Below are positions 1-64,000 of a stretch of DNA of 64,000 nucleotides, one piece after another. The notes under the pieces are model-generated. The model was not told where the DNA came from, did no database searches, and was given only the letters and a program-made list of their open reading frames with translations. The DNA is taken from positions 62,001-126,000 of the forward strand of contig JADQBR010000036.1 of NCBI GenBank assembly GCA_016278515.1, given 5' to 3'. A program made the translations under genes and the position numbers. Each line of letters opens with the position of its first letter. Position 1 is the stretch's first letter. The DNA comes from Bacillota bacterium. GTDB taxonomy: Bacteria; Bacillota; JADQBR01.

Positions 1-340
1 TTGTGGTAGAAATCAAATCTACCATTTCGTTAACAACATTAATGTTAGGCATTGCCACATAGCCATCTTTGTTTGCATCAGGATGACTGGGGTCATAAAT
101 CATTTTTGGTGGTGTCTTGGCTTCTTCAACAGCAGCTACTTTGACACCATTTCCCACAGTTTGACCGTTAATTTTCCGCTCCAGTTCTTCCTGAAATATG
201 GCCACTTTTTTCTTGTAGGGGCCGCCTTCTTCAGTACGAGTAGTATTGATATTAGCAATATTGCTAGAGATAAGATCCATCCGTAGTCTTTCAGCAGTTA
301 GACTGCTGGCGCTAATGGCCATAGACTGAAATAGTTTCAT
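1..340 (-). CDS. flgC: FlgC, flagellar basal-body rod protein (partial, runs off left edge)
   Basis: This is a proximal rod subunit of the flagellar basal body, exported by the flagellar type III system. Reading the minus strand from the ATG at 340 gives about 113 codons without a stop. The N-terminus has the rod/hook signature SSNIANINT, followed by a region containing the proline-rich stretch ending MPNINVVNEMVDL, which is typical of the second half of FlgC. The gene starts two bases after the flgB stop and has an AGGAGATAA ribosome-binding site inside the flgB end, so it is translationally coupled to flgB. The C-terminal roughly 30 residues lie outside the window. Confidence 0.93.
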   Translation of the reverse strand, partial: MKLFQSMAISASSLTAERLRMDLISSNIANINTTRTEEGGPYKKKVAIFQEELERKINGQTVGNGVKVAAVEEAKTPPKMIYDPSHPDANKDGYVAMPNINVVNEMVDLISTT

Positions 341-342
341 GG

Positions 343-723
343 TTATCTCCTCCCTTCACTAATAACGTAACGCAACATACCAAGTTTTTTGTTTAACTGC
401 TGCACCGCTGTATTGTAATTAATGGAATTCATAGCCAGATTCACCATCTCTTGATCCATGTCCACATTATTACCATCCAGCCGCATGGTGGTGGAATTAT
501 CCTTATTTATCTGAGGCTCAATTTTTTGTATGGAATTTAGGTTTATCCTGTTATTTGTCTCCAAAGTCTTACGCAGTTCCTCTTCAAAAGTGACGTAAGA
601 ACGTTTGAAGCCGGGTGTGTTAATGTTTGCTAGATTATTACTGATTACCCTTTGTCTCGTTGAAGCCGTATCCAAAGCTTTCGTCAACAACTGACTGGTA
701 AAATCACTAAACATATTCTGCAC
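343..723 (-). CDS. flgB: FlgB, flagellar basal-body rod protein
   Basis: FlgB is a proximal rod subunit of the flagellar basal body. The N-terminal motif ISNNLANINTPGFKR and the C-terminal helix around MVNLAMNSINYNTAVQQLNKK are characteristic of rod proteins, and the length of about 126 residues fits the family. I place the start at the GTG at 723 (VQNMFSDF), because a GGGAGGTG ribosome-binding site lies 7 bases upstream. An ATG 36 bases further upstream (759) would add 12 residues not seen in FlgB proteins. It is followed immediately by flgC, so this is the head of a class-II flagellar operon continuing beyond the left edge. Confidence 0.94.
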   Translation of the reverse strand: MQNMFSDFTSQLLTKALDTASTRQRVISNNLANINTPGFKRSYVTFEEELRKTLETNNRINLNSIQKIEPQINKDNSTTMRLDGNNVDMDQEMVNLAMNSINYNTAVQQLNKKLGMLRYVISEGRR

Positions 724-1032
724 CTTATCACCTCCCAAAATCTGGGCGCTCATACACATACTGAGCCTAACTCCTTTAAATAGACACTATTCTCCTTATT
801 TGGATTGTTTCAACAAGAACCGTGTAATTCCTTCATCTTCCAATCTTTTTTTTCACCAAAAATCTTGAATTCGGGGACGGTTCTCAATGTTGAATTTCCA
901 AGAGCAGAATTTAGTAGTTTAGAGTAAAAATGTTAAGCAAAGACCGGTAAATAAGATCGTCGAGATATGAAAACCGGAATATAGATATAGGAGACATTAG
1001 CAGAGGAGATTCATCCCGGCTGTAATCAAAGG
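724..1032. other. Intergenic region upstream of flgB
   Basis: About 300 bases with no supportable gene. It lies between the FliK-like gene and flgB and should hold the flgB promoter, but I see no convincing sigma-28 or sigma-A match. A segment at about 868-898 contains the string TTCGGGGACGGTTCTC bounded by AATTC/GAATT arms, which resembles REP-like intergenic relics often seen in Bacillota. No terminator with a U tract was seen. Confidence 0.5.
868..898. repeat. REP-like intergenic relic (GGGGACGGTTCTC type)
   Basis: The short segment CGGGGACGGTTCTC is bordered by inverted GAATTC/GAATTT-like arms. From general knowledge, GGGGACGGTTCT strings occur as scattered REP-like repeats in Desulfotomaculum and Pelotomaculum-type genomes, sometimes next to Y1 transposases. 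There is no transposase in this window. Calling it a relic is an inference from one copy plus a loosely similar segment near 5396-5425. Confidence 0.35.
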
Positions 1033-1980
1033 TTAAACTTGGTAATTTACGCCGGTGATAGTTTGTTTGGGGGCGGGGATTAGATCCAGAACAGTGTTGA
1101 TTAAGCCGACATTGACGACAAGTTGTTCAATTGAATAACCAACAACGGACAAACCGTTCCGTAGTGTATCAGATTCCTTTTCAAGCAGCTCTCTACTATT
1201 TTCGCCGTTACAGATAATGTTCACTTTTAAGCTGCTGTCATTATAGTTAATCTTAAACCACACATCGCCTAGAGCATTAGACGCAACTTTAAGCACCAAT
1301 GTACAGTTATCTGGATTAAGCTTGCTGTTTTTTGATCCGTCCGCAATCAAATATAAATGGTGTTTATCAAATGGCCATCCGTAAAGATTATAACCAGACA
1401 ACATTTGATTTTCCTGCCGGTTTAAAAATTTAAAAAATTGGGCTTCTTCTTTTTGGGACATCTGGCCTTTTAACATCTTCAATAATTGTATAAGCTCCTT
1501 CATATCTTCATAGGACCGCACATCTATTCCCACACTTTTCAACCAAGCAGCCAGCATCAGCATGTCACTTGAAAAGCCTTCCATCTTTGTTAAGTTACTG
1601 AGCAGTTTAATCATCTCCGGGTCAATGGGCAACTTAAACCGCAACAGCTGCTGAACCATCAGCTCCAGTTCCTTGGAAGGCTGCAGTCCCAAACGCGAAA
1701 GCAAAACGGCTTCCGGTTTTACCAGTCCTTCCTCGCTAACAACCCGAAGCTTAATTATATTATCCGTAATCCCTTCCACCAAAAGTCTAAGTAATTGTCC
1801 CTGCTGCAAAGGAACCTGACTTTCCGCTTTAAGTACGGCGGTGCCTAATTTAAGCACAACCTTATTTCCGTGCACATCAGCAACCTGTCCCTTAACCACT
1901 TGTCCTTTGCTAAGAGAAAGTTTTTGCTGTAAGTTATTTAGATTTTGGGTAGATATATTAATGCCACTGGTTCTCATCAT
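1033..1980 (-). CDS. FliK-like hook-length-control domain protein (YlqG type)
   Basis: A 315-residue protein of the flagellar region. The first 85 residues look like a small beta-rich domain (GQVVKGQVADVHGNKVVLKLG) with a glutamine-rich lead-in. The last roughly 90 residues (ALGDVWFKINYN through QLVVNVG) resemble the C-terminal Flg_hook domain of FliK-type hook-length proteins. It sits four bases downstream of the FlhB-like gene with an AAGGGG ribosome-binding site, the same arrangement as Bacillus ylqG-ylqH. A role in export specificity or hook-length control is inferred from domain likeness and context. No membrane segment is visible. Confidence 0.65.
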   Translation of the reverse strand: MMRTSGINISTQNLNNLQQKLSLSKGQVVKGQVADVHGNKVVLKLGTAVLKAESQVPLQQGQLLRLLVEGITDNIIKLRVVSEEGLVKPEAVLLSRLGLQPSKELELMVQQLLRFKLPIDPEMIKLLSNLTKMEGFSSDMLMLAAWLKSVGIDVRSYEDMKELIQLLKMLKGQMSQKEEAQFFKFLNRQENQMLSGYNLYGWPFDKHHLYLIADGSKNSKLNPDNCTLVLKVASNALGDVWFKINYNDSSLKVNIICNGENSRELLEKESDTLRNGLSVVGYSIEQLVVNVGLINTVLDLIPAPKQTITGVNYQV

Positions 1981-1983
1981 TCA

Positions 1984-2256
1984 TTACCCCTTACTGTATT
2001 TCTTATCCAACTGCCAAACAAAGGTTAGCACTTGTGCCACTGCCTGGTACAATTCCTCCGGAATCTCCGTACCTACTTCCAATGAAGTCAATACCTCTAC
2101 CAGAGCATCATCCTCATGCAAAGGCACTCCTGATGCCTCAGCCATTTCAATGATTTTTTCCGCCGTTTCCCCTTTACCTGAAGCAACGACCATCGGAGCT
2201 TTTCCTTCATCCATCTCGTATTTTAAAGCCGCAGCTAATCTTACAGATTTCTTCAC
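1984..2256 (-). CDS. FlhB-like cytoplasmic domain protein (FlhB2/YlqH)
   Basis: A stand-alone homologue of the C-terminal cytoplasmic domain of the flagellar export gate protein FlhB, without the membrane part and without the NPTH autocleavage site. The sequence begins VKKSVRLAAALKY and contains APMVVASGKGETAEKIIEMA and IPEELYQAVAQVLTFVW, which match the FlhB/EscU C-terminal fold. I choose the GTG at 2256 because a GGGGGA ribosome-binding site lies 7 bases upstream; the TTG at 2277 has no such site. It pairs with the FliK-like gene downstream. Its role in substrate switching is inferred from the family and is not proven for stand-alone forms. Confidence 0.8.
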   Translation of the reverse strand: MKKSVRLAAALKYEMDEGKAPMVVASGKGETAEKIIEMAEASGVPLHEDDALVEVLTSLEVGTEIPEELYQAVAQVLTFVWQLDKKYSKG

Positions 2257-2375
2257 AAAAATTTCCCCCATTAGCAAGTTATATCATCTTTCGACAATTA
2301 ATCCCAAATACCTGTAATATCTATAGTCAGAACTATAGCATTTCCCTACAATCAAAAACCGCCTCTTCCCCACAT

Positions 2376-2414
2376 AAAAAAATTCACGCTAGAACTGAAT
2401 GTTCTAACGTGAAT
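2376..2414 (-). terminator. Intrinsic terminator after the hemerythrin-MCP gene
   Basis: A 14-bp stem (2382-2395 paired with 2401-2414) with a 5-base loop is followed on the minus strand by a run of seven Ts. The single imperfect pair is a G-U wobble in minus-strand RNA but a C-A mismatch in plus-strand RNA, which supports the minus orientation. Confidence 0.85.
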
Positions 2415-2509
2415 TTGATATTTTGTAGGCGCCAAATATCGGGAACCCATAATTACCGGAGGTTCCTCAAATTGTAATTAATCAATACCGGGCTGTTTAT
2501 CTGGAAATG

Positions 2510-4213
2510 TTATGCATTATTCTTTTCGTTTAAAAACTTAGCAAGTTTTGTATCCACTTTTTTGATATGGTTTATGAGCCAGTCCACTACCACACGGTTA
2601 GCCGTGATGACAATGTCCGAATGGACGCCTTCTCTGTTGATTCTGTCCACCAAATCTGTAAAGTTCGTCTTAAATATCTCGTGCTGTTCCTTATGTTTTT
2701 CATATCCCAAATAATTGTACTGCGACATATATTTCTCTTCTGTGCCAAAATGTTTCTCTACGTAATCACTTAAGAAGTCCAGAATTTCAATGATCTTACT
2801 TTTACCCTCTTCTTGGCGGCATGCCCCTAGAAAAGAATTTATTCCCTTGAATAACTCCTTGTGCTGATCATCGATTTCATCGTTGCCCACCGACAGGGCA
2901 CTTGACCACTGAATGAGACCGGCATTTTCCGAATTGTCCAGTTTAAAGCCGCTAACGTTTTCCACTAGTTCGCCAGCAAGTTCACTAAGATATTTTGATG
3001 AAGAGTTAATTTTCACTGTTTCTTCGGCCTGCTGGTCAGTGGAAGCTGCTACTTCCTCGGCACTGGCGGCAAACTCCTCACTGATAGAAACAATATCCTG
3101 CACGGCATTGTTTACCTCATCACTGTGAACCTTCATTTCAGACGTACTTTGAGCGACTTCAGTGATACGCTGAAAAAGTCCCCCTACAACGTTATTTATT
3201 TCCTCAAAAATCTTACCGGTTTCCCCGATGATATCGGAACCTTTTGTTACTTCAGCGGTGCTTTCCGTCATGAATTTTTTGGACTCGGCTACATCATGCT
3301 GTATTTCTTTAATCAACCCTGCTATTTGCTTGGTTGATTCCGAGGATTCTTCAGCCAGTTTTCTAACTTCTTCTGCCACCACCGCAAAACCCCTACCCTG
3401 TTCACCGGCTCGTGCAGCCTCGATTGCTGCGTTAAGTGCCAGCAGATTGGTCTGCTCAGCAATAGCGTTAATCATCCCTACTATTTTTTCCACTTCGGCA
3501 GACTTGTTGTTCAATGCGTCCACAGTTTGTGAAGTTCTGTCAGTTCTGGATTTGATGCTGTCCATCTGCTCCACGGAGCGGGAGACATATTCCGTACCCC
3601 GGGAAATGTGGCTCATTACGTTATCAGCCGAATTAGTCACTTCTTCAGATTTTCCTGTTACCAGTTCTATCAACTGTTGTAGCTTATCCATACTATCACC
3701 TGTTTCATTGATGCGAGAAGTCTGCTCCTGGGCCCCTGCCGCTATCTGTTGAGCGGCCTCGCCCACCTGCTGAGCATTTTGTTCCAGATTCCTGCCCGAA
3801 ACAACAAATTCCTTACTGGTAGCCTCAACAATAAAGGAAGTATCTTTAAAATTCCCTATACTTTTCTTCAAGTTTTCTAGCAATTTATTGGCGGATACTA
3901 CCAATTCCCTAACTTCCCCCTCCGAAGATACCGCGATTTTTTCCATAGTCAGGTCACTCTGCGCCATGGCCTCAATATCTCTCCGAAGACTACTGAGCGG
4001 AGAAATAATCCGTCGCAACAGCATCCATACCAGTATCAGAGCAAATCCCAGCGTGAGAATGATACCTGTAATAGCAATTGACGTAACTGCTACGGTATTT
4101 ACCGCCATAGTACCTCCCAACAAGCTGTTAAGCCAAATAATGCCCGCAAAACCGGCAACTGCCAGCAGCGCCATAACAACTATCAAAATAAGGATCTTTA
4201 ATTTAGTATTCAA
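2510..4213 (-). CDS. Methyl-accepting chemotaxis protein with C-terminal hemerythrin domain
   Basis: A chemoreceptor that likely senses oxygen or redox state. Two membrane helices lie within the first 65 residues with only a very short loop between them, so there is no periplasmic sensor domain. A HAMP segment follows ([10 protein letters not shown]), then a long MCP signalling coiled coil with the conserved hairpin tip [20 protein letters not shown]. The last 120 residues form a bacteriohemerythrin domain with the iron-binding pattern [25 protein letters not shown] and HIKKVD. I prefer the TTG at 4213, which has a GGGGGAG ribosome-binding site, over the ATG at 4249. The layout recalls Desulfovibrio DcrH. 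It ends at its own terminator and lies among flagellar genes. Confidence 0.92.
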
Positions 4214-4390
4214 AAATACTCCCCCCTGGCAATTATTAATTGGAAACAATTACTATTACTATGATAACTGCTTTTATTCGACAGTAGATCACAAAATACC
4301 TTTTCAAAACCAAAATAATCTCTCAGGACAGGTTCATTTCTCCGATATTGTCAATAATGAACCCGCATTTCCCCTTCCGGCTGCTAGCCA

Positions 4391-4424
4391 CAAAAAGAAA
4401 AAAGCCTGACTACGAAAGTCAGAC
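4391..4424 (-). terminator. Intrinsic terminator after hepT
   Basis: The inverted repeat CTGACT (4406-4411) and AGTCAG (4417-4422) is followed on the minus strand by GCTTTTTTCTTTTTG. It directly follows the hepT stop codon at 4426 and ends the mntA-hepT transcript. Confidence 0.85.
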
Positions 4425-4425
4425 C

Positions 4426-4842
4426 TCAACTTATAAAATTAAGAACGCACCTTAAATATTCATCATACATTTCCACTGCTTCTGAAATACTGTTATATAT
4501 TAAGCCATCATCAATTTGCTCATACTCATGGACAATAATATTTCTTTGCCCGGTTGAAGGTGCTATTTTTTTAGCAAATTCCAAAGGGAACATCCCCAAA
4601 TTTGCTGCTTGCATAAAAGAGTCAAAACTATCTCTCGGCGGCGCATTCCCTTCATCTACTACCGCATGCGAGTTTATATCTACCGCCACATCCACTATTA
4701 ATTGAATTAAACGTTCAACAACTCTGCGATACTGAAAATCTTCACAATATTTTTCCCAAGATAAATCCTGAAATACCTTTAGCTCCCCGAGATATTGTTT
4801 GAGCTTATTCAGCTTTCTTTCCACTATTTCCTTATTAACCAT
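4426..4842 (-). CDS. hepT: HepT-like HEPN-domain ribonuclease toxin
   Basis: This is the toxin of the HepT-MntA pair, a HEPN-fold RNase. The diagnostic active-site motif R-x4-H-x-Y is present as RNIIVHEY near residue 107. The 138-residue all-helical layout fits the DUF86/HepT family. It starts 13 bases after the partner nucleotidyltransferase and has a GGAGGGAG ribosome-binding site. From family knowledge, MntA-type partners silence HepT by adding AMP to the motif tyrosine, which is present here. The pair lies between a vapBC locus and the hemerythrin chemoreceptor and interrupts the flagellar region. Confidence 0.9.
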   Translation of the reverse strand: MVNKEIVERKLNKLKQYLGELKVFQDLSWEKYCEDFQYRRVVERLIQLIVDVAVDINSHAVVDEGNAPPRDSFDSFMQAANLGMFPLEFAKKIAPSTGQRNIIVHEYEQIDDGLIYNSISEAVEMYDEYLRCVLNFIS

Positions 4843-4854
4843 AGACTCCCTCCA

Positions 4855-5286
4855 CTAATTGCTCCTAAGATATTCCCGCCCTAATTGACGAAACAACCTG
4901 GCATCCTCATGCTGCCTAACCGCTAAAGAAGCAAATTCGGCAAAACAACCGGAATATTTTTCGAAAACGGGCTTTCCGGTCCGTGCAATCTGAAACTTTA
5001 AAAAAGGCGACGCCTTATTTAAAAGCACTAAGTCAACTAAAGAGGTTTCAAAAAAAGAACAAATATCTTTAATCAAGGCACCTTTAATCTTACCCGCTGC
5101 AAGCCTGTCATGCGTGTAATGATTCTTGTCCATTAAAAAAGCCAAATCATAATCACTATTGGCCCGGGCCATACCCTTAACGCGAGAACCAAAGAATACG
5201 GCTAAATTAATATTATTATTATTGCAAAACTGTCTAAACGATTCACTATTCAGTTTGTCCTCAATATCTGTAGGCAAAATAGTCAT
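4855..5286 (-). CDS. mntA: MntA-like nucleotidyltransferase antitoxin
   Basis: A 143-residue minimal nucleotidyltransferase and probable antitoxin of the adjacent HepT. The catalytic pattern GSRVKGMARANSDYDLAFL carries the GSxxxG and DxD elements of the Pol-beta superfamily. A third acidic residue is plausible in SLVDLVLLNKA. By family knowledge it adds AMP to the HepT active-site tyrosine. It has its own extended -10 promoter upstream (5323-5331) and ends in the short hepT spacer. The first gene of the operon being the antitoxin fits the known order. Confidence 0.88.
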   Translation of the reverse strand: MTILPTDIEDKLNSESFRQFCNNNNINLAVFFGSRVKGMARANSDYDLAFLMDKNHYTHDRLAAGKIKGALIKDICSFFETSLVDLVLLNKASPFLKFQIARTGKPVFEKYSGCFAEFASLAVRQHEDARLFRQLGREYLRSN

Positions 5287-5322
5287 GACGTATGCCCCTT
5301 ATAAAAATTTATTAATAACCTT

Positions 5323-5331
5323 ATTATAACA
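5323..5331 (-). promoter_or_regulatory. Extended -10 promoter for mntA-hepT
   Basis: On the minus strand the string TGTTATAAT is a consensus extended -10 element (TGnTATAAT), about 37 bases upstream of the mntA ATG. No good -35 hexamer is seen 17 bases upstream, which is acceptable for extended -10 promoters. Confidence 0.6.
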
Positions 5332-5449
5332 TAATTTCCCAGGAAATAATATTAGACCATGTGCCTATAATATGACGTGCGCCAACAAAAAATTCAAATC
5401 GGGAACCGGCCCCGGCTTAAATTCGAATAACCTCTATTTGCTTTTATAA

Positions 5450-5478
5450 TTTCTGCGGAGCCAGGCACCTGTTCTCCC
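5450..5478. repeat. 29-bp repeat, left copy flanking vapBC
   Basis: This segment (TTTCTGCGGAGCC...TTCTCCC) is a 23/29 match in direct orientation to 6393-6421 on the other side of vapBC. Both carry the core GCGG[AG]GCC[AC]GGCA and end in CTCCC. The core is reminiscent of REP-like GGAGCCAGGCACC strings. Confidence 0.55.
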
Positions 5479-5493
5479 TTTTCCAGGAATTTA

Positions 5494-5502
5494 TGATATA
5501 AT
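5494..5502 (+). promoter_or_regulatory. Extended -10 promoter for vapBC
   Basis: TGATATAAT matches an extended -10 element (TGnTATAAT) 32 bases upstream of the antitoxin ATG, which also has a GGAGGTGA ribosome-binding site. The -35 region is poor. The element is likely covered by the autoregulating VapBC complex, by analogy with other toxin-antitoxin loci. Confidence 0.6.
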
Positions 5503-5534
5503 GCTTTTAAAGACACTTTTGGAGGTGATAAATC

Positions 5535-5825
5535 ATGCGCATGGTTAGCATCACTGAAATCAGGCGAAATGCGAAAGCCGTATTATCAGATTTAGCTAAA
5601 ACAAAAAAACCTATTGCCATTTTACAAAGGTCTAAACCTATTGCTTATCTTGTGGATGCGGAAAGCTTTAAAAAATTGCATTTTGAAAGCAATCTTACAG
5701 AAACTCGGACAAAAAGTCTCGAAAAAATACTCCAATTGAATAAGCAAGTTAACCACAAAACAACAAATAGAAATTCTGTAGAGTTAATTAGAGAGTTAAG
5801 AGAAGGAAACAGCCGCCATGAGTAA
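5535..5825 (+). CDS. Phd/YefM-family antitoxin (VapB-like)
   Basis: A 96-residue antitoxin. The first 50 residues show the Phd/YefM fold (MVSITEIRRNAKAVLSDLAK, then a strand-turn PIAILQRSKPIAYLVDAESF), which binds operator DNA. The rest is charged and probably disordered until it wraps the toxin. It overlaps the toxin start by 8 bases, so the two are coupled. A strong GGAGGTGA ribosome-binding site precedes it. Only this pair and the edge LysR gene lie on the plus strand in the whole window, which suggests independent acquisition. Confidence 0.88.
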   Translation: MRMVSITEIRRNAKAVLSDLAKTKKPIAILQRSKPIAYLVDAESFKKLHFESNLTETRTKSLEKILQLNKQVNHKTTNRNSVELIRELREGNSRHE

Positions 5826-6276
5826 ATATATTTGTATTGATTCTTCCGTATTTGTAAAGTTATTTTTTGAAGAAGATGATAGCAATAAAGCTAAAGATTT
5901 AATAAGAAGAGTCATCAAAGATAACCAAATTATTGCCTTACCCAGTTTTGCGTGGGCAGAAATCGGAAGTATTTTCAGAAAAAAGGTCAGGAGTGAGCAG
6001 GTCAGTATTGAGGTTGTCGAAGAAATGTGGCAAGTTTTTAGCAATTTTCCCGGCATTGAATATGTTAAGGAAAATTTAATAATGGATCTAGCATGGGATA
6101 TTAGTTGTTCTTTTGATTTGCCAACCCTTTATGATGCCGCATTTTTGGCGGTAGCAGAAGAAATCACAAATAAAACTATGGAAGTTTGTGAATTCTGGAC
6201 AGCAGATGAAAGATTAGTTAATTCCTTAAGAGACAAGAAAGACTACGTTTTCTGCCTATCTTTATACTCCGGATAA
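5818..6276 (+). CDS. vapC: PIN-domain ribonuclease toxin (VapC-like)
   Basis: A 152-residue PIN-domain protein. The four acidic residues expected for metal binding are visible: the D in CIDSSVFVKL near residue 8, the E in FAWAEIGSIF, the D in PTLYDAAFLAVA, and the D in WTADERLVNSL. Such toxins cleave tRNA or rRNA; the target cannot be read from sequence. It overlaps its antitoxin by 8 bases. The pair is flanked by related 29-bp repeats and opposes the direction of every neighbour. Confidence 0.9.
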   Translation: MSKYICIDSSVFVKLFFEEDDSNKAKDLIRRVIKDNQIIALPSFAWAEIGSIFRKKVRSEQVSIEVVEEMWQVFSNFPGIEYVKENLIMDLAWDISCSFDLPTLYDAAFLAVAEEITNKTMEVCEFWTADERLVNSLRDKKDYVFCLSLYSG

Positions 6277-6392
6277 ATATAACTTTACTATCAGCGCAAA
6301 TTCTGCATGTTTCCGCTACCTATTACCGTCCTTCAAAATTAGGTTTACGCTTTTCCAGAAAAGCCTTTCATCTCCTTTCATATATTGTCGAA

Positions 6393-6421
6393 TTTCCGCG
6401 GGGCCCGGCATCAGCTCTCCC
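6393..6421. repeat. 29-bp repeat, right copy flanking vapBC
   Basis: A direct-orientation partner of 5450-5478 (23 of 29 positions identical). It runs into a perfect 11-bp tandem duplication AGCTCTCCCCT at 6413-6434 that reaches the legI stop codon. Confidence 0.55.
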
Positions 6422-6432
6422 CTAGCTCTCCC

Positions 6433-7512
6433 CTAAATTAACTCATCTTTCTCGTAGTCTCTATCTGCTCGCTTACCTAACAATTCCCAATAATAAAATG
6501 GTTCTTTTCCCCCACCTGGACGTTTTACAGTTAAGTTACTCTTCGTCAATATTTCGCCTTTTTTTATGTTTTGGGCCGCTACTATAGATTTTCTAGCGAT
6601 TGCTCTATTTTTTAGTTCAGAGGGCATAACCCTTTTTACTGAAGAACCTAACGCAATCTCTATTCTCCGTATTGATTCCACCATTGCTTTTAATTCAACT
6701 GGTTCTAACGAAGCCCGGTGGTCAGGTCCCGGTAAATTTCTATCTAAAGTAAAGTGTTTCTCAATAACCACAGCCCCCATTGCTACTGCGGCAATGGGAA
6801 TATCTATACCTGTTGTGTGGTCTGAGTAACCTACAGGTAATTCGAAAGCAACTTTCATCGCGTCCATGGTTCTAAGATTGACTTCTGAAACTGGTGCAGG
6901 ATATTCTGTCGTACAGTGTAGTAAAATCACCTTTGCTTTTAGGGCCTGTAACCCCTGCTCAGAACAAAACACTTGCTGGAAAGCATGAAATGAAGGTTTT
7001 TTATTGCTTTGAACATAACCAAAGGCAATTATATTTAATGCCATTTCTATCTCACCCATACTACTCATGCCTGTTGATAGTATTATGGGTTTACCTGTTC
7101 TTGCTGCTTTTAGCAGTAAAGGCCCATTAGTTATTTCACCCGAAGGTATTTTTAAATTATTCACCTTAATATCGTTAACTAAGAAATCAATGCTTTCTTC
7201 GTCAAACGGTGTAGATAGAAATTCTATTCCTTTTTTTTGACAATACTTTAACAACTCTCTGAAAGCAACCTCGCTAAGCTCTAATTTCTTTAGCATATCA
7301 TATTGACTTTCATTTTCGTCAGTAGTTATTGTTTGATATTTGGCTTTTGCAGCGTCCCTGCTAACAATTTGCTCAGCCCTAAATGTCTGGAATTTGACAG
7401 CATCCGCTTCAGCTTCGACAGCCTTATCAATCAATTTTAAAGCCATGTCTAATGAACCATTGTGATTAACGCCCGCTTCTGCAATTATAAATACTTTATC
7501 TCTGTGGCTCAT
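6433..7512 (-). CDS. legI: LegI, N-acetylneuraminate/legionaminate synthase family
   Basis: This enzyme condenses a 6-deoxy 2,4-diacetamido hexose with phosphoenolpyruvate to make a nonulosonic acid, here most likely N,N'-diacetyllegionaminate. At 359 residues it has the NeuB catalytic barrel (FIIAEAGVNHNGSLDMALKLIDKA, KFQTF, STPFDEESIDFL, SDHTTGIDIPIAAVAMGA) and a C-terminal SAF/antifreeze-like domain (KSIVAAQNIKKGEILTKSNL). It is the last gene of the glycan cluster and starts two bases from the legG stop. Assignment as LegI rather than NeuB or PseI rests on the LegB/LegC/LegG/PtmE context. An insertion near residues 165-185 (SNKKPSFHAFQQVF) may be lineage specific. Confidence 0.9.
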   Translation of the reverse strand: MSHRDKVFIIAEAGVNHNGSLDMALKLIDKAVEAEADAVKFQTFRAEQIVSRDAAKAKYQTITTDENESQYDMLKKLELSEVAFRELLKYCQKKGIEFLSTPFDEESIDFLVNDIKVNNLKIPSGEITNGPLLLKAARTGKPIILSTGMSSMGEIEMALNIIAFGYVQSNKKPSFHAFQQVFCSEQGLQALKAKVILLHCTTEYPAPVSEVNLRTMDAMKVAFELPVGYSDHTTGIDIPIAAVAMGAVVIEKHFTLDRNLPGPDHRASLEPVELKAMVESIRRIEIALGSSVKRVMPSELKNRAIARKSIVAAQNIKKGEILTKSNLTVKRPGGGKEPFYYWELLGKRADRDYEKDELI

Positions 7513-7513
7513 T

Positions 7514-8668
7514 TTAGTACGTCACCTCAAAGAAGTGTTTCTTTAATAACTCATTAGGATCGGAAATTTCCTTTATTTTTTGAAGAATTTTAGCAGATGC
7601 GTTACCGTCGCCATAAGGATTAACCGTATTTGAGCAGTCTTTTACAAATGCCGAGTGAATAGCGTCAAGAATTGCCTTTGCTTTTGACGGACAATCAATG
7701 ATTGATGAAGCTTTTATTCTTCCTTTTTGTCGGTCTCCTATGTTTACGGTCGGTTTTTTTAGAGAAGGCACTTCGTATAATCCACTTGATGAATTTCCAA
7801 CTAATGCATCAACTTGTGCAATCGTACTCAAATATTTTAACTGTCCTAAAGAGGTAAATACTTTTGCATTCAAATGCTGATTTACAAATTCATCAACCAT
7901 AAATGCAAGTTCTCTTCCTTCTGTATCCGAATTAGGTTTAGTAAAAATTAAACCTACATCCGTTCCCAAGGCACCTAAAGCAATTAATAACTCATTAAAC
8001 TGCTTTGATGATTTTGTTTCAAGGGTCACTGGATGAAAAGTAATTAGCAAATTTTGTGTCCTAAACACAAAATCTAATTCCTGCTCCAAAACCTGCTTTG
8101 AAAGCAGATTTGTTTTTTTTATATAATCAATACCCGGGCTGCCTACATTAAAAACATATTTGGGATTTTCACCCAGCTGGCAAATTCTTTTTGCTGCCTT
8201 CTCATTTGTTGTAAAATGGACATGAGACATTTTGGTTACACTATGGCGTATAGCTTCATCAAAAGCACCTTCTGTGGTATCGCCTCCACCAATGTGTGCA
8301 ATAGGAAGTTTTGCTACCAACGCTGCCTGCGCTGCAGCAAGTATTTCATAACGATCACCCAATAGTACAATAATGTCCGGTTTCAATCTTTCAAAGACCT
8401 CTGCAAAACCGATAGTAGCTAACCCTATTGACTTAGCAATTCCAACGGGCGTATCACTTGATAAAAGCATTTCAATCCTCTCATCAATATGAAATCCGTC
8501 TTTTTCTATAACTTGGTAAGTAAGACCAAATTCAGGGGATAAATGCATTCCTGTTACAATAATTTGCAGTTCTAATTCCTTATCTTGTTGGATTTCTTTC
8601 ATTAGCCAGTAAAGCAACCCATATTCAGCCCTTGTTCCCGTAACTACACATATTTTCCTTTTACTCAT
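7514..8668 (-). CDS. legG: LegG, NDP-N-acetylglucosamine-type 2-epimerase (hydrolysing)
   Basis: A 384-residue hydrolysing 2-epimerase of the NeuC/LegG/WecB superfamily. It inverts C2 and releases NDP from the diacetamido sugar to give the LegI substrate. Signature parts are VVTGTRAEYGLL at the start, LGDRYEILAAAQAAL, the HIGGGDTTEGAFDEAIRHSVTKMSH block, and VGNSSSGLYEVPSLKKPTVNIGDRQ. It lies between the aminotransferase LegC and the synthase LegI with short gaps, which matches Campylobacter-type legionaminate clusters. Nucleotide preference is inferred to be GDP because a PtmE-like guanylyltransferase is present. Confidence 0.9.
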   Translation of the reverse strand: MSKRKICVVTGTRAEYGLLYWLMKEIQQDKELELQIIVTGMHLSPEFGLTYQVIEKDGFHIDERIEMLLSSDTPVGIAKSIGLATIGFAEVFERLKPDIIVLLGDRYEILAAAQAALVAKLPIAHIGGGDTTEGAFDEAIRHSVTKMSHVHFTTNEKAAKRICQLGENPKYVFNVGSPGIDYIKKTNLLSKQVLEQELDFVFRTQNLLITFHPVTLETKSSKQFNELLIALGALGTDVGLIFTKPNSDTEGRELAFMVDEFVNQHLNAKVFTSLGQLKYLSTIAQVDALVGNSSSGLYEVPSLKKPTVNIGDRQKGRIKASSIIDCPSKAKAILDAIHSAFVKDCSNTVNPYGDGNASAKILQKIKEISDPNELLKKHFFEVTY

Positions 8669-8681
8669 GCCGACTCACCCT

Positions 8682-9845
8682 TTATGGTATTAAAAATGGA
8701 CTACTAGGAATGTTGATAACTTTTGCCTCAATATCTTTTGCAACACTTAGATCCATCCTCGGACACGACTGAAACATTGGCAGTCTATGCATTAATGTCC
8801 ATGTTGGTCGAGTCATAATGCCTTTACTGTTAGTTATCTCAAGCAAATCATCTCGTTGCCTACTGTTTTCTAACGAAATTGCATTCAACCAATAGTTGCT
8901 TTTCGCAAAATCAGGTTCTAGAAAAAAAGAAATTCCAGATATGTCAGTAAACGCCTTTTGATATTTCTTCGAAAGAGTACGCTTTTTTTCTACAAATTGT
9001 GGCAATTGTTCTAATTGAGCACAACCAAGGGCAGCATTAATATTGGGTAAACGATAGTTATAACCGACCATGTCGTGAAAATAGCTCCACTTGTGAGGCG
9101 CCTTCGCCGTAGTCGTTATATGTTTTACCAAACGGCCGAGCGCTTCATCATTCGTAATGATAGCCCCGCCACCACCTGTCGTAATGGTCTTATTCCCATT
9201 AAAACTCAACGTTGAAAGTTTTCCCCAATTACCAACGTGTTTACCTTTATAGTAAGATCCCAAAGCTTCTGCTGCATCTTCAATCATTTCAAGCTTATAT
9301 CTACTGGATATTTCCTCTAAAGTGTCCAGATCTACGGGATGCCCAAATGTATGCATAGGAACAACCGCTTTTATTCTACGCCCTGTCTTCTTATTGTAGC
9401 ATCCATCAAGTCGGATTTGACTTATTTCACGCAAATACATTTCGAGCTTACCGGGGTCTATCCCCAGGGTATTTTTTTCACTATCTATAAAATGTGGAAC
9501 AGCACCACAATACATAACGGCATTTGCTATCGCCACAAATGTTAAATCCGGCACTAATACTTCATCGTTCTGTTCAACGCCAACAAGACTTAATGCAATA
9601 TGCAATGCAGCTGTTCCATTAACTACGGCCACTGCCCTCTTCGCACCAGTAAATTCTGTTAGGGCATTTTCAAACTTATCAACAAATTTCCCAACTGAAG
9701 AAACCCATCCAGTATCTAAACACTCTTTAACGTAACTCCACTCATTTCCACCGAAGAAGGGTTCATGAAGACCAATATAATTTTCATCCTGCGGCAAACA
9801 ACTTTTTATCGCATCTAAGACTGCACTAATATTAACCGTACTCAT
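8682..9845 (-). CDS. legC: LegC, PLP-dependent sugar aminotransferase
   Basis: A 387-residue DegT/DnrJ/EryC1/StrS-type aminotransferase. It adds the C4 amino group to the 4-keto-6-deoxy sugar made by LegB. The PLP-binding lysine lies in LSFNGNKTITTGGGGAII. The family blocks GTAALHIAL, DLTFVAIANAVMYCGAVPHFID and EDAAEALGSYYKG are all present. It overlaps legB by four bases (ATGAG-type coupling) and precedes legG by 13 bases. Confidence 0.92.
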   Translation of the reverse strand: MSTVNISAVLDAIKSCLPQDENYIGLHEPFFGGNEWSYVKECLDTGWVSSVGKFVDKFENALTEFTGAKRAVAVVNGTAALHIALSLVGVEQNDEVLVPDLTFVAIANAVMYCGAVPHFIDSEKNTLGIDPGKLEMYLREISQIRLDGCYNKKTGRRIKAVVPMHTFGHPVDLDTLEEISSRYKLEMIEDAAEALGSYYKGKHVGNWGKLSTLSFNGNKTITTGGGGAIITNDEALGRLVKHITTTAKAPHKWSYFHDMVGYNYRLPNINAALGCAQLEQLPQFVEKKRTLSKKYQKAFTDISGISFFLEPDFAKSNYWLNAISLENSRQRDDLLEITNSKGIMTRPTWTLMHRLPMFQSCPRMDLSVAKDIEAKVINIPSSPFLIP

Positions 9846-10837
9846 ATGTTATACACATCCGCCTTATAACGCTTTAAATTATCTGGGCTACTAAACCAAG
9901 CAGCTGTTTCCTTTAAGCCCTTTTTAAATCCTTCTCTATTCGCATACAGGGGTTCCCAATCTAAGATTTTAGTTGCTTTTGAATTATCTGCCCAAAGTCG
10001 TTCTACTTCACTTTTCTTTGGCCTAAATCTTTGTTCATCCGTCTCTACTTCAATTTCCACACCCATAGCTTCTGCAATTAATCTTGCTGTATCACCTATG
10101 GAAATTTCATAATTACTACCAATATTAATTACTTCACCAACCGATTTATCTGATTGAGAAATAGCAATAAAACCTTGAACAGTATCCTTTATGTAATTAA
10201 AGTCCCTAGTCGGCGATAATGCCCCAAGTTTTATACATCTTTTTCCACTAGCAATCTGGGTAATTATTGTTGGTATAACTGCTCTTGCAGATTGCCTTGG
10301 CCCATAGGTATTAAATGGTCTAATTATTGCCACCGGTGTATTAAACGAATTATAAAATGACATAGCAATTTGGTCAGCCCCTATTTTAGAAGCAGAATAA
10401 GGAGACTGACCCTGAAGAGGATGATCTTCTGTAATGGGTACAAACTGGGCTGTTCCATAAACCTCGCTAGTGGATGTATGAACTACTTTTTCAACCCCTA
10501 CTTTTCTAGCCGCTTGCACAACATTTAATGTCCCTTTTATATTAGTATCAATATATGTGTCGGGTGAATGGTATGAATAAGGTATAGCTATTAAAGAGGC
10601 CAAATGCAAAACCATATTACAACCCTTCATCGCTTCTTTCACCCCATGCGGGTCACGAATGTCTCCAGCAAATACTTCAATATTGTTTTTGATCTCTTCA
10701 GGGGACGCGTCTAACCATCCCCAAGAATTAAATGAATTATATAAAACAAAAGCACGAACATCATGTCCCTGTCTTACTAATTCTTCAGTCAAATGAGACC
10801 CGATAAACCCGTCAGCGCCCGTTACAAGTATTTTCAT
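9842..10837 (-). CDS. legB: LegB, NAD-dependent NDP-hexose 4,6-dehydratase
   Basis: A 331-residue short-chain dehydrogenase/reductase of the extended epimerase/dehydratase type, the first committed step of legionaminate synthesis. The NAD site GADGFIGSHL follows the start, and the catalytic triad is seen as STSEVYG and YSASKIGAD. I use the ATG at 10837 with a TTGGAGGATT ribosome-binding site; the longer reading frame from 10915 has a non-homologous N-terminus overlapping the upstream gene. It is coupled to legC downstream. Confidence 0.9.
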   Translation of the reverse strand: MKILVTGADGFIGSHLTEELVRQGHDVRAFVLYNSFNSWGWLDASPEEIKNNIEVFAGDIRDPHGVKEAMKGCNMVLHLASLIAIPYSYHSPDTYIDTNIKGTLNVVQAARKVGVEKVVHTSTSEVYGTAQFVPITEDHPLQGQSPYSASKIGADQIAMSFYNSFNTPVAIIRPFNTYGPRQSARAVIPTIITQIASGKRCIKLGALSPTRDFNYIKDTVQGFIAISQSDKSVGEVINIGSNYEISIGDTARLIAEAMGVEIEVETDEQRFRPKKSEVERLWADNSKATKILDWEPLYANREGFKKGLKETAAWFSSPDNLKRYKADVYNI

Positions 10838-10883
10838 AAATAATCCTCCAAGCAAAAAGATAACTGAACCCTTTTTGTAAACG

Positions 10884-12272
10884 TCAACTTTGTCTAAAAC
10901 CTCTAAAACTAGCATTCTTTTCTATGTAAAGCCTCCTAGCAGCTTCAAAGCTATTAGTTAATTGAACTTTATAATAGCTTTCAATAAGAGTTTTATTTGC
11001 CTCAAATAAACATTGATGAAATTCATTATCCTCTAAATCAGTAAGGTTAACAGCTAATAAATCGGAATTTATATGTTTGTGTTCGTAAAAGTCCTCACAA
11101 TCTTTTAATAGACCCTTTTCAATTGCATAATAGTAAAGAGGCGATCCGGGATAGGGCGTAACTGGTCTAATAGTCCTCATTTGAGAATGGTCGTCATACT
11201 TCAGAAGAAAATCAACTCCCTTTTTTAGAGATTCAGCTGTTTCCCCGATATTTCCAAAAATTATGTTCAGCCCAGGGCTTATACCGGACGCCAATGTATT
11301 CTCCACACCTTTAATGATTTGTTTAACCGTTAGTGCCTTGTTCATTGTTTTAAGTGCTTTTTCATCTAATGATTCAATGCCATAGTTTATAAATACGCAC
11401 CCGGCTTTTTTCATTAATTTTAATACTTCTGGTTTGGCATAATTCAGCCTTCCATTGCAATCCCACTTCACATCCAGTTTAGCTTTGATAAACTCCTCAC
11501 ATAGTTCAACTGTTCTCTTAGTAGAACTCATAAGAAGTTCATCAGAAAAAGCAATGTACGATATATCATAATCTTTCTTAAGAATTTGTATTTCTTCTAT
11601 AATACTTTCAGTAGACCTAGGCCGAAAACCTTCATCCATTCTAAAGCAAAAATTACAATTAAAAGTACATCCTCTTCCTGATAACACTGGCATACAACGC
11701 TCATTATTATTAATATGTGGCATTCTCAATAAAGAATAATGATTGATCGGAAATAAATCCCATGCAGGTAAAGGAATTTCATCAATAATCTTTATTAAAG
11801 GCTGAGAGTGGGTTTTTATACATTTTCCTTTTTCGCTAAACGCTATCCCTTTTACTAAAGCTAACGATTCCTTCTTTTCCAGTGCATTTATGATTTCTAT
11901 TATCGTTCGCTCTCCTTCTCCGATAGCTATAGCATCTGCCCCTGTCTTATGTAAGAAGTAAGCAGGTTCTGGTGCTGCTAAATGGCCTCCTAAGATGTAA
12001 AAAGGTCTTCTTACAGATGCATTAATTGCTTGAGAAATCTTTAATACTTTTTTATACTGATAATACCCGCCAACCGCACTTAAACCAACTATATCAAAGT
12101 CGTTATTGTTTAAGAAATGTAGTAAATGTTGTTCTGACCAATGATATATATCTTGATTATAAACGACTACATCATGTCCTGCCTCTCTACAAACAGAAGC
12201 AATATACGCAAGCCCTTGGGGAAACCAAGAAATAAAAGAATTATTGTCGTATGCTATTAATAAAATTTTCAT
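10884..12272 (-). CDS. B12-binding-domain radical SAM enzyme within the glycan cluster
   Basis: A 462-residue class-B-like radical SAM protein. The N-terminal 150 residues form a cobalamin-binding domain (MKILLIAYDNNSFISWFPQGLAYIA start, DIVGLSAVGGYYQYK, YILGGHLAAPEP, AIGEGERTIIEI). The radical SAM core has the iron-sulfur motif CTFNCNFC near residue 205 and FINYGIESLDEKALKTMNK. Such enzymes often methylate unactivated carbons or rearrange substrates. It lies between legF and legB with a GAGGTG ribosome-binding site, so a modification of the nonulosonic acid or of flagellin is a reasonable inference. The exact reaction cannot be read from sequence. It is not a standard member of legionaminate clusters known to me. 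Confidence 0.85.
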   Translation of the reverse strand: MKILLIAYDNNSFISWFPQGLAYIASVCREAGHDVVVYNQDIYHWSEQHLLHFLNNNDFDIVGLSAVGGYYQYKKVLKISQAINASVRRPFYILGGHLAAPEPAYFLHKTGADAIAIGEGERTIIEIINALEKKESLALVKGIAFSEKGKCIKTHSQPLIKIIDEIPLPAWDLFPINHYSLLRMPHINNNERCMPVLSGRGCTFNCNFCFRMDEGFRPRSTESIIEEIQILKKDYDISYIAFSDELLMSSTKRTVELCEEFIKAKLDVKWDCNGRLNYAKPEVLKLMKKAGCVFINYGIESLDEKALKTMNKALTVKQIIKGVENTLASGISPGLNIIFGNIGETAESLKKGVDFLLKYDDHSQMRTIRPVTPYPGSPLYYYAIEKGLLKDCEDFYEHKHINSDLLAVNLTDLEDNEFHQCLFEANKTLIESYYKVQLTNSFEAARRLYIEKNASFRGFRQS

Positions 12273-12303
12273 TTTAGCACCTCACAAAGTTGAACTAGAA
12301 ATA

Positions 12304-13014
12304 TTAAATTCTAGAGTTTCTTTCTGTTAGTATCATCTCAGCCAATCTCCAGTCAAATTCAGTATCAATATCTATTGACCGTTCCTGAGGCATAACATAC
12401 GCATAAGTAAGAGGGCCATACCATGAGTCCCGGTTTTTTATGAAGTCCCAATCGGCAAGATAAATCGCACCATTTAACCGATAAAAAGCCGGTAGTTCCT
12501 GCCTGTTCGCACCCACAATTTCGGGCCGTAAAAAACCTCCCATATTCCTGTCTTTAGGTAAAGTATTGCTCCACCATGGATGATGATCAACTTCGCATAC
12601 TGATACAACAGCCTGAGCTTTAGTCCTAATCATTAAATCACATGCCTCTCTGAGATCAATAGGAGAACGTAAAGGACTTGTCGGCTGAAGAACCATCACC
12701 AAATCATGTTTCAACCCTCTTTTTTCAAACCATGCTAAAGCATAATGTATAACATCAATTCCCTTAGCATTATCAGTTGCCAATTCAGCAGGACGAATAA
12801 ATGGGACATAAGCACCAGCCCGTTCAGCCTCGTAGCCAATTTGCTTTCCATCAGTAGAAACAGCTATATAATCCACTATTTTGCTCTCTTTAGCTGCTTT
12901 TATGGTATGTTCTATTAAGGGTTTACCAGCCAATTTCCTGATATTTTTACCTGGAACTCCTTTTGAACCAGCTCTGGCAGGTATTAAACCTAAAACTTTT
13001 TTATTATTAATCAA
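12304..13014 (-). CDS. legF: LegF, CMP-nonulosonate cytidylyltransferase
   Basis: A 236-residue CMP-sialate synthetase family protein that activates legionaminate with CTP for transfer to flagellin. The nucleotide-binding start LIPARAGSKGVPGKNIRKLAGKPL is diagnostic, with AVSTDGKQI and VMVLQPTSPLRSP later. The start is a TTG at 13014, since no ATG or GTG lies before the conserved N-terminus. It follows ptmE by 35 bases and precedes the radical SAM gene. Confidence 0.9.
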   Translation of the reverse strand: MINNKKVLGLIPARAGSKGVPGKNIRKLAGKPLIEHTIKAAKESKIVDYIAVSTDGKQIGYEAERAGAYVPFIRPAELATDNAKGIDVIHYALAWFEKRGLKHDLVMVLQPTSPLRSPIDLREACDLMIRTKAQAVVSVCEVDHHPWWSNTLPKDRNMGGFLRPEIVGANRQELPAFYRLNGAIYLADWDFIKNRDSWYGPLTYAYVMPQERSIDIDTEFDWRLAEMILTERNSRI

Positions 13015-13049
13015 TTAATCCACCAACTATTTAAAATTATTCTTTCAAT

Positions 13050-14114
13050 TTATCCTGAGTAACCAAACTGCCGCAGTGTTTGCCGATATTCTTCCCACTG
13101 ACCTACATCAAACCATTTTCCATGATGCGGATATACACCGACTTGCATATTATTATTCTTCGCTCGAATCAATAGTTCGGTCATATCTAAAAACTGGCCT
13201 TCTTCCACAAGTGCCAAAACTTCTGGCTCCAAGATATAAAGCCCCGTATTAACAAGAAAATGAAAACTCGGCTTTTCATCAATAGTTTGCAACTCCTGTT
13301 CCTCTGTCCGTAAAACACCATAAGGTATTACAAAATTCCTTAAAGCTCCAACAACAGTGAGCACATTGCCCTTTTCCCTGTGATATTCCAGTAAATGTTC
13401 ATATTCTGCCTCTACAATAATATCACAGTTCGTAACGAGGAAAGTTTCTGAAATTGTTCCCTTCAATAGGGATAAGGAACCGGCCGTCCCCAAGGCTTGG
13501 GTTTCTTTAATAAAATTCACATCGTATTCACGACCATTGTTCTCTTGGAAATATAACTTGACTATCTCTCCTTTATAGCCCAAAGAAAGGGTGAAATTTG
13601 AAAATCCGCGCTCATAAAACTTATCCATGATTACCTCTATCATAGGCTTGTCTCCCAGAGGTATCATAGGCTTTGGTAATATTTTCGTAAACGGATCAAG
13701 CCGGGTGCCTTTCCCCCCTGCCATAATAACTACTTTTTCTCTCCGACTGTGCAAACGAGAACTAAACAAGTCTGTCCATAAAATAATATCTTTCACTTTC
13801 CGTTTTCCATCAAGAAGAGGGATATGCCTAATATTTTTAGTCAGCATTATTACGCGTGCTTCTTCAAGGGAACAATCTAGAGAAAGGTATTTTGGAGAAG
13901 TTTGCATAATTTCCCCCAATGGCAAGTCTAAAGCGGTGCGTCGCAAGAGTCCCCTACGGATATCTCCATCAGTGATAATGCCTTGTAATCTTCTAGAATC
14001 ATCGACAACCAATATTACCTGCATGGCAGCATCATTCATCCGAGGCAAAACCGCTTCCAGAGTCATATCCGGACTCGCCAAAATTTTTTCTAACTCTTCT
14101 TGATGCCAGCTCAT
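13050..14114 (-). CDS. ptmE: PtmE-like sugar-phosphate nucleotidyltransferase with CBS pair
   Basis: A 354-residue fusion. Residues 1-115 are two CBS modules (MNDAAMQVILVVDDSRRLQGIITDGDIRRGLL). Residues 125-354 are a nucleotidyltransferase with the signature VVIMAGGKGTRLDPFTKILPKP. In Campylobacter, PtmE of this architecture makes GDP-glucosamine, the entry point of the GDP-linked legionaminate route; that role is inferred here. The CBS pair suggests allosteric control by an adenine nucleotide. The neighbours NeuD-like and LegF fit the same pathway. No separate glucosamine-phosphate isomerase (PtmF/PtmA-like) is seen in this window. Confidence 0.85.
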   Translation of the reverse strand: MSWHQEELEKILASPDMTLEAVLPRMNDAAMQVILVVDDSRRLQGIITDGDIRRGLLRRTALDLPLGEIMQTSPKYLSLDCSLEEARVIMLTKNIRHIPLLDGKRKVKDIILWTDLFSSRLHSRREKVVIMAGGKGTRLDPFTKILPKPMIPLGDKPMIEVIMDKFYERGFSNFTLSLGYKGEIVKLYFQENNGREYDVNFIKETQALGTAGSLSLLKGTISETFLVTNCDIIVEAEYEHLLEYHREKGNVLTVVGALRNFVIPYGVLRTEEQELQTIDEKPSFHFLVNTGLYILEPEVLALVEEGQFLDMTELLIRAKNNNMQVGVYPHHGKWFDVGQWEEYRQTLRQFGYSG

Positions 14115-14167
14115 TTAACCCTCTCCCTTATAGTTAAAAAAATGTATAGGATAATCATGGCAGCCTA

Positions 14168-14803
14168 TTAAATAGGCTTTGCGGGGTTACCCACTACAAC
14201 TGTGGCAGGTTTCACATCATTGATTACCACTGAACCTGCACCAATAGTAGCCCCTTCCCCAATTGTTAAACCCTGAATAATACAAGCACCTGTACCAACA
14301 AATGCTTCTCTTTTAATCGTTACATTCCCACATAAAATTGCACCAGGCCCGATTTGTGCTCCTTCTTCCAGAATACAATCGTGTTCTATTATTGCACCGG
14401 TATTTACTAAAACATTTTCTCCTAGTTTCGTACCGCTATTTATAACAGCAGCTGCCATTACCAATGTACCGGCTCCTAGTTGGACATCACTTGCAACCAC
14501 GGAACTTGGATGAGCTAATTCTGGGAAAGAATAACCTATCTCCTTAATCTTTTGATAGGTTTTCGTCCTAATAATATTAGAAATGCCTCCTAGACCCATA
14601 AACGCTTTACTTATTCCTTTTTCGTATATTGTAGTTAATATCTCATCATTGCCCAAATAAGGAACTCCGATATACTTTAAACAGCTATGTGGGTCAGGAT
14701 CTGTATAACCAGATACCTGATATTGCTTGTGAGCACACACTAGATTAGCAACCATTTTAGCATGTCCACCGCCACCTATAATTACTACCGATAATAATTT
14801 CAT
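14168..14803 (-). CDS. NeuD-family sugar O/N-acyltransferase (LegH candidate)
   Basis: An approximately 211-residue left-handed beta-helix acyltransferase. The N-terminus is a nucleotide-sugar-binding segment (VVIIGGGGHAKMVANLV). The C-terminal half carries hexapeptide repeats (LGAGTLVMAAAVINSGTKLG, IGPGAILCGNVTIKREAFVG). Family members acetylate the amino group of 4-amino-6-deoxy sugars or O-acetylate sialic acids. As no other acetyltransferase lies in the cluster, a LegH role is likely. The ATG at 14803 has an AGGTGA ribosome-binding site. Confidence 0.85.
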   Translation of the reverse strand: MKLLSVVIIGGGGHAKMVANLVCAHKQYQVSGYTDPDPHSCLKYIGVPYLGNDEILTTIYEKGISKAFMGLGGISNIIRTKTYQKIKEIGYSFPELAHPSSVVASDVQLGAGTLVMAAAVINSGTKLGENVLVNTGAIIEHDCILEEGAQIGPGAILCGNVTIKREAFVGTGACIIQGLTIGEGATIGAGSVVINDVKPATVVVGNPAKPI

Positions 14804-14837
14804 AAATACCATCACCTAATTCCACGGTAAATTTTGG

Positions 14838-16760
14838 CTAACCCTTGAACTCACCATCAATCGGGGGATGAATTTCACCTGGTACATTTGACTTCATAAA
14901 GTGCTTAACATCTTGCAATATTGGGTTAGTTATTTGTAGGTCCTTCATGCATACTTCAAGGAATTTACCAAATTCGTTAATTACTACAGGTGCTTTCTTT
15001 ACCAAATCTTTTTCAAACCTAACGGAACTAATATTTTTCCCTAATAGTTCATATTGCACCCTATTCATTGGTGCTAATAATACTTTATAGAAATCATTAT
15101 TCTTCATTTGTTTGAAAGCTTTATCCAATTTCTTAAAGCCTTTTTCCAACTTAAAAGACTCTTTTTGTTTCATTACTAGTTCGTGTAATTTTCTTAGTAT
15201 TTGATATATATTGTTAATAACTATAACTAGTTCGTTAAGTTGGGCCTCCAACTGTAACAACTTCTTAGAAACATGTTGGAGGTCATAACTGTTTGCTTTC
15301 TCAAGTTTAAACCAGTCTGAATCCACAACTTCTTTAATATTTAATTGGTCTTTAACGACTTTCTTTAATTCTATAAAGCTTGTACCAGCAATTTTCGCTC
15401 CACCCTTGCTAGTGTTAATAATATTTGCTCCTTTAGTGTTGCTGTATGCTTGAATATACTGTTCCATTTGTCTTCTAGCCTTAACAAACCCTTCGGTTGT
15501 GTAAGTTTTATTACCGTAAACATCTTCTACTTTAAAATATTTGTCTTTATTGGAGTCCGTTATTTCCAATCTCTGCTCATGGTAAGATATGCCGCCAGCA
15601 TAGAATTTATCGTTTCTTATAGCTAGGTTTTGTCCAACAAGAATTACTGGGTTAAATCCTAGCTGTAAAAGCATATTGATGGTTAAGACCGCAATTGAGG
15701 GTGCATCATCAACTTTTTTTACTTCTTTACCCAAGAGGTAAGGAGTAACTGTATCCTGACTGGTTACCATATGCAACTTTTCTCCTGGATATTTTCGCAG
15801 CGCTTCAAACCCGATACTACTCCCAAAAATTAAAGGGATAGATGTGATTTTTTTAGCTGCGATTTTTTCAAAGACAAGCTGATTTTTGACTGATGGGTCA
15901 TAAGAACAAGCAGCATGAGGATAAGTATCATGTTCTATTAAAGTATTAATAGCTGAGCCTACTGAAAATATGTAAGCCAAGTTATTTTCTTTAATATAAC
16001 GAATATTTTCAATTTCTTCGTCCAAAGATGGACCTGCAGCCACTAAAAGTGCTGGCTTTCCATTAAATTTTGTTCTATCAATATCATGAAGTATATTGGG
16101 AGTTGACACCACTTCTTTAAAGTTGATTAAACTATTTAAAACCCATCTTTTCTGATATCCAAGATTAGTATGTAAAGAGCTTCTTTTATTCCTTACAGCT
16201 TGAAGAAAATGGTCTGAAAACCTCTGATATGCCTCAGCAAAAATTCTCTCATAACTTGGCAACACCACAAACAACACTTCTCCGTTAACAGATGATAAAA
16301 AATTATCGGCAAAGCTGCCAACACCCGCTGGGTCCATTTCAATATAGATGTTTTTCAATTTTTCCAAGGGCATTTTCGATAATGATTCTGTAGTTAGATA
16401 TTTATAAAAGACAACAGGATTGGGCTCATAAATTGAAAAGCTCTTTAAAGAAAATCTTTTCGCAAACTCTTCTACATGGTATCCAAAACCTAGCCCGTAA
16501 AAGAATACATGTTGATATTTATCTATTTCTGCTTCGCCATATTGGCTAACAAAACGTTCCGCTTCCTTTTTGGGGTCATATTTGCTGTGTATGAAGATTT
16601 CTCCACCCGCTTTTCTAACCAGTAGCGTGTGTTTACCAGACTTAGCCTTGGTTACATCTATAGTTTCATTCTTTGCCAATTCTTCCTCAACTTTACTCAA
16701 GGACTGCCATATACCCGGATAGTGTTTTCGTAAGATATTGATATTGTCTACAAGTTGCAT
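14838..16760 (-). CDS. Maf-type motility accessory factor (DUF115), flagellin nonulosonate transferase
   Basis: A 640-residue protein of the 6-hydroxymethylpterin-pyrophosphokinase-like (DUF115/MAF_flag10) family. Maf proteins transfer pseudaminic or legionaminic acid to serine or threonine of flagellin in the cytoplasm before export. Landmarks are VFFYGLGFGYHVEEF near residue 100, ALLVAAGPSLDEEIENI, SVGSAINTLIEHDTYPHAACSYDPS and PVILVGQNLAIRNDKFYAGG, followed by a long helical C-terminal half. The start is the ATG at 16760 with an AGAGG ribosome-binding site; the frame extends upstream to 16895 but that part overlaps the previous gene and is hydrophobic noise. The gene links flagellin to the sugar cluster downstream. 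Confidence 0.9.
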   Translation of the reverse strand: MQLVDNINILRKHYPGIWQSLSKVEEELAKNETIDVTKAKSGKHTLLVRKAGGEIFIHSKYDPKKEAERFVSQYGEAEIDKYQHVFFYGLGFGYHVEEFAKRFSLKSFSIYEPNPVVFYKYLTTESLSKMPLEKLKNIYIEMDPAGVGSFADNFLSSVNGEVLFVVLPSYERIFAEAYQRFSDHFLQAVRNKRSSLHTNLGYQKRWVLNSLINFKEVVSTPNILHDIDRTKFNGKPALLVAAGPSLDEEIENIRYIKENNLAYIFSVGSAINTLIEHDTYPHAACSYDPSVKNQLVFEKIAAKKITSIPLIFGSSIGFEALRKYPGEKLHMVTSQDTVTPYLLGKEVKKVDDAPSIAVLTINMLLQLGFNPVILVGQNLAIRNDKFYAGGISYHEQRLEITDSNKDKYFKVEDVYGNKTYTTEGFVKARRQMEQYIQAYSNTKGANIINTSKGGAKIAGTSFIELKKVVKDQLNIKEVVDSDWFKLEKANSYDLQHVSKKLLQLEAQLNELVIVINNIYQILRKLHELVMKQKESFKLEKGFKKLDKAFKQMKNNDFYKVLLAPMNRVQYELLGKNISSVRFEKDLVKKAPVVINEFGKFLEVCMKDLQITNPILQDVKHFMKSNVPGEIHPPIDGEFKG

Positions 16761-16809
16761 TGATATAACCTCTTTAAGTAAATTTTTTGGAACCCCTAAA
16801 ATTAAATAT

Positions 16810-17406
16810 TTAGCTGTCCAATAATTCAAGATTAGCGGATATAATATCATTAAGTATATTAAGTTGCTCAGCCAACTCGTATTCAAGGATATCACTCACT
16901 GCTACTAGATCTCCAGACTCCAAAGCGTCAACTAAGCCTAACAAAGTTTCTTTCATTTTATCTATTAAGGTTTTTAAATCTCCTTCACTTCTCGGTAAAT
17001 ATTGATTGTTCTGGTAAAGGTGAGAGCAAACACTCGACACCCATTCTAACCCTTCAATTACTTGTTTCCATAATCCCTTGTCAACTTCCTTGCCTAAATT
17101 TATACTTGAAGAAATATCGTGAATAGCAAAAGTCAGTTTTGGAAGATATTCACTGACCGTTTTAATAGTGCCGTAAATTAACTCAGCTTTACTTTCCGTA
17201 ACGATTTCTATCACGTCGATGTTATTTTGTTCAATATTTATATCAACTGCTTCTAAATGTTGATCCACTTCAATGCCATTAATGAAAAAGTGTTTAATCA
17301 CACGATCACTATCTATAGTTCCAGACAGGTATTTGTCAACCACTTTCAGAATAATTTCTTTACCAACATCTTTTTCAACAACTTCACCATCTAATAATAC
17401 CTGCAT
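16810..17406 (-). CDS. Unrecognised helical protein between flagellin and Maf genes
   Basis: A 198-residue soluble protein that I do not recognise. The first 75 residues look like a small alpha/beta domain (MQVLLDGEVVEKDVGKEIIL, VDINIEQNNIDVIEIVTE). The rest is predicted helical with acidic heptad-like stretches (LIDKMKETLLGLVDALESGD and EYELAEQLNILNDIISANLE), suggestive of a coiled coil. The ATG at 17406 has a GAGGTGAA ribosome-binding site. It lies after the flagellin terminator and 50 bases before maf, so it probably opens the glycosylation operon. A role as a flagellin-binding or transferase-partner protein is only an inference. Confidence 0.75.
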   Translation of the reverse strand: MQVLLDGEVVEKDVGKEIILKVVDKYLSGTIDSDRVIKHFFINGIEVDQHLEAVDINIEQNNIDVIEIVTESKAELIYGTIKTVSEYLPKLTFAIHDISSSINLGKEVDKGLWKQVIEGLEWVSSVCSHLYQNNQYLPRSEGDLKTLIDKMKETLLGLVDALESGDLVAVSDILEYELAEQLNILNDIISANLELLDS

Positions 17407-17529
17407 TCTTTTCACCTCAAACAATAACTTTTAACTACTAATAGATAAAGTTCGCAAAGAACATCATTTTTTCCTTTTTTTCTACTTAAATCCGTCATAT
17501 TTCTCCATGGATTTTATAATATTAGTTAA

Positions 17530-17564
17530 GAAAAATCCGAGAATAGAAACTCCCGGATTTTTTT
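17530..17564 (-). terminator. Intrinsic terminator after flagellin
   Basis: On the minus strand AAATCCGGGAG and CTCGGATTTTT form a hairpin with an 8-base loop and a terminal T run, just after the flagellin stop codon. A and T runs on both sides would also allow function on the plus strand. Confidence 0.8.
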
Positions 17565-17574
17565 GATACTTACT

Positions 17575-18471
17575 TTATCTGAGCAGTTGCAATACTTGCT
17601 GCGGCTGCTGGTTGGCTTGCGCCAACATCGAAGTAGCCGCCTGGCTAATGATGTTGTTCTTAGTGAAATTCATCATTTCTTTAGCCATGTCAACGTCGCG
17701 GATACGAGACTCGGCGCCTGTTAAGTTTTCCGCAGAAGTTCCTAGGTTGTTGATCGTATGCTCAAGTCTATTTTGAACAGCACCAAGCTTGGAACGTTCA
17801 GCAGAAACGGTGTCTATTGCCGTGTTTATTGTAGCAATAGCAGCATTTGCTTTATCTTGACTTGAAATATCTATACCACCTGTAGTAGTAGCGTCAGTTG
17901 TTACCCCCGAGGTAAACGAGGCGGCAACATTGCCGGAGCCGGATGCTGCCACGTTCAAAGATTTAGCATCCATAGCACTAATAGACAGTTCCATATTTTG
18001 GTCTTTATTAGCACCTATATGGAAAATTGCCTTACCAAGTTCACCCGATGCAATACCACCATTTAACAACGTCTGAGTGTTGAATTCCGTGTTATTGGAT
18101 ATTCTTGTCATTTCCTTTGCTAACTCATCAACCTCTTTTTGAAGTTCCGCACGGTCATCAGCGGTGTTTGTATCAGATGCAGATTGTACAGCTAGCTCAC
18201 GCATACGCTGCAGAATACTATGAGTTTCATTTAAAGCACCTTCAGCAGTCTGAAGCATAGAAATGCCATCCTGAGCGTTTCTAGTCGCCTGCTCCAAACC
18301 TCTAATCTGGCCTCTCATCTTCTCACTGATTGCCAAACCTGCAGCATCGTCACCAGCACGGTTAATTCGTAATCCGGATGACAACTTCTCCAAAGATTTG
18401 CTTGTTGCATTGTTGACACTACCCAACTGACGATAAGTGTTTAACGCCGCGATATTATGATTAATAATCAT
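17575..18471 (-). CDS. Flagellin
   Basis: The 298-residue filament subunit. The N-terminal D0/D1 region (MIINHNIAALNTYRQLGS, LSSGLRINRAGDDAAGLAISEKMRGQIRGL) and C-terminal region (RIRDVDMAKEMMNFTKNNII, ML AQANQQPQQVLQLL in the last 20 residues) are fully conserved. The variable centre is short, so this is a small flagellin. It has serine- and threonine-rich variable segments (ASGSGNVAASFTSGVTTDAT), which would be plausible glycosylation sites for the adjacent Maf system. It is expressed as a single gene from a sigma-28 promoter, with a long leader carrying a candidate CsrA hairpin, and ends at its own terminator. Confidence 0.97.
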   Translation of the reverse strand: MIINHNIAALNTYRQLGSVNNATSKSLEKLSSGLRINRAGDDAAGLAISEKMRGQIRGLEQATRNAQDGISMLQTAEGALNETHSILQRMRELAVQSASDTNTADDRAELQKEVDELAKEMTRISNNTEFNTQTLLNGGIASGELGKAIFHIGANKDQNMELSISAMDAKSLNVAASGSGNVAASFTSGVTTDATTTGGIDISSQDKANAAIATINTAIDTVSAERSKLGAVQNRLEHTINNLGTSAENLTGAESRIRDVDMAKEMMNFTKNNIISQAATSMLAQANQQPQQVLQLLR

Positions 18472-18481
18472 TTAAGTAAAA

Positions 18482-18519
18482 CCTCCCTGTTTTTTTATTA
18501 GGCGACCTCCATGTCGCCT
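18482..18519 (-). promoter_or_regulatory. Flagellin leader hairpin and ribosome-binding site, candidate CsrA sites
   Basis: On the minus strand the leader has a perfect 7-bp stem AGGCGAC/GTCGCCT (18500-18519) whose 6-base loop ATGGAG presents GGA. About 12 bases later the ribosome-binding site GGGAGG (18482-18487) carries a second GGA. In Bacillus subtilis, CsrA represses hag by binding two such GGA sites, one at the Shine-Dalgarno. csrA and fliW are nearby in this window. Confidence 0.6.
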
Positions 18520-18576
18520 ATTATTATGATAACTTTCCCGGGGCCCCGTGGAAAATGTTATCGGCTTACATTATAT

Positions 18577-18603
18577 ATATCGGCAGATTCCTTTAGGACT
18601 TTA
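18577..18603 (-). promoter_or_regulatory. Sigma-28 (SigD) promoter of flagellin
   Basis: On the minus strand TAAA (18600-18603), a 15-base spacer and GCCGATAT (18577-18584) match the Gram-positive sigma-D consensus exactly. It lies about 106 bases upstream of the flagellin ATG. Confidence 0.92.
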
Positions 18604-18637
18604 GGCCCAAAGTGAATTTTTTTGTAGTTTTTTGTGG

Positions 18638-18669
18638 AAAATAAAACAACCGGGATTAAACCCCTGTTG
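18638..18669 (-). terminator. Intrinsic terminator after fliS
   Basis: On the minus strand CAACAGGGG and CCCGGTTG pair (with one bulge each side) around a short loop, followed by TTTTATTTT. It ends the flgM-to-fliS run before the flagellin promoter. Confidence 0.7.
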
Positions 18670-18694
18670 CGCTCTTGTTTCAGTATTCTATGTT

Positions 18695-19114
18695 TTACCC
18701 GCTCGCACTAACCGACTGCTGGGGCTGGGCACTGTAATTCTTTGTGCTTCTACTCTGTTTTATCATCTGTACCCATGTATCGCGTAATTCTTTCACCATT
18801 TCCAATACGCCTTCTGCTATTTCTTTATTTTTCTTTAAATTGGCCTGCATCAATTGATGATACATATATTCATAAAGGACAAAGAACTGCTGGGCCATGT
18901 CGCCGGCTTCCCAATTGATGCCGGACATTAGTTCTGCTACAATGTCTTGGGCACGCACCAGACCATTATTGGCCTCTTCTATGTTCTGTTCTTCAATTCC
19001 CTTGATACCTTTGGTGATAAACTTAACAGCACCATCATAAAGCATCAGGACTAACTTCTCTTGGGATAAGGTCTGGACTTGGTTTTTTTGATATGCACCA
19101 TACGGGTTATTCAC
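18695..19114 (-). CDS. fliS: FliS, flagellin export chaperone
   Basis: A 139-residue four-helix chaperone that binds the flagellin C-terminus and prevents premature assembly. Diagnostic parts are MNNPYGAYQKNQVQTLSQEKLVLMLYDGAVKFI and NGLVRAQDIVAELMSGINWEAGDMAQQFFVLYEYM, read in short pieces. It starts at a GTG with a GGAGGGAT ribosome-binding site and is the last gene before the flagellin promoter. The tail of about 20 residues is rich in glutamine and serine and is probably disordered. Confidence 0.95.
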   Translation of the reverse strand: MNNPYGAYQKNQVQTLSQEKLVLMLYDGAVKFITKGIKGIEEQNIEEANNGLVRAQDIVAELMSGINWEAGDMAQQFFVLYEYMYHQLMQANLKKNKEIAEGVLEMVKELRDTWVQMIKQSRSTKNYSAQPQQSVSASG

Positions 19115-19137
19115 GTTATCCCTCCTATCTCTGCATT

Positions 19138-19506
19138 TTAAATAGATATGTCCAAGATGATTCCTCTAGAATCCTCATGCCGTCTTACTAGTTGCATTAC
19201 TTTATGAGGGGAAACTTCTTTAATTACTTTTTTGGTTTTATTATCTATTATCTGTATTTTAAACATTTCGTCCTTCACTATCAGCTTAAAGCGAATAGGT
19301 GCAGCTTCCTCTTCAAAAAGTTCATTTAGCTCTTCTATTAGTTCTTCCAGATTTTGTTCACTATACTGCTCTTGATACTCCTGACCCTGCTTCTTGTATT
19401 TATCTTCTGCAACTTTGGGCTTTTCCGAATCGTGAACAATTTGTTTGGTAGTTCTCTCTTTGATACGCTGCATAGTCAAGGGATCTATTCCCGGTATTTT
19501 TAACAC
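19138..19506 (-). CDS. FlaG-like small flagellar protein (second copy)
   Basis: A 122-residue protein. The first 65 residues are charged and helical (EDKYKKQGQEYQEQYSEQ). The last 50 (PIRFKLIVKDEMFKIQIIDN through EVSPHKVMQLVRR) resemble the FlaG C-terminal domain, which in the neighbouring flaG reads FEFSIHEETKEIMVKVKD with REIPPERVLD. It starts at a GTG and lies between the FliT-like and fliS genes. FlaG proteins influence filament length in some bacteria; the role of this divergent copy is unknown. Confidence 0.6.
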   Translation of the reverse strand: MLKIPGIDPLTMQRIKERTTKQIVHDSEKPKVAEDKYKKQGQEYQEQYSEQNLEELIEELNELFEEEAAPIRFKLIVKDEMFKIQIIDNKTKKVIKEVSPHKVMQLVRRHEDSRGIILDISI

Positions 19507-19517
19507 CTAGCTCCCCC

Positions 19518-19919
19518 CTATTTACTTTTTTTATCTAACAGTACACCTTCAATTGATGCGTGTTTACCTCTGTATAGGGAGTGCGTCTTCCTCCTGGTAC
19601 CGGTACTTTTGATCTTTGCTGCAATTTCCTCTTTGTTTTGCTGCATAATTATTTTATTCTTATTGTCCAGTTCAATAGCTTCTGATAAAATATTTTGTAT
19701 TTCTTTAGTTACTTCTTCCAGCTCTGTTTCTTCTTTATTTAAATCTGCATCAAAATCTGCATCAAATAAATTAACCTGCTCAATAATGGTTTGTTTTTCA
19801 TTAAAAATATTAAACAAATGTTCATATTCTTTTGCTTCTATAAGCTGTGATTGTTCAATAGTCAGTTCTAGAAACTCTTTAAGGAGTTTTTTTTTCGGCT
19901 CTAATTTATTTTTTGTCAT
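19518..19919 (-). CDS. FliT-like flagellar chaperone candidate
   Basis: A 133-residue lysine- and glutamate-rich helical protein directly downstream of fliD. Coiled-coil character is strong (LKEFLELTIEQSQLIEAKEY, ELEEVTKEIQNILSEAIELD). FliT, the FliD chaperone, has the same size, position and all-helical layout, but sequence likeness is weak and the call rests mostly on context. It has an AAGGTGAC ribosome-binding site. A basic tail from residue 108 (TGTRRKTHSLYRGKH) is unusual for FliT. Confidence 0.55.
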   Translation of the reverse strand: MTKNKLEPKKKLLKEFLELTIEQSQLIEAKEYEHLFNIFNEKQTIIEQVNLFDADFDADLNKEETELEEVTKEIQNILSEAIELDNKNKIIMQQNKEEIAAKIKSTGTRRKTHSLYRGKHASIEGVLLDKKSK

Positions 19920-19927
19920 AAGTCACC

Positions 19928-21442
19928 TTACTGTCCACCAAACTGCTGGGAAAGCCAGGCACTTTGAGAATTCATGCGGTTTATTGCCTCTTCCATGCGG
20001 GTGAACTGCCTCCAGTAGCGGTCTTCCACATTAGTCAAGCGGTCTTCCCATGCGTTGATTTCGTCACCCATATTTCTTAACCTTTTGCCAATATAGCTGT
20101 TATCCACCAGACTAAAGCTGGATTCTCTTCCTGCCTTAGCAGTTATCAGTTCACTACTGTGAATCACAGCATCATATAACTTTACGGCTACCCCTTTTTC
20201 ACTATCAACATCACTGTTATTTGTAAATAAGTCCATAATTCCTTGGGAGTCTTTGTTTAAAGCCTCTTTTAAATCAGCTTCGTCAATATGCAGTTTGCCG
20301 TTTTCGTACCAATTCTGGGTGGATATTCCTATCTCATCTAAAGACCCATAAGTACCGCTGATGTTTTCCACAATTCCTGACATAGCCATACGGAAATCAC
20401 TGACTATATCTCTTACTATTGAATCATTTTTCAAAAGCCCGCTGCGGGCCTTTTCTTCCCATATCTCTATTTGGTTATCGGTCATGTCTTCCTTTTGTTC
20501 GTCCGTTAGCGGTTTATAATCCCGGTATCTTTTCTCTTGGGTCTTATCAGCAATTAGCTCTAAAGTTTCATTATAGGTCTCAACGAAACTCTTGATCTTA
20601 TCATAGACGGCGTCCGTATCACTCTTAACCGTAACCGTAGTTGTGCCGCTGTCTTTTAAATCCAGGTTAAGGCCATTAATAGTTGCCATATTAGTGGAGG
20701 AAGATAGACCAACAGCATCACCAAAATCATACGAAGCATCGGTTCCATTATAAGTTGTTCCCGTATCTAAGTTAAGCTTTAACATACTACTATTACTTAA
20801 TCCGGTGGATAATAAATTAGCACTATCTGCGGATACCGTAATTTCCTGCGAACTACCTGTAGACTCCGTGTTAAGGAAGAACCGGTTTTGATCAGCATCA
20901 TAGCTGGCTTTCACACCGATATCAGCCTCGTTTATTTTACCAACTAAGGTATTGATATTATCCTGATCAATATCAAATGTAAAATCCGTCCCGTTTAAGG
21001 TAAGAGTAATATCTTCTGTAGAAGCGATGCCCCGCGCATCAAACTCTGTCTTGAATTGATCATACAAAGTCTTAGTGCTGTCGCCATTAGCTTCATCAGC
21101 TAATTCAGTCGCACTTGCTTTGGACACCCCAGAAGCCAGGTTGTTAACTGTAATGGAATATGTTCCCTCAGTTGCACTGCCCGTAGCAGATACGTCTAAG
21201 ACAGTCTCATCAGAGGTCGAAGCCGACTTAGTCTGATATGTCCCCTGGAGCTTCATATCAAAGACAGCATCTCTTAACTTAAACACCTGCTGATTGATGT
21301 CGCGGTAATCCTCCTGCTGCCACTCTAGCAGCTGTTTATCCTGCTGCAGCTTGTCCAGAGGCATTCTTTCCGCACGCATTAAGTCCTTTACCATTGATTC
21401 AATGTCCATACCTGATGCTAGACCACCCACACGCAGGGCCAT
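19928..21442 (-). CDS. fliD: FliD, flagellar filament cap
   Basis: The 504-residue HAP2 protein that caps the filament tip and folds incoming flagellin. The N-terminal part (RVGGLASGMDIESMVKDLMRAERMPLDKLQQ) and the FliD_N/FliD_C layout with YNETLELI and a C-terminal coiled coil (RLTNVEDRYWRQFTRMEEAI) are typical. The start ATG has a GGAGGAGG ribosome-binding site. It lies between flaG and the FliT-like gene, the usual Bacillota order. Confidence 0.96.
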   Translation of the reverse strand: MALRVGGLASGMDIESMVKDLMRAERMPLDKLQQDKQLLEWQQEDYRDINQQVFKLRDAVFDMKLQGTYQTKSASTSDETVLDVSATGSATEGTYSITVNNLASGVSKASATELADEANGDSTKTLYDQFKTEFDARGIASTEDITLTLNGTDFTFDIDQDNINTLVGKINEADIGVKASYDADQNRFFLNTESTGSSQEITVSADSANLLSTGLSNSSMLKLNLDTGTTYNGTDASYDFGDAVGLSSSTNMATINGLNLDLKDSGTTTVTVKSDTDAVYDKIKSFVETYNETLELIADKTQEKRYRDYKPLTDEQKEDMTDNQIEIWEEKARSGLLKNDSIVRDIVSDFRMAMSGIVENISGTYGSLDEIGISTQNWYENGKLHIDEADLKEALNKDSQGIMDLFTNNSDVDSEKGVAVKLYDAVIHSSELITAKAGRESSFSLVDNSYIGKRLRNMGDEINAWEDRLTNVEDRYWRQFTRMEEAINRMNSQSAWLSQQFGGQ

Positions 21443-21460
21443 AAGTTTCCCCTCCTCCGG

Positions 21461-21826
21461 TTAAACCTTCTCGTCAACTAAAATTCCTGCCAGTTTCCAC
21501 ATTTTCGCCACGGCATCCAATACTCTTTCCGGTGGTATTTCTCGAATTATCTCTCCGGTTTCGGAGTCTTTTACTTTAACCATAATTTCTTTTGTTTCCT
21601 CATGGATGGAAAATTCAAAATTAGTCATGTGTATTTCTAACGCTTTATTAGCTGATTCTATGGCACTAATAATTTGGTCTTCACTAAATTGTTTCTTTTC
21701 TGCTTCAGGTTTCTGTTCTTTATCATTTTTGACTTCCTTAGGTCTGTCTACCCTTTGCACCCGATTATTAGTGCTATCAAAAGGCTCACGCACAATCTTC
21801 GGAATTGCTTCTGCCGGTATCTTCAT
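21461..21826 (-). CDS. flaG: FlaG, flagellar protein
   Basis: A 121-residue protein with a charged N-terminal half and a C-terminal FlaG domain (NFEFSIHEETKEIMVKVKDS, GEIIREIPPERVLDAVAKMW). FlaG often precedes fliD, as here, and affects filament length or stability in some species. It has a GGGGGG-type ribosome-binding site and follows csrA by 13 bases. Confidence 0.9.
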   Translation of the reverse strand: MKIPAEAIPKIVREPFDSTNNRVQRVDRPKEVKNDKEQKPEAEKKQFSEDQIISAIESANKALEIHMTNFEFSIHEETKEIMVKVKDSETGEIIREIPPERVLDAVAKMWKLAGILVDEKV

Positions 21827-21839
21827 GACACTAGCCCCC

Positions 21840-22073
21840 TTATTCCTCCCCCTCAGAAGGTTTTAATAAAGAAAAATCGATATCTATGTCAAGGTTCACG
21901 GCTGTACGGTTTTCTTGTTTCACTGCTTCTACTATCTCTTCCCGGAAAATGGTAATATTCTTTGGCGCATCCACACCCAGCTTAACCTTATTTCCCTCAA
22001 TACCTATTACCTTAATTATAATTCCGTCGCCAATGATAATTCCTTGATCAACTTTCCTTGTCAGTATCAGCAT
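21840..22073 (-). CDS. csrA: CsrA, RNA-binding translational regulator
   Basis: A 77-residue member of the CsrA/RsmA family that binds GGA motifs in RNA leaders as a dimer. The conserved start MLILTRKVDQGIIIGDGIII, the GIEGNKVKLGVDAP stretch and FREEI are present. It follows fliW by two bases, with its ribosome-binding site inside the fliW end. In Bacillus, FliW sequesters CsrA until flagellin is secreted. The flagellin leader in this window carries matching GGA sites. Confidence 0.97.
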   Translation of the reverse strand: MLILTRKVDQGIIIGDGIIIKVIGIEGNKVKLGVDAPKNITIFREEIVEAVKQENRTAVNLDIDIDFSLLKPSEGEE

Positions 22074-22075
22074 GT

Positions 22076-22534
22076 CTATCCCCCGCTGCTTACAGCTTTT
22101 TTAGTATCTTGGGGAAACAAGGGATGCTTAATGTCTAACTTGGGGTCTTCTAATATTATCTGCTTGGCTCTTTTTTCTCGCCAGTTTATAATCAATGGAC
22201 CGACTAAATTGGTGGTGGCAGTTTTGAACCCACTATTAGGTACTGACACAATAGTGTAGACTAAAACATCAACCTGTTTATCTATATGTAATTCTTTTAA
22301 TAACTTATCATCTAGTGCTAAAGAATAATCGCCTGTCACTAAAAAAGGATCTACTAATAAAAAGGATAAGTCCGGATCTACTGTTGACTGCAGCCATTTA
22401 AAGGCAGGGTTTTCGGAAATATCCACCAGGATAAATTCAGTTAATTTTTCAAAACCCAGCAAGCCGCCTGTAAATGACAGTATGTTTTTTTCTTCTATTG
22501 GAATTTTTCCAAAGCGTTTAGTTGTAAGTTCCAT
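22076..22534 (-). CDS. fliW: FliW, CsrA antagonist and flagellin-binding assembly factor
   Basis: A 152-residue FliW protein. The parts LTTKRFGKIPIEEKNILSFTGGLLGFEKLTEFILVD and VSVPNSGFKTATTNLVGPLIINWREKRAKQIIL, read in short blocks, are characteristic. It binds either flagellin or CsrA, so free flagellin releases CsrA to repress flagellin translation. The gene is coupled to csrA and is separated from flgL by a repeat-containing spacer (22535-22638). Confidence 0.95.
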   Translation of the reverse strand: MELTTKRFGKIPIEEKNILSFTGGLLGFEKLTEFILVDISENPAFKWLQSTVDPDLSFLLVDPFLVTGDYSLALDDKLLKELHIDKQVDVLVYTIVSVPNSGFKTATTNLVGPLIINWREKRAKQIILEDPKLDIKHPLFPQDTKKAVSSGG

Positions 22535-22560
22535 CTTATTGCCACCTTGTAAGTGTATAT

Positions 22561-22625
22561 AGTTGGTCAGGAGGTCAGGAGGTTAGGAGTTCAAAACCTT
22601 TCCAACTTTCCAACTGACTAACTTT
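22561..22625. repeat. Intergenic GTTGGTCAG/CCAACTTT repeat element (copy 1)
   Basis: On the plus strand this begins AGTTGGTCAGGAGGTCAGGA and ends TTTCCAACTTTCCAACTGAC. The left part repeats a 7-8 base unit and the right part carries CCAAC units that could pair with it as a loose hairpin. Related copies lie at 32770-32836 and 42197-42228. Confidence 0.7.
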
Positions 22626-22638
22626 CTACTATCTTTTA

Positions 22639-23538
22639 CTAATTCAAGAAATTAATCAGTGTCGGCTGAATCGTCCGGGCTACTGCACCCAAAGCTGTTT
22701 GATAAACATTTTCCTCAGTTTTTAATTTCATGACCATTTCTGCCACATCCACATCCTGAAAGCCAGATAACAATTGCGTTGTATTTATTTTCGCTTCTTC
22801 CCAGCGGCCTTTGGTTAATTCCATTCGGTGGGAGCGCGCCCCCATTTTTGCTCTTAAGGCCAATATTTTATCTAAAGCGCCGTCAACTTTTCCTAGAATA
22901 GCGCCGCCGACTGCAGCCTGGTCGCCAGTCTCCAATGCTACCTTCAGGTCATTAAGCACTCCTTCGCCTACGTTGCTGCCATCAAATATACCGCTGTCAA
23001 TGAAGGCCTCTTGACCGGTTACATTAATAGCCAGATTGACACCGGGAGAAACTTCTCGGGTCATCTGCCCATTGTCGCCTCTATATGCCTCACCTTGTTC
23101 AAAAGGCTTATCGCCTATAGTCTTGAATCCGGCAAATATGTAGCGTCCCCCATAAGTGGTATTGCCGATGGAAACAACATGATCCATCAGCTGCTCCACC
23201 TCTGCTGAAATAGCCTCTAGAGAATCCTCGGGCATGGTGCCGTTGGCACCTTTCACAGCTAATTCCCTGGCTCGCTGCAAGACGGAGGTAAGATTATTTA
23301 ATGCCGTATCGGTATAATCCAACCACGATACATTATCTTCCACATTTTTTTGGTATTGTTCAATGTCATTTAAGGAACGGGTTAAGTCCATGGATCTGGC
23401 TGTGAGGACAGGGTCATCCGACGGCCTGACAATCATTTTGCCGGCACTGAGTTTTTCCTGTATCTCACTTAACCGCCGCATATTTTCTTGCAAACTGGTA
23501 ATTGAGTCCATTTTTATCATTTTGGTGGTGATACGCAT
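22639..23538 (-). CDS. flgL: FlgL, hook-filament junction protein 3
   Basis: A 299-residue flagellin-like junction protein between hook and filament. The N-terminus (MRITTKMIKMDSITSLQENM, RLSEIQEKLSAGKMIVRPSDDP) and C-terminus (VDVAEMVMKLKTEENVYQTA) are typical. It follows flgK by 36 bases and precedes the repeat-containing spacer before fliW. Confidence 0.95.
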   Translation of the reverse strand: MRITTKMIKMDSITSLQENMRRLSEIQEKLSAGKMIVRPSDDPVLTARSMDLTRSLNDIEQYQKNVEDNVSWLDYTDTALNNLTSVLQRARELAVKGANGTMPEDSLEAISAEVEQLMDHVVSIGNTTYGGRYIFAGFKTIGDKPFEQGEAYRGDNGQMTREVSPGVNLAINVTGQEAFIDSGIFDGSNVGEGVLNDLKVALETGDQAAVGGAILGKVDGALDKILALRAKMGARSHRMELTKGRWEEAKINTTQLLSGFQDVDVAEMVMKLKTEENVYQTALGAVARTIQPTLINFLN

Positions 23539-23574
23539 GATTTCTTCACCTCTTATGGTTTGGGGGTAGCTAGT

Positions 23575-24966
23575 TTACCCAACATTATTTAATAGTGTCT
23601 CCAGCATCTGGTCAATGGTTGCGGAAATTTTAGCTGCGGCTGAATAGGAGTGTTGGAATTGAACCATATTAGCCATCTCTTCGTCCAAGTTAACCCCCGC
23701 TGCACTTTCCTGCCGTCTGACCACTTGATCAAGCATCGCCCGGCTATTATCAACCATGTGATTAGCCTGTTGGGTCTTCACCCCTAAGCGGGCAATGCCA
23801 TCGGTATAAAAACTATTAAAAGTAGCGGTATAATCGCCATTATTATCCGGATGAGTTAATGGCAGGTCTTTTAGAGCCACTATCTCTGCCACATTGGAAT
23901 TATCTCCAGGGCTATCGGTCTGCCCAGCGGCAGCTATTTTATTAGGGTCACCCATTATATCATCACTAACTTTAAATGCCGCGGCCGGCATACTGCTGGC
24001 GCTTAAATCTGCGAAGAATTTATAGCCGGTGCTGTTATCTAAGCCATAGCCGGCTTCGTGGAGTTTATTAACCTCTTCAGTCAATCTCAAGGCTAGTTGA
24101 TCCAAATTAGCAAGATAATCGTCTTTAATCTCTTGACTAACGTCCAACAAAGCTTTAATCCTTCCACCGTTTAATTCTACTTGTGGGCCAGTTGTCCATT
24201 TAACAATTGGATCATTATTGTTCACTACTAATTCCAATTTATTAGTTGTACTGCCGGCAACCAACGGCCTGCCGCCTAGAAACACATCCATCATACCGTC
24301 TGCAGTACCAAAGGCTTTAATATCAGCTATTTCTGCCAAATCCTTCAGCAATAAATCACGCTTGTCCATTAAGTCATTAGGCGGTTGGTTCCTTAACATG
24401 CCCGCGTTAATTTGCTCATTAAGCTGACCTATTCGATCGCTGATAGTATTAACCTGACTAACGGTTGTATCTAAGGTGCGATTTATATCCGTACGCAGCG
24501 CTATCAGGTCGCTATATGTTGAATTAACAGAATCTGCTAGAGAAGCAGCATTTTCTGTCAGACTAACTCTCACTGCAGAGCTTTCAGGGTTCTTGCTAAC
24601 TTCCTGCCAACTATTCCAAAAATTATTCAAAAGACTGGCAATGCCTTTTTCCGACGGTTCCATGTAGGTCACTTCTACCTGCTGCAGCACATCCTGTTTT
24701 GACTGCCAATACCCGGATTTGGAATTAATGGAACGTATCTGCATATCCAAGAAATCATCACGAATGCGTCTCACTTTTTCCACTTCTACACCGGTTCCCA
24801 TTTTGAGGCCGCCAATTTCAATCACATCACTAGACACAAGAACAGCCTGTTGGCGTGAATAACCCTCAGTATTGGCGTTTGCAACGTTGTGCCCAGTTAC
24901 TTGCATGGCCTGTTGAGATGCTTGCAATCCTTTTAACGCTGTGTATAAACCGGAGAACATAGTCAT
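23575..24966 (-). CDS. flgK: FlgK, hook-filament junction protein 1
   Basis: A 463-residue hook-associated protein. The rod/hook signature GHNVANANTEGYSRQQAVLV is near the N-terminus, and VNLDEEMANMVQFQHSYSAAAKISATIDQMLETLL ends the protein, read in short blocks. The length is in the range for Clostridia. It lies in the flgM-flgN-flgK-flgL operon behind a sigma-28 promoter. Confidence 0.96.
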   Translation of the reverse strand: MTMFSGLYTALKGLQASQQAMQVTGHNVANANTEGYSRQQAVLVSSDVIEIGGLKMGTGVEVEKVRRIRDDFLDMQIRSINSKSGYWQSKQDVLQQVEVTYMEPSEKGIASLLNNFWNSWQEVSKNPESSAVRVSLTENAASLADSVNSTYSDLIALRTDINRTLDTTVSQVNTISDRIGQLNEQINAGMLRNQPPNDLMDKRDLLLKDLAEIADIKAFGTADGMMDVFLGGRPLVAGSTTNKLELVVNNNDPIVKWTTGPQVELNGGRIKALLDVSQEIKDDYLANLDQLALRLTEEVNKLHEAGYGLDNSTGYKFFADLSASSMPAAAFKVSDDIMGDPNKIAAAGQTDSPGDNSNVAEIVALKDLPLTHPDNNGDYTATFNSFYTDGIARLGVKTQQANHMVDNSRAMLDQVVRRQESAAGVNLDEEMANMVQFQHSYSAAAKISATIDQMLETLLNNVG

Positions 24967-24977
24967 AATGTCACCGC

Positions 24978-25463
24978 CTAAACAGATTTATCTATAGTCG
25001 AAGTATTAGCCGCTGTTTTAACCATACCACTGTTTTGGTAAGTGGTCTCATTCTGCGGTATAAACGCCGATAACATCTTATTTACATAAACTAAAGATTG
25101 TTTTATCAGCATCCGGTTGGTTTCATTAAGTTCCTGTAATTCCAGATAATTAGTCTTTAAGGTATCTGCTATTTTAATTAAAGCCTCATTTTGAAAACTA
25201 GAGGATTTAATTAACTGTCTTAACGACACATTTTTGTCTAGGGATAGCTGTTCCGCCATATCCTCCTGCAAGGTTAGTCGTTCTCTTTCAGTCTCAACCA
25301 AACGCACCCCAACCTGTTCCTGCTCATGCACTACTTCGGTCAGGAGTTGAATGTCATTTTTCGTAAGTGCCTCTGATTCCTTTTCGCCTAGCAAAAGAAG
25401 CTGTTGGATAATATTATTTTGTTTGTTCAATAGGTCCTGAAGTCGAAGAAACATTTTATCCAT
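24978..25463 (-). CDS. flgN: FlgN-family flagellar export chaperone
   Basis: A 161-residue helical protein (LQDLLNKQNNIIQQLLLLGE, LTEVVHEQEQVGVRLVETER) of the FlgN family, the chaperone for FlgK and FlgL. It sits between flgM and flgK as expected and is directly adjacent to the flgM stop. The serine- and threonine-rich C-terminal 25 residues are likely disordered. Confidence 0.88.
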   Translation of the reverse strand: MDKMFLRLQDLLNKQNNIIQQLLLLGEKESEALTKNDIQLLTEVVHEQEQVGVRLVETERERLTLQEDMAEQLSLDKNVSLRQLIKSSSFQNEALIKIADTLKTNYLELQELNETNRMLIKQSLVYVNKMLSAFIPQNETTYQNSGMVKTAANTSTIDKSV

Positions 25464-25760
25464 CTAAAAATCACCTGTCCTTTTTGCTGCTACTTCCCGA
25501 AGCATGCTGTCTGCTAATTTATCTAAAGGAACTTTATAAGTTCCCTCTTCAACGCTTTTCTTTAGCTCCGAAACCTTCTCCTGGCGAACATCCGGTATTT
25601 TTCCAGCCTGTTCCACCAATTTCTGCATGTCCTTGGCTGTTTGAGAAATTTCCACCCTGTCCGTATCGGCTTGCTTCGCCTTGCTGGCTTTTGGGTTATT
25701 AACTTTTATCTGCTGGTATGCATTGGCCATTTTCGCCTGTAAATTTTTATCTATTTTCAT
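25464..25760 (-). CDS. flgM: FlgM, anti-sigma-28 factor
   Basis: A 98-residue FlgM protein that holds sigma-28 inactive until the hook is complete, when FlgM is exported. The C-terminal sigma-binding half shows TDRVEISQTAKDMQKLVEQA, IPDVRQEKVSELKKSVEEG and DKLADSML. It is the first gene after a perfect sigma-28 promoter, so FlgM is made under control of its own target, a feedback loop known in other bacteria. Confidence 0.93.
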   Translation of the reverse strand: MKIDKNLQAKMANAYQQIKVNNPKASKAKQADTDRVEISQTAKDMQKLVEQAGKIPDVRQEKVSELKKSVEEGTYKVPLDKLADSMLREVAAKRTGDF

Positions 25761-25817
25761 GATTTCACCCCCGGAAGGAAAAGTTCAGAATCTAACTCAT
25801 TTTTGCTCTTATTATAG

Positions 25818-25844
25818 TTATCGGCATTAGTTTAGTAAACTTTA
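25818..25844 (-). promoter_or_regulatory. Sigma-28 (SigD) promoter upstream of flgM
   Basis: On the minus strand TAAA (25841-25844; extended TAAAGTTT), a 15-base spacer and GCCGATAA (25818-25825) match the consensus exactly. It lies just after the cheB stop and about 58 bases upstream of the flgM ATG, so it drives flgM to fliS separately from cheWAB. Confidence 0.92.
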
Positions 25845-25847
25845 GGG

Positions 25848-26888
25848 TTATTTTTGAACTATGCGAGAAATTTCATCAGCAATTTTATCCAGGGGTACTA
25901 CACTATCCACAACGCCAGCCTCATAGGCAGAACGAGGCATGCCGTAAACTACACAGCTTTGTTTGTCCTGACCAATGACCAAGCCCTGCTTTTCTTTAAT
26001 TAGACTTAACCCATGGGTGCCGTCACTACCCATCCCGGTCATTATGACGCCCAGGGTGGAAGATCCGCAAACCTCGGCCGCCGACATCATAGCAACGTCT
26101 ACCGATGGTTTGAACAACGTCTTATAATCTACCTGTTCTTTTAACAAGATTGAAAGATGGTCCCTGCTTCGTGTTACCAGCAGTTGTTTTCCGGCTGGAG
26201 CGACGTAAGCCCATTGCGGCTTCAAACGATCGCCCGCCTCCGCTTCCTTAACAGACAACTCGCTGCTGTTATGAAGGCGTTGAGCCAAGGGACCGGTAAA
26301 TCCCACCGGCATATGCTGAATTACAATAACCGGGACCGGGAGATTCCCAGGAAGCTTTGGCAGCACCTGCTGCAGTGCTGACGGCCCGCCGGTAGATGTC
26401 CCGATGATTACTAAAGAAATAGGGCCCTGTTTGGAAAAGGCACTTTTATGGCGCTTAGGCGGTATGCTGGGTTCAACTTCCCTGCTTACCGAGGCAGTCG
26501 CCACTGTCTTAACTTTTTCTGTTAAGACGGGTGCCAATTCTTCCACACCGGACCCTACTGTAGGTTTGGTAACGAAATCCACTGCCCCCGCTTCTAATGC
26601 TCTAATAGTAGTATCTGCACCTTCCAAGGTCAGACTGCTGAGCATTATTACCGGAACAGGTCTGGTACTCATTATTCGTTTTACGGCAGCCAATCCGTCC
26701 AATACAGGCATCTCTACGTCCATGGTGACCACATCGGGTTTAAGCCGTTCGATCTTATGTAGTGCATCTTCACCATTGCGGGCAAACCCGATTACCTCGA
26801 TTTCCGCATCCTGATCCAATATATTGGTTATAATACGCCTCATTAAAGCCGAGTCGTCTACCACCAAGACTCTAATTGGCCTGCTCAT
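25848..26888 (-). CDS. cheB: CheB, protein-glutamate methylesterase
   Basis: A 346-residue response regulator that removes methyl groups from chemoreceptors. The receiver domain has the phospho-acceptor D57 in TMDVEMPVLDG, and the C-terminal methylesterase has the catalytic residues in IIGTSTGGPSAL, IQHMPVGFTGPLAQRL and MTGMGSDGTHG. I take the ATG at 26888 with a GGAG site 5 bases upstream. The start overlaps the end of cheA. No cheR, cheC, cheD or cheY lies in the window. Confidence 0.95.
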   Translation of the reverse strand: MSRPIRVLVVDDSALMRRIITNILDQDAEIEVIGFARNGEDALHKIERLKPDVVTMDVEMPVLDGLAAVKRIMSTRPVPVIMLSSLTLEGADTTIRALEAGAVDFVTKPTVGSGVEELAPVLTEKVKTVATASVSREVEPSIPPKRHKSAFSKQGPISLVIIGTSTGGPSALQQVLPKLPGNLPVPVIVIQHMPVGFTGPLAQRLHNSSELSVKEAEAGDRLKPQWAYVAPAGKQLLVTRSRDHLSILLKEQVDYKTLFKPSVDVAMMSAAEVCGSSTLGVIMTGMGSDGTHGLSLIKEKQGLVIGQDKQSCVVYGMPRSAYEAGVVDSVVPLDKIADEISRIVQK

Positions 26889-29016
26889 AACCACTCCTCA
26901 CTTCCGTTTTCGCGACTAAACCTCTTACATCCAGTATCAAAGCCACACGGCCATCACCCATGATTGTCGCACCGGCTAAACCAGATATCTGACCCAAGTA
27001 ATCGCCTAAGGGCTTTATTACTATTTCCTGTTCACCCATAAGAGAATCTACAACGAATCCTACACGTTTGTCAGAAATCCCGGCCACTACTACAGGCAGT
27101 TTAGTCCGCTTGTCCTCATCCGACTGCCAACCCAAAACCTTGCTTAAGCTAAAGAGTGGCAGCACATTACCGCGAACCACGGTAACTTCATGACTATGCA
27201 TAGTTTTAATTCTATCAATTTCCACATGTAATATTTCCACCACGTTAACCAACGGAATGGCTAACACATTCTCCCGAACCTTAACCAACAAGGACCTGTT
27301 AATTGCAAGGGTTAACGGCAGTTTAATGGTAAAAGTAGTTCCTCTATCCACCTTACTGTCAATATCAATGATACCGTTAATTTTTTCTATATGAGTCCGC
27401 ACAATATCCATACCTACACCGCGCCCGGACACATCACTTATTTTTTTAGCCATGGAAAAACCGGGGTAAAAAATTAAGTTGATTGCTTCTTTTTGAGACA
27501 TGCGAGATGCAGCATCTTGGGATATCAGTCCCTTTTTCACAGCCTTTTCACGCAGCTTAGCTGTATTTATTCCCCGTCCATCATCACTGACCGTAATGAC
27601 AATCTGATTCTCTTCATGAAATGCATTAAGTTTAACCAAACCTTTGGCCGGTTTGCCTTTTTCCAAACGTTCCTCAGCAGAAGTTTCAATTCCATGATCC
27701 AGTGAGTTTCTTAGCAAGTGAATTAAAGGATCACCGATCTCCTCAATAACAGTACGATCAAGTTCTGTCTCTTCACCCTCTACAACAAATTCTATATCTT
27801 TACCGGCTTTTTTAGCTAAATCACGAACCATGCGCGGGAAACGTTTGAAAACCTGTTCAATTGGCAGCATGCGAGCCTTCATAATTTCTTCCTGCAATTC
27901 ACTGGTAACGCGGCCAACATGGACAGTAATTTCCTCCATATCTTCTACCAAATCGTCCGTCCCCAGTTTACCACGCACGGAATCACCTACATCCGTTAAG
28001 CGGGTACGGTCAATAACTAATTCACCTACTAAATTCATGAGATTTTCTAATCGCTCCACATCAACGCGCACAGTTTGACTGATTTGTTTTTTCGGGACCT
28101 TCGCGCCCGACTGCGGCATAGAATCTGGCTTGTCTGCATCTTTCTTTACTGGGTTTTGATAATCTTCTACAGACTGCACAGGACCTTTTATGCCAGCTGG
28201 TTTTTCTCCATCTAGGAATACCTGGCTTACCTTAACATCAGCTATTTCGGAAATAGACTTAACAATGTTCAAAATTTTATCAGTATCTTCTTCCGTCACT
28301 AGATATATTTCAAAGGATCTGTCAAATTTTTCATCTTCAATTTCTTCGGTGGTGGGAACAGTTTTAATAATTTCCCCGTAGTCTTCCAAGTTGTTAAATA
28401 CCAGGTATGCACGCACAGATTTCATTTGACAGTCCAGGTTAAGTTCCACAATAATACGGTAAACGTAATAGCCTTTAATGTCTGCAGATTGAATAAGGTT
28501 TTTCTCTACTTCGGTAAGATCCATTTCAGCAGCCTTAATTGCCGACTCTACATTTTCTTCCGATGGTGCCACTTCTTCCGGCTCTTCGGATTTCTCTTCA
28601 TCAATTTCCGCAGCCTGATCCTCTGATTGTTCCGTAGAGGCCTTCAGTTTACCTGCTAATTTGCTAATTTCAATTGCTAGGTCATTGCCGTTAGCAGTGA
28701 TTTCCTGTTTCATTTCCTCTAGAGTATCTAGGCATTCCAGCAGTATATCAACCAACCCTTGGCTGATAGAAACCTCTCCCTGCCGCAGTTTATCTAAAAC
28801 GTTTTCCATATCATGAGTCAGCTCTGCCATATTAGTGAAGCCCATAGAGGCAGAAGCACCTTTTAGCGTGTGAGCCGCACGAAATATTCTATTCAACAGG
28901 TCCGGATCTTCTCCGCTTTGTTCCAGTTTAATAAAACCATCATCCATTATCTCCAGTTGTTCCTCTGCTTCATCCATAAAAACATTAAGGTACTGGGACA
29001 TATCAAAAGAGCTCAT
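26872..29016 (-). CDS. cheA: CheA, chemotaxis histidine kinase
   Basis: A 714-residue CheA. The Hpt domain at residues 1-110 has the phospho-accepting H49 in RAAHTLKGASASMGF. A P2-like regulatory region spans roughly 170-270. The dimerisation, ATPase (LIHLLRNSLDHGIE, SDDGRGINTAKL, VSGRGVGMDIVRTHIEKING) and CheW-like domains follow. It overlaps cheB by 17 bases and follows cheW. It would phosphorylate CheB and a CheY encoded elsewhere, with input from receptors such as the hemerythrin chemoreceptor at 2.5-4.2 kb. Confidence 0.96.
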   Translation of the reverse strand: MSSFDMSQYLNVFMDEAEEQLEIMDDGFIKLEQSGEDPDLLNRIFRAAHTLKGASASMGFTNMAELTHDMENVLDKLRQGEVSISQGLVDILLECLDTLEEMKQEITANGNDLAIEISKLAGKLKASTEQSEDQAAEIDEEKSEEPEEVAPSEENVESAIKAAEMDLTEVEKNLIQSADIKGYYVYRIIVELNLDCQMKSVRAYLVFNNLEDYGEIIKTVPTTEEIEDEKFDRSFEIYLVTEEDTDKILNIVKSISEIADVKVSQVFLDGEKPAGIKGPVQSVEDYQNPVKKDADKPDSMPQSGAKVPKKQISQTVRVDVERLENLMNLVGELVIDRTRLTDVGDSVRGKLGTDDLVEDMEEITVHVGRVTSELQEEIMKARMLPIEQVFKRFPRMVRDLAKKAGKDIEFVVEGEETELDRTVIEEIGDPLIHLLRNSLDHGIETSAEERLEKGKPAKGLVKLNAFHEENQIVITVSDDGRGINTAKLREKAVKKGLISQDAASRMSQKEAINLIFYPGFSMAKKISDVSGRGVGMDIVRTHIEKINGIIDIDSKVDRGTTFTIKLPLTLAINRSLLVKVRENVLAIPLVNVVEILHVEIDRIKTMHSHEVTVVRGNVLPLFSLSKVLGWQSDEDKRTKLPVVVAGISDKRVGFVVDSLMGEQEIVIKPLGDYLGQISGLAGATIMGDGRVALILDVRGLVAKTEVRSGYEQAN

Positions 29017-29066
29017 CTAATATCCCTCCCGCTTTTAACTCCGGAACTTAAATATAGCACTATAGT

Positions 29067-29567
29067 TTACTCCTGTGTTGCAGCTACTTCTTGAAAGCTC
29101 TCCTGCTGCAGTTGCTTTTTCTCTTCTTTTTCCAGCACTTTACTTAATTCCAATAGAATAATCAACTGATCGTCCATCTTGCCTACACCACGCAAATAGG
29201 CTGCATCCACACCGGAGATAACTGCCGGCGGCGGCTCAATGTTGTTAGCAGGCAAACGCAGCACTTCTGATACGGAATCAACTATCATACCAACTGTTAC
29301 CCCGCCTACCTCCACTACAATTATCCGGGAAGATTGAGTTTGTTCAGCCACTCCTAATCCGAACCTTTTCCTTAAATCGATGACTGGAATTATCCGTCCC
29401 CGCAGGTTAATGACACCTTCTACAAATTCCGGTGTCCTGGGAATATCAGTAATATCCTGCATACGAATGATTTCATGCACGGTTGCAATTTCTACACCAT
29501 AAGTTTCTCCTGCCAGTTCAAAGACCACCAATTGTTCTTCAGAAACAGTTTGCTTTTCCGCTTGCAT
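29067..29567 (-). CDS. cheW: CheW, chemotaxis coupling protein
   Basis: A 166-residue adaptor linking chemoreceptors to CheA. The CheW fold is shown by QLVVFELAGETYGVEIATVHEI, VEGVINLRGRIIPVIDLRKRFG and GVTVGMIVDSVSEVLRL. A C-terminal glutamine- and glutamate-rich tail extends beyond the usual length. I take the ATG at 29567 with an AAAGGGG ribosome-binding site; the upstream frame to 29624 is unlikely. Confidence 0.95.
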   Translation of the reverse strand: MQAEKQTVSEEQLVVFELAGETYGVEIATVHEIIRMQDITDIPRTPEFVEGVINLRGRIIPVIDLRKRFGLGVAEQTQSSRIIVVEVGGVTVGMIVDSVSEVLRLPANNIEPPPAVISGVDAAYLRGVGKMDDQLIILLELSKVLEKEEKKQLQQESFQEVAATQE

Positions 29568-29736
29568 ATTTTTAACCCCTTTCAAAAGTTGTTGAGAGGA
29601 TGTCCAAAAGACGTCGGTTCTCACTTTCAGCTACTTGGAACATTATTGAATAGGTAATTTCGCCAATTTAAACGTTATTTCAATAAGTTTCAACATAAAT
29701 CCTCTTTTTACCAACCTTTTTTAATGGAGTTTTCAG

Positions 29737-29764
29737 CAAAAAATAGAGCCCTAAAAAAGGCTCT
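29737..29764 (-). terminator. Intrinsic terminator between dacF and cheW (second)
   Basis: AGAGCC (29745-29750) pairs with GGCTCT (29759-29764), and the minus strand continues ATTTTTT. It lies about 80 bases beyond the first dacF terminator and so insulates cheW from dacF. Confidence 0.8.
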
Positions 29765-29824
29765 TCATAGGTGTTCGAAAAGAACTATTGGATTTTTATT
29801 TGACTAAGCCCGTAGTTCGATAAA

Positions 29825-29850
29825 TCAAAAAAGAAACCCGAAGGTCTCTT
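29825..29850 (-). terminator. Intrinsic terminator after dacF
   Basis: AAGAGACC and GGTTTCTT form a stem with a TTCG loop on the minus strand, followed by TTTTGATTT. It begins 14 bases after the dacF stop. Confidence 0.85.
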
Positions 29851-29863
29851 TAATGTGCTTTAT

Positions 29864-31099
29864 CTAACGGCCAAAGCTCCTGCTGCGTCTGCTGTAATTA
29901 TTGTAAAAACTTTTTCTCTTCTTTCTTTTTTGGAAAAACCTAACTAATATCCTTAAGATAAAAAGACCTGCCATAACCCATGTAAACCGCACCCACCAAT
30001 CCAGCCAGGTAGTAGGTTCAGAAACAGCTTTATCAGCCTTTACCGCCACTCTGCCAATTTCCTCTTCACCTAGTATAAATGCCACATAACCCAAATTCTC
30101 ATTTTTTTCTATCGGAACGGCTGTCTTTTCCAGCACTAATTTCCGCTGGGGTAAATCAGCATTTCCACCACCGATCAGATAAGAAAAATCGGCTTGTGTT
30201 ACCAACTTAACTACTTCTGAATGTTCAGCACTTCCAATAGATAGATCGGCAATTTGTTCACCTTCGGCAACCAATGATACATTGCTAAAATTATCAAAAC
30301 CATAATCCAATAACTTTTCAGCATCTTCCCAAAGTGCCTGTTTAGTCGGGCTGCCAAAAATAACTGCAATATAATTTTCTCCGTCTCGCTTCGCAGATGC
30401 AGCCAAGTTCCAATCGGAAACAGAAGTATAGCCGTTCTTGATGCCGGTGGCTCCCGGATAAATGCTTAACAGTGAATTAAAGTTAGTGAGGTTGCCATTC
30501 CAGTCTATACCGCGCCATGGTCTGCTCTTGGTAGCCGCAATCTCTCTAAATTTAGCATTTTTCATAGCTTCTCGGGCAATCATGGCCATATCATAGGCGG
30601 TACTATAATGATCATCAGCGGTTAAACCGTTGGGGGTGCTAAAGTGGGTATCTTTAAGCCCCGATGTTTTAACTCGTTCATTCATAAGTTTTGCAAACCC
30701 TTCTGTCGAACCGCCAATATGTTCAGCAACTGCCACTGCTGCATCATTTGCCGAATGCAGCATCATTACGTAAAGCAGGTTTTCTAAAGTTTGTTTTTCT
30801 CCTTTTCTTAACCATATTACGGTTCCTTCAACATCAACAGCATTTTCGGATACTGTAACTATGTCGTTTAAATTACCCTTTTCAAGCGCTAAAAGAACAC
30901 TTAAAGCTTTAGTTGTACTAGCCGGTGCCCACTGTTTATGAGCATCCTTCTCGTATAAGACCCTGCCGCTCTGAACATCTATTAACACAGCAGTCTGCCC
31001 TTTGATACCGGGTTCCGATGCCGCCCATACACTACTGGTATGTATCAAAAGAATGGCGATAGCCAATAAGATGATAGTAATTTTTCTGATTATGATCAT
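29864..31099 (-). CDS. dacF: D-alanyl-D-alanine carboxypeptidase (DacF-like, PBP5 family)
   Basis: A 411-residue serine DD-peptidase that trims peptidoglycan stem peptides outside the membrane. It has an N-terminal signal peptide (residues 1-27), the active-site motif STTK at 61-64, and SAN near residue 117. The third motif reads KNG (GATGIKNGYTSVS) rather than the usual KTG. A C-terminal PBP5-like beta domain is followed by a membrane anchor (WVMAGLFILRILVRFF) and a basic tail. In Bacillus, DacF is sporulation associated; here the promoter at 31131-31139 looks like a sigma-A extended -10. Two terminators follow. Confidence 0.92.
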   Translation of the reverse strand: MIIIRKITIILLAIAILLIHTSSVWAASEPGIKGQTAVLIDVQSGRVLYEKDAHKQWAPASTTKALSVLLALEKGNLNDIVTVSENAVDVEGTVIWLRKGEKQTLENLLYVMMLHSANDAAVAVAEHIGGSTEGFAKLMNERVKTSGLKDTHFSTPNGLTADDHYSTAYDMAMIAREAMKNAKFREIAATKSRPWRGIDWNGNLTNFNSLLSIYPGATGIKNGYTSVSDWNLAASAKRDGENYIAVIFGSPTKQALWEDAEKLLDYGFDNFSNVSLVAEGEQIADLSIGSAEHSEVVKLVTQADFSYLIGGGNADLPQRKLVLEKTAVPIEKNENLGYVAFILGEEEIGRVAVKADKAVSEPTTWLDWWVRFTWVMAGLFILRILVRFFQKRKKRKSFYNNYSRRSRSFGR

Positions 31100-31130
31100 A
31101 ACCGCCCCCTCAAGACAAAACTCACACTAA

Positions 31131-31139
31131 ATTATATCA
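31131..31139 (-). promoter_or_regulatory. Extended -10 promoter for dacF
   Basis: TGATATAAT on the minus strand, 32 bases upstream of the dacF start, matches TGnTATAAT. No good -35 was found. A small palindrome GGCATGTGATGCC (31151-31163) lies just upstream and could be an operator. Confidence 0.55.
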
Positions 31140-31205
31140 TATTAAGGCTAGGCATCACATGCCATTTATCGACAATTTTGTTGACTATGCATGTATATAT
31201 GTAAA

Positions 31206-32723
31206 TTATTTATCAGGGCTGGTGGCCCATGCCTGGAGCCAATTGCCAGTAATATTTTCTTCTACAACTGCATCCACTCTGATACCTAGTTCCACTGCTG
31301 CACTTGCTGCTGTTGTTCCCAAACAGGTGACAACTACATCATTAAAGAGATTTGACAGTTCCTCTTGGGTAAAACCATGGACAAAATGTCTTACAGACAT
31401 GGCATCAGCCAACACCATGCCATATATTTTGTTTTGCTGCAGCCGCTCCCTTAGTTGGCCGCAATTATTGGGATTGGTTACGGTTTGATAGACTGTCAAT
31501 ACCTCAACTTGAACACCTGCTATCTTTAAATCGGCTATTAAAGGATTATGGGCTGAACTATTCCCAGGAATGACAACCCGTTTCCCTACTAATCCATGCT
31601 CATGCATCCCGTTCACCAAGTCAGCTGATGCCTGCTTACTAAATACTAAATCCGCCTGAACACCATACCCTTTTAATATTTCTGCTATGGTTCCGTCTAC
31701 TGCGGCAATCTTTAACCCAGCCAAACTTCTTACGTCCTTTCCCATGTCCATCAGTCCTTGACAGAAATATCTCACTTCATAATGACCGGTAAACAGCAGC
31801 CACTCCCCATCCACTATTCGCTCTAAGACCCTTTCCATGTGTGATAAAGGCGCAGCAGCAGTTTCAAATGTTGAATGAATCACCGGCTCCCCGCCAAGTT
31901 CTTCTATTATATCTGCAAGATCATCACCATATTCCCTCTGCTGTACTAATAGAATTCGTCTGCCAAACAAAGGTTTCTGTTCCACCCATTTAAGACGCTG
32001 CCGAAGATCGACGGTTTCACCGACAACTACTACCGAAGGGTGTTTAATTTGTTCTTGGACCACTATTTCAGCAATTGTTCTTACTGTGCCCTGGACTGTC
32101 TTTTGTTCAGGCGTCGTTCCCCACTGGACAACTGCCACCGGTGTTTCCGGATTCATTCCTTCTGCCACTAACCGAGCAGTTATTTTAGGCAAATTCCTTA
32201 ACCCCATCATAAAAACTAAGGTACGCATTTCCGGCAGCTGAGCCCACGGGATTTTGGAACACTCTTTTAAAGGGTCTTCATTGCCGGTAACAATGGTCAG
32301 AGATGAGTTCTTTTTTCTATGTGTTAAGGGAATACCGGCATAAGCAGGTACAGCAATGGAAGCAGTGACGCCCGGTACAATTTCAAAAGATATTCCGGCA
32401 GCAAAAAGGGCCTCTGCTTCTTCCCCGCCTCGGCCAAAGATAAAAGGGTCTCCACCCTTTAGGCGAGTAACTACCAAACCCTTATTGGCATGTTCCACCA
32501 ATGTTTGGTTAATCTCCTCCTGGTTTAACACATGCTTTCCAGGTGCCTTACCCGCATAAATCATCTTACACTCGGCACCGGCATGACTAAGCAGACGTCT
32601 GCTTACCAAGCGGTCATAAACAATAACATCCGCCTTTTGGATAGACTTCAATCCTTTAATCGTAATTAATCCTGCGTCCCCCGGGCCAGCCCCTACTAAG
32701 TATACTTTCCCTCTCCCAGACAA
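31206..32723 (-). CDS. cobA-hemD: Fused uroporphyrinogen-III C-methyltransferase / uroporphyrinogen-III synthase (CobA-HemD)
   Basis: A 505-residue bifunctional enzyme. Residues 1-245 are a SAM-dependent uroporphyrinogen-III methyltransferase (VYLVGAGPGDAGLITIKGL, GGDPFIFGRGGEEAE) making precorrin-2. Residues 255-500 are a HemD-type uroporphyrinogen-III synthase (GRRILLVQQREYGDDLADII). The product feeds both B12 and siroheme, so this gene also serves the Dsr enzymes. The start is a TTG at 32723; no better start lies before the conserved N-terminus. It closes the B12 gene run, separated from cobO by a repeat element. Confidence 0.93.
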   Translation of the reverse strand: MSGRGKVYLVGAGPGDAGLITIKGLKSIQKADVIVYDRLVSRRLLSHAGAECKMIYAGKAPGKHVLNQEEINQTLVEHANKGLVVTRLKGGDPFIFGRGGEEAEALFAAGISFEIVPGVTASIAVPAYAGIPLTHRKKNSSLTIVTGNEDPLKECSKIPWAQLPEMRTLVFMMGLRNLPKITARLVAEGMNPETPVAVVQWGTTPEQKTVQGTVRTIAEIVVQEQIKHPSVVVVGETVDLRQRLKWVEQKPLFGRRILLVQQREYGDDLADIIEELGGEPVIHSTFETAAAPLSHMERVLERIVDGEWLLFTGHYEVRYFCQGLMDMGKDVRSLAGLKIAAVDGTIAEILKGYGVQADLVFSKQASADLVNGMHEHGLVGKRVVIPGNSSAHNPLIADLKIAGVQVEVLTVYQTVTNPNNCGQLRERLQQNKIYGMVLADAMSVRHFVHGFTQEELSNLFNDVVVTCLGTTAASAAVELGIRVDAVVEENITGNWLQAWATSPDK

Positions 32724-32769
32724 AATCCTACCCCCCCATTTCTTCCCCTTTATTTATTACTATAGATGT

Positions 32770-32836
32770 CAGTTGGTCAGTTGGTCAGTTGGTCAGTATT
32801 TCCTTTCCAACTTTCCAACTTTCTGCTTTCCAACTT
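32770..32836. repeat. Intergenic GTTGGTCAG/CCAACTTT repeat element (copy 2)
   Basis: Three perfect tandem copies of CAGTTGGT-type 8-mers (32770-32796) are followed by TTTCCAACTTTCCAACTTT, which can pair with them. This is the clearest copy of the element also seen at 22561 and 42197. Confidence 0.75.
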
Positions 32837-32838
32837 CT

Positions 32839-33414
32839 TCAGTATTCGATGCCTCTACGGCTGTCAGTACCTTCTTCAAATGGATGCTTTACAGCAGAAA
32901 CCTCCGTGACATAGTGACACCTTTCGATAATGCTGTTGGGCATAGATCTTCCCGTTAGAATTATTTCTACCCCATTAGGTCTGCTATCCAAAAGACTAAT
33001 TAACGCTGTTTCAGCAATTAAGTTTCGGTTCAAGGAATTTCCTATTTCATCCAGAACAATAATCTTATATTTCTGCGACTGAGTAAGTTCTCCTGCTAGT
33101 TCCATGGCTAAAACCGCATACTTATTGTCAGGGTTACGATTTTCTCGAAAACAAGTGCCGCATTTTTGACATTTCATAAATCCTTCTTTAATCATGGCAC
33201 TATGGGGGCAGGTCCAGCCAAACTTATATAAGTCCACTTGATCCATAAAGCGGCTCAAAGAATATATCTCCCCCGAATACATATTCCCTTTCATAAACTG
33301 TATAATAGCAGCGTTAGCACCATGACCGACGGCCCTGATGACGGCTCCTAAAGCTGCAGTTGTCTTTCCCTTGCCTTTACCCACATAAGCTTGAATCAAT
33401 CCGTATTCCGCCAC
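32839..33414 (-). CDS. cobO: CobO/BtuR, cob(I)yrinate a,c-diamide adenosyltransferase
   Basis: A 191-residue ATP-dependent corrinoid adenosyltransferase. The phosphate-binding loop GKGKGKTTAALGAVIRAVGH is at the N-terminus. The conserved ending GVEIILTGRSMP and VTEVSAVKHPFEEG are present. An internal segment (TCPHSAMIKEGFMKCQKCGTC) adds four cysteines in a zinc- or iron-sulfur-like arrangement that is absent from the classical enzymobacterial enzyme. It follows cobB by three bases. Confidence 0.93.
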   Translation of the reverse strand: MAEYGLIQAYVGKGKGKTTAALGAVIRAVGHGANAAIIQFMKGNMYSGEIYSLSRFMDQVDLYKFGWTCPHSAMIKEGFMKCQKCGTCFRENRNPDNKYAVLAMELAGELTQSQKYKIIVLDEIGNSLNRNLIAETALISLLDSRPNGVEIILTGRSMPNSIIERCHYVTEVSAVKHPFEEGTDSRRGIEY

Positions 33415-33417
33415 CAG

Positions 33418-34791
33418 TTACACCCTCCCATCCTTATATTCTAGACAGCGCTTAATAAAATTGGCTGCTTGAGTTTCATGTCCCAAAAAATTCAGATGTA
33501 AATATGAAGCCAATAGATTGTCCGCTGCATACCCGTCTAGACGCCCGTCAGTATCCCTGCCGCCGTAAAATTTAAAGGCGTTGGCCGGCTGCCGGGGATG
33601 TGACTTAGAGTAATGAAACTCATGGCCTTTGAGCAATTCACCTTTACAGCACAATAGGTTATCAGCGAGAGCTGCAGCTTCTATGTACCCCATGCCCACA
33701 AGCCGCTTATGCATGGTAGATGTACCAGGAATCAAACCGACCATGGAATAGGTTATTTCATCCAAGCCGGTTATGAAATCTGTCAGATACATATAGCCGC
33801 CGCATTCTGCATAGATGGGCATGCCGGAATGATGGGCCTTTCTTAAAGAACGTAACATATCGGTATTGTCTGACAGCTCTTTTAGATAACTCTCCGGAAA
33901 GCCGCCGCCGATTATGATGCCGTCCGCTTGAGAAGGTAAATCGTTATCATGCAGAGGACTAAAATACAATAGTTCTGCTCCATGTCCCCGGAGAATATCC
34001 AAACCATCTTGATAGTAAAAATTAAAGGCTTCATCCTTGGCCACTGCTATTGTTACCTTTGAACAGGTGGTCTCTTTATTTGTTTGAATTACATGAAAGG
34101 GTGGGGCAGCCTTTGCTTGTTCTAATAGTGTAGAAACCTTAACCGAATTGCTTATCATTTTACCTAATGATGCTATGCTTTCATTGGCCCGCATATTCTC
34201 TGCAGCCGGCAGCAGCCCTAAATGCCGTTCAGGGGTGCTAATGGTGTCATTCTTTGACACTGCTCCCAGCACCGGAATTTTACAATGATGCTCTATGGCT
34301 TCCGTTACCAATTTTCGGTGTCCTTCACTACCTACCCTATTCAAGATCACTCCAGCAAATTTTAATTGAGGCCAAAAAGTTTGATAGCCTTTTACTAAAG
34401 CGGCTGCACTTTGACCCATGGATCGAACATCTATTACAAGAACAATTGGCGCAGCAAGCAGTTGAGCAATTTCAGCCGTGGAGCCGGTTCCGTTTTTCCG
34501 ATCACCGTCAAATAGGCCCATTACTCCTTCAATAACACAGATATCCGCCTGCCTGCCTGCTGATTGAAAGGATTGTTTTACCTTATCTTTACCCAACATC
34601 CAGCTATCTAAATTGCGCGAAGGCTGTTCGGTTGCCAAAAAATGATAACCCGGGTCTATATAGTCAGGTCCAACTTTAAATCCTTGTGTTTTTAGCCCCT
34701 GTTCCGTTAAAGCAGCCATTATCCCCACTGATATAGTGGTTTTCCCAACCCCGCTATGTGTCCCCGCTATTACTATACGAGGAATATTCAT
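33418..34791 (-). CDS. cbiA: CobB/CbiA, cobyrinate a,c-diamide synthase (B12-dedicated copy)
   Basis: An approximately 457-residue glutamine-dependent amidotransferase that amidates the a and c side chains of cobyrinate. It has an N-terminal dethiobiotin-synthetase-like ATPase (IVIAGTHSGVGKTTISVGIM, VGPDYIDPGYHFLATEQPSRNLD) and a C-terminal glutaminase-like domain with catalytic cysteine in MPIYAECGGYMYL. The ATG at 34791 fits the AAGGTGG ribosome-binding site better than the GTG at 34800. A paralogue, dsrN, lies at 48387-49862 in the dsr locus. Confidence 0.93.
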   Translation of the reverse strand: MNIPRIVIAGTHSGVGKTTISVGIMAALTEQGLKTQGFKVGPDYIDPGYHFLATEQPSRNLDSWMLGKDKVKQSFQSAGRQADICVIEGVMGLFDGDRKNGTGSTAEIAQLLAAPIVLVIDVRSMGQSAAALVKGYQTFWPQLKFAGVILNRVGSEGHRKLVTEAIEHHCKIPVLGAVSKNDTISTPERHLGLLPAAENMRANESIASLGKMISNSVKVSTLLEQAKAAPPFHVIQTNKETTCSKVTIAVAKDEAFNFYYQDGLDILRGHGAELLYFSPLHDNDLPSQADGIIIGGGFPESYLKELSDNTDMLRSLRKAHHSGMPIYAECGGYMYLTDFITGLDEITYSMVGLIPGTSTMHKRLVGMGYIEAAALADNLLCCKGELLKGHEFHYSKSHPRQPANAFKFYGGRDTDGRLDGYAADNLLASYLHLNFLGHETQAANFIKRCLEYKDGRV

Positions 34792-34845
34792 ATCTACCAC
34801 CTTCTATCTTTTATTACAAATAGTCCTGAAATAATGACCATGTTT

Positions 34846-35490
34846 CTAACCCTTGCTCCCACTTGTCGCACCAAGGTTATAAAGCAGCGCATTAACTGCT
34901 GCTACTGCAATAGCACTACCGCCGCGAGTGCCCCTAATTGTTAAATAGGGAATACCCGATTGTTCCAACTCTTCTTTAGATTCTTTGGCTCCCACAAACC
35001 CAACCGGTGTGCCAATGATTATGTCGGGAGCGTACCCAATAGATGCAAGTTCCAGCAAGGCAAATAATGCAGTAGGTGCATTACCAACAGCAACCATATT
35101 ATTATTAATCAATTCTTTCGACTGGTGAACGGCAGTTATCGCTCGGGTATACCCGGTTCGTTTCGCCTCTGATATAACAAGCGGGTCAGCTATACGACAT
35201 ATAACCTGACCACCCAGTTCAGACAATTTGGGCTGATTGATGCCGGCTTTGATCATATTAACGTCGGTAAAAATATTGAAGCCACCCCTCCTGGCTATAA
35301 GGATGCGAGCTTTCTCAACGAAATCGCCGGACATGGAAATATATCTTACTATGTCAGGATCTCCGGTGGTATGAATAATACGCCGGTAGATTTGTTCCTC
35401 AATTTCTCCTAAATTAAGTCCCGAGGTGTATTGGCTGACGATGCTCATGCTTTCGTCATAGATAGAGACCGGCCTTTTCTCATACTGCAT
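34846..35490 (-). CDS. cbiC: CbiC, (cobalt-)precorrin-8X methylmutase
   Basis: A 214-residue methylmutase moving the C11 methyl to C12 to form cobyrinate. Family blocks RRIIHTTGDPDIVRYISMSG, IFTDVNMIKAGI and VGNAPTALFALLELASIG are present, with PVGFVGAKESKEEL later. It starts directly at the cbiX stop and overlaps no other gene. Confidence 0.95.
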   Translation of the reverse strand: MQYEKRPVSIYDESMSIVSQYTSGLNLGEIEEQIYRRIIHTTGDPDIVRYISMSGDFVEKARILIARRGGFNIFTDVNMIKAGINQPKLSELGGQVICRIADPLVISEAKRTGYTRAITAVHQSKELINNNMVAVGNAPTALFALLELASIGYAPDIIIGTPVGFVGAKESKEELEQSGIPYLTIRGTRGGSAIAVAAVNALLYNLGATSGSKG

Positions 35491-35850
35491 CTATACTACC
35501 TCCTGTATTCGGTCCACCAAAATATCAGCGACCCTGCTGTCCGCACCGAGATGGCGGGCTAAGGTAATAGTTACCTGATACTTAGCTTCCAACTGCTTGA
35601 CTATCCTCGGTATATCCTCTTGCATGTGTATCCCTTGAAAGAGGAATAGGGGAACAATGGTAATCTTATTAACGCCTTTAGCCGCCATGTCACTAACAGC
35701 AGTTTCCAGATTAGGCTTTGCATGGCCTAAAAAAGCAGCACCCACTAAATCTAACTTAATTTTACCGGCTACCATTTCTACAACGTCGTATAGAGAATTA
35801 TTAGCCTCCTCAGCCCTACTACCGTGACCTAATATAATTATTGCCTTCAT
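35491..35850 (-). CDS. cbiX: CbiX, short sirohydrochlorin cobaltochelatase
   Basis: A 119-residue single-domain chelatase of the CbiX-S type that inserts Co2+ into sirohydrochlorin; some relatives insert Fe2+ to make siroheme. The metal-binding histidines are visible in ILGHGSRAEEANN and LFLFQGIHMQEDIP. It works as a dimer, by family knowledge. The ATG at 35850 has a GGAGGA ribosome-binding site and lies within the 3' end of cobK, overlapping it by 32 bases. No separate siroheme ferrochelatase is seen in the window. Confidence 0.92.
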   Translation of the reverse strand: MKAIIILGHGSRAEEANNSLYDVVEMVAGKIKLDLVGAAFLGHAKPNLETAVSDMAAKGVNKITIVPLFLFQGIHMQEDIPRIVKQLEAKYQVTITLARHLGADSRVADILVDRIQEVV

Positions 35851-36607
35851 AATCTTCTCCTCCTTCAATCAATGCAATAACATCCTTAAATGTTGTTGTT
35901 TGATTTTCACTAATTGTTTTCGGTCGACTGACAATTACCACGGGTAAGTTTAATGCTAGAGCAGCCTTGATCTTTAAAGTGGTTCCCCCACTTTCACCGC
36001 TATCCTTAGTCATTATGATACCTGCGTCAAACTGCCTGAACAGCGCCTTATTTAATTCCTCGGAAGCAACACCGGTGAATGCCACTATTTCATTGATACC
36101 TAACTGCTTGCAGGTTTTGATACTGTCTTCTTCCGGCAGCACTCTGGCAATGACTCTCTTTTCTTTCATCAGCCCGGCCTCGCTTAGCCTCACCAACGGT
36201 TTGACACCCACTGTTAAAAATACCGTCCCCGCAAGCCGACATGCTGCCTCTGCAGCGCCCTCCCAAGTAGTAACTTCCTGAATTAAAGAATGCTTCGGCA
36301 ATTTAAGCGGCGGTCTGTCAATCCTAATATATGTTACTTGGGAAGCTTCACACACCCTGGAAGCTAGTCTTGATATTTCTTCTGCAAAAGGGTGACTGGC
36401 ATCTACCACCGCCGTTATCCGACGGGACCTGAGAAACTTTAATAACGATATCTCGGAAAACCTCTCTATTACTGTCTCCACCGGCAGATGTTTCAGCCGT
36501 TGGGCTCCCAGCGGTGTGGTGACGGATATCACAATCTTATATCCTCGCTCAGATAAATACTGGGCCAGCTGCCGTCCTTCAGACGTCCCCCCAATAATGA
36601 GAATCAC
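35819..36607 (-). CDS. cbiJ: CobK/CbiJ, (cobalt-)precorrin-6A reductase
   Basis: A 262-residue reductase acting on the macrocycle of (cobalt-)precorrin-6A. The N-terminal ILIIGGTSEGRQLAQYLSER and DASHPFAEEISRLA blocks are diagnostic. It overlaps cobJ by four bases at its start and cbiX at its end. This is the only reductase of the corrin ring found in the window. Confidence 0.92.
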   Translation of the reverse strand: MILIIGGTSEGRQLAQYLSERGYKIVISVTTPLGAQRLKHLPVETVIERFSEISLLKFLRSRRITAVVDASHPFAEEISRLASRVCEASQVTYIRIDRPPLKLPKHSLIQEVTTWEGAAEAACRLAGTVFLTVGVKPLVRLSEAGLMKEKRVIARVLPEEDSIKTCKQLGINEIVAFTGVASEELNKALFRQFDAGIIMTKDSGESGGTTLKIKAALALNLPVVIVSRPKTISENQTTTFKDVIALIEGGEDYEGNNYIRSR

Positions 36608-37425
36608 AGTTGATACCCCCGGGGCGTAATAAGCTTGCCATTTTTTACGTATGACTGGCTGTTACCAATAATAACCGTGGTAAACATATCAATTTCACAA
36701 CCTGTAAAATCTTTCAGGTTGCTGATAATTACTTCTTCCTCACCTCTTTTTGCATTGCGCACAATACCCACCGGCCTATCTTCTTCCATAGTTTCCAGCA
36801 ATAATCTGCGTACTTCTTCTATATGTTTAGTACGTTGTTTACTCTTAGGATTATAAATGGCTATTACAAAGTCTCCTTGGGCTGCACACTCAACACGCTT
36901 TAAAATGGTTGACCAAGGAGTTAGTAAATCACTGAGACTAATACAGACGTAATCATGCATTAAAGGTGCACCGAGCGATGCGGCTGCCGCATTAGCGGCC
37001 GAAATACCAGGAACCACTTCAATCGGTATATCCACTTGCCTTTGATGTAGCGTTTGGTACATTACTCCTGCCATACCGTAAACGCCTGGATCGCCGCTGC
37101 TAATTAAACTGACTGTTTTTCCTTGCTCCGCCAATTCAAGTACTTTTTCACAGCGTTCCACTTCTCGAGTCATACCTGAAGAAATAACTTCTTGCTCTTT
37201 CCCAACAATATGTTCAATTAATGACAGATAGGTCTTATAGCCGATAATTACCTCACTTTGTTTGAGGCATTGTCGGGCACGATCGCACATATAATCCTCA
37301 TCACCGGGACCTAATCCGACAATATAGATGTGTCCTGGGCCACTGCCACTGTAATCCCCGGAAACTTTTGTTTGGGTATTAAGAGCTGGGGTGTCCCCTC
37401 TCCGCTTATGGCTGCCGGTTCGCAT
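36604..37425 (-). CDS. cbiH: CobJ/CbiH, (cobalt-)precorrin-3B C17-methyltransferase
   Basis: A 273-residue SAM-dependent methyltransferase that contracts the ring. The conserved core starts at GHIYIVGLGPGDEDYMC near residue 32 and includes ISSGDPGVYGMAGVMY and EVVPGISAANAAAASLGAPL. The only in-frame ATG is at 37425, giving a 31-residue non-homologous N-terminal extension and a 115-base overlap with the 3' end of cbiG. A TTGGAG site lies 10 bases upstream of this ATG. In some Bacillota cbiG and cbiH are fused, so frameshift-dependent fusion is an alternative. Confidence 0.9.
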   Translation of the reverse strand: MRTGSHKRRGDTPALNTQTKVSGDYSGSGPGHIYIVGLGPGDEDYMCDRARQCLKQSEVIIGYKTYLSLIEHIVGKEQEVISSGMTREVERCEKVLELAEQGKTVSLISSGDPGVYGMAGVMYQTLHQRQVDIPIEVVPGISAANAAAASLGAPLMHDYVCISLSDLLTPWSTILKRVECAAQGDFVIAIYNPKSKQRTKHIEEVRRLLLETMEEDRPVGIVRNAKRGEEEVIISNLKDFTGCEIDMFTTVIIGNSQSYVKNGKLITPRGYQL

Positions 37426-38384
37426 ACTCCTTCAACTCCAATCTGCTTTTTTACAAAGCCGGACCTAGTTAGTCCATGAGCCTCAATACTTCCGGATAAC
37501 TCCTTTGGTGAATAAAATTTAATTGGCACCTGCAGATAATCAGCCAGCTCTCTTAATCCAGGTTCATGCTCTTTTACCGTACAGGAAGCGAGCTCCCTGA
37601 CTGAGTTAAGAGCCAACTGATATTCATCAAAGGTTTGCTGCACGGAAGCCAATAGTTTCTCAAAAGGTACCCCCTGTTTGCACCCTAGACCCACAATAAG
37701 GTTCTTGGGCCTGACGAACAAGGACGGTCCGGCGGTAGTTAGTTTCTCTTCTTTATTACTGATTTTAACTACGGGAATGTTATTACTGTGGTCAATGTCT
37801 GCCCATTTTTTACAGATGATTGGGTAGTCGCCAAACCACCGTCCTGTCAGATAACTAAGTTCTGTAGTGACCAGTATTGGTTCCCTATTAGCTAAAGCAC
37901 CATTAACTGTTTTGATTTGTGACACCGGTTCCACCGCCCAGCCGTGAGAGCAGGCAATGGTATCGATGGCGGTTACTCCTTGAACATCTGTTGCCGTAGT
38001 AATCACCGGCAAAGCACTCAGTTGTTCTGCTAGTTCAACTGCAATTTGATTGGCACCGCCCAAATGACCCGACAGAGCACTTATGATGAACTGTCCTTTT
38101 TCATCAAGTACCAGCACGGCCGGATCTATTCCCTTACCTTTCAGATATGGACCGATAGTTCGCATCACTATACCTAGGGACATTATTAGAAAAATCGCTT
38201 CGTACTTAGGTAGAATTTCAGAAAACAATTGGGGTAAAGATCTAAACTCCTTGATGTATGTGGTATCTACACTTTCATCTTTCCGTCCCTCGAAGATATA
38301 GATATGGCAGTCGGGAAATTTCTTAGCAACCTCAAGCGCCAACCTGCTTCCGCCGGAGGTAAGTGCTACTGCAGCACATCTCAT
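37311..38384 (-). CDS. cbiG: CbiG, cobalt-precorrin-5A hydrolase
   Basis: A 357-residue enzyme that opens the ring lactone and releases acetaldehyde; it is a marker of the anaerobic cobalt-early pathway. The core is seen in IFLIMSLGIVMRTIGPYL, ALSGHLGGANQIAVELAEQL and VITTATDVQGV, and the C-terminal domain in VGLGCKQGVPFEKLL. It overlaps cobM by four bases and ends inside cobJ in another frame. Confidence 0.94.
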   Translation of the reverse strand: MRCAAVALTSGGSRLALEVAKKFPDCHIYIFEGRKDESVDTTYIKEFRSLPQLFSEILPKYEAIFLIMSLGIVMRTIGPYLKGKGIDPAVLVLDEKGQFIISALSGHLGGANQIAVELAEQLSALPVITTATDVQGVTAIDTIACSHGWAVEPVSQIKTVNGALANREPILVTTELSYLTGRWFGDYPIICKKWADIDHSNNIPVVKISNKEEKLTTAGPSLFVRPKNLIVGLGCKQGVPFEKLLASVQQTFDEYQLALNSVRELASCTVKEHEPGLRELADYLQVPIKFYSPKELSGSIEAHGLTRSGFVKKQIGVEGVCEPAAISGEGTPQLLIPKQKFPGITVAVAQDTSILSD

Positions 38385-39148
38385 TTGTTTCCGCTCTCCT
38401 TACCCTGACGGTATCCATGGCTAAACTCGGGATGATATAGTTGAGACCGGCCATACTCGCTACCCAAAAAATCTCCCACCAGTATTAGTGCTGTCTTGGT
38501 GATATCTGAATCCTTAATTTTCGCAGCAATGTTCTGCAAGGTGCCCGTAACCACTTTTTCTTCCGGCCAAGAGGCTCTTTGGACAACCGCCACCGGTGTA
38601 TCTTCCGGATATCCCTCTTTTAACTCGGAAACCACATTATCAATCAACTGTACCGATAAGAATAGACAGAGAGTAGCTTTATGCTGGGCCAATGAAGATA
38701 ATTTTTCCTTTTGCGGTACCGGTGTGCGGCCTTCTATACGGGTCAATATGACAGTTTGACTGACACCAGGTAGTGTATATTCCCGCTTTAGCGCAGCTGC
38801 TGCCGCTAAAAACGAACTGACCCCTGGAATGACAGAATAACTGATATCTCGCTCTGCCAAAGCGTCCATCTGTTCTTGCACTGCACCGTAAAGGCATGGG
38901 TCTCCCGTATGCACTCTCGCTACTATTTTCCCGTCGCCGACTGCAGTTTCCATCACATTCAGGACTTCTTCCAAAGTCATTTCAGCACTGTTGTAAATCT
39001 CAGCATCATCCCGACCATGGTCCAGCACCTGTCTGTTGACTAAGGAACCGGCGTAGATTATTACCTCCGCCTGCCGCAGTGCTTTGACCGCCTTTACCGT
39101 TATTAAATCCGGATCTCCCGGCCCTGCTCCAATAAAATAAACCTGCAT
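38381..39148 (-). CDS. cbiF: CobM/CbiF, (cobalt-)precorrin-4 C11-methyltransferase
   Basis: A 255-residue SAM-dependent methyltransferase. The sequence MQVYFIGAGPGDPDLITVKA, VARVHTGDPCLYGAVQEQMD and VIPGVSSFLAAAAALKREYTLP identifies the CobM/CbiF group. It is two bases from the cobI stop and overlaps cbiG. Confidence 0.95.
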   Translation of the reverse strand: MQVYFIGAGPGDPDLITVKAVKALRQAEVIIYAGSLVNRQVLDHGRDDAEIYNSAEMTLEEVLNVMETAVGDGKIVARVHTGDPCLYGAVQEQMDALAERDISYSVIPGVSSFLAAAAALKREYTLPGVSQTVILTRIEGRTPVPQKEKLSSLAQHKATLCLFLSVQLIDNVVSELKEGYPEDTPVAVVQRASWPEEKVVTGTLQNIAAKIKDSDITKTALILVGDFLGSEYGRSQLYHPEFSHGYRQGKESGNK

Positions 39149-39150
39149 CT

Positions 39151-39855
39151 TTAACTTCCTCCTCCCTTGACAATCATTAAAGAAAGGTAATCAATTTTTT
39201 GACCTCTCAAAGACTCTAAATCAGTAATTATCCGCTCCTGTTCAGTACCGCAGCGACAGATCAGCACAGCCTTTTTAGTTAAATTTAGCTCTTGCAATAC
39301 ATCCAGCACCGCATCGTAATATCTTGATACTTTCAGTAAAACACAACTGCTGTAACTGGAAAAAGTCAGCCGTAAATGTTGGGCCGTTGCTGCAGTTGGC
39401 AGTATCAAGAGGGGTTCATCTCCCTCAACTAAAGGTATGCCAATTTGAGCCGCACCGGCATTGTATGAGGTTATACCGGGTATGAAGCTGACCTCCGCAT
39501 CGCTTTTTATTTTCCCTAATGACTGTGCCAGATAGGTAGCGGTGCTGTAAGTTAAGGAGTCACCGATAGTTAAAAAGGCGGCATCCCCTGATTGCAAGCT
39601 CTCGGTTACCTGTTGGGCAGCTATATCCCAATAGTACATTAATTGTTCTCTCTCACTAATCATCGGCATGTAAAGGTACTCTATTTTGGTTTCTTCGGGG
39701 ATAAATTGTCGAGCTATTTCATAGGCAACACTACTGTTTTCCTTACGAGACTTAGGGACAAAAATAGTTTCAACCTCTTGTAAAATACGATGGGCTTTTA
39801 AAGTCATGAGCTCAGGGTCGCCTGGACCTACACCAATTGCATAAAGTTTAGCCAT
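39151..39855 (-). CDS. cbiL: CobI/CbiL, (cobalt-)precorrin-2 C20-methyltransferase
   Basis: A 234-residue SAM-dependent methyltransferase for carbon 20. LYAIGVGPGDPELMTLKAHRIL, FLTIGDSLTYSTATYL and PGITSYNAGAAQIGIPLVEGDEPL fit this group and not the other methyltransferases of the operon. It follows cbiT by three bases. Confidence 0.94.
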   Translation of the reverse strand: MAKLYAIGVGPGDPELMTLKAHRILQEVETIFVPKSRKENSSVAYEIARQFIPEETKIEYLYMPMISEREQLMYYWDIAAQQVTESLQSGDAAFLTIGDSLTYSTATYLAQSLGKIKSDAEVSFIPGITSYNAGAAQIGIPLVEGDEPLLILPTAATAQHLRLTFSSYSSCVLLKVSRYYDAVLDVLQELNLTKKAVLICRCGTEQERIITDLESLRGQKIDYLSLMIVKGGGS

Positions 39856-39858
39856 TTG

Positions 39859-40443
39859 TCATTCCTCCTTAACACCCCAAATAACGGCTACCGGATTTGC
39901 TGCCTGCCAAATATGTTTTCTGCCGACTTTTTTTAAACTGCTGGAATTTATGTTTACGGCTCCAACGCTGTAGTTATTTTGTTCCAATAAAGTAATTATT
40001 TCATAAGTGGTTTCCATAGTTACTGCATTTGCAACAATGCGTCCTCCGGGCTCCAGCCTATCATTAAAATAATTAAAAATTGAGGCCAAATTTTCCCCGC
40101 TTCCGCCTATGAACACTCTATCAGGAATAGGTAAGGAAATCAGACAGTCAGGAGCAGTACCTTCTACCAGCTTTACGTTACGGCAGCCGAATTTTACTAT
40201 GTTTTGCTTAATTAATGCTACAGCCGCTGCTTCTTTTTCTACTGCCAAAACTTTACCATCAACAATTAGACGAGCCGCTTCCACCGTAATAGAACCTGTG
40301 CCGGCGCCGATATCGTATAGTATGCTATCTGGCTCCAATGCCAGTTTGCTTAGAGAAATAATACGCACTTCTTCTTTTGTCATGGGCACTTCTCCCCGGA
40401 TAAAATTTTCATCTTTAATACCGGGGGTAACGAATTTATTCAT
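39859..40443 (-). CDS. cbiT: CbiT, cobalt-precorrin-6B C15-methyltransferase (decarboxylating)
   Basis: A 194-residue Rossmann methyltransferase acting at C15 with decarboxylation of the C12 side chain. ALEPDSILYDIGAGTGSITVEAARL and DRVFIGGSGENLASIFNYFN are diagnostic. The ATG at 40443 overlaps the end of cbiE by eight bases. Its partner CbiE, fused to it as CobL in aerobes, is the separate gene upstream. Confidence 0.94.
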   Translation of the reverse strand: MNKFVTPGIKDENFIRGEVPMTKEEVRIISLSKLALEPDSILYDIGAGTGSITVEAARLIVDGKVLAVEKEAAAVALIKQNIVKFGCRNVKLVEGTAPDCLISLPIPDRVFIGGSGENLASIFNYFNDRLEPGGRIVANAVTMETTYEIITLLEQNNYSVGAVNINSSSLKKVGRKHIWQAANPVAVIWGVKEE

Positions 40444-41056
40444 AGGCAATCACCATCACACTATTTTTAGTAGCTTGATATACTTGAGACAAACGGGTTT
40501 CAAAGATTTCCTCTGCCGGATCAGTTAAACTATCACAGATAAATACTAACGGGTCGCCCTTAATCTTATCCTTTAAGTAATCTGCCACAACTTTAGGGGT
40601 ATTTATATTATCCGTTAATACTGCAACGGTTCCGTAATTCTCTATTACCGGCAGTAATTTATTTAAGGGTCTTCCGTGGACGCTGATAAACCGAACGTTT
40701 TCCCATGACCGACCAATCCTGGCAAAAGCCACCTGGGTTGAGCTAATACCCGGCATCAGCTCCAAATGTGTGCGGGGAAAGTATTTTTTCAGATAAGATG
40801 CCAAGCTGTAAAAGCCAGGATCTCCTGTCACAAGAACCGCTACCCGTTTATCTGTCTGATGCTTCTTTATTTCTCGCACCAAGCCTGGCAGATCTCTATC
40901 TATGATGAGTGTTTCCTTTTTTAAATATAAAAAATGTTTCAGGGACCGCTGACTCCCGACAAGTAAATCTGCAGTTTCCGCGGCTTTTTTAGCAGCCGGC
41001 GTGATATAATCTTCATGCCCTGGTCCAACTCCAATTATTCTAATTGGGTAAACCAA
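40436..41056 (-). CDS. cbiE: CbiE, cobalt-precorrin-7 C5-methyltransferase
   Basis: A 206-residue tetrapyrrole methyltransferase. The TTG at 41056 follows a GGGGGTGA ribosome-binding site and yields PIRIIGVGPGHEDYITPAAK. VLVTGDPGFYSLASYLKKYF and MPGISSTQVAFARIGRSWEN complete the family profile. It overlaps the cbiD end by about 20 bases. Confidence 0.93.
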   Translation of the reverse strand: MVYPIRIIGVGPGHEDYITPAAKKAAETADLLVGSQRSLKHFLYLKKETLIIDRDLPGLVREIKKHQTDKRVAVLVTGDPGFYSLASYLKKYFPRTHLELMPGISSTQVAFARIGRSWENVRFISVHGRPLNKLLPVIENYGTVAVLTDNINTPKVVADYLKDKIKGDPLVFICDSLTDPAEEIFETRLSQVYQATKNSVMVIAYE

Positions 41057-42177
41057 TGCTTTTCACCCCCAATTTTCAATGCATTATTATCCCAACCTAC
41101 GATTTGTCCTTTCAGTGACAACAAGATGGTTCCGACAGACAATTCGCCATGAACACGCCGTTCGGCCCTCTCAGATGCTTTCTGGGCTAATCGATGCAAG
41201 ATAAAAAGCAGGTTATTATCTGCAAGAACAGTCAGAGCGGCATCGGTAGTAACACAGTCAGCCAACTGGAATAAAGCTTCCCTGTCAGCTCCGGCCAGCG
41301 CAGCTTCAGCAATAATTGTTTCCATCCTTGCATCAGCAATTTTACTGTGGGTATGAAATACTCCGGCAGCAACCTTAACTAGCTTCCCTGCGTAACCAAA
41401 CAAAATCACCTTCTTAATTCCCAAGTCAACACAATTTTCCAACATATAACCGATAAAATTACTGGTTTGAACCATGGCGGCCGGTGGAACGCCTAATTTT
41501 ATGGCATTATGTTCACCCCGGCGCCCAGGGGTTAAGATCAGGCTATCCTCCCCTTGAGCCAACGCTACTTTAATCTGTGGCACTAATGAAGTCTTAAATG
41601 CCTCTTCCGACATGGGTTCTACAATGCCGCTAGTACCCAAAATAGAAATTCCTCCCACTATGCCCAAGTGTGGATTGAGAGTTTTTTTTGCTAACCTTTC
41701 GCCGTCTGGAACGGAAATTTCAATATTGACGCCCTTACCTTCGGGGAGCACCTCCGAAACTGCCTGATAAATCATCTGACGGGGCACTGGATTAATCGCC
41801 GGCTCACCCACAGGAATTTCTAAACCGTCTTTAGTCACTAGACCAATGCCTTGACCTGCAGAGAGGTGGATACCGTCTTCTTCAGCCCAAGAAGCTTTAG
41901 CAAAAACCTTGGCTCCGTCTGTGATATCGGGATCATCACCAGCATCTTTCACCACACTGCATCTTGCCCAGACACTTCCCATCTGTTGATCGGATAAGGA
42001 TAGGTTTAAGGTGACTTTTATCGGTGTTTCTATGGAAATGCTGCTAACCATTGCGTTATTAACCAGCATTAAGACTGCACCTTTTGCGGCAGCTGCGGCA
42101 CAACTGCCCGTAGTATAACCTTTGCGCCAGCGGCGTCTGCTTTTTTTAGTTGAAGTACTATCGTTACTTGATGCCAA
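41035..42177 (-). CDS. cbiD: CbiD, cobalt-precorrin-5B C1-methyltransferase
   Basis: A 380-residue SAM-dependent methyltransferase specific to the anaerobic pathway. The N-terminal block RWRKGYTTGSCAAAAAKGAV is diagnostic. CSVVKDAGDDPDITDGA, SILGTSGIVEPMSEEAFKTS and VILFGYAGKLVKVAAGVFHTHS are further conserved parts. The start is a TTG with GGAG about 10 bases upstream. It is the first biosynthetic gene after the transporter, separated from cbiO by a repeat copy. Confidence 0.94.
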   Translation of the reverse strand: MASSNDSTSTKKSRRRWRKGYTTGSCAAAAAKGAVLMLVNNAMVSSISIETPIKVTLNLSLSDQQMGSVWARCSVVKDAGDDPDITDGAKVFAKASWAEEDGIHLSAGQGIGLVTKDGLEIPVGEPAINPVPRQMIYQAVSEVLPEGKGVNIEISVPDGERLAKKTLNPHLGIVGGISILGTSGIVEPMSEEAFKTSLVPQIKVALAQGEDSLILTPGRRGEHNAIKLGVPPAAMVQTSNFIGYMLENCVDLGIKKVILFGYAGKLVKVAAGVFHTHSKIADARMETIIAEAALAGADREALFQLADCVTTDAALTVLADNNLLFILHRLAQKASERAERRVHGELSVGTILLSLKGQIVGWDNNALKIGGEKHWFTQLE

Positions 42178-42196
42178 TTTAGGCTGCTCCTTTCTG

Positions 42197-42228
42197 GTTA
42201 GTTGGTTAGTTGGTCAGTTGGTCAGGGT
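42197..42228. repeat. Intergenic GTTGGTCAG repeat element (copy 3) at the cbiO stop
   Basis: GGTTAGTTGGTTAGTTGGTCAGTTGGTCAGG-type tandem units, here without the CCAAC half. The element runs into the cbiO stop codon at 42222-42224, so the last bases of cbiO are repeat sequence. Confidence 0.7.
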
Positions 42229-43070
42229 TTTGGAGGCTGGTTATCCCCCAACAGTTTATACAACTCTCCCTTATTGGCTGGGGGTGCAGCAGATCTATTC
42301 AACCACCCCTGCGCCACCAATTTATCATATACTTCCAAAAGCCAGGGTTTTACTAAACTCGCCTCACTTAACAACCGGTTATTTTGAAAAATTTCCTGAG
42401 GTGTACCTTGGCCAATTACTTTTCCTTCTTTCATAACAATGACTAAATCAGCCCACGAATATGCAAGATCTACATCATGAGTAGATAAAACAACCGTTTT
42501 CCCTTGTCTGTTAATATCTTCTATCAGTTTCACAATCTGCCGATAGCCAGCAGGGTCCAGCCAAGCTGTGGGCTCATCAAAAACGATCAACTTTGGTTTC
42601 ATTGCCAGCACCCCGGCAATAGCAGCTCTTTTTTTCTCTCCATAACTAAGCAGATGGGTAGGCTTTTTACTTAAATGTTTGACACCTGTTTCTTTCATGG
42701 CATCTATTACCCGCGTCTTTACTTCCTCCTCAGACAAACCTAAATTTATTGGGCCAAAAGAAACATCCTGATATACATTGGCTGAAAACAATTGGGTATC
42801 TGGGTCTTGAAAAACAACACCTATATTTTTACGCAAGTGTTTCAAAAAAGAATTCTTATATTGTATTTCCTCACCGTTAAATAAAACAGTTCCCCGATGG
42901 GGCCTATAAATACCGTTAAAATGAAGAAATAGCGTCGATTTCCCCGCACCGTTCCCGCCTAACAATACGGTCTTTTTACCCTCTTCTATTTTTAACGTTA
43001 CTCCTTGGAGGGCAGTTGTGCCGTCTTCATACCGAAAATATACATCGTCAGCCTGTAATATGTAATTCAA
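42222..43070 (-). CDS. cbiO: CbiO, ATPase of the cobalt ECF/CbiMNQO transporter
   Basis: A 282-residue ABC ATPase that powers cobalt uptake. Walker A is GGNGAGKSTLF, the signature is LSYGEKKRAAIAG, Walker B is LIVFDEPTAWLD, and the switch histidine is STHDVD. A TTG at 43070 with a GGGAGGG site seven bases upstream is preferred over the ATG at 43088, and it overlaps the cbiQ stop. The C-terminal tail of about 45 residues beyond the ABC core is unusual in its end, which lies in a repeat. Confidence 0.93.
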   Translation of the reverse strand: MNYILQADDVYFRYEDGTTALQGVTLKIEEGKKTVLLGGNGAGKSTLFLHFNGIYRPHRGTVLFNGEEIQYKNSFLKHLRKNIGVVFQDPDTQLFSANVYQDVSFGPINLGLSEEEVKTRVIDAMKETGVKHLSKKPTHLLSYGEKKRAAIAGVLAMKPKLIVFDEPTAWLDPAGYRQIVKLIEDINRQGKTVVLSTHDVDLAYSWADLVIVMKEGKVIGQGTPQEIFQNNRLLSEASLVKPWLLEVYDKLVAQGWLNRSAAPPANKGELYKLLGDNQPPKP

Positions 43071-43846
43071 ATGTTTGCCCTCCCACATAGCCCTAAAGAT
43101 AATAGTGCTGCTTCTATAATTAAAATTAGCATCAAATTTCTATATGACCAAGAATACTTCACACCCAAGAACTTCATATCTCCACTGTAACCTCTAGACA
43201 ACAAGGCCTGATAACTCGACTGTGACCGCCAATATGCTCGTGAAAAAAGGTTTGCTATCAACACAGCCATTGATCGGTATGAGGTCTTGATTGATGCATA
43301 ACCCCAGCGTGAACTTTGGGATAAGTGAATTTTCCCAGCGGTATCCAAAAGCAGAAAAATAAAGCGATAAATCAATATCATTAACTCCAAAAAGAGAACC
43401 GGCACCTTGAGCTTTCTTAGTGTATTTATAATTTCTGTCATGGGTGTAGTGAGGGCCAAAAAATACAAACAAGACACTGCCCCCAGGGCCTTAAACAACA
43501 GTTGTACCGCCTGCCGCAGGCTCTCGGCAGAAATACCTATGTATACTGGACCCCAGGCACCTCCGAATAGATAGTTAAAAGGAGTCAATGAAATGTTAAA
43601 AATCACCGCTGCCATGCTAACTAGTAGGAATGTAAAAGGCAAACTTAATAATCTTAAATAAAATACCGCAGACACTCGAGCTAAAAATATTGTAGAAACA
43701 GACATCAATAGAAAGACTGTTAATGGAACTAAAACCGTATCAAAGGCTATCCCTATCGCCAAAGTTATGACAGCAAATGCAATTTTTTCAACGGGGTTAA
43801 CGGCGCTAAGTGAATTATTATACGCGAATTGATCTATTCGAAACAT
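43067..43846 (-). CDS. cbiQ: CbiQ, membrane component of the cobalt transporter
   Basis: A 259-residue membrane protein with about five to six hydrophobic segments. It couples CbiO ATP hydrolysis to the CbiMN substrate-binding part. The RLKVPVLFLELMILIYRFIF block and the SQSSYQALLSRGYSGDMK block are family features that contact the ATPase. It lies four bases after cbiN. Confidence 0.93.
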   Translation of the reverse strand: MFRIDQFAYNNSLSAVNPVEKIAFAVITLAIGIAFDTVLVPLTVFLLMSVSTIFLARVSAVFYLRLLSLPFTFLLVSMAAVIFNISLTPFNYLFGGAWGPVYIGISAESLRQAVQLLFKALGAVSCLYFLALTTPMTEIINTLRKLKVPVLFLELMILIYRFIFLLLDTAGKIHLSQSSRWGYASIKTSYRSMAVLIANLFSRAYWRSQSSYQALLSRGYSGDMKFLGVKYSWSYRNLMLILIIEAALLSLGLCGRANI

Positions 43847-43849
43847 ATG

Positions 43850-44137
43850 TTAAGCTAAGTCCTTTCCCTTTTTCTTGCCAGCCTGGTAGCCCAAATAGTA
43901 GCAGATAAAACCGGAACCCAACGCTGCCTGAAGCGAAAATATCAGGCTTTCAATTTCGGCACTGGGCGGTTCCCAAATTGGCGAAAACCATGGCTTTGAA
44001 TGGGGGGCAATTTCTTTAATAGCATCTACTGCCCTTCCATCAGCACCGTCATAAGGGGCATCTGGATTAAAAACCAACGGCATTATGACAATTATTACAA
44101 TGATTAACACTAAAAATCCCATTTTCTTATTCATCAT
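43850..44137 (-). CDS. cbiN: CbiN, cobalt transporter accessory membrane protein
   Basis: A 95-residue protein with two membrane helices ([16 protein letters not shown] and [20 protein letters not shown]) and a short extracytoplasmic loop ([22 protein letters not shown]). It assists CbiM in Co2+ capture. It overlaps the cbiM end. Confidence 0.93.
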
Positions 44138-44876
44138 TTACCCCCCCCTTACCTAACACCGATAATGCTTGAAGCTCTGTAAGGTTATATTTCATTAAGA
44201 AATTTATAACTACCACCGTTAACAGTCCTTCCGCGATAGCCAGTGGGATTTGCGTCACTGCAAATATAGCGGCAAACTTTGCAAATGCTGCAGTAATCCC
44301 CCCTGCCTCGTGATAAACTAATGACAGCTGCAGCGAAGTAACCAGATAGGTAACTAAGTTACCTACAGCTGCCGCTAGAAACACCGCAACGTTCCTAGCG
44401 CACCCCGCTTTTACCATACCTCTGTGAAGCCCATAGACAATCAATGGGCCCATTATGCCCATAGAGAAAACATTTGCCCCTAAAGTACTAATACCGCCAT
44501 GGGCCAGCAGCAAAGCTTGAAACAAAAGTACTATCGTACTAATAACCGCCATTGGCGTTGGACCGAACAATATGGCACCTAACCCGACACCGGTAGGATG
44601 GGAACTACTACCGGTTACAGAGGGTAATTTTAAGGCGGATAACACAAAGGCAAATGCACCCGCAAATGCCAACAGCATTTTTAGACTGGGCTGCTCCTGA
44701 ACCTTTTTTTCAATACAACGTAAGCCATGGAAGACAAATGGGATCGCCGCCAAAAACCAGAAAGCGGCCCACTTAATTGGTAAAAATCCTTCCATGATGT
44801 GCATGGCATAGGCCGGTTGAGAAAAAGAAAAAGTCAATCCAAGGACAAGCACTGTCAGATAAATTTTTTTAGCCAT
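44127..44876 (-). CDS. cbiM: CbiM, cobalt-binding membrane component
   Basis: A 249-residue membrane protein. A signal peptide (to PAYA) exposes the mature N-terminus MHIMEGFLP, whose histidine coordinates Co2+ in known CbiM/NikM proteins. ASSHPTGVG-like [20 protein letters not shown] and [19 protein letters not shown] are family signatures. It is the first gene after the cobalamin riboswitch and its terminator, so cobalt uptake is switched off when B12 is abundant. The ATG has a GAAAGGAG site. Confidence 0.95.
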
Positions 44877-44919
44877 CGAATTCTCCTTTCAATTCAAAGA
44901 AATTAGTTTGGTGCCGAGG

Positions 44920-44952
44920 CAAACAAAAAAACCTTGCTCATCAGGCAAGGTT
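44920..44952 (-). terminator. Intrinsic terminator of the cobalamin riboswitch expression platform
   Basis: On the minus strand AACCTTGC and GCAAGGTT pair with a seven-base loop and are followed by a T run (44925-44930). It lies between the riboswitch core and the cbiM start, which fits transcription attenuation of the cbi operon. Upstream sequence around 44945-44990 could form an alternative pairing, not resolved by eye. Confidence 0.85.
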
Positions 44953-44989
44953 AACAGTGCACACACTTCATGTATGCAGTCCCATGCCC

Positions 44990-45200
44990 CGTAGGATTAA
45001 TACTTAATCATAGTAATCAGGCAGGTTTCCTGGCTATGGATCATCGCTTACTTGCACCTTCCCAGACTTAGTATCTCAAACACTAATGTCCAGTGGTATA
45101 GACAAGAAAGCTACCCATTTACAGTGGCGGGGACCGCGCCGTTCCTACATCACAAGTAGTACGGACTTCCCTATTAAGTCATTTAAACACCCAAATTACT
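44990..45200 (-). ncRNA. Cobalamin riboswitch upstream of cbiM
   Basis: The minus strand contains the B12 box AGCCAGGAAACCTGCC (45019-45035), the conserved CCCCGCCACTGTA segment (about 45119-45134) and an upstream GGGAA-type segment near 45168-45172. These are in the order and spacing of known adenosylcobalamin riboswitches. It controls the roughly 13-kb cbi operon to cobA-hemD. Boundaries are estimated to within about 10 bases. Confidence 0.92.
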
Positions 45201-45288
45201 ATTAATTTATTAAATTCTTAGTATATTTTATTCTTCTTAATTTATATAATTCCTGCTAAGTATGAAAAGACTTTATTCATATTCGTGT

Positions 45289-46113
45289 TTATTCTACTAA
45301 TTCCCCATATAAATGCGGTTTGCGCCCATTAAGGTAGAATGCATTGCCCATGGATTGCTCATCTCCGTATCGCAGAGAATTAATAATTTCAGCATCAAGA
45401 TCGACAACCAATAATTGTTCCGTTTGTTCAAAGTACTCCTTGACTATGTTGCCTTTTGGATCCAATACTAACAAACCACCACTAAATTGTTGGTAACCAT
45501 CATTCCCAACCAAATTGCAGGCAGCAACATAAACAGCGTTATCGTAAGCTCTTGCCGGCAGATACTTCAGCCAAATTTTCTTTCTATCTCCGGCTACCAC
45601 CGGAGAAGCATGGGGAGCAAAAATAATTTCACATCCCCGCAAAGAGAGGATCGTGGCCATTTCCGGAAAATGCATGTCCCAACAGATGCCTACGCCAAGT
45701 TTTATATTATTGTAAGTAAAATCTACTATGTTTTCTCCCGGACTAAAAAACTCTAGTTCCTTCTTTCCAAGATGAACTTTTCTAAAAGTGTGAATGGTTC
45801 CTTCGGCAGTTGCCAACAGCTGAGTTATATAGGGTTTTGTCCGTCCTGACTTCTCAACCATTCCAGCTAAAATAGTGATGTTATATTTTTTTGCCATTGA
45901 AATTAGCGCCCTTGACGTAAGGCCAGGAATTGTTTCAGCAAGCCTAGCTGCATGTCCTGAGCTATAGCCACAAACAGCCAGTTCAGGGAAACAGATAATT
46001 TCCGTATTCCTGCTTGCAGCTTTACTTGTAAAATCTGCTATAGTTTCAAGATTCCTGTCTATTGACCCTATTTGTGCATTAATTTGTGCTAACGCTATTC
46101 GAACGGGTTGCAC
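45289..46113 (-). CDS. Nitrilase-superfamily carbon-nitrogen hydrolase
   Basis: An approximately 274-residue amidohydrolase. The catalytic triad is present: E in ICFPELAVCGY, K in FRKVHLGKKELEFF and C in GVGICWDMHFPE. Substrate cannot be set from sequence; relatives include omega-amidases, N-carbamoyl amidases and glutaminase-like enzymes. The GTG at 46113 with a TAGGTGA site is the likely start. It lies between the YeiH-type transporter and the riboswitch and does not belong obviously to either pathway. Confidence 0.85.
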   Translation of the reverse strand: MQPVRIALAQINAQIGSIDRNLETIADFTSKAASRNTEIICFPELAVCGYSSGHAARLAETIPGLTSRALISMAKKYNITILAGMVEKSGRTKPYITQLLATAEGTIHTFRKVHLGKKELEFFSPGENIVDFTYNNIKLGVGICWDMHFPEMATILSLRGCEIIFAPHASPVVAGDRKKIWLKYLPARAYDNAVYVAACNLVGNDGYQQFSGGLLVLDPKGNIVKEYFEQTEQLLVVDLDAEIINSLRYGDEQSMGNAFYLNGRKPHLYGELVE

Positions 46114-46301
46114 GTCCGTCACCTACCAGTTCTTTTCTTTTTTAGATGTTGTTCGAAAAGTCCATGCCAAAAGGCAAAAGCAGCGAATTTCTGCAGTGAT
46201 GGGCTTTTAAAACACTCATTGTTTACAATTTCTATTTATTTACTTTTTCTAATTTTTAATTATACTACATAATATCTATAGCTTGTACAGAAATATATTT
46301 T

Positions 46302-46330
46302 AAACTGGGCTCCTACAAGGAGCCCAGTTT
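46302..46330 (-). terminator. Intrinsic terminator after the YeiH-type gene
   Basis: A perfect 12-bp stem AAACTGGGCTCC/GGAGCCCAGTTT with a five-base loop, 17 bases after the stop codon, with TTTAAAATA following on the minus strand. It is one of the strongest hairpins in the window. Confidence 0.88.
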
Positions 46331-46347
46331 AGTAATTCATTTTTAGA

Positions 46348-47718
46348 CTAAAAGCCTGCTAACTGTGGTATAGGGAATAATACTCCACTAAGAAGTAGCC
46401 ATGCTATCAACAGAGTCAACACAAGGTTGAAAGACTGCCCAACAATATACAGCTTCAGAGGCCCCCCGCCTTGCAAGTACTGGGTCATATCTTTAAAGTT
46501 AGATTCTAAACCAATGCTGATAAAGGCTAGACAGAAGAACCAGCCCCTAAATCCTTTCGTCAATTTAAGAATACTACCCGTCACATCTGTACCCAGGCTA
46601 GGTTCAACTAATACCGAAAATATTACTGAAGCAGCAATAAAACCAAGAATAAACTTGGGGAAACGGTGCCAAATTTCACTGGCGCCAACAGCAGGGTCCC
46701 CATCCTTCCTGTCAACCCTGGTAGCAAAGAATACTGCAATGGCAAATGCAATAATACCAATCAAAACGTTCTGGATCATTTTTACCATTGCTGCCACCTG
46801 ACCAGCCAGCGGACCCATTGCCTCACCTGCAAGGACGACAGCGCCAGTTGCATCAATAGTACCACCCATCCAAGCTCCGCCAAGCATGGGATCCATGCCG
46901 ACAGCGGAAAGAATCAGCGGCATGAAGACCATCATAATAACAGTGAAAATTAAGGTTAAACCAACGGCAAAGGTAAGGTCCTCTTTCTTCGCCTTGGCGG
47001 CGGCGGCTGCTGCAATAGCTGCGGATACCCCGCACACCGAAGTAGCCATAGCTATAACAATTACCATAGGTTTACTAGTCATTTTCAATATTTTCGTACC
47101 ATAGTTCCACATAAAAATTAATACTATAGGCGTTACCAACCAAGCAATCCCGAGACCATAAAGCCCAAACTTAATTACATTTGAAAAGAGTATTTCAGCT
47201 CCTAATAATACCAGTCCCGTTTTAATATAATATTCCGTTCTTACCGCTGGTTTCAGCCATTTAGGCGTCCCGACAGTATTACTAATTAGCAAGCCAATCC
47301 CTAATGCCCAGAAAGCATATCCTAAATAATTCTTGATAACATAATGCTTTGAAAAAAGATATGCGAGATTGGCAAGAACAAACACTACTGGAAACGCAAC
47401 AATATACCCCTTTACATCCTCACGCATTACCGCCATACCAATGACTGTAATTATGCCTACAAATACCAATAGAAATAGCAGCTGGGACCCTAAACCATCA
47501 AAAGCACTTATTAGACTTGGATAATCACCTGTCCCCCAACCGTGTGCCTTTACCGCCTTCAAATCAAATGCACCCGAAACCTTACCCATCAAGGCTATGG
47601 CCATAATAAAAAATCCTAGCCAGATGGCCCACCAATCTTCTTTTCTGAACAAGTCAGAAAAATTAAATTTATCTGATGTAACTATATTGGACTTTTCCGG
47701 AGTTACTAGATTAGACAT
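46348..47718 (-). CDS. YeiH/UPF0324-family putative sulfate (sulfur-anion) exporter
   Basis: A 456-residue membrane protein with roughly ten to twelve hydrophobic segments. TSVCGVSAAIAAAAAAKAKK, the PLILSAVGMDPMLGGAWMGG block and GGTIDATGAVVLAGEA identify the UPF0324/YeiH fold (DUF, often called putative sulfate exporter). It is about 100 residues longer than the usual family size, with extra N-terminal segments. The ATG at 47718 has a GGGGGGATT site. Its position next to the dsr locus suggests movement of a sulfur oxyanion or a related anion, but the substrate is inference. Confidence 0.85.
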   Translation of the reverse strand: MSNLVTPEKSNIVTSDKFNFSDLFRKEDWWAIWLGFFIMAIALMGKVSGAFDLKAVKAHGWGTGDYPSLISAFDGLGSQLLFLLVFVGIITVIGMAVMREDVKGYIVAFPVVFVLANLAYLFSKHYVIKNYLGYAFWALGIGLLISNTVGTPKWLKPAVRTEYYIKTGLVLLGAEILFSNVIKFGLYGLGIAWLVTPIVLIFMWNYGTKILKMTSKPMVIVIAMATSVCGVSAAIAAAAAAKAKKEDLTFAVGLTLIFTVIMMVFMPLILSAVGMDPMLGGAWMGGTIDATGAVVLAGEAMGPLAGQVAAMVKMIQNVLIGIIAFAIAVFFATRVDRKDGDPAVGASEIWHRFPKFILGFIAASVIFSVLVEPSLGTDVTGSILKLTKGFRGWFFCLAFISIGLESNFKDMTQYLQGGGPLKLYIVGQSFNLVLTLLIAWLLLSGVLFPIPQLAGF

Positions 47719-47748
47719 TAATAATCCCCCCATCATTGTAGTGCAAAT

Positions 47749-48051
47749 TTATTTATTAATCTTTTCCAACCAGAGAAACAAGTAACAGGAAAATACCGAC
47801 CAACCAACAAATATCACAGTAAATAGAAACAAGTGTTTCGTTCCCATAGGGATACGTGTATCCCCCAGAAAAATGTCCTGGAAGCCATCGACGTCAGTGT
47901 AGTAATAATCCCCTGCGCCATACGGTTGACTACTGAGATTAAATGGATCAACAATGATTAAATATATAACTACAATAACCGCACCCAAAAACAGCATCAA
48001 GGATATCACTAGAGAGAAATCAATCTGTTTCTTTCCTAAAGTTGCTTTCAT
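47749..48051 (-). CDS. Small two-helix membrane protein before the YeiH-type transporter
   Basis: A roughly 100-residue protein with two membrane helices (SLMLFLGAVIVVIYLIIVDP and LFTVIFVGWSVFSCYLFLWL) and an extracytoplasmic loop of about 35 residues rich in aspartate and tyrosine (YGAGDYYYTDVDGFQDIFLG). I do not recognise the family. The start ATG at 48051 follows a GGAG site. It is 30 bases upstream of the exporter gene, so it is probably its accessory subunit or regulator. Confidence 0.75.
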   Translation of the reverse strand: MKATLGKKQIDFSLVISLMLFLGAVIVVIYLIIVDPFNLSSQPYGAGDYYYTDVDGFQDIFLGDTRIPMGTKHLFLFTVIFVGWSVFSCYLFLWLEKINK

Positions 48052-48386
48052 TGTCTGCACTCCAAACTATTCCCTAGCTTTTAGATAGTAAATCTTTTTC
48101 AAAAACCTTAAACTAAATATATTGCTGTTCTAAAATGTCCCCCCTCCTTTCCGTTATGGCTCGCTTTTGCTGCTTGAGCATTGAAGGGACGGCCTAAAGA
48201 ATGATCTTAATATCTATATGAACAGCCTGCGCTGTTTCTGTCTAGTGAACTGCTTAGGGCTTTTTCGGGCCGATCAACAACGAACAACTAAATGGCCCTT
48301 TTAATAGATATATTGGTAAGTTCCATAACTATTGCTTATAAATCAAGGTAAAAAAATTGCTAAAATAAGCTGCGCTAGCACTACTT
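48052..48386. other. 335-base gap between dsrN and the YeiH unit
   Basis: No gene is supported. On the minus strand a very strong ribosome-binding-like string AAAGGAGGGGGGA (about 48133-48145) is not followed by a usable start codon and open frame. Palindromic segments with GGGCC and GGCCC lie at about 48255-48300. The region should hold the promoter of the YeiH operon. I could not identify a riboswitch class or terminator. Confidence 0.5.
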
Positions 48387-49862
48387 CTAAGCTTTAAGAG
48401 AATAAATCCCAAGTAAATCGGCATAACAATCTTTGTTTTTATCCCATTGCAGTTGATTGGCAAATGCCTTTTTCTTTCGGTATTGATTTGCAGCCTTTAT
48501 TAGATTACCGGCCCATCCGCTCCAGGTGGCTGCATGAAAATGAGCATAGGAAGCGAATACTTTTTTGTACAGCAACCCATCTTTCCCGTCGGAAAATCCA
48601 TGACCGCGTCTGACGCTAAATACATGATTAATATCTTCTTTCCCCATTAAGATGGGTCTAGAATAATGGAACTCGTGACCTCGCAGAGACATTCCTAAAG
48701 GGAAATATGGATTGGGCTCACTTACTTCCAATACCATATAACCATGGCCCTGGGGCTTGGCTTCCATTTTAAAATCTATGGGAAACACACCTGCCATTGA
48801 GTATCTTTTCCCGTCAACGTAAAGGCTTTTACCTAGGTACACCAGACCACCGCACTCTGCGTAGACAGGCATACCAGCCTCCGCAGCAGCTTTTAGTGAC
48901 ATTCGAAAACTCTGGTTATTGGCCAGTTGTGCTGCATGAGCCTCAGGAAACCCCCCGCCAATATATAGCCCATCTATTTCCGGCAATGCCGGGTCATCTA
49001 AGGAATTTAACCATATCAGCTTAGCCCCCGCCCACTCTAGTGCTTCTAAATTATCAGGGTAATAAAAGTGAAAAGCTTTGTCCCTGATTACCCCAATTTT
49101 CAGAGAACCCGATCGTTCAATGTTTGCGCAAGAACCTCCATGCACGTTTATCGGAGGCGCATTTGTTGCCAGTTGCTCCAGAGCAATCAAATCAACATAC
49201 TTTTCTACCATGTCAGCCACAAATTCCAATCTCGGTATGGCTTTGGAGTTTTCTACAGGTGGTATTAAACCAAGATGTCTCTCCTCCAGCAGTCCTTCTC
49301 TCACTTTTGGTATAGCCCCCAATACAGACACGCCACAGTAATGCTCAATGCAGTTCCTTATTAAACTTTCCTGCCTGCTGCCCGCCACTCTGTTAAGAAT
49401 TATCCCGCCTATTGTCAGTTCTGGATCAAAATGGAGCATACCCAGCACTGCCGCCGCAGCACTGCGGGTCATTCTAGTGACATCTAGAACCAATATTACC
49501 GGGGCCTGAAGCATTTTAGCCATTTGAGCAGTGCTTCCACTGCCGGTCATGTCCATGCCGTCATAAAGACCCATATTGCCCTCCAAAAGCGACAGATCTC
49601 CTTGGGCAGCATAATAGTTGAATCTTTGCCGCACTTGTTGTTCCTGCATTAAGAACATATCTAAGTTACGGCAATCTATGCCCGAAGCCGCAGTAGACCA
49701 CGCTGAATCGATAAAATCCGGCCCTTTTTTAAAAGGAACAACCTGTTTGCCCTGGCGCTTCCATGCCCCCAATAATCCTAAGGACACTATGCTCTTGCCG
49801 GACCGACCATGAGGGGCAGCAATCATAAGACGAGGCAATTTTGTTTCTATGTTTTGTGACAT
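48387..49862 (-). CDS. dsrN: DsrN, cobyrinate a,c-diamide synthase homologue (putative siroheme amidase)
   Basis: A 491-residue glutamine-dependent amidotransferase. The N-terminal ATPase (MIAAPHGRSGKSIVSLGLLG, KKGPDFIDSAWSTAASGIDC) and the glutaminase-like domain with cysteine in MPVYAECGGLVYLGKS are typical of CbiA/CobB. The genome has a dedicated copy in the B12 operon at 33.4-34.8 kb. In known dsr loci DsrN is placed with dsrAB and is thought to make siroheme amide. It is 58 bases after dsrM and is the last gene of the dsr run. Its 30 extra residues at the C-terminus have no counterpart in the B12 copy. Confidence 0.88.
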   Translation of the reverse strand: MSQNIETKLPRLMIAAPHGRSGKSIVSLGLLGAWKRQGKQVVPFKKGPDFIDSAWSTAASGIDCRNLDMFLMQEQQVRQRFNYYAAQGDLSLLEGNMGLYDGMDMTGSGSTAQMAKMLQAPVILVLDVTRMTRSAAAAVLGMLHFDPELTIGGIILNRVAGSRQESLIRNCIEHYCGVSVLGAIPKVREGLLEERHLGLIPPVENSKAIPRLEFVADMVEKYVDLIALEQLATNAPPINVHGGSCANIERSGSLKIGVIRDKAFHFYYPDNLEALEWAGAKLIWLNSLDDPALPEIDGLYIGGGFPEAHAAQLANNQSFRMSLKAAAEAGMPVYAECGGLVYLGKSLYVDGKRYSMAGVFPIDFKMEAKPQGHGYMVLEVSEPNPYFPLGMSLRGHEFHYSRPILMGKEDINHVFSVRRGHGFSDGKDGLLYKKVFASYAHFHAATWSGWAGNLIKAANQYRKKKAFANQLQWDKNKDCYADLLGIYSLKA

Positions 49863-49920
49863 TTTTCACTTTCCTCCCAAAAGAGTGCGCATATAATAAC
49901 GTTAAGCTAAATAACGTCTA

Positions 49921-50919
49921 TTACTGTTCTTCTTTTTCCAACGGTAGACCAGCGCCTTTCATCTTGTTACCGAATTCCATTTCGTATTCTGCGTATGAAT
50001 GTACATCTACTGGGTAATTCCATGGATTGATGTGACGTTTAGCCCGGTTGTTATTGGCCAAATTTCTGGTAGGGCTTAGGAAAACACCTCCCATGTGCAT
50101 TAGCTTGCTAAAGGAAAAATAGATGAACAGTACACTGACTAAAAATAAATGAACATAAAAGACCGCACCGATACCCTCCGGCACCTTTGGACTAAACATT
50201 GCCAAACTAACAGCGAATTCCTTAACAGCTCCCAAATCTACCCTAAGAAAATACCGCATAGTTATGCCTGAAAAAGCGATGCCTAGTATCATCAACAGCG
50301 GAAAATAATCAGCGGGCAGAGAAATATACCTGAGTTGGGGTATTACTATTCGTCTCAAAAATAGATAAGTTACTGCTAGCACCAATAGAACATCCGTTAT
50401 ATATACAGTTGGAAGACCCAACTGAAGAAAACCGTCTAAACCTTCAGTAAAGCGGACCAAGGCCGGAATAGGCTGGATAAAAAACCGCAGGTGTCTAATA
50501 GCGACGACCAGAAAAGACCAGTGAAACAACAGACCAGCCAGCCAGAGCCATTTCTCCCATCCATACGTAAGTTTTGGACCCTTCCGCAATTCTGCTTTTG
50601 TATTACGAAATAAGGATCGAAAAAGCAGTATCTCTAATAGCATCCGGCCAATAACACCTGCGGTGTTGGAAGGATTATCCAGCTTATTAGCCTTTAGCCA
50701 AGAAAAAGATTTTTGCTGTCCGGCAGTGGTAGGAATTCGGAAGGGCACGGGTGCCTGCGCCCATTTAAAAACCCTCCAACACAAACCCACCAGAAAAACA
50801 GCCAGTACCATATATGGTATAACCACCGCCAGTAACGGTTGAAAGAATGATACACCGGCACCGGCTGAAGCCAGTGCCACCAATGACAGTACTATTATCA
50901 ATGAAGCTTTCAGGCCCAT
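49921..50919 (-). CDS. dsrM: DsrM, cytochrome b membrane subunit of DsrMKJOP
   Basis: A 332-residue NarI-like cytochrome b that oxidises menaquinol and passes electrons to DsrK. An N-terminal signal-anchor-like helix pair is followed by a NarI-type core with heme-ligand histidines in LLFHWSFLVVAIRHLRFFIQ and further helices ending FSFSKLMHMGG. The ending is hydrophilic. Here it is the last of the five subunits (order K-J-O-P-M), whereas the usual order begins with dsrM. It follows dsrP by 24 bases. Confidence 0.9.
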   Translation of the reverse strand: MGLKASLIIVLSLVALASAGAGVSFFQPLLAVVIPYMVLAVFLVGLCWRVFKWAQAPVPFRIPTTAGQQKSFSWLKANKLDNPSNTAGVIGRMLLEILLFRSLFRNTKAELRKGPKLTYGWEKWLWLAGLLFHWSFLVVAIRHLRFFIQPIPALVRFTEGLDGFLQLGLPTVYITDVLLVLAVTYLFLRRIVIPQLRYISLPADYFPLLMILGIAFSGITMRYFLRVDLGAVKEFAVSLAMFSPKVPEGIGAVFYVHLFLVSVLFIYFSFSKLMHMGGVFLSPTRNLANNNRAKRHINPWNYPVDVHSYAEYEMEFGNKMKGAGLPLEKEEQ

Positions 50920-50943
50920 TTTAATCCCCCGTTTCCAAACAAA

Positions 50944-52074
50944 CTATACTGACTCTCTTTTCACTGTGACTGCGACCTTAAAAAGTATAGTAAGTATTAA
51001 AAAACCTATTGCCCAGACACCAATACTTATCATCATTTCCGGAATTGTCGGCATATAGGTGGCAACTCTTTCAAAAGAAGTCAGCACAAAACCTCCAGCG
51101 ATAAAACCTAGGCCTTTCTCCAACCATAACGATACAAATACCGCTATACAGGCCGCTATCAGTGCATTGCTGTTGCTTCGGCTATTACGATTAAGCAAGA
51201 TAATCAGAGCCCCTACAGCCAACAACGCAGAAAGCCACATATAAGGAATCTGAAATAGATGCTTTAAGCTAAGCATATGTCCCGGCACCTGACTATAGAA
51301 ACCAGTGAATACCTCAAGCAACACAAAGAACACAGTGATAACCATGGCATAAGTAACAACAGTTACTAGTTTTTGCAATACCTGCTTATCAACTTCAAAG
51401 CTACTTACCCGGTTCATAATTAAACAGAGAATGATCAACAGGGCCGGCCCCGCCGCAAAAGCAGAAGCCAGAAAACGAGCCGCCGTAAGTGCTGTGAACC
51501 AATAATGTCTCCCCCCCAGTCCTGCATATAGAAAACCGGTTACGGTATGAATACTAACCGCCCAGGGAATAGACATATAAATCAAGGGCTTAACCCATCT
51601 GGGAGGAGGCACGTCTTTCCGTTCCGACTCCAACATGTTCCAACCTATTAAGATGTTAAGCAGCAAGTAGCCGCCCAATACCATCATATCCCAAAACATT
51701 ACCGAGTTTGGTGTGGGATAACGCAATATATTTAAGAGGCGTTGAGGTTGACCCAAGTCAACGATAATAAACAGCATACACATTACAACTGCAGCAACAG
51801 CTAGGAATTCACCGAATACGGTTACCCTGCCAAACTCCTTCTGATTATGAAGATAATATGGTATCACTACCATAACCGCTGATGCCGCTACACCCACAAG
51901 AAAGGTGAATTGTCCAATATACAGCCCCCAGGACACATCCCGGGTTAATCCGGTGACTGTTAATCCGCTGCGAAACTGCCATAAGTAGCTGCTCATACCA
52001 AGGCCTATCAAAACCAGCAGGAAAGTTACCCAGCGCCAATAAGTTTTATCTCCCGATAATGCTTTATGAAGCAT
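50944..52074 (-). CDS. dsrP: DsrP, NrfD-type membrane subunit
   Basis: A 376-residue NrfD/PsrC-family membrane protein with about ten helices. It interacts with menaquinone and with the DsrO iron-sulfur protein. VSWGLYIGQFTFLVGVAASA and VPGHMLSLKHLFQIPYMWLS are recognisable family parts. It is separated from dsrO by 12 bases. Whether it oxidises or reduces quinone is not settled for the family. Confidence 0.92.
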   Translation of the reverse strand: MLHKALSGDKTYWRWVTFLLVLIGLGMSSYLWQFRSGLTVTGLTRDVSWGLYIGQFTFLVGVAASAVMVVIPYYLHNQKEFGRVTVFGEFLAVAAVVMCMLFIIVDLGQPQRLLNILRYPTPNSVMFWDMMVLGGYLLLNILIGWNMLESERKDVPPPRWVKPLIYMSIPWAVSIHTVTGFLYAGLGGRHYWFTALTAARFLASAFAAGPALLIILCLIMNRVSSFEVDKQVLQKLVTVVTYAMVITVFFVLLEVFTGFYSQVPGHMLSLKHLFQIPYMWLSALLAVGALIILLNRNSRSNSNALIAACIAVFVSLWLEKGLGFIAGGFVLTSFERVATYMPTIPEMMISIGVWAIGFLILTILFKVAVTVKRESV

Positions 52075-52086
52075 ATTTAACCACCC

Positions 52087-52845
52087 TTATACTAAGTAGT
52101 AAATGTTTGGCCCAGTTCCCAATCCCGGCCTGCGCCGGATACTGTAACGGGAATTAAGCATCTTCCAAATGTGAGATTTCTCATCATTTAAATCGCCAAA
52201 GACCAAAGCATCGTTAACTTCCACACAAGCCGGTTGTTTGCCGGCAGCAAGCCTTTCCGCACAGAAATTGCACTTTTCAACCACGCCCCTTTGTCGCAAA
52301 GGATAATCCGGATTCGGTTCCTTAACATAAGGACGTGGGTCCATGAAATTGAAACTTCTGGCGCCAAAGGGGCAAGCCGCCATACAGTACCGGCATCCGA
52401 TACATCGGTGATAATCCATCATCACAATTCCATCTTCCCTTTTAAAAGTAGCTCCAGTTGGACAGACCCGAACACAAGGTGCATTGTCGCAATGATTGCA
52501 AAGCACCGGGAACAGACTGTTTAGAAAAGATTCGTTCAAATAAGGATGTTTCTGGTCGGCAAAGCTTTTTTCGTAAGGTTCCCCCCAGATCCACTTAACC
52601 GCTTCCTCCTGCAGCTCGATCTTAGGTACATTATGTACCCTGTGGCATGCAGCGGCTGCTTCTTCTATAACCTTGGGACCCTTTGTCGCCAATGCCTCCA
52701 TGTCCATCGCTATACCCCACCGGACAGTTCCTTCGGATAATTTATTCTTATCAATTCCCGCAAAGACATTGACAGTTGGAATCAGGGCTAGCCCGGATAG
52801 TGTTAATAGGCCGGCACCAATGAATTTTCTGCGATTGACAGTCAT
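52087..52845 (-). CDS. dsrO: DsrO, periplasmic iron-sulfur protein with Tat signal
   Basis: A 252-residue ferredoxin-like subunit. The N-terminus [20 protein letters not shown] has a twin-arginine signal, so the protein acts outside the membrane. Cysteine groups [33 protein letters not shown] and [16 protein letters not shown] could hold up to four [4Fe-4S] clusters. It overlaps dsrJ by four bases. It is expected to link DsrJ heme and DsrP. Confidence 0.93.
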
Positions 52846-53240
52846 AGCTGACTCTCCTTTGGCTCAGAATGGCAATTCCAACAATCAGGCTCCACGTTTA
52901 GAGAACTATGGCAGGTATCGCAAAAATCCGCCTTGTTAGTGTGGCATCCAAAACATGTTGCCTCCAAACTAATTTCATAAGTTTTTCCTGCATTATTGAT
53001 ATACGTCCTTCTGCTGTTTCGAACAACCTCGTTCCTCCAATCATCAAGCAACCGCATGTGCGAAGCTCTCATGTAGGATACGGATTCAACACACTCTTTT
53101 TCCTCCAGTTGCTCGATTTCAGGCGTCTCCACTTGGTATCCCAGCACAGGAGCCGACTGCCCCAAAGAGTACCAAAGTGGAAATGTAATTAAGATAAGAA
53201 AAATGATTAGTCCGGGAATGATTTTACCGGCATCATACAT
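52842..53240 (-). CDS. dsrJ: DsrJ, membrane-anchored triheme cytochrome c
   Basis: An approximately 132-residue cytochrome. An N-terminal membrane anchor ([20 protein letters not shown]) leads to a periplasmic domain with three heme-binding motifs CFGCH, CDTCH and CWNCH close together near the C-terminus. Heme attachment outside the cell membrane requires a cytochrome c maturation system not visible here. I use the ATG at 53240; a GTG at 53246 is possible. Full DsrJOP sets are more typical of Gram-negative sulfate reducers than of Bacillota. Confidence 0.93.
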
Positions 53241-53282
53241 AACCACCAGACTCCTTTAAGTATTTAAGTCCCTTTTCCACAG

Positions 53283-54875
53283 TTATTCGAAACTCTGCAT
53301 TCTTAGGTCAAGGGTTCTTTCCTTTTCCCCTCGCATTACCAAGGCATTACCTACTAATTCATGCACTCCGCTTACTGCTACTCCAGGAACCCAATAGTCC
53401 ATAAGCGAAGGCAAAACAGCCCTATCAATTGCACAAATACAGGAAAGAAGGTTTACCCCGTGTTTATCATGGACATGCCTTACTGCATTAGCCCGCGGCA
53501 AGCCTCCAGCCATACGCATTTCCATAAACTCATCAGTATTGAGACCTGAACCGCTGCCACAGCAAAATGTTTCTTCTTTAATAGTGTTCTCAGGCATTTC
53601 GAAGAAATTATTGCATACATGGTTGAGAATATAGCGAGGTTCTTCAATAAGTCCCATGGCTCGCGAAACATTACAAGAATCATGAAAAGTTACTCTAAGC
53701 TGGTCATTCCGACTGGAATCCAGCTTGATTGCGTTATGTTTTATCAAATCGCTGGTAAATTCGGTGATATGAACCATCTTAGTAGATTTAGCATTTTCAA
53801 ACCTAGTACCCGTTACTGGAGACACCGGCTGTTCCATAAAACCCGCCGGTCCATTCATAGTATCCATGTATTGGTGGATAACGCGCCACATATGCCCACA
53901 TTCACCGCCTAAAATCCACTTGGCTCCCAAGCGCTCCGCTTCTGCATACATTTTTGAATTCAACCTCTTCATCATTTCATGGGAGTTGAATAGACCGAAA
54001 TTGCCTCCCTCTGACGCATATGTGCTTAACGTATAGTCCAGCCCTAATTCATGGAACAGCATCAAGTAACCCATCATCGTATATGTTCCAGGGTCCGCAA
54101 ATACGTCTCCTGAAGGTGCAATAAACAAAATTTCTGCGCCTTTCCTATTAATTGTCGGTTCAATTTTAATACCCGTAACTTCTTTGATATCATCTACGCA
54201 AAAATCAATCATATCAACCAAGGCGTGAGGTTGAATGCCTAAGTGATTACCTGTGCGATAACAATTTGCTGCAGGGGACGTAATCCAATCGATGTTACAA
54301 CCTATTAAATTGAGCAGCTCCCTGCCTATGATAGTAATTTCTGCTGTATCAATACCATAGGGACAAAATAATGAACAGCGTCTGCATTCGGTGCATTGAA
54401 AGAAATAATAAAACCATTCTTTTATAACATCTTCTGTTAGCTCCCTGGCGCCGGCAAATTTGCCTAAAATTTTTCCAGCCATTGTGAAATCTTTACGGTA
54501 AACAGATCTTAACAGTTCTGCCCGCAGTACCGGCATGTTTTTTGGATCACCGGTGCCAAGATAGAAATGACATTTATCGGCACAAGCCCCACAGCGCACA
54601 CAGATATCCATAAAGAGGCGCAATGAACGAAACTTGTGCAGACGTTCTCTCAGTCCTTCAAAAATAATTTCTTTCCAGTTCTCAGGAAGTTTCCAGTCCT
54701 CATCACTGGGAGACCACTTCCGAGGATTTGGCAGTCCTAAAGACTTAAGACTGTCAGGTTTGGATGCATAGCACCACGTTCCTGACCTAAACTGTGGTTT
54801 CGTATCCATCCAATCTCTTTCTGGCGGATTATATGATATTTTCGCCAATTCCTCCGGTTTAGGAGTTGAGGCCAT
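53283..54875 (-). CDS. dsrK: DsrK, HdrD-like catalytic iron-sulfur subunit
   Basis: A 530-residue cytoplasmic subunit that takes electrons from DsrM and reduces the DsrC trisulfide. Two ferredoxin-type motifs, CVRCGACADKCHFY and CTECRRCSLFCPYG, and a CCG region (DSCNVSRAMG with FCCGSGSG) fit DsrK. The terminal cysteine pair of the CCG domain reads SCICAIDRA, a C-x-C, where the second copy in this window has ACSNCKG, a C-x-x-C. It follows the RsbRD-domain gene by 23 bases. Confidence 0.92.
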   Translation of the reverse strand: MASTPKPEELAKISYNPPERDWMDTKPQFRSGTWCYASKPDSLKSLGLPNPRKWSPSDEDWKLPENWKEIIFEGLRERLHKFRSLRLFMDICVRCGACADKCHFYLGTGDPKNMPVLRAELLRSVYRKDFTMAGKILGKFAGARELTEDVIKEWFYYFFQCTECRRCSLFCPYGIDTAEITIIGRELLNLIGCNIDWITSPAANCYRTGNHLGIQPHALVDMIDFCVDDIKEVTGIKIEPTINRKGAEILFIAPSGDVFADPGTYTMMGYLMLFHELGLDYTLSTYASEGGNFGLFNSHEMMKRLNSKMYAEAERLGAKWILGGECGHMWRVIHQYMDTMNGPAGFMEQPVSPVTGTRFENAKSTKMVHITEFTSDLIKHNAIKLDSSRNDQLRVTFHDSCNVSRAMGLIEEPRYILNHVCNNFFEMPENTIKEETFCCGSGSGLNTDEFMEMRMAGGLPRANAVRHVHDKHGVNLLSCICAIDRAVLPSLMDYWVPGVAVSGVHELVGNALVMRGEKERTLDLRMQSFE

Positions 54876-54897
54876 GCTTAAACACCTGCCCTAAAAT

Positions 54898-55404
54898 CTA
54901 ATCTATTAGATTGGCCCTCTGAAGCAGCCTGAAGTTGTTCCTCTTAACCTCTTCTACTCGATTTGCATAGATTTTTTCTCGACAATCATGATAAACATCT
55001 ACAGCAACAAGCAGCAGTCCATCTATCTGACGCTCCAACTGAATTAATTCTTCGCTGCCGAGTACGTCCTTACCAAGCTCTCCAATTAATTCATTCCTAA
55101 TAATATCCTTTAAACTGAACATAAAAGATAGTCCTTGAGATGGTGCCGTACTTTGCACTACCATTACCCGAATAATATCTTCCAGGGATGCACTCATTTT
55201 ATCGTCCTCGTCATTATCAAGGAGATGATTATAGATACCCTGCAATCCATCATAAATCTTTGTACCCACCGGATTGGCAAAAGGGTCTTTCTCACTGCTA
55301 AAGAAATTGCCCGTTTGCTGTGGGTACATCTGCTTAATTAAAGCGTAAAACCATTTTCTCAACACATCAGCTTCTTTATCTGACAGCAGCGTCTGAATAT
55401 GCAC
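54898..55404 (-). CDS. RsbRD_N-domain-like protein in the dsr operon
   Basis: A 168-residue helical protein similar in layout to the N-terminal sensor domain of RsbR/RsbRD-type proteins (VLRKWFYALIKQMYPQQTGN, FANPVGTKIYDGLQGIYNHL, SAPSQGLSFMFSLKDIIRNEL in short parts). Proteins of this type occur beside dsr genes in several sulfate reducers, but their role is unknown. There is no STAS domain, so it is not a stressosome subunit. The GTG start at 55404 follows a GGATG site. It may be an assembly factor or sensor for DsrK, which is the next gene; this is inference. Confidence 0.65.
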   Translation of the reverse strand: MHIQTLLSDKEADVLRKWFYALIKQMYPQQTGNFFSSEKDPFANPVGTKIYDGLQGIYNHLLDNDEDDKMSASLEDIIRVMVVQSTAPSQGLSFMFSLKDIIRNELIGELGKDVLGSEELIQLERQIDGLLLVAVDVYHDCREKIYANRVEEVKRNNFRLLQRANLID

Positions 55405-55422
55405 TGTTTCACATCCTTTGCT

Positions 55423-57096
55423 CTAACCACCGTAGTTAACAGCTAAAAGTCCGCCTTCCACAAACTTGACTTTGTTAAAACCATGCGCTTGTAAGATAAC
55501 AGCAGCTTCGTAGCTACGTGTTCCCAATTGGCACAGCGTTAATATTTCCCTGTCCGCAGGTAGTTCGTCAATCCGAGTGCGTAATTGGCCCAAGGGAATG
55601 GTCTTAACCCGTTGGTCGTCTACGGGAGTATCTGTTGTTTCCTCTTCCTGGCGCACATCCAAAACCATATAATCCCCGAACGACAGCAACTTATCTGCAA
55701 ATTCACCAGGCGACATGCCAACCGCCAGACCATTCAGCTTATTACTCAATACATTTGCAGCATGAATTGCTGTATCTATGGGTGAAGCAAAGGCCGGAGC
55801 ATACCCTAAGTCCAAACCAGAAATTTGTTCTACATTAGCTTTAAAGGTAATAGCTGCAGCCAAGACATCCAGCCTCTTAATCACCTCTCCGGTGCCTAAT
55901 ACTTGAGCTCCTATCAAGGTACCTTCCTCTTTATTAACCACCAGCTTAATAATAGCGTCTGCACTAAGTGGGTAGTAATGGGCCGTATCATGACCAGAGA
56001 TAAGAGCCGTAACCACTTCGTACCCTTCTTTTAGAGCCTCTGTTTCTGTGAGCCCGGCACGGCCGATATTCAGATCAAGCGCCTTTAAAACCGTAGTCCC
56101 TAAGACCCCGGGGAAAGTTTCTCCCATTCCCGCAATATTACTTCCGATAACCCTGCCGTGTTTGTTAGCCGTTGAAGCCAGGGGAACATAAGTCGGTTTT
56201 CCGGTAACAATGTGCGTATTCTCTATACAGTCTCCACCGGCAAAGATACTGGTATCCGATGTCCGCAGTTGGCTGTCTACAGCTATAGCACCGGTAGGAC
56301 CCAAGTAAAGGCCGGCATCCTCTGCTAAATCAACCATCGGTCGCACTCCCACTGCTACCACTGCCGCCTCTGCTGGAAGAGTACATTTTTCTGTTAAAAC
56401 CTGTTCAAGTTTTTCATGACCTGAAAACCCAGTTAAGGACTGGCCACAAATCACTTTTACCTTATGTCTTTCCAAGTGGCGCTTTACCAAACTTGCCATT
56501 TCAGGATCAAAAAGCCCTGACAGAAGCTGTTTTTCCTTTTCCACCACTGTGATGTTTCTCTTGCGACCGTGAAGAGCATCTACTAATTCCAAGCCTATCA
56601 ACCCTCCACCAACAATCACTATATCCTCTATCTTTTGCCGCATTTGCTTCTGCAGCTTTGCCGCATCTTCGGGATGGTGCATATTGTAGATACCGGGAAG
56701 ATCATTACCCGGAACCAACAGCTTCACCGGACGTGAACCAGTAGCCAATACTAAATAGTCGTAAGCAACTATGTCCTTTCCTCCATCAACTACTTCTAAA
56801 AGCACTTCTTTTTTTTCTCGATCTATTGATACTGCTTTTGTGCGTCCTCGAATAACAACGTCCTTTTCCTGCAAAAAATAATTTGCATCACGAACTATTC
56901 CTGCTGATGTTTTGGTCAACCCAGCCAACTCCGGTACCAATCCTCCTAAATAGAGAGGTAAACCGCAGCTACCATAACTAAACCAGCTGTCCTGCTCTAT
57001 AATCGTAATCTGAGCATCCGGCAGCAGACGCCGGGCCCGTGCTGCAGCCTTGGGCCCGGTAGCCACCCCGCCAATCACAACAATCTTAAGCGACAT
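55423..57096 (-). CDS. CoA-disulfide reductase with C-terminal rhodanese domain (Npsr-like)
   Basis: A 557-residue flavoprotein with a rhodanese domain at residues 460-557. The FAD site (VVIGGVATGPKAAARARRL), active-site C in WFSYGSCGLPLYLGG, NAD site (VIVGGGLIGLELVDALHG) and FAGGDCIENTH motif mark a CoA-disulfide/persulfide reductase. The rhodanese loop carries its C in LTLCQLGTRSYEA. Homologues reduce CoA-persulfide or polysulfide with NAD(P)H. Placed nine bases after dsrC, it could supply or remove sulfane sulfur or offer an NADH route to sulfide chemistry. This is an unusual member of a dsr operon. Confidence 0.88.
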   Translation of the reverse strand: MSLKIVVIGGVATGPKAAARARRLLPDAQITIIEQDSWFSYGSCGLPLYLGGLVPELAGLTKTSAGIVRDANYFLQEKDVVIRGRTKAVSIDREKKEVLLEVVDGGKDIVAYDYLVLATGSRPVKLLVPGNDLPGIYNMHHPEDAAKLQKQMRQKIEDIVIVGGGLIGLELVDALHGRKRNITVVEKEKQLLSGLFDPEMASLVKRHLERHKVKVICGQSLTGFSGHEKLEQVLTEKCTLPAEAAVVAVGVRPMVDLAEDAGLYLGPTGAIAVDSQLRTSDTSIFAGGDCIENTHIVTGKPTYVPLASTANKHGRVIGSNIAGMGETFPGVLGTTVLKALDLNIGRAGLTETEALKEGYEVVTALISGHDTAHYYPLSADAIIKLVVNKEEGTLIGAQVLGTGEVIKRLDVLAAAITFKANVEQISGLDLGYAPAFASPIDTAIHAANVLSNKLNGLAVGMSPGEFADKLLSFGDYMVLDVRQEEETTDTPVDDQRVKTIPLGQLRTRIDELPADREILTLCQLGTRSYEAAVILQAHGFNKVKFVEGGLLAVNYGG

Positions 57097-57104
57097 AATA
57101 CCAC

Positions 57105-57419
57105 CTACACACAGCCGGTTGGTTTAGGAAGCCCGGCAATCTTACATGCGCCTTTTGCAGGGCCGCTAGGAAACAACTCGTAAATATCTTTTAACGGATA
57201 CCCTGTATCTTTACACAGCTTACGAACCATTGGAGCAATACCGTATTCAAAATAATAATTCCGCAGATAGTTAACAACTTTCCAGTGATCTTCCGTCAAT
57301 TCCTCGACCTCTTCAGTTTTTGCCAAGTAAGCAGCAACTGCTTCATTCCACAAGTCAGGTTCAACGATGAAACCGTCCTCATCCACTTCAAATACCTTTC
57401 CGTCTATTTCAAAACTCAT
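57105..57419 (-). CDS. dsrC: DsrC, sulfur-carrier substrate of DsrAB
   Basis: A 104-residue DsrC. The C-terminal arm GPAKGACKIAGLPKPTGCV carries both conserved cysteines, 11 residues apart (penultimate and upstream). With both present it can form the DsrC trisulfide during sulfite reduction, unlike TusE-type proteins with only one. A helical swivel of DHWKVVNYLRNYYFEYGIAPMVRKLCKDTGYPL, read in parts, precedes it. The ATG at 57419 has a GGGGGTGG site. It is separated from the 53-aa gene by 76 bases. Confidence 0.95.
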   Translation of the reverse strand: MSFEIDGKVFEVDEDGFIVEPDLWNEAVAAYLAKTEEVEELTEDHWKVVNYLRNYYFEYGIAPMVRKLCKDTGYPLKDIYELFPSGPAKGACKIAGLPKPTGCV

Positions 57420-57495
57420 TAGGCCACCCCCATAGAATATATATACTCAACTTCAATCCTGCTCCTCCGGTTAAGCAATCAATCTAAAGTATTAA

Positions 57496-57657
57496 CTATT
57501 CGTTATAGCTTGCAATATCTGCTTTGACAGCTTCTAGAGCCATAGTTATCCCTTCAGCAACCCCTTTTTTATATTCATTGGATTTATAATCCTCCAATTC
57601 GTTAACTATGGCTTCATACGCCTGAATAGTCTTCACCAGAGCTTCTTTAAGTAACAT
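57496..57657 (-). CDS. Unannotated 53-aa protein between dsrD and dsrC
   Basis: A 53-codon gene, below the length cut-off of the usual ORF search. It reads MLLKEALVKTIQAYEAIVNE then LEDYKSNEYKKGVAEGITM and ends KADIASYNE with TAG at 57496. A GGGAG ribosome-binding site lies nine bases before the ATG at 57657. It is strongly helical, with alternating acidic and hydrophobic residues and no cysteines. Its position inside the dsrABD-dsrC run with matching codon style makes it likely real. Function unknown; a DsrC or DsrAB partner is inference. Confidence 0.75.
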   Translation of the reverse strand: MLLKEALVKTIQAYEAIVNELEDYKSNEYKKGVAEGITMALEAVKADIASYNE

Positions 57658-57700
57658 TAATCCACACTCCCGATTTTCTCTGCTTCAAAGGTATAGTTAA

Positions 57701-57904
57701 CTACTTTTCTTTTAGTTTCACAAATGATGTGCCTATATAGAGAAATTCAATAATGTCTTCTTTGGCCAATTCGTTAATTACCTTATCTACCTCTCTTTTA
57801 CGCACGCCAACGGCATTGGCAACCTCCCTGTTCTTTGCCTTATCAACCTTGCTTAGATATTCCAGGACTTTCTCTTTTAGTTCTTCTTGGGAAATTTCAG
57901 TCAT
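57701..57904 (-). CDS. dsrD: DsrD, winged-helix protein of reductive dsr loci
   Basis: A 67-residue winged-helix protein (LKEKVLEYLSKVDKAKNREVA, VGVRKREVDKVINELAKEDI). DsrD is linked to reductive-type dsrAB and is reported to enhance DsrAB activity. It is 15 bases after dsrB with a GGGGGAAC site. Its presence, and the absence of dsrEFH and dsrL, argue for sulfite reduction and not sulfur oxidation. Confidence 0.95.
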   Translation of the reverse strand: MTEISQEELKEKVLEYLSKVDKAKNREVANAVGVRKREVDKVINELAKEDIIEFLYIGTSFVKLKEK

Positions 57905-57919
57905 AATCGTTCCCCCTAA

Positions 57920-58996
57920 CTATTTGGTATATTTGAAATTACTGGTACTCCTAAAGGTGGGCACGGAAAATTTAAAGTCATCAATATGCTTATCTGTAAA
58001 GGGCAGCCCAGCAATCTCGAAGAATTTCTCCCAACCAATTCTCTCAATCCATTCGCCATATCTTTCGCCTTTTTTAGCATTCTGAATCCAGACATCTACC
58101 AGATTTCGTACTGCCTCTACCAGCTCATCCCATCTGGGTGGGTTGTTGGGTAACCAAGGAATTGCCAACCGCGAAAACGTCGGGCCGGACCGAGAGTTGG
58201 AAACTTTACCGCCAACAAATATAGCAAGGCCGTCATTTTCTGGATCCATTATTTTCATAGATGGACAGACTGTATAACAGTTGCCGCAGTACATGCACTT
58301 CTCTTCATTGACTATTACACTTTTAGCTTTAGGGTTTGGTCTAATAGCACCCGTTGGACATGAAGCAATAAGGTTAGGTATTTCACAGTTTTTACTAACG
58401 CCTTCATCATCAATTCTGGGTACTGTACGATGTATACCTACAAAGGCAATATCAGAGCAGTGTACGGCACCACACATATTAAGACAACAGGCCATGGATA
58501 TTTTTAGCTTTGCCGGTAAGTCATCAGCTTTGAAATAATCGTAAAGATCATCCATTACTGCCTTGACGGTACCGGATGCATCGGTCGCCGCGCTGTGGCA
58601 GTGAACCCAGCCTTGGGTATGGATAATATTGTTCAAGCTGTTGCCGGTACCTCCTATGGGCCAACCTCTTGCTTCCAATTCTCCTATCAAAGCGTTCATT
58701 TCATTAGAACTGTCAAGCAAAAACTCAATGTTGTGTCTGGAGGTAAAACGCAGGTGACCGTTACAATACTTATCTGCCAGATCAGCCATTTTGCGCAGGG
58801 TATCAATACCAATTAAACGGGGAGAACCCACACGAACTGTATATAGCTCATCACCTGTCTCACTGACATGCTTAAGTACTCCCGGTTTAACTCTCTCAAA
58901 GTACTTCCATTTTCCATAATTATCCTTAATAATCTGCGGCAGCATTTGCTCATAATGTGGAGGGCCAATATCGGTTTTTGCCATTGTTTTAACCAT
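57920..58996 (-). CDS. dsrB: DsrB, dissimilatory sulfite reductase beta subunit
   Basis: A 358-residue siroheme/[4Fe-4S] subunit. Siroheme-binding cysteines lie in [12 protein letters not shown], and an inserted ferredoxin domain shows [16 protein letters not shown] with [27 protein letters not shown] is a well conserved stretch. The ATG at 58996 overlaps the dsrA stop by eight bases. It forms an alpha2-beta2 complex with DsrA that reduces sulfite. Confidence 0.97.
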
Positions 58997-60242
58997 TTTT
59001 TATCTCCTTTCCTGCAGCTGCTTCCCCTAATGCGTCACCCTCACCCTTTTCTTTAGCCAGCTCTTCAGGCCACCAGAAGAAGTACGGGTTCGCCCTTGGA
59101 TGTTTAACCATTTGCGGCTGCGGCTTCAACCCTACTTCCTTTAAAAAGGTACGCATGCCTTTTCTATATATAAGTTCACCGATTCTTTCTCTAACCTTGC
59201 CGTTTTCATCCCACCATTCCCACATTTTATCTAGGAGGTCTTTCAATTCCACGTAGTCATCCTCTTTTTCCAATTTCATAAAGGGAACAATAACCCATGA
59301 TAAGAATGCAGACTGAACTAAAGTGGCTTTACCGCCTAGCAGAATGGTCGCACCCCGGTCTTTACCGATTTGGAGGGCTTTGGGCATTTTATTGATACAA
59401 TGCATACATCTTACGCAGTTCTCATCATCCACATTAAATGTCATCTGTTCTGCATCAAACGTACAAGCATCCGTTGGACATTTATCCACTACCAGTTCTT
59501 GGATTTCCAGTCCGTTTGCTGCATAATCTTTTACTGCGTCTTGATCGATCCCAATGACATCACGCCAAGTGCCTATTATTGACATATCTGCTCGGGCAAT
59601 TGAAGAAACACAATCATTAGCACATCCAGAGATCTTAATCTTAAACTTATAAGGCCACATTGGACGGTGTAATTCATTTTGAAATTGGTTTGTTAGATTA
59701 TGACAAAGATCCAGTGTGTCAAAGCAAGCGCTGCTGCAGCGAGCAGGACCAACACAGCAGGAAGGGGTTCGTAAATCGGAACCAGATCCTCCTAAATCCC
59801 ACCCATTGGCCGATAAATCATCAAAGCATGATTGCAGGTGCTCCGTTGGCGCTCCCAGCAGCACGACATCTCCAGTAGCGCCGTGAAAATTAGTGAGCCC
59901 GGAACCGTGTTTTTCCCAAACATCCGCTAAAGAACGTAATGCATCAGATGTATAGAACCAACCGGCTGGTTGATTGACACGAAAAGTATGAAATTCTTTA
60001 ACATTTGGAAATTCTTCGGGCATGTCACAGTATCTACCGATTACACCACCACCGTAACCTCTAACTCCAACTATACCCCCATGCTTCCAGTGAACTACTT
60101 TATCATTATAGGATTGTTCAAGGAGATTCAGCGCATCTTCCGCCATTTCACTGGTCTCAGCCTGTTTCTCCATCTGCTTGACAAAGCTTGGCCAGGGGCC
60201 CTTCTTCAATTCATCAAGCATCGGTCTCTTCTTATCCGACAT
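58989..60242 (-). CDS. dsrA: DsrA, dissimilatory sulfite reductase alpha subunit
   Basis: A 417-residue subunit of dissimilatory sulfite reductase. The siroheme-[4Fe-4S] cysteine pattern C-x5-C...C-x3-C is seen as [12 protein letters not shown] and [11 protein letters not shown] ferredoxin insertion carries DKCPTDAC and [30 protein letters not shown] and [20 protein letters not shown] are conserved regions. It follows the ferredoxin gene by 57 bases and overlaps dsrB. Confidence 0.97.
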
Positions 60243-60299
60243 GTTTCAGCCACCTCTCCCTCAGTTTTATTCCTTAAGAAACATCATCCTTGTTTCCTG

Positions 60300-60491
60300 C
60301 TACAATTCCTGCAAAGAAACCGCCTGCTGCTCACACAGCTCTACACACGTTTCACAGCCTAAACATTCCGTTAGATCACCCACGACTTCAGCCTTACCGT
60401 CGTCGTCCATTGCCAATAACTCCTGCGCACAAGACCCAACACAATCTCCGCATCCCTCGCACTTATCCCTGTCAATGGTAATCATATACAC
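60300..60491 (-). CDS. 2x[4Fe-4S] ferredoxin upstream of dsrA
   Basis: A 63-residue ferredoxin with two [4Fe-4S] motifs, CEGCGDCVGSC and CLGCETCVELC. The second motif ends in CEQQ in place of the usual CP, so it is a slightly divergent clostridial type. A GTG at 60491 has GGAGGGG about 9 bases upstream. The location between the DsrK-like gene and dsrA suggests that it carries electrons to sulfite reductase. Confidence 0.92.
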   Translation of the reverse strand: MYMITIDRDKCEGCGDCVGSCAQELLAMDDDGKAEVVGDLTECLGCETCVELCEQQAVSLQEL

Positions 60492-60508
60492 TTAGCTATC
60501 CCCTCCTT

Positions 60509-61882
60509 TCAGCGGACTAGTGCGTTAGCGACCAATTCACTAATACCCGCATACCGCACAGGGAGATTAAAATGATTAATTATGTCCCTGAATTGACCTT
60601 TACAGTTTGAGCAGGCCAGTGCAACTACTTGTGCACCATTATCTTTTATCTGCGCAGCTTTGACCTTGCCGTAGTACTCCATACGAAACTTCTTAAAATC
60701 ACCTTTTTCCATGATGGCAAAACCGCTTCCCCCACCGCAGCAATAGCTCATCTCCCGATTGGGGTACATCTCCCGGAAATCTAAACACGAAGCCTCTAGG
60801 ATACGCCTTGGTTGTTCGTATAATCCAGATAATCTTCCGTATTTACACGCATCGTGATAGGTGACTGGGTCAGGATTTTTGCTGGGATCCACCTTTATTC
60901 TTCCTTGTTTGATCCATTCATCCATTAACTCCAGAATACTTTTAACCTCAAAAGGCCGCTCCTCTTTGGGAATTAAACGTTGAACCAAATATTTCATAGC
61001 TTCATAAGCGTGGCCGCATTCCCCTATTACCAGGGTATCTGCCCCTAGCTTTTTAGTGGTTTCAATCTGAGCCTTAATAACCTCAGTAAACTCTACATCA
61101 CTAAAAAATAATCCATAGTTTACAGCATCATTAACACCAGTATCCGGCGAATTCAAAGTCCAATCCACTCCTGCCGCATTGAACACCTCGGCGGCTCCCA
61201 TGACGGTTTCACTGAAGGCCATATAATCTCCGGCGTTATGCATTAGCAAAAAATTAGACCCTTCTTTATCCACCGGAATTTCCAATTCATACCCTCGGGT
61301 ATCTTCTATATCCTCTTCCAAAAACTCAATCATATTTTTAAACGCCGGGGTAGCAGCACCAGTTGCATTGCCCATTTTTAGCTGCAGCTGAGTGCCTTTT
61401 TCTTTTAGTTCATCCGGAGCAATTCCAATGGCATCCAGTATTTTGCGTCCCTCTCTTACTAATAAACCATTATCTATAGCTACTGGACAAACGTAGGCGC
61501 ATCTTCGGCAGACAGTACAACGGTAAAAGCTTTCTGCCAGCTCATTCAGCTTAGCTTCCGTCAGGTCCTCTGCACCAACCAAAAACGGTAAGTGACGTCC
61601 GGTAAAAGTAAAGTACCGCTGGTAAATCTTTCGGAGCATATCAGCACGCTGCACCGGATGATAAATCTGCTCCTTTTTTTCCTGATAAACAGGGCAGACC
61701 TCTGCACAGGTGCCACATTTCATGCAATTTTCTAAGGATAATAGATAGGGCAAATAAAAGGTCCAATTATCTTGACTACTTAATGAGCTTTCCATTGCCT
61801 TTAGAAAACTGGGGACTCTTTCATCCTGGGGCTTTAAAATACGATCAGACAGCACTCGATATTCGTCAAACAATTTATTCAT
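60509..61882 (-). CDS. DsrK-like/HdrD-like iron-sulfur protein (second copy)
   Basis: A 457-residue protein with two ferredoxin motifs (CMKCGTCAEVCPVY and CTVCRRCAYVCPVA) and a complete CCG region (DACKYGRLSG, SYCCGGGSGF and ALACSNCKG). It is shorter than the 530-residue DsrK of the same locus and could be the DsrK of a DsrMK-only complex or a TmcB-like protein. It overlaps the membrane subunit gene by four bases. Partner function is inferred from the fused order membrane subunit-DsrK-like-ferredoxin-dsrAB. Confidence 0.85.
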   Translation of the reverse strand: MNKLFDEYRVLSDRILKPQDERVPSFLKAMESSLSSQDNWTFYLPYLLSLENCMKCGTCAEVCPVYQEKKEQIYHPVQRADMLRKIYQRYFTFTGRHLPFLVGAEDLTEAKLNELAESFYRCTVCRRCAYVCPVAIDNGLLVREGRKILDAIGIAPDELKEKGTQLQLKMGNATGAATPAFKNMIEFLEEDIEDTRGYELEIPVDKEGSNFLLMHNAGDYMAFSETVMGAAEVFNAAGVDWTLNSPDTGVNDAVNYGLFFSDVEFTEVIKAQIETTKKLGADTLVIGECGHAYEAMKYLVQRLIPKEERPFEVKSILELMDEWIKQGRIKVDPSKNPDPVTYHDACKYGRLSGLYEQPRRILEASCLDFREMYPNREMSYCCGGGSGFAIMEKGDFKKFRMEYYGKVKAAQIKDNGAQVVALACSNCKGQFRDIINHFNLPVRYAGISELVANALVR

Positions 61883-62544
61883 TGAGGTTCACCCCACTTG
61901 ACCTTGTGATACGTAAAATATTTCGCTGCGAAATGACTCATTCTGCTGAAAGGCATATACAGTATAAAAATCTGCAGTAACAACAGCGGCAAAAAAATAG
62001 CAGAATTAATTGCTGTATCAGGGTTAAAACTGGCTAGGCCCCTGATATAATCCTTTAAAACCAAGTATTGGACTGGTATGTTGCTGGTTAAAGTAGTTAA
62101 CCCAATTGCTGCCAGCATTACTAATTGAATATAATCCTGTGGCGCAGAAATGCTGCGCAATTCTTTGAAAGATAAGCGAACTATTATTAACCCCAAAGCA
62201 CCTAATGTTAACAAAACTGCGCCGGCAAAACCAAATAATACTGACCGGGGAAGTCCGGCTGTTAACAGAAGTAAGCCAATAAGACCATGATAAATCCCCC
62301 AGTGCATTGCTAAAGAAGGCAGCCATATTTTACGGTTGTGTAAAAACAGGCTGTGCAATATGACTACTTCCACAATTAGCTCACCAATTTGTTCAGCATT
62401 GCTTTGTGGATATGGGAATAACTCCCAATGAAGATTTCTCGGGCTTTTAGCCCATTTCCTGATTTTCCAATAGAACCCTAGTAAAAAAATAGCAGCTGTC
62501 ATGTACGGCATTAAATCTGTCACAAAATATTTAACAGCATTCAC
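61879..62544 (-). CDS. DsrM-like/NarI-like cytochrome b membrane subunit (short form)
   Basis: A 221-residue membrane protein with about six helices. Candidate heme ligands are seen in VVILHSLFLHNRKIW and LAMHWGIYHGLIG, and SRMSHFAAKYFTYHK is close to the end. It lacks the N-terminal 80 residues of the longer DsrM at 49921-50919. TmcC is an alternative. The ATG at 62544 uses a ribosome-binding site AAGGTGA that overlaps the stop codon of the 63-aa ORF. It is the first membrane subunit gene of the operon. Confidence 0.85.
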   Translation of the reverse strand: MNAVKYFVTDLMPYMTAAIFLLGFYWKIRKWAKSPRNLHWELFPYPQSNAEQIGELIVEVVILHSLFLHNRKIWLPSLAMHWGIYHGLIGLLLLTAGLPRSVLFGFAGAVLLTLGALGLIIVRLSFKELRSISAPQDYIQLVMLAAIGLTTLTSNIPVQYLVLKDYIRGLASFNPDTAINSAIFLPLLLLQIFILYMPFSRMSHFAAKYFTYHKVKWGEPQ

Positions 62545-62550
62545 CTAAGA

Positions 62551-62742
62551 TCACCTTCTTACCATAAATTTATTGTGCTTGTTATCACAATCACAATCCT
62601 GCAATTGCTCCATGCGCGTAGGATACAAAAGCACCTTGTAAAAAAAATCTTTCAGGAGCCGTGTTCCGGAACATTTCTCTTCTATTGTGTTATAAATATA
62701 TGCGAGCTGCTCCAACGTAGTATTTTGAAAAAGAAATATCAC
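62551..62742 (-). CDS. Possible 63-aa leader protein of the dsr operon
   Basis: A 63-codon frame from a GTG at 62742 to a TGA at 62551. It has an amphipathic start (TTLEQLAYIYNTIEEKC), then KDFFYKVLLYPTRMEQLQDC and a CDCDNKHN tail. The stop codon overlaps the ribosome-binding site of the next gene, so translation of the two would be coupled. No clear ribosome-binding site precedes the GTG. I do not recognise a family; it may be real or a chance frame. Confidence 0.4.
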   Translation of the reverse strand: MIFLFQNTTLEQLAYIYNTIEEKCSGTRLLKDFFYKVLLYPTRMEQLQDCDCDNKHNKFMVRR

Positions 62743-62867
62743 CCATAAGTTATAGTTATAAATCCATTTACTCCAACATTAACTACAAAGGAGATTATTC
62801 TTATTAAGCTCTTAGGCAGATAATGCCTTTTGCTCCCAAAAATAATTCTTAAGTTTCAATAAAATAA

Positions 62868-62893
62868 GCAGTCCAGATTCATCTCCGGACTGC
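62868..62893 (-). promoter_or_regulatory. Leader hairpin of the dsr operon, candidate attenuator
   Basis: On the minus strand GCAGTCC and GGACTGC pair as a perfect seven-bp stem, with an inner AGAT/ATCT pairing, and TTATTTTATT follows. The hairpin begins about 33 bases after the predicted transcription start, well before the first gene. The U-rich tail is interrupted, so it could be a weak terminator, a processing site or a protein target. Confidence 0.55.
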
Positions 62894-62932
62894 CGTCTCT
62901 TGGATTTCCATATTTTCTTTTATTTTAATTTT

Positions 62933-62961
62933 AGTATACCAATTATGCTTGTACATGTGAA
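62933..62961 (-). promoter_or_regulatory. Sigma-A-type promoter of the dsr operon
   Basis: On the minus strand TTCACA (62956-62961), a 17-base spacer and TATACT (62933-62938) preceded by TGG give a strong sigma-A-like promoter with extended -10. It would start the transcript near 62926, which leads into the dsr run to dsrN. Confidence 0.7.
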
Positions 62962-62990
62962 ATACAAATACAAAATAATTATTATTACCT

Positions 62991-63021
62991 ATGCTTATAA
63001 ATAATTTGTTTCTATATGCAT
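62991..63021. promoter_or_regulatory. Imperfect palindrome between the LysR gene and the dsr promoter
   Basis: ATGCTTATA (62991-62999) and TATATGCAT (63013-63021) are inverted with eight of nine matches and a 13-base centre. It lies upstream of both the LysR -10 element and the dsr -35 element and fits a LysR-type binding site, though this is inference. Confidence 0.4.
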
Positions 63022-63033
63022 CCAGTTTTGTTA

Positions 63034-63039
63034 TATAAT
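63034..63039 (+). promoter_or_regulatory. -10 element of the LysR gene
   Basis: TATAAT sits 22 bases before the ATG, with AAGGAGAGATAATCT as ribosome-binding site. The -35 element is not clear, consistent with a weak or regulated promoter. Confidence 0.45.
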
Positions 63040-63060
63040 GTGATTAAGGAGAGATAATCT

Positions 63061-64000
63061 ATGGATACACGATTATTAATATTTAAAACTGTAGCAGACC
63101 TACAAAGTTTTTCTCGGGCAGCGGAAGTGCTTCACATTTCCCAACCGGCTATTAGTCATAACATTCAGGCCCTGGAAGAGTATTATGGCTGTACTTTATT
63201 CCACCGCAGCACAAGACAGGTGATGCTGTCTAACTGCGGCAAAATCTTATATCAATATGCAAAACAGTTGTTAAATCTTTATGAAACCGCTGCAGAAACG
63301 ATGCAAGAGATGAATCACGTACCACGTGGCAAACTAAGCCTAGGGGCCAGCCAAACTATAGGTGACTATGTAGTACCTCAGCTTACAGCTTCATATGCTG
63401 GGGAATACCCGCAAATACAGATTTTAGCAGAAATAGCCAATACAACTGAAATAATCGCTCGCCTCCATAATCATTCCATTCAAATGGCTTTAGTTGAATT
63501 TTATGTAGATGATCCAACTGTAAGGTTAAAACCCTTTATGGACGACAAACTTGTATTAATTACACATCCTTCTCACCCATGGCATAAAGGAAACCATGTT
63601 ACCCTAGAAAAATTGGTAACACAGCCATTTATCATTCGCGAAGAAGGCTCTGGGACACGCCAGGTGGTTGAAGATAATTTGCTAGCAGCAGGAGTAGCTA
63701 TTAAAGACTTCCCTCTGCATATTGTGTTAGGCAGCAATCAGGCCGTCAAAGTGGCAGTACAAAGCGGCTTAGGAATTGCTGTTTTATCCAATGCTGCGGT
63801 TGAGAGGGAGTGTGAATACGGACTGCTTGCTAGACTCGAAATAGAGGGTCTAAGCATAAAACGCAAATTTTACACTGCCAACCTGAAAGGAGATAAACCC
63901 GATCTCCCCACAAGGCTTTTCTTGGACTTATTAAAACAAAAATATAATTACAATGCTTTTATAACAGGCTTTCTTCTTCTATTTTGTTTTTTGTTTTGCT
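63061..64000 (+). CDS. LysR-family transcriptional regulator (partial at right edge)
   Basis: At least 313 codons with no stop before the window end. The N-terminal winged helix-turn-helix (DTRLLIFKTVADLQSFSRAA, EVLHISQPAISHNIQALEEY) and the effector domain (GKLSLGASQTIGDYVVPQLT, PFIIREEGSGTRQVVEDNLL, GSNQAVKVAVQSGLGIAVLS) are typical of the CysL/YwfK-type LysR proteins. It diverges from the dsr operon, so it is a strong candidate regulator of sulfite reduction genes. The last 20 residues in this frame are hydrophobic and may extend past the real stop of homologues. Confidence 0.9.
   Translation, partial: MDTRLLIFKTVADLQSFSRAAEVLHISQPAISHNIQALEEYYGCTLFHRSTRQVMLSNCGKILYQYAKQLLNLYETAAETMQEMNHVPRGKLSLGASQTIGDYVVPQLTASYAGEYPQIQILAEIANTTEIIARLHNHSIQMALVEFYVDDPTVRLKPFMDDKLVLITHPSHPWHKGNHVTLEKLVTQPFIIREEGSGTRQVVEDNLLAAGVAIKDFPLHIVLGSNQAVKVAVQSGLGIAVLSNAAVERECEYGLLARLEIEGLSIKRKFYTANLKGDKPDLPTRLFLDLLKQKYNYNAFITGFLLLFCFLFC

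Follow-up and report, generated by a model that had tools for sequence, protein, structure and literature searches.

We identified a gene encoding a reductase-rhodanese fusion protein within the dsr locus of a Bacillota genome, in a stretch of 64,000 nucleotides (the window). By sequence, modelled fold and active-site loop, the protein is an Archaeoglobus-type NADH-dependent persulfide reductase (Npsr) with a predicted activity, and the enzyme is known, but its genomic setting, the dsr operon, is new. In Bacillota that use sulfite or thiosulfate, not sulfate, the gene has probably been taken into the dsr operon, where it encodes a persulfide/polysulfide reductase.

The fusion gene lies in an unbroken run on the minus strand in the order dsrM2, dsrK2, dsrA, dsrB, a dsrD-like ORF, a 53-aa ORF, dsrC, the fusion, an RsbRD_N-domain gene, dsrK, dsrJ, dsrO, dsrP, dsrM and cbiA/dsrN (Table 1). 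The original prediction placed the fusion directly after dsrC at a distance of nine bases; the adjacency is correct, but the spacing is eight bases (57097–57104). On the minus strand, the TAG that ends dsrC overlaps a ribosome-binding-like AGGTGG upstream of the fusion ATG. Promoter- and terminator-like sites in the dsr stretch are as frequent as expected by chance from shuffled sequences, so transcription units were assigned only from spacing, by which the co-directional dsr genes and the fusion appear to form one operon. The DsrC of the window retains both C-terminal cysteines (CKIAGLPKPTGCV). A profile scan returned no match to the DsrD family model for the 67-aa ORF. Homologues of the 53-aa ORF occur at the same place in two other genomes (62% in G001 and 33% in G231), and a cobalamin riboswitch is present at 45003–45210, upstream of the cbiM/cbiQ/ABC/cbiD genes.

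Table 1. Features of the dsr locus and its surroundings, in window coordinates
Feature	Position	Strand	Remarks
YeiH-family (PF03601) transporter	46348..47736	-	
cbiA/dsrN-type a,c-diamide synthase	48387..49862	-	
dsrM-like cytochrome b subunit	49921..50919	-	
dsrP-like NrfD protein	50944..52074	-	
dsrO-like ferredoxin-type subunit	52087..52845	-	
dsrJ-like	52842..53246	-	three CxxCH haem motifs in sequence; without Pfam match
dsrK	53283..54875	-	NF045796, 757 bits
RsbRD_N-domain protein, between reductase and dsrK	54898..55404	-	
Npsr-type persulfide reductase fusion gene	55423..57096	-	FAD/NAD(H) core, dimerisation domain, C-terminal rhodanese
dsrC	57105..57419	-	104 aa; PF04358, E 4.5e-39
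53-aa ORF between dsrD-like ORF and dsrC	57496..57657	-	no family match
dsrD-like small winged-helix ORF	57701..57904	-	67 aa; named from position
dsrB	57920..58996	-	TIGR02066, 502 bits
dsrA	58989..60242	-	TIGR02064, 554 bits
dsrK2, HdrD/DsrK-like Fe-S protein	60509..61882	-	DsrK model 325 bits, below the cut-off of 400
dsrM2, NarI/DsrM-like membrane subunit	61879..62544	-	
LysR regulator, divergent from dsrM2, reaching window end	63061..63999	+	YeiE-like, below YeiE cut-off

The fusion protein (557 aa) consists of Pyr_redox_2 (PF07992, E 1.2e-55, residues 4–313), Pyr_redox_dim (PF02852, E 2.8e-14, 340–443) and Rhodanese (PF00581, 469–552) domains, as identified by a Pfam scan. Its closest solved relative by sequence is AfNpsr (NoxA-3) of Archaeoglobus fulgidus (6pfz; 445.6 bits, 41–42% identity). 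A structure model of the fusion built from 27 sequences (pLDDT 90.4) superimposes on 6pfz with a TM of 0.93 and a Z of 46.7 over 539 residues. The likeness runs the full length of the protein and takes in the fold, the FAD-site cysteine, the rhodanese cysteine and the loop that covers CoA. A comparison of 74 proteins showed the single FAD-site Cys44 (AfNpsr Cys42) and the rhodanese Cys522 (AfNpsr Cys519), which lies in CQLGTR, in every one of them; Arg527 is kept in all 18 proteins of the dsr-linked clade described below. The CoA-covering loop of AfNpsr (60–66, TTYGAVR) aligns to the fusion protein without gaps and is found alike in rows of the dsr clade and of its sister clade. Glu186, located where the second strand of the NAD fold ends, shows no variation across 27 rows; we take a glutamate at this position, by general rule, to favour NADH. 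A glutamate follows the rhodanese cysteine in 11 of 18 dsr-clade segments compared, but not in any of the 18 sister rows or 38 others, and Leu48, after the FAD cysteine, is found in 12 of 18 dsr-clade proteins versus 0 of 56 other rows.

The fusions of Enterococcus faecalis (CoAPR, 8a56), Bacillus anthracis (CoADR-RHD, 3icr) and Shewanella loihica PV-4 (Npsr, 3nta and 3ntd) match the model at Z 41–43, behind 6pfz. They share the fusion and the fold, with TM values of 0.90–0.92 for the first two and 0.91 for the third, but differ in sequence (32–33% and 32% identity, respectively). To our knowledge neither B. anthracis nor E. faecalis has a dsr pathway. The S. loihica protein also differs in being described without the closing loop (PMC7969121). 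According to the same paper, AfNpsr reduces persulfides and polysulfides with NADH, has no CoA-disulfide activity, and is described as anomalous in a sulfate reducer unable to respire sulfur. Its gene, AF0395, reportedly shares regulation with that for D-lactate dehydrogenase, AF0394 (PMC3949148), whereas the window gene is part of a dsr operon. DsrL, an NAD(P)H:DsrAB oxidoreductase, resembles the fusion as a nicotinamide-linked flavoprotein with a gene beside dsr genes and an analogous role. However, DsrL is an iron-sulfur flavoprotein, with DsrL-2 described as using NADPH only (PMC7596348). A Pfam scan gave no Fe-S family match in the window fusion, and we rejected its identification as DsrL on this ground.

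A sample of 398 genomes from the phylum contained 54 with dsrB, all of which have DsrC. The fusion is matched at E 1e-45 in 46 of these 54 genomes (71 matches in total) and has no match in the other eight. Twelve of the 71 matches share a contig with dsrB and lie no more than 11 kb from it, all 12 on the dsrB strand, compared with a random expectation of about 0.55, and a chance neighbourhood was rejected. These are found in G000, G001, G004, G035, G043, G076, G111, G117, G231, G345, G350 and G385; a thirteenth linked genome, G083, carries the gene beside dsrC on a short contig. The linkage is thus present in 13 of the 54 dsrB genomes and lacking in 41. The original prediction of a rhodanese-fused persulfide reductase beside dsr genes is borne out, the gene being conserved within dsr loci, and the linkage is not widely absent from relatives. 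The position next to dsrC that it pointed out is shared by only some of these: the two genes are direct neighbours (within 200 bases) in seven of the 13 linked genomes (G000, G001, G004, G043, G083, G117 and G350, where the order is reversed), but dsrC is not a constant neighbour. Within the family of G385, the gene is found at E 1e-110 in 17 of 45 genomes (18 loci). Because the flanks are short the neighbour counts there are lower bounds: within about 1.5 kb of the gene, dsrK2 or dsrM2 occurs in at least 16 of the 18 loci and dsrA in at least 10.

The original prediction also noted that no sat or apr genes lie in the window. This is true of the whole host genome (4.27 Mb, 167 contigs, completeness 100), in which a profile search found no Sat and no AprA over the cut-off; the best match is an AprA-like protein encoded outside the window (318.6 bits versus 641.75). 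By the joint presence of Sat and AprA over their cut-offs, the host does not class as a dissimilatory sulfate reducer, and the lack of both favours sulfite or thiosulfate over sulfate as the acceptor. The AprA-like gene sits in a cluster where neighbouring ORFs resemble, by eye, APS kinase, ferredoxin and CysD; we read this cluster as assimilatory, while allowing for a route of sulfate respiration. Three genomes of the host class were sampled, two of which (G000 and G001) have dsrB and the linked gene and one (G002) neither over the thresholds.

Across the phylum sample, AprA over the cut-off occurs in none of the 13 linked genomes versus 15 of the 41 unlinked dsrB genomes (Fisher p 0.011, uncorrected for relatedness); counted by genus, the figures are 0 of 11 versus 10 of 25 (p 0.016, likewise uncorrected). 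Sat is present in four linked genomes (G001, G004, G076 and G111), with a weak AprA-like gene at most a few kilobases away in G001, G076 and G111. Neither protein exceeds its cut-off in the linked genomes of Gracilibacter BRH_c7a, Desulfosporosinus metallidurans, Bacillota MAG-73 and a Clostridia MAG, the last carrying the same gene as G083. We rejected the idea that linkage is exclusive to genomes lacking AprA, since linked loci of Omnitrophota and Chloroflexota come with AprA: the genomes of the dsr-linked Omnitrophota SURF_12 and Chloroflexi FK encode both Sat and AprA. These are likely sulfate reducers, which counts against a role confined to sulfite and thiosulfate respirers. Desulfosporosinus SRJS8, where dsrK2 but no dsrA lies beside the gene, also has both proteins.

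We placed the fusion proteins in a quick tree of 75 rows, comprising 44 hand-picked loci of 80 named and 31 survey loci; rows L053 and L076 are one gene present twice, and rows L082 and L112 have one stop each, entered as X. Of the 19 linked rows, 17 (16 distinct genes) group in one clade of 19 rows with a support of 98, the remaining two members of which are Desulfosporosinus genes beside dsrK2. The clade extends to Chloroflexota, and the linked rows outside it are Omnitrophota SURF_12 and G231. Linkage changes four times on the tree, compared with a mean of 16.9 for shuffled labels, and none of 500 shuffles was as low. The sister clade (18 rows, support 100) has no linked rows and consists of Desulfotomaculum-type sulfate reducers that carry the gene in an unrelated neighbourhood. 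No dsr genes are found at the 11 sister loci compared, and nine of these share one neighbourhood of families that resemble, by eye, an Xaa-Pro peptidase, EF-P, AroQ and SpoIIIA proteins. Since the sister proteins of sulfate reducers are encoded elsewhere in the genome, the chemistry does not need the operon. The Desulfosporosinus UBA4726 copy (L082:10001–11662) contains one in-frame stop. G001 has a second, distant reductase-rhodanese fusion (L043:8942–10603) that adjoins a LysR gene and two small permease-like ORFs.

Distances between fusion proteins correlate with those between DsrK proteins (r 0.77, 0 of 5000 shuffles), DsrC (r 0.62, p 0.005), DsrA (r 0.51) and DsrB (r 0.41), but not significantly with DsrK2 (r 0.2, p 0.11), all over 10–13 loci. 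The values hang on single rows: changing one DsrK row moved the fusion-DsrK correlation from 0.0 to 0.77 and that of dsrB and dsrK from 0.84 to 0.04. The correlations may reflect common descent only.

Several other genes recur among the 21 linked loci, which are stretches rather than genomes (L043 and L044 come from one genome). A YeiH-family transporter gene is near dsr in nine of the 21 versus none of the 11 sister loci. LysR regulators are found in six linked loci, and the two that were scanned are YeiE-like but under the YeiE cut-off. YeiE and YeiH have been tied to sulfite in Salmonella, where YeiH is known for sulfite resistance (PMC12880088). Given this precedent and the recurrence of both families, a sulfite-centred gene island around linked dsr loci is plausible. 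Homologues of the RsbRD_N-domain protein occur in 11 of the 21 loci, beside dsrC or dsrMKJOP.

Most likely, the fusion acts as a cytoplasmic sulfane-sulfur reductase of sulfite/thiosulfate respiration. From the gene order, domains, residue conservation, fold, loop and clade-wide linkage described above, we infer the following series of steps. Sulfane sulfur could come from thiosulfate, polysulfide or protein persulfide, the thiosulfate being formed by the chemistry of sulfite with sulfide or by DsrAB, which yields thiosulfate when short of DsrC. The rhodanese Cys522 would accept this sulfur and hand it to an enzyme-bound CoA thiol, and reduction at Cys44/FAD with NADH would then give sulfide. 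With thiosulfate as the donor, sulfite would be freed and could be reduced by DsrAB. The net effect would be to return stray sulfane sulfur to the sulfite-to-sulfide route with the oxidation of NADH. The linkage in the host and in many relatives lacking AprA suggests that an NADH-driven step of sulfite respiration has been overlooked.

The same enzyme could instead serve in detoxification, keeping sulfane sulfur low amid sulfite and sulfide and carrying no respiratory flux, with its place in the operon reflecting co-regulation. Such protection has been proposed for AfNpsr, whose host is inhibited by sulfur (PMC7969121), and the nearby YeiH and YeiE-like LysR genes would fit a sulfite-stress regulon. 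However, the dsr linkage of a single clade extends over several families and two phyla, and in related sulfate reducers the gene has a different location, so that we consider detoxification possible but somewhat doubtful. It is unlikely that DsrC itself is the substrate, with Cys522 taking sulfur from a DsrC persulfide or trisulfide and NADH reducing it in a second, soluble exit beside the menaquinol-linked DsrMKJOP. The seven linked genomes in which dsrC is the immediate neighbour, the ribosome-binding-like site overlapping its stop codon and the correlation with DsrC distances are consistent with this idea. But DsrMKJOP, whose genes lie at the same locus, already serves this step, so the DsrC cycle can be closed without NADH; the more constant neighbours in the G385 family are dsrK2 and dsrM2 (16 of 18 loci), and the DsrC tails are near-identical in the 11 linked loci compared, so that no adapted contact is visible there.

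Two further functions appear very improbable. The original prediction named the protein a CoA-disulfide reductase, an enzyme that would keep CoA reduced, and a model of this kind is indeed its best NCBIfam match. The name is loose: the protein scores below both curated cut-offs (TIGR03385, 392.4 bits versus 578.8; NF007123, 361.4 versus 458), on which ground we rejected a plain CoA-disulfide reductase. The rhodanese domain and the absence of CoA-disulfide activity reported for AfNpsr, the closest characterised protein, also argue against it. We give equally little credence to sulfur disproportionation, in which the fusion would feed sulfane sulfur to DsrC for oxidation by a reverse DsrAB. In its favour, DsrC could receive sulfur from a rhodanese domain, and over the cut-off the genome has neither Sat nor AprA. 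However, an NADH-dependent reductase consumes sulfane sulfur and does not oxidise it, and no DsrEFH- or DsrL-like family was seen by eye among the recurrent unlabelled neighbours of the linked loci.

We found no description of the fusion-dsr linkage in the open-access literature, though subscription papers or supplements may contain one; in the main text of a 2023 survey of Dsr synteny (PMC10504309), the words 'persulfide' and 'NADH' do not occur. The chemistry of Npsr proteins is known while their roles are unclear, and a clade fixed at dsr offers a setting in which a role can be tested. If the function as a sulfane-sulfur reductase of sulfite/thiosulfate respiration is correct, NADH has an entry into the reductive Dsr pathway that does not involve DsrL; this would change energy balances, and the gene could serve as a marker for distinguishing, among dsrAB-bearing genomes, those of sulfite/thiosulfate respirers from those of sulfate reducers. 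A broader scheme, which we put forward tentatively and think unlikely to hold as a whole, is that NADH-dependent reduction of DsrC-bound or thiosulfate sulfane sulfur gives Bacillota a second path to sulfide within the reductive Dsr pathway, a soluble one that runs alongside the menaquinol-driven DsrMKJOP and is unrelated to DsrL. In this scheme the fusion, together with DsrM2K2 and a YeiH-type transporter, would mark a sulfite-respiration island characteristic of Bacillota that have dsrAB but no AprA.

Some additional features of the linked loci were observed. Besides the window, YeiH-family genes lie beside dsr in L044, L076, L077, L140, L158, L159, L162 and L163, occurring twice in L159 and L076. 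A carbon-nitrogen hydrolase of the nitrilase family is near dsr in five of the 21 loci (window 45289–46122, L044, L081, L155 and L163). The DsrK2 proteins of the window and of G111 (window 60509–62544; L158:17192–19221) are 71% identical, whereas the window protein is 43–47% identical to other linked DsrK2 proteins, indicating two kinds of DsrMK2 in this setting. Finally, three stretches (L156:10461–13387, L157:15979–19669 and L161:15287–19967) have further, divergent dsrAB-like genes near the main dsr locus, accompanied by a short DsrC-like gene, and similar short DsrC-like genes are also found in f14 genomes.
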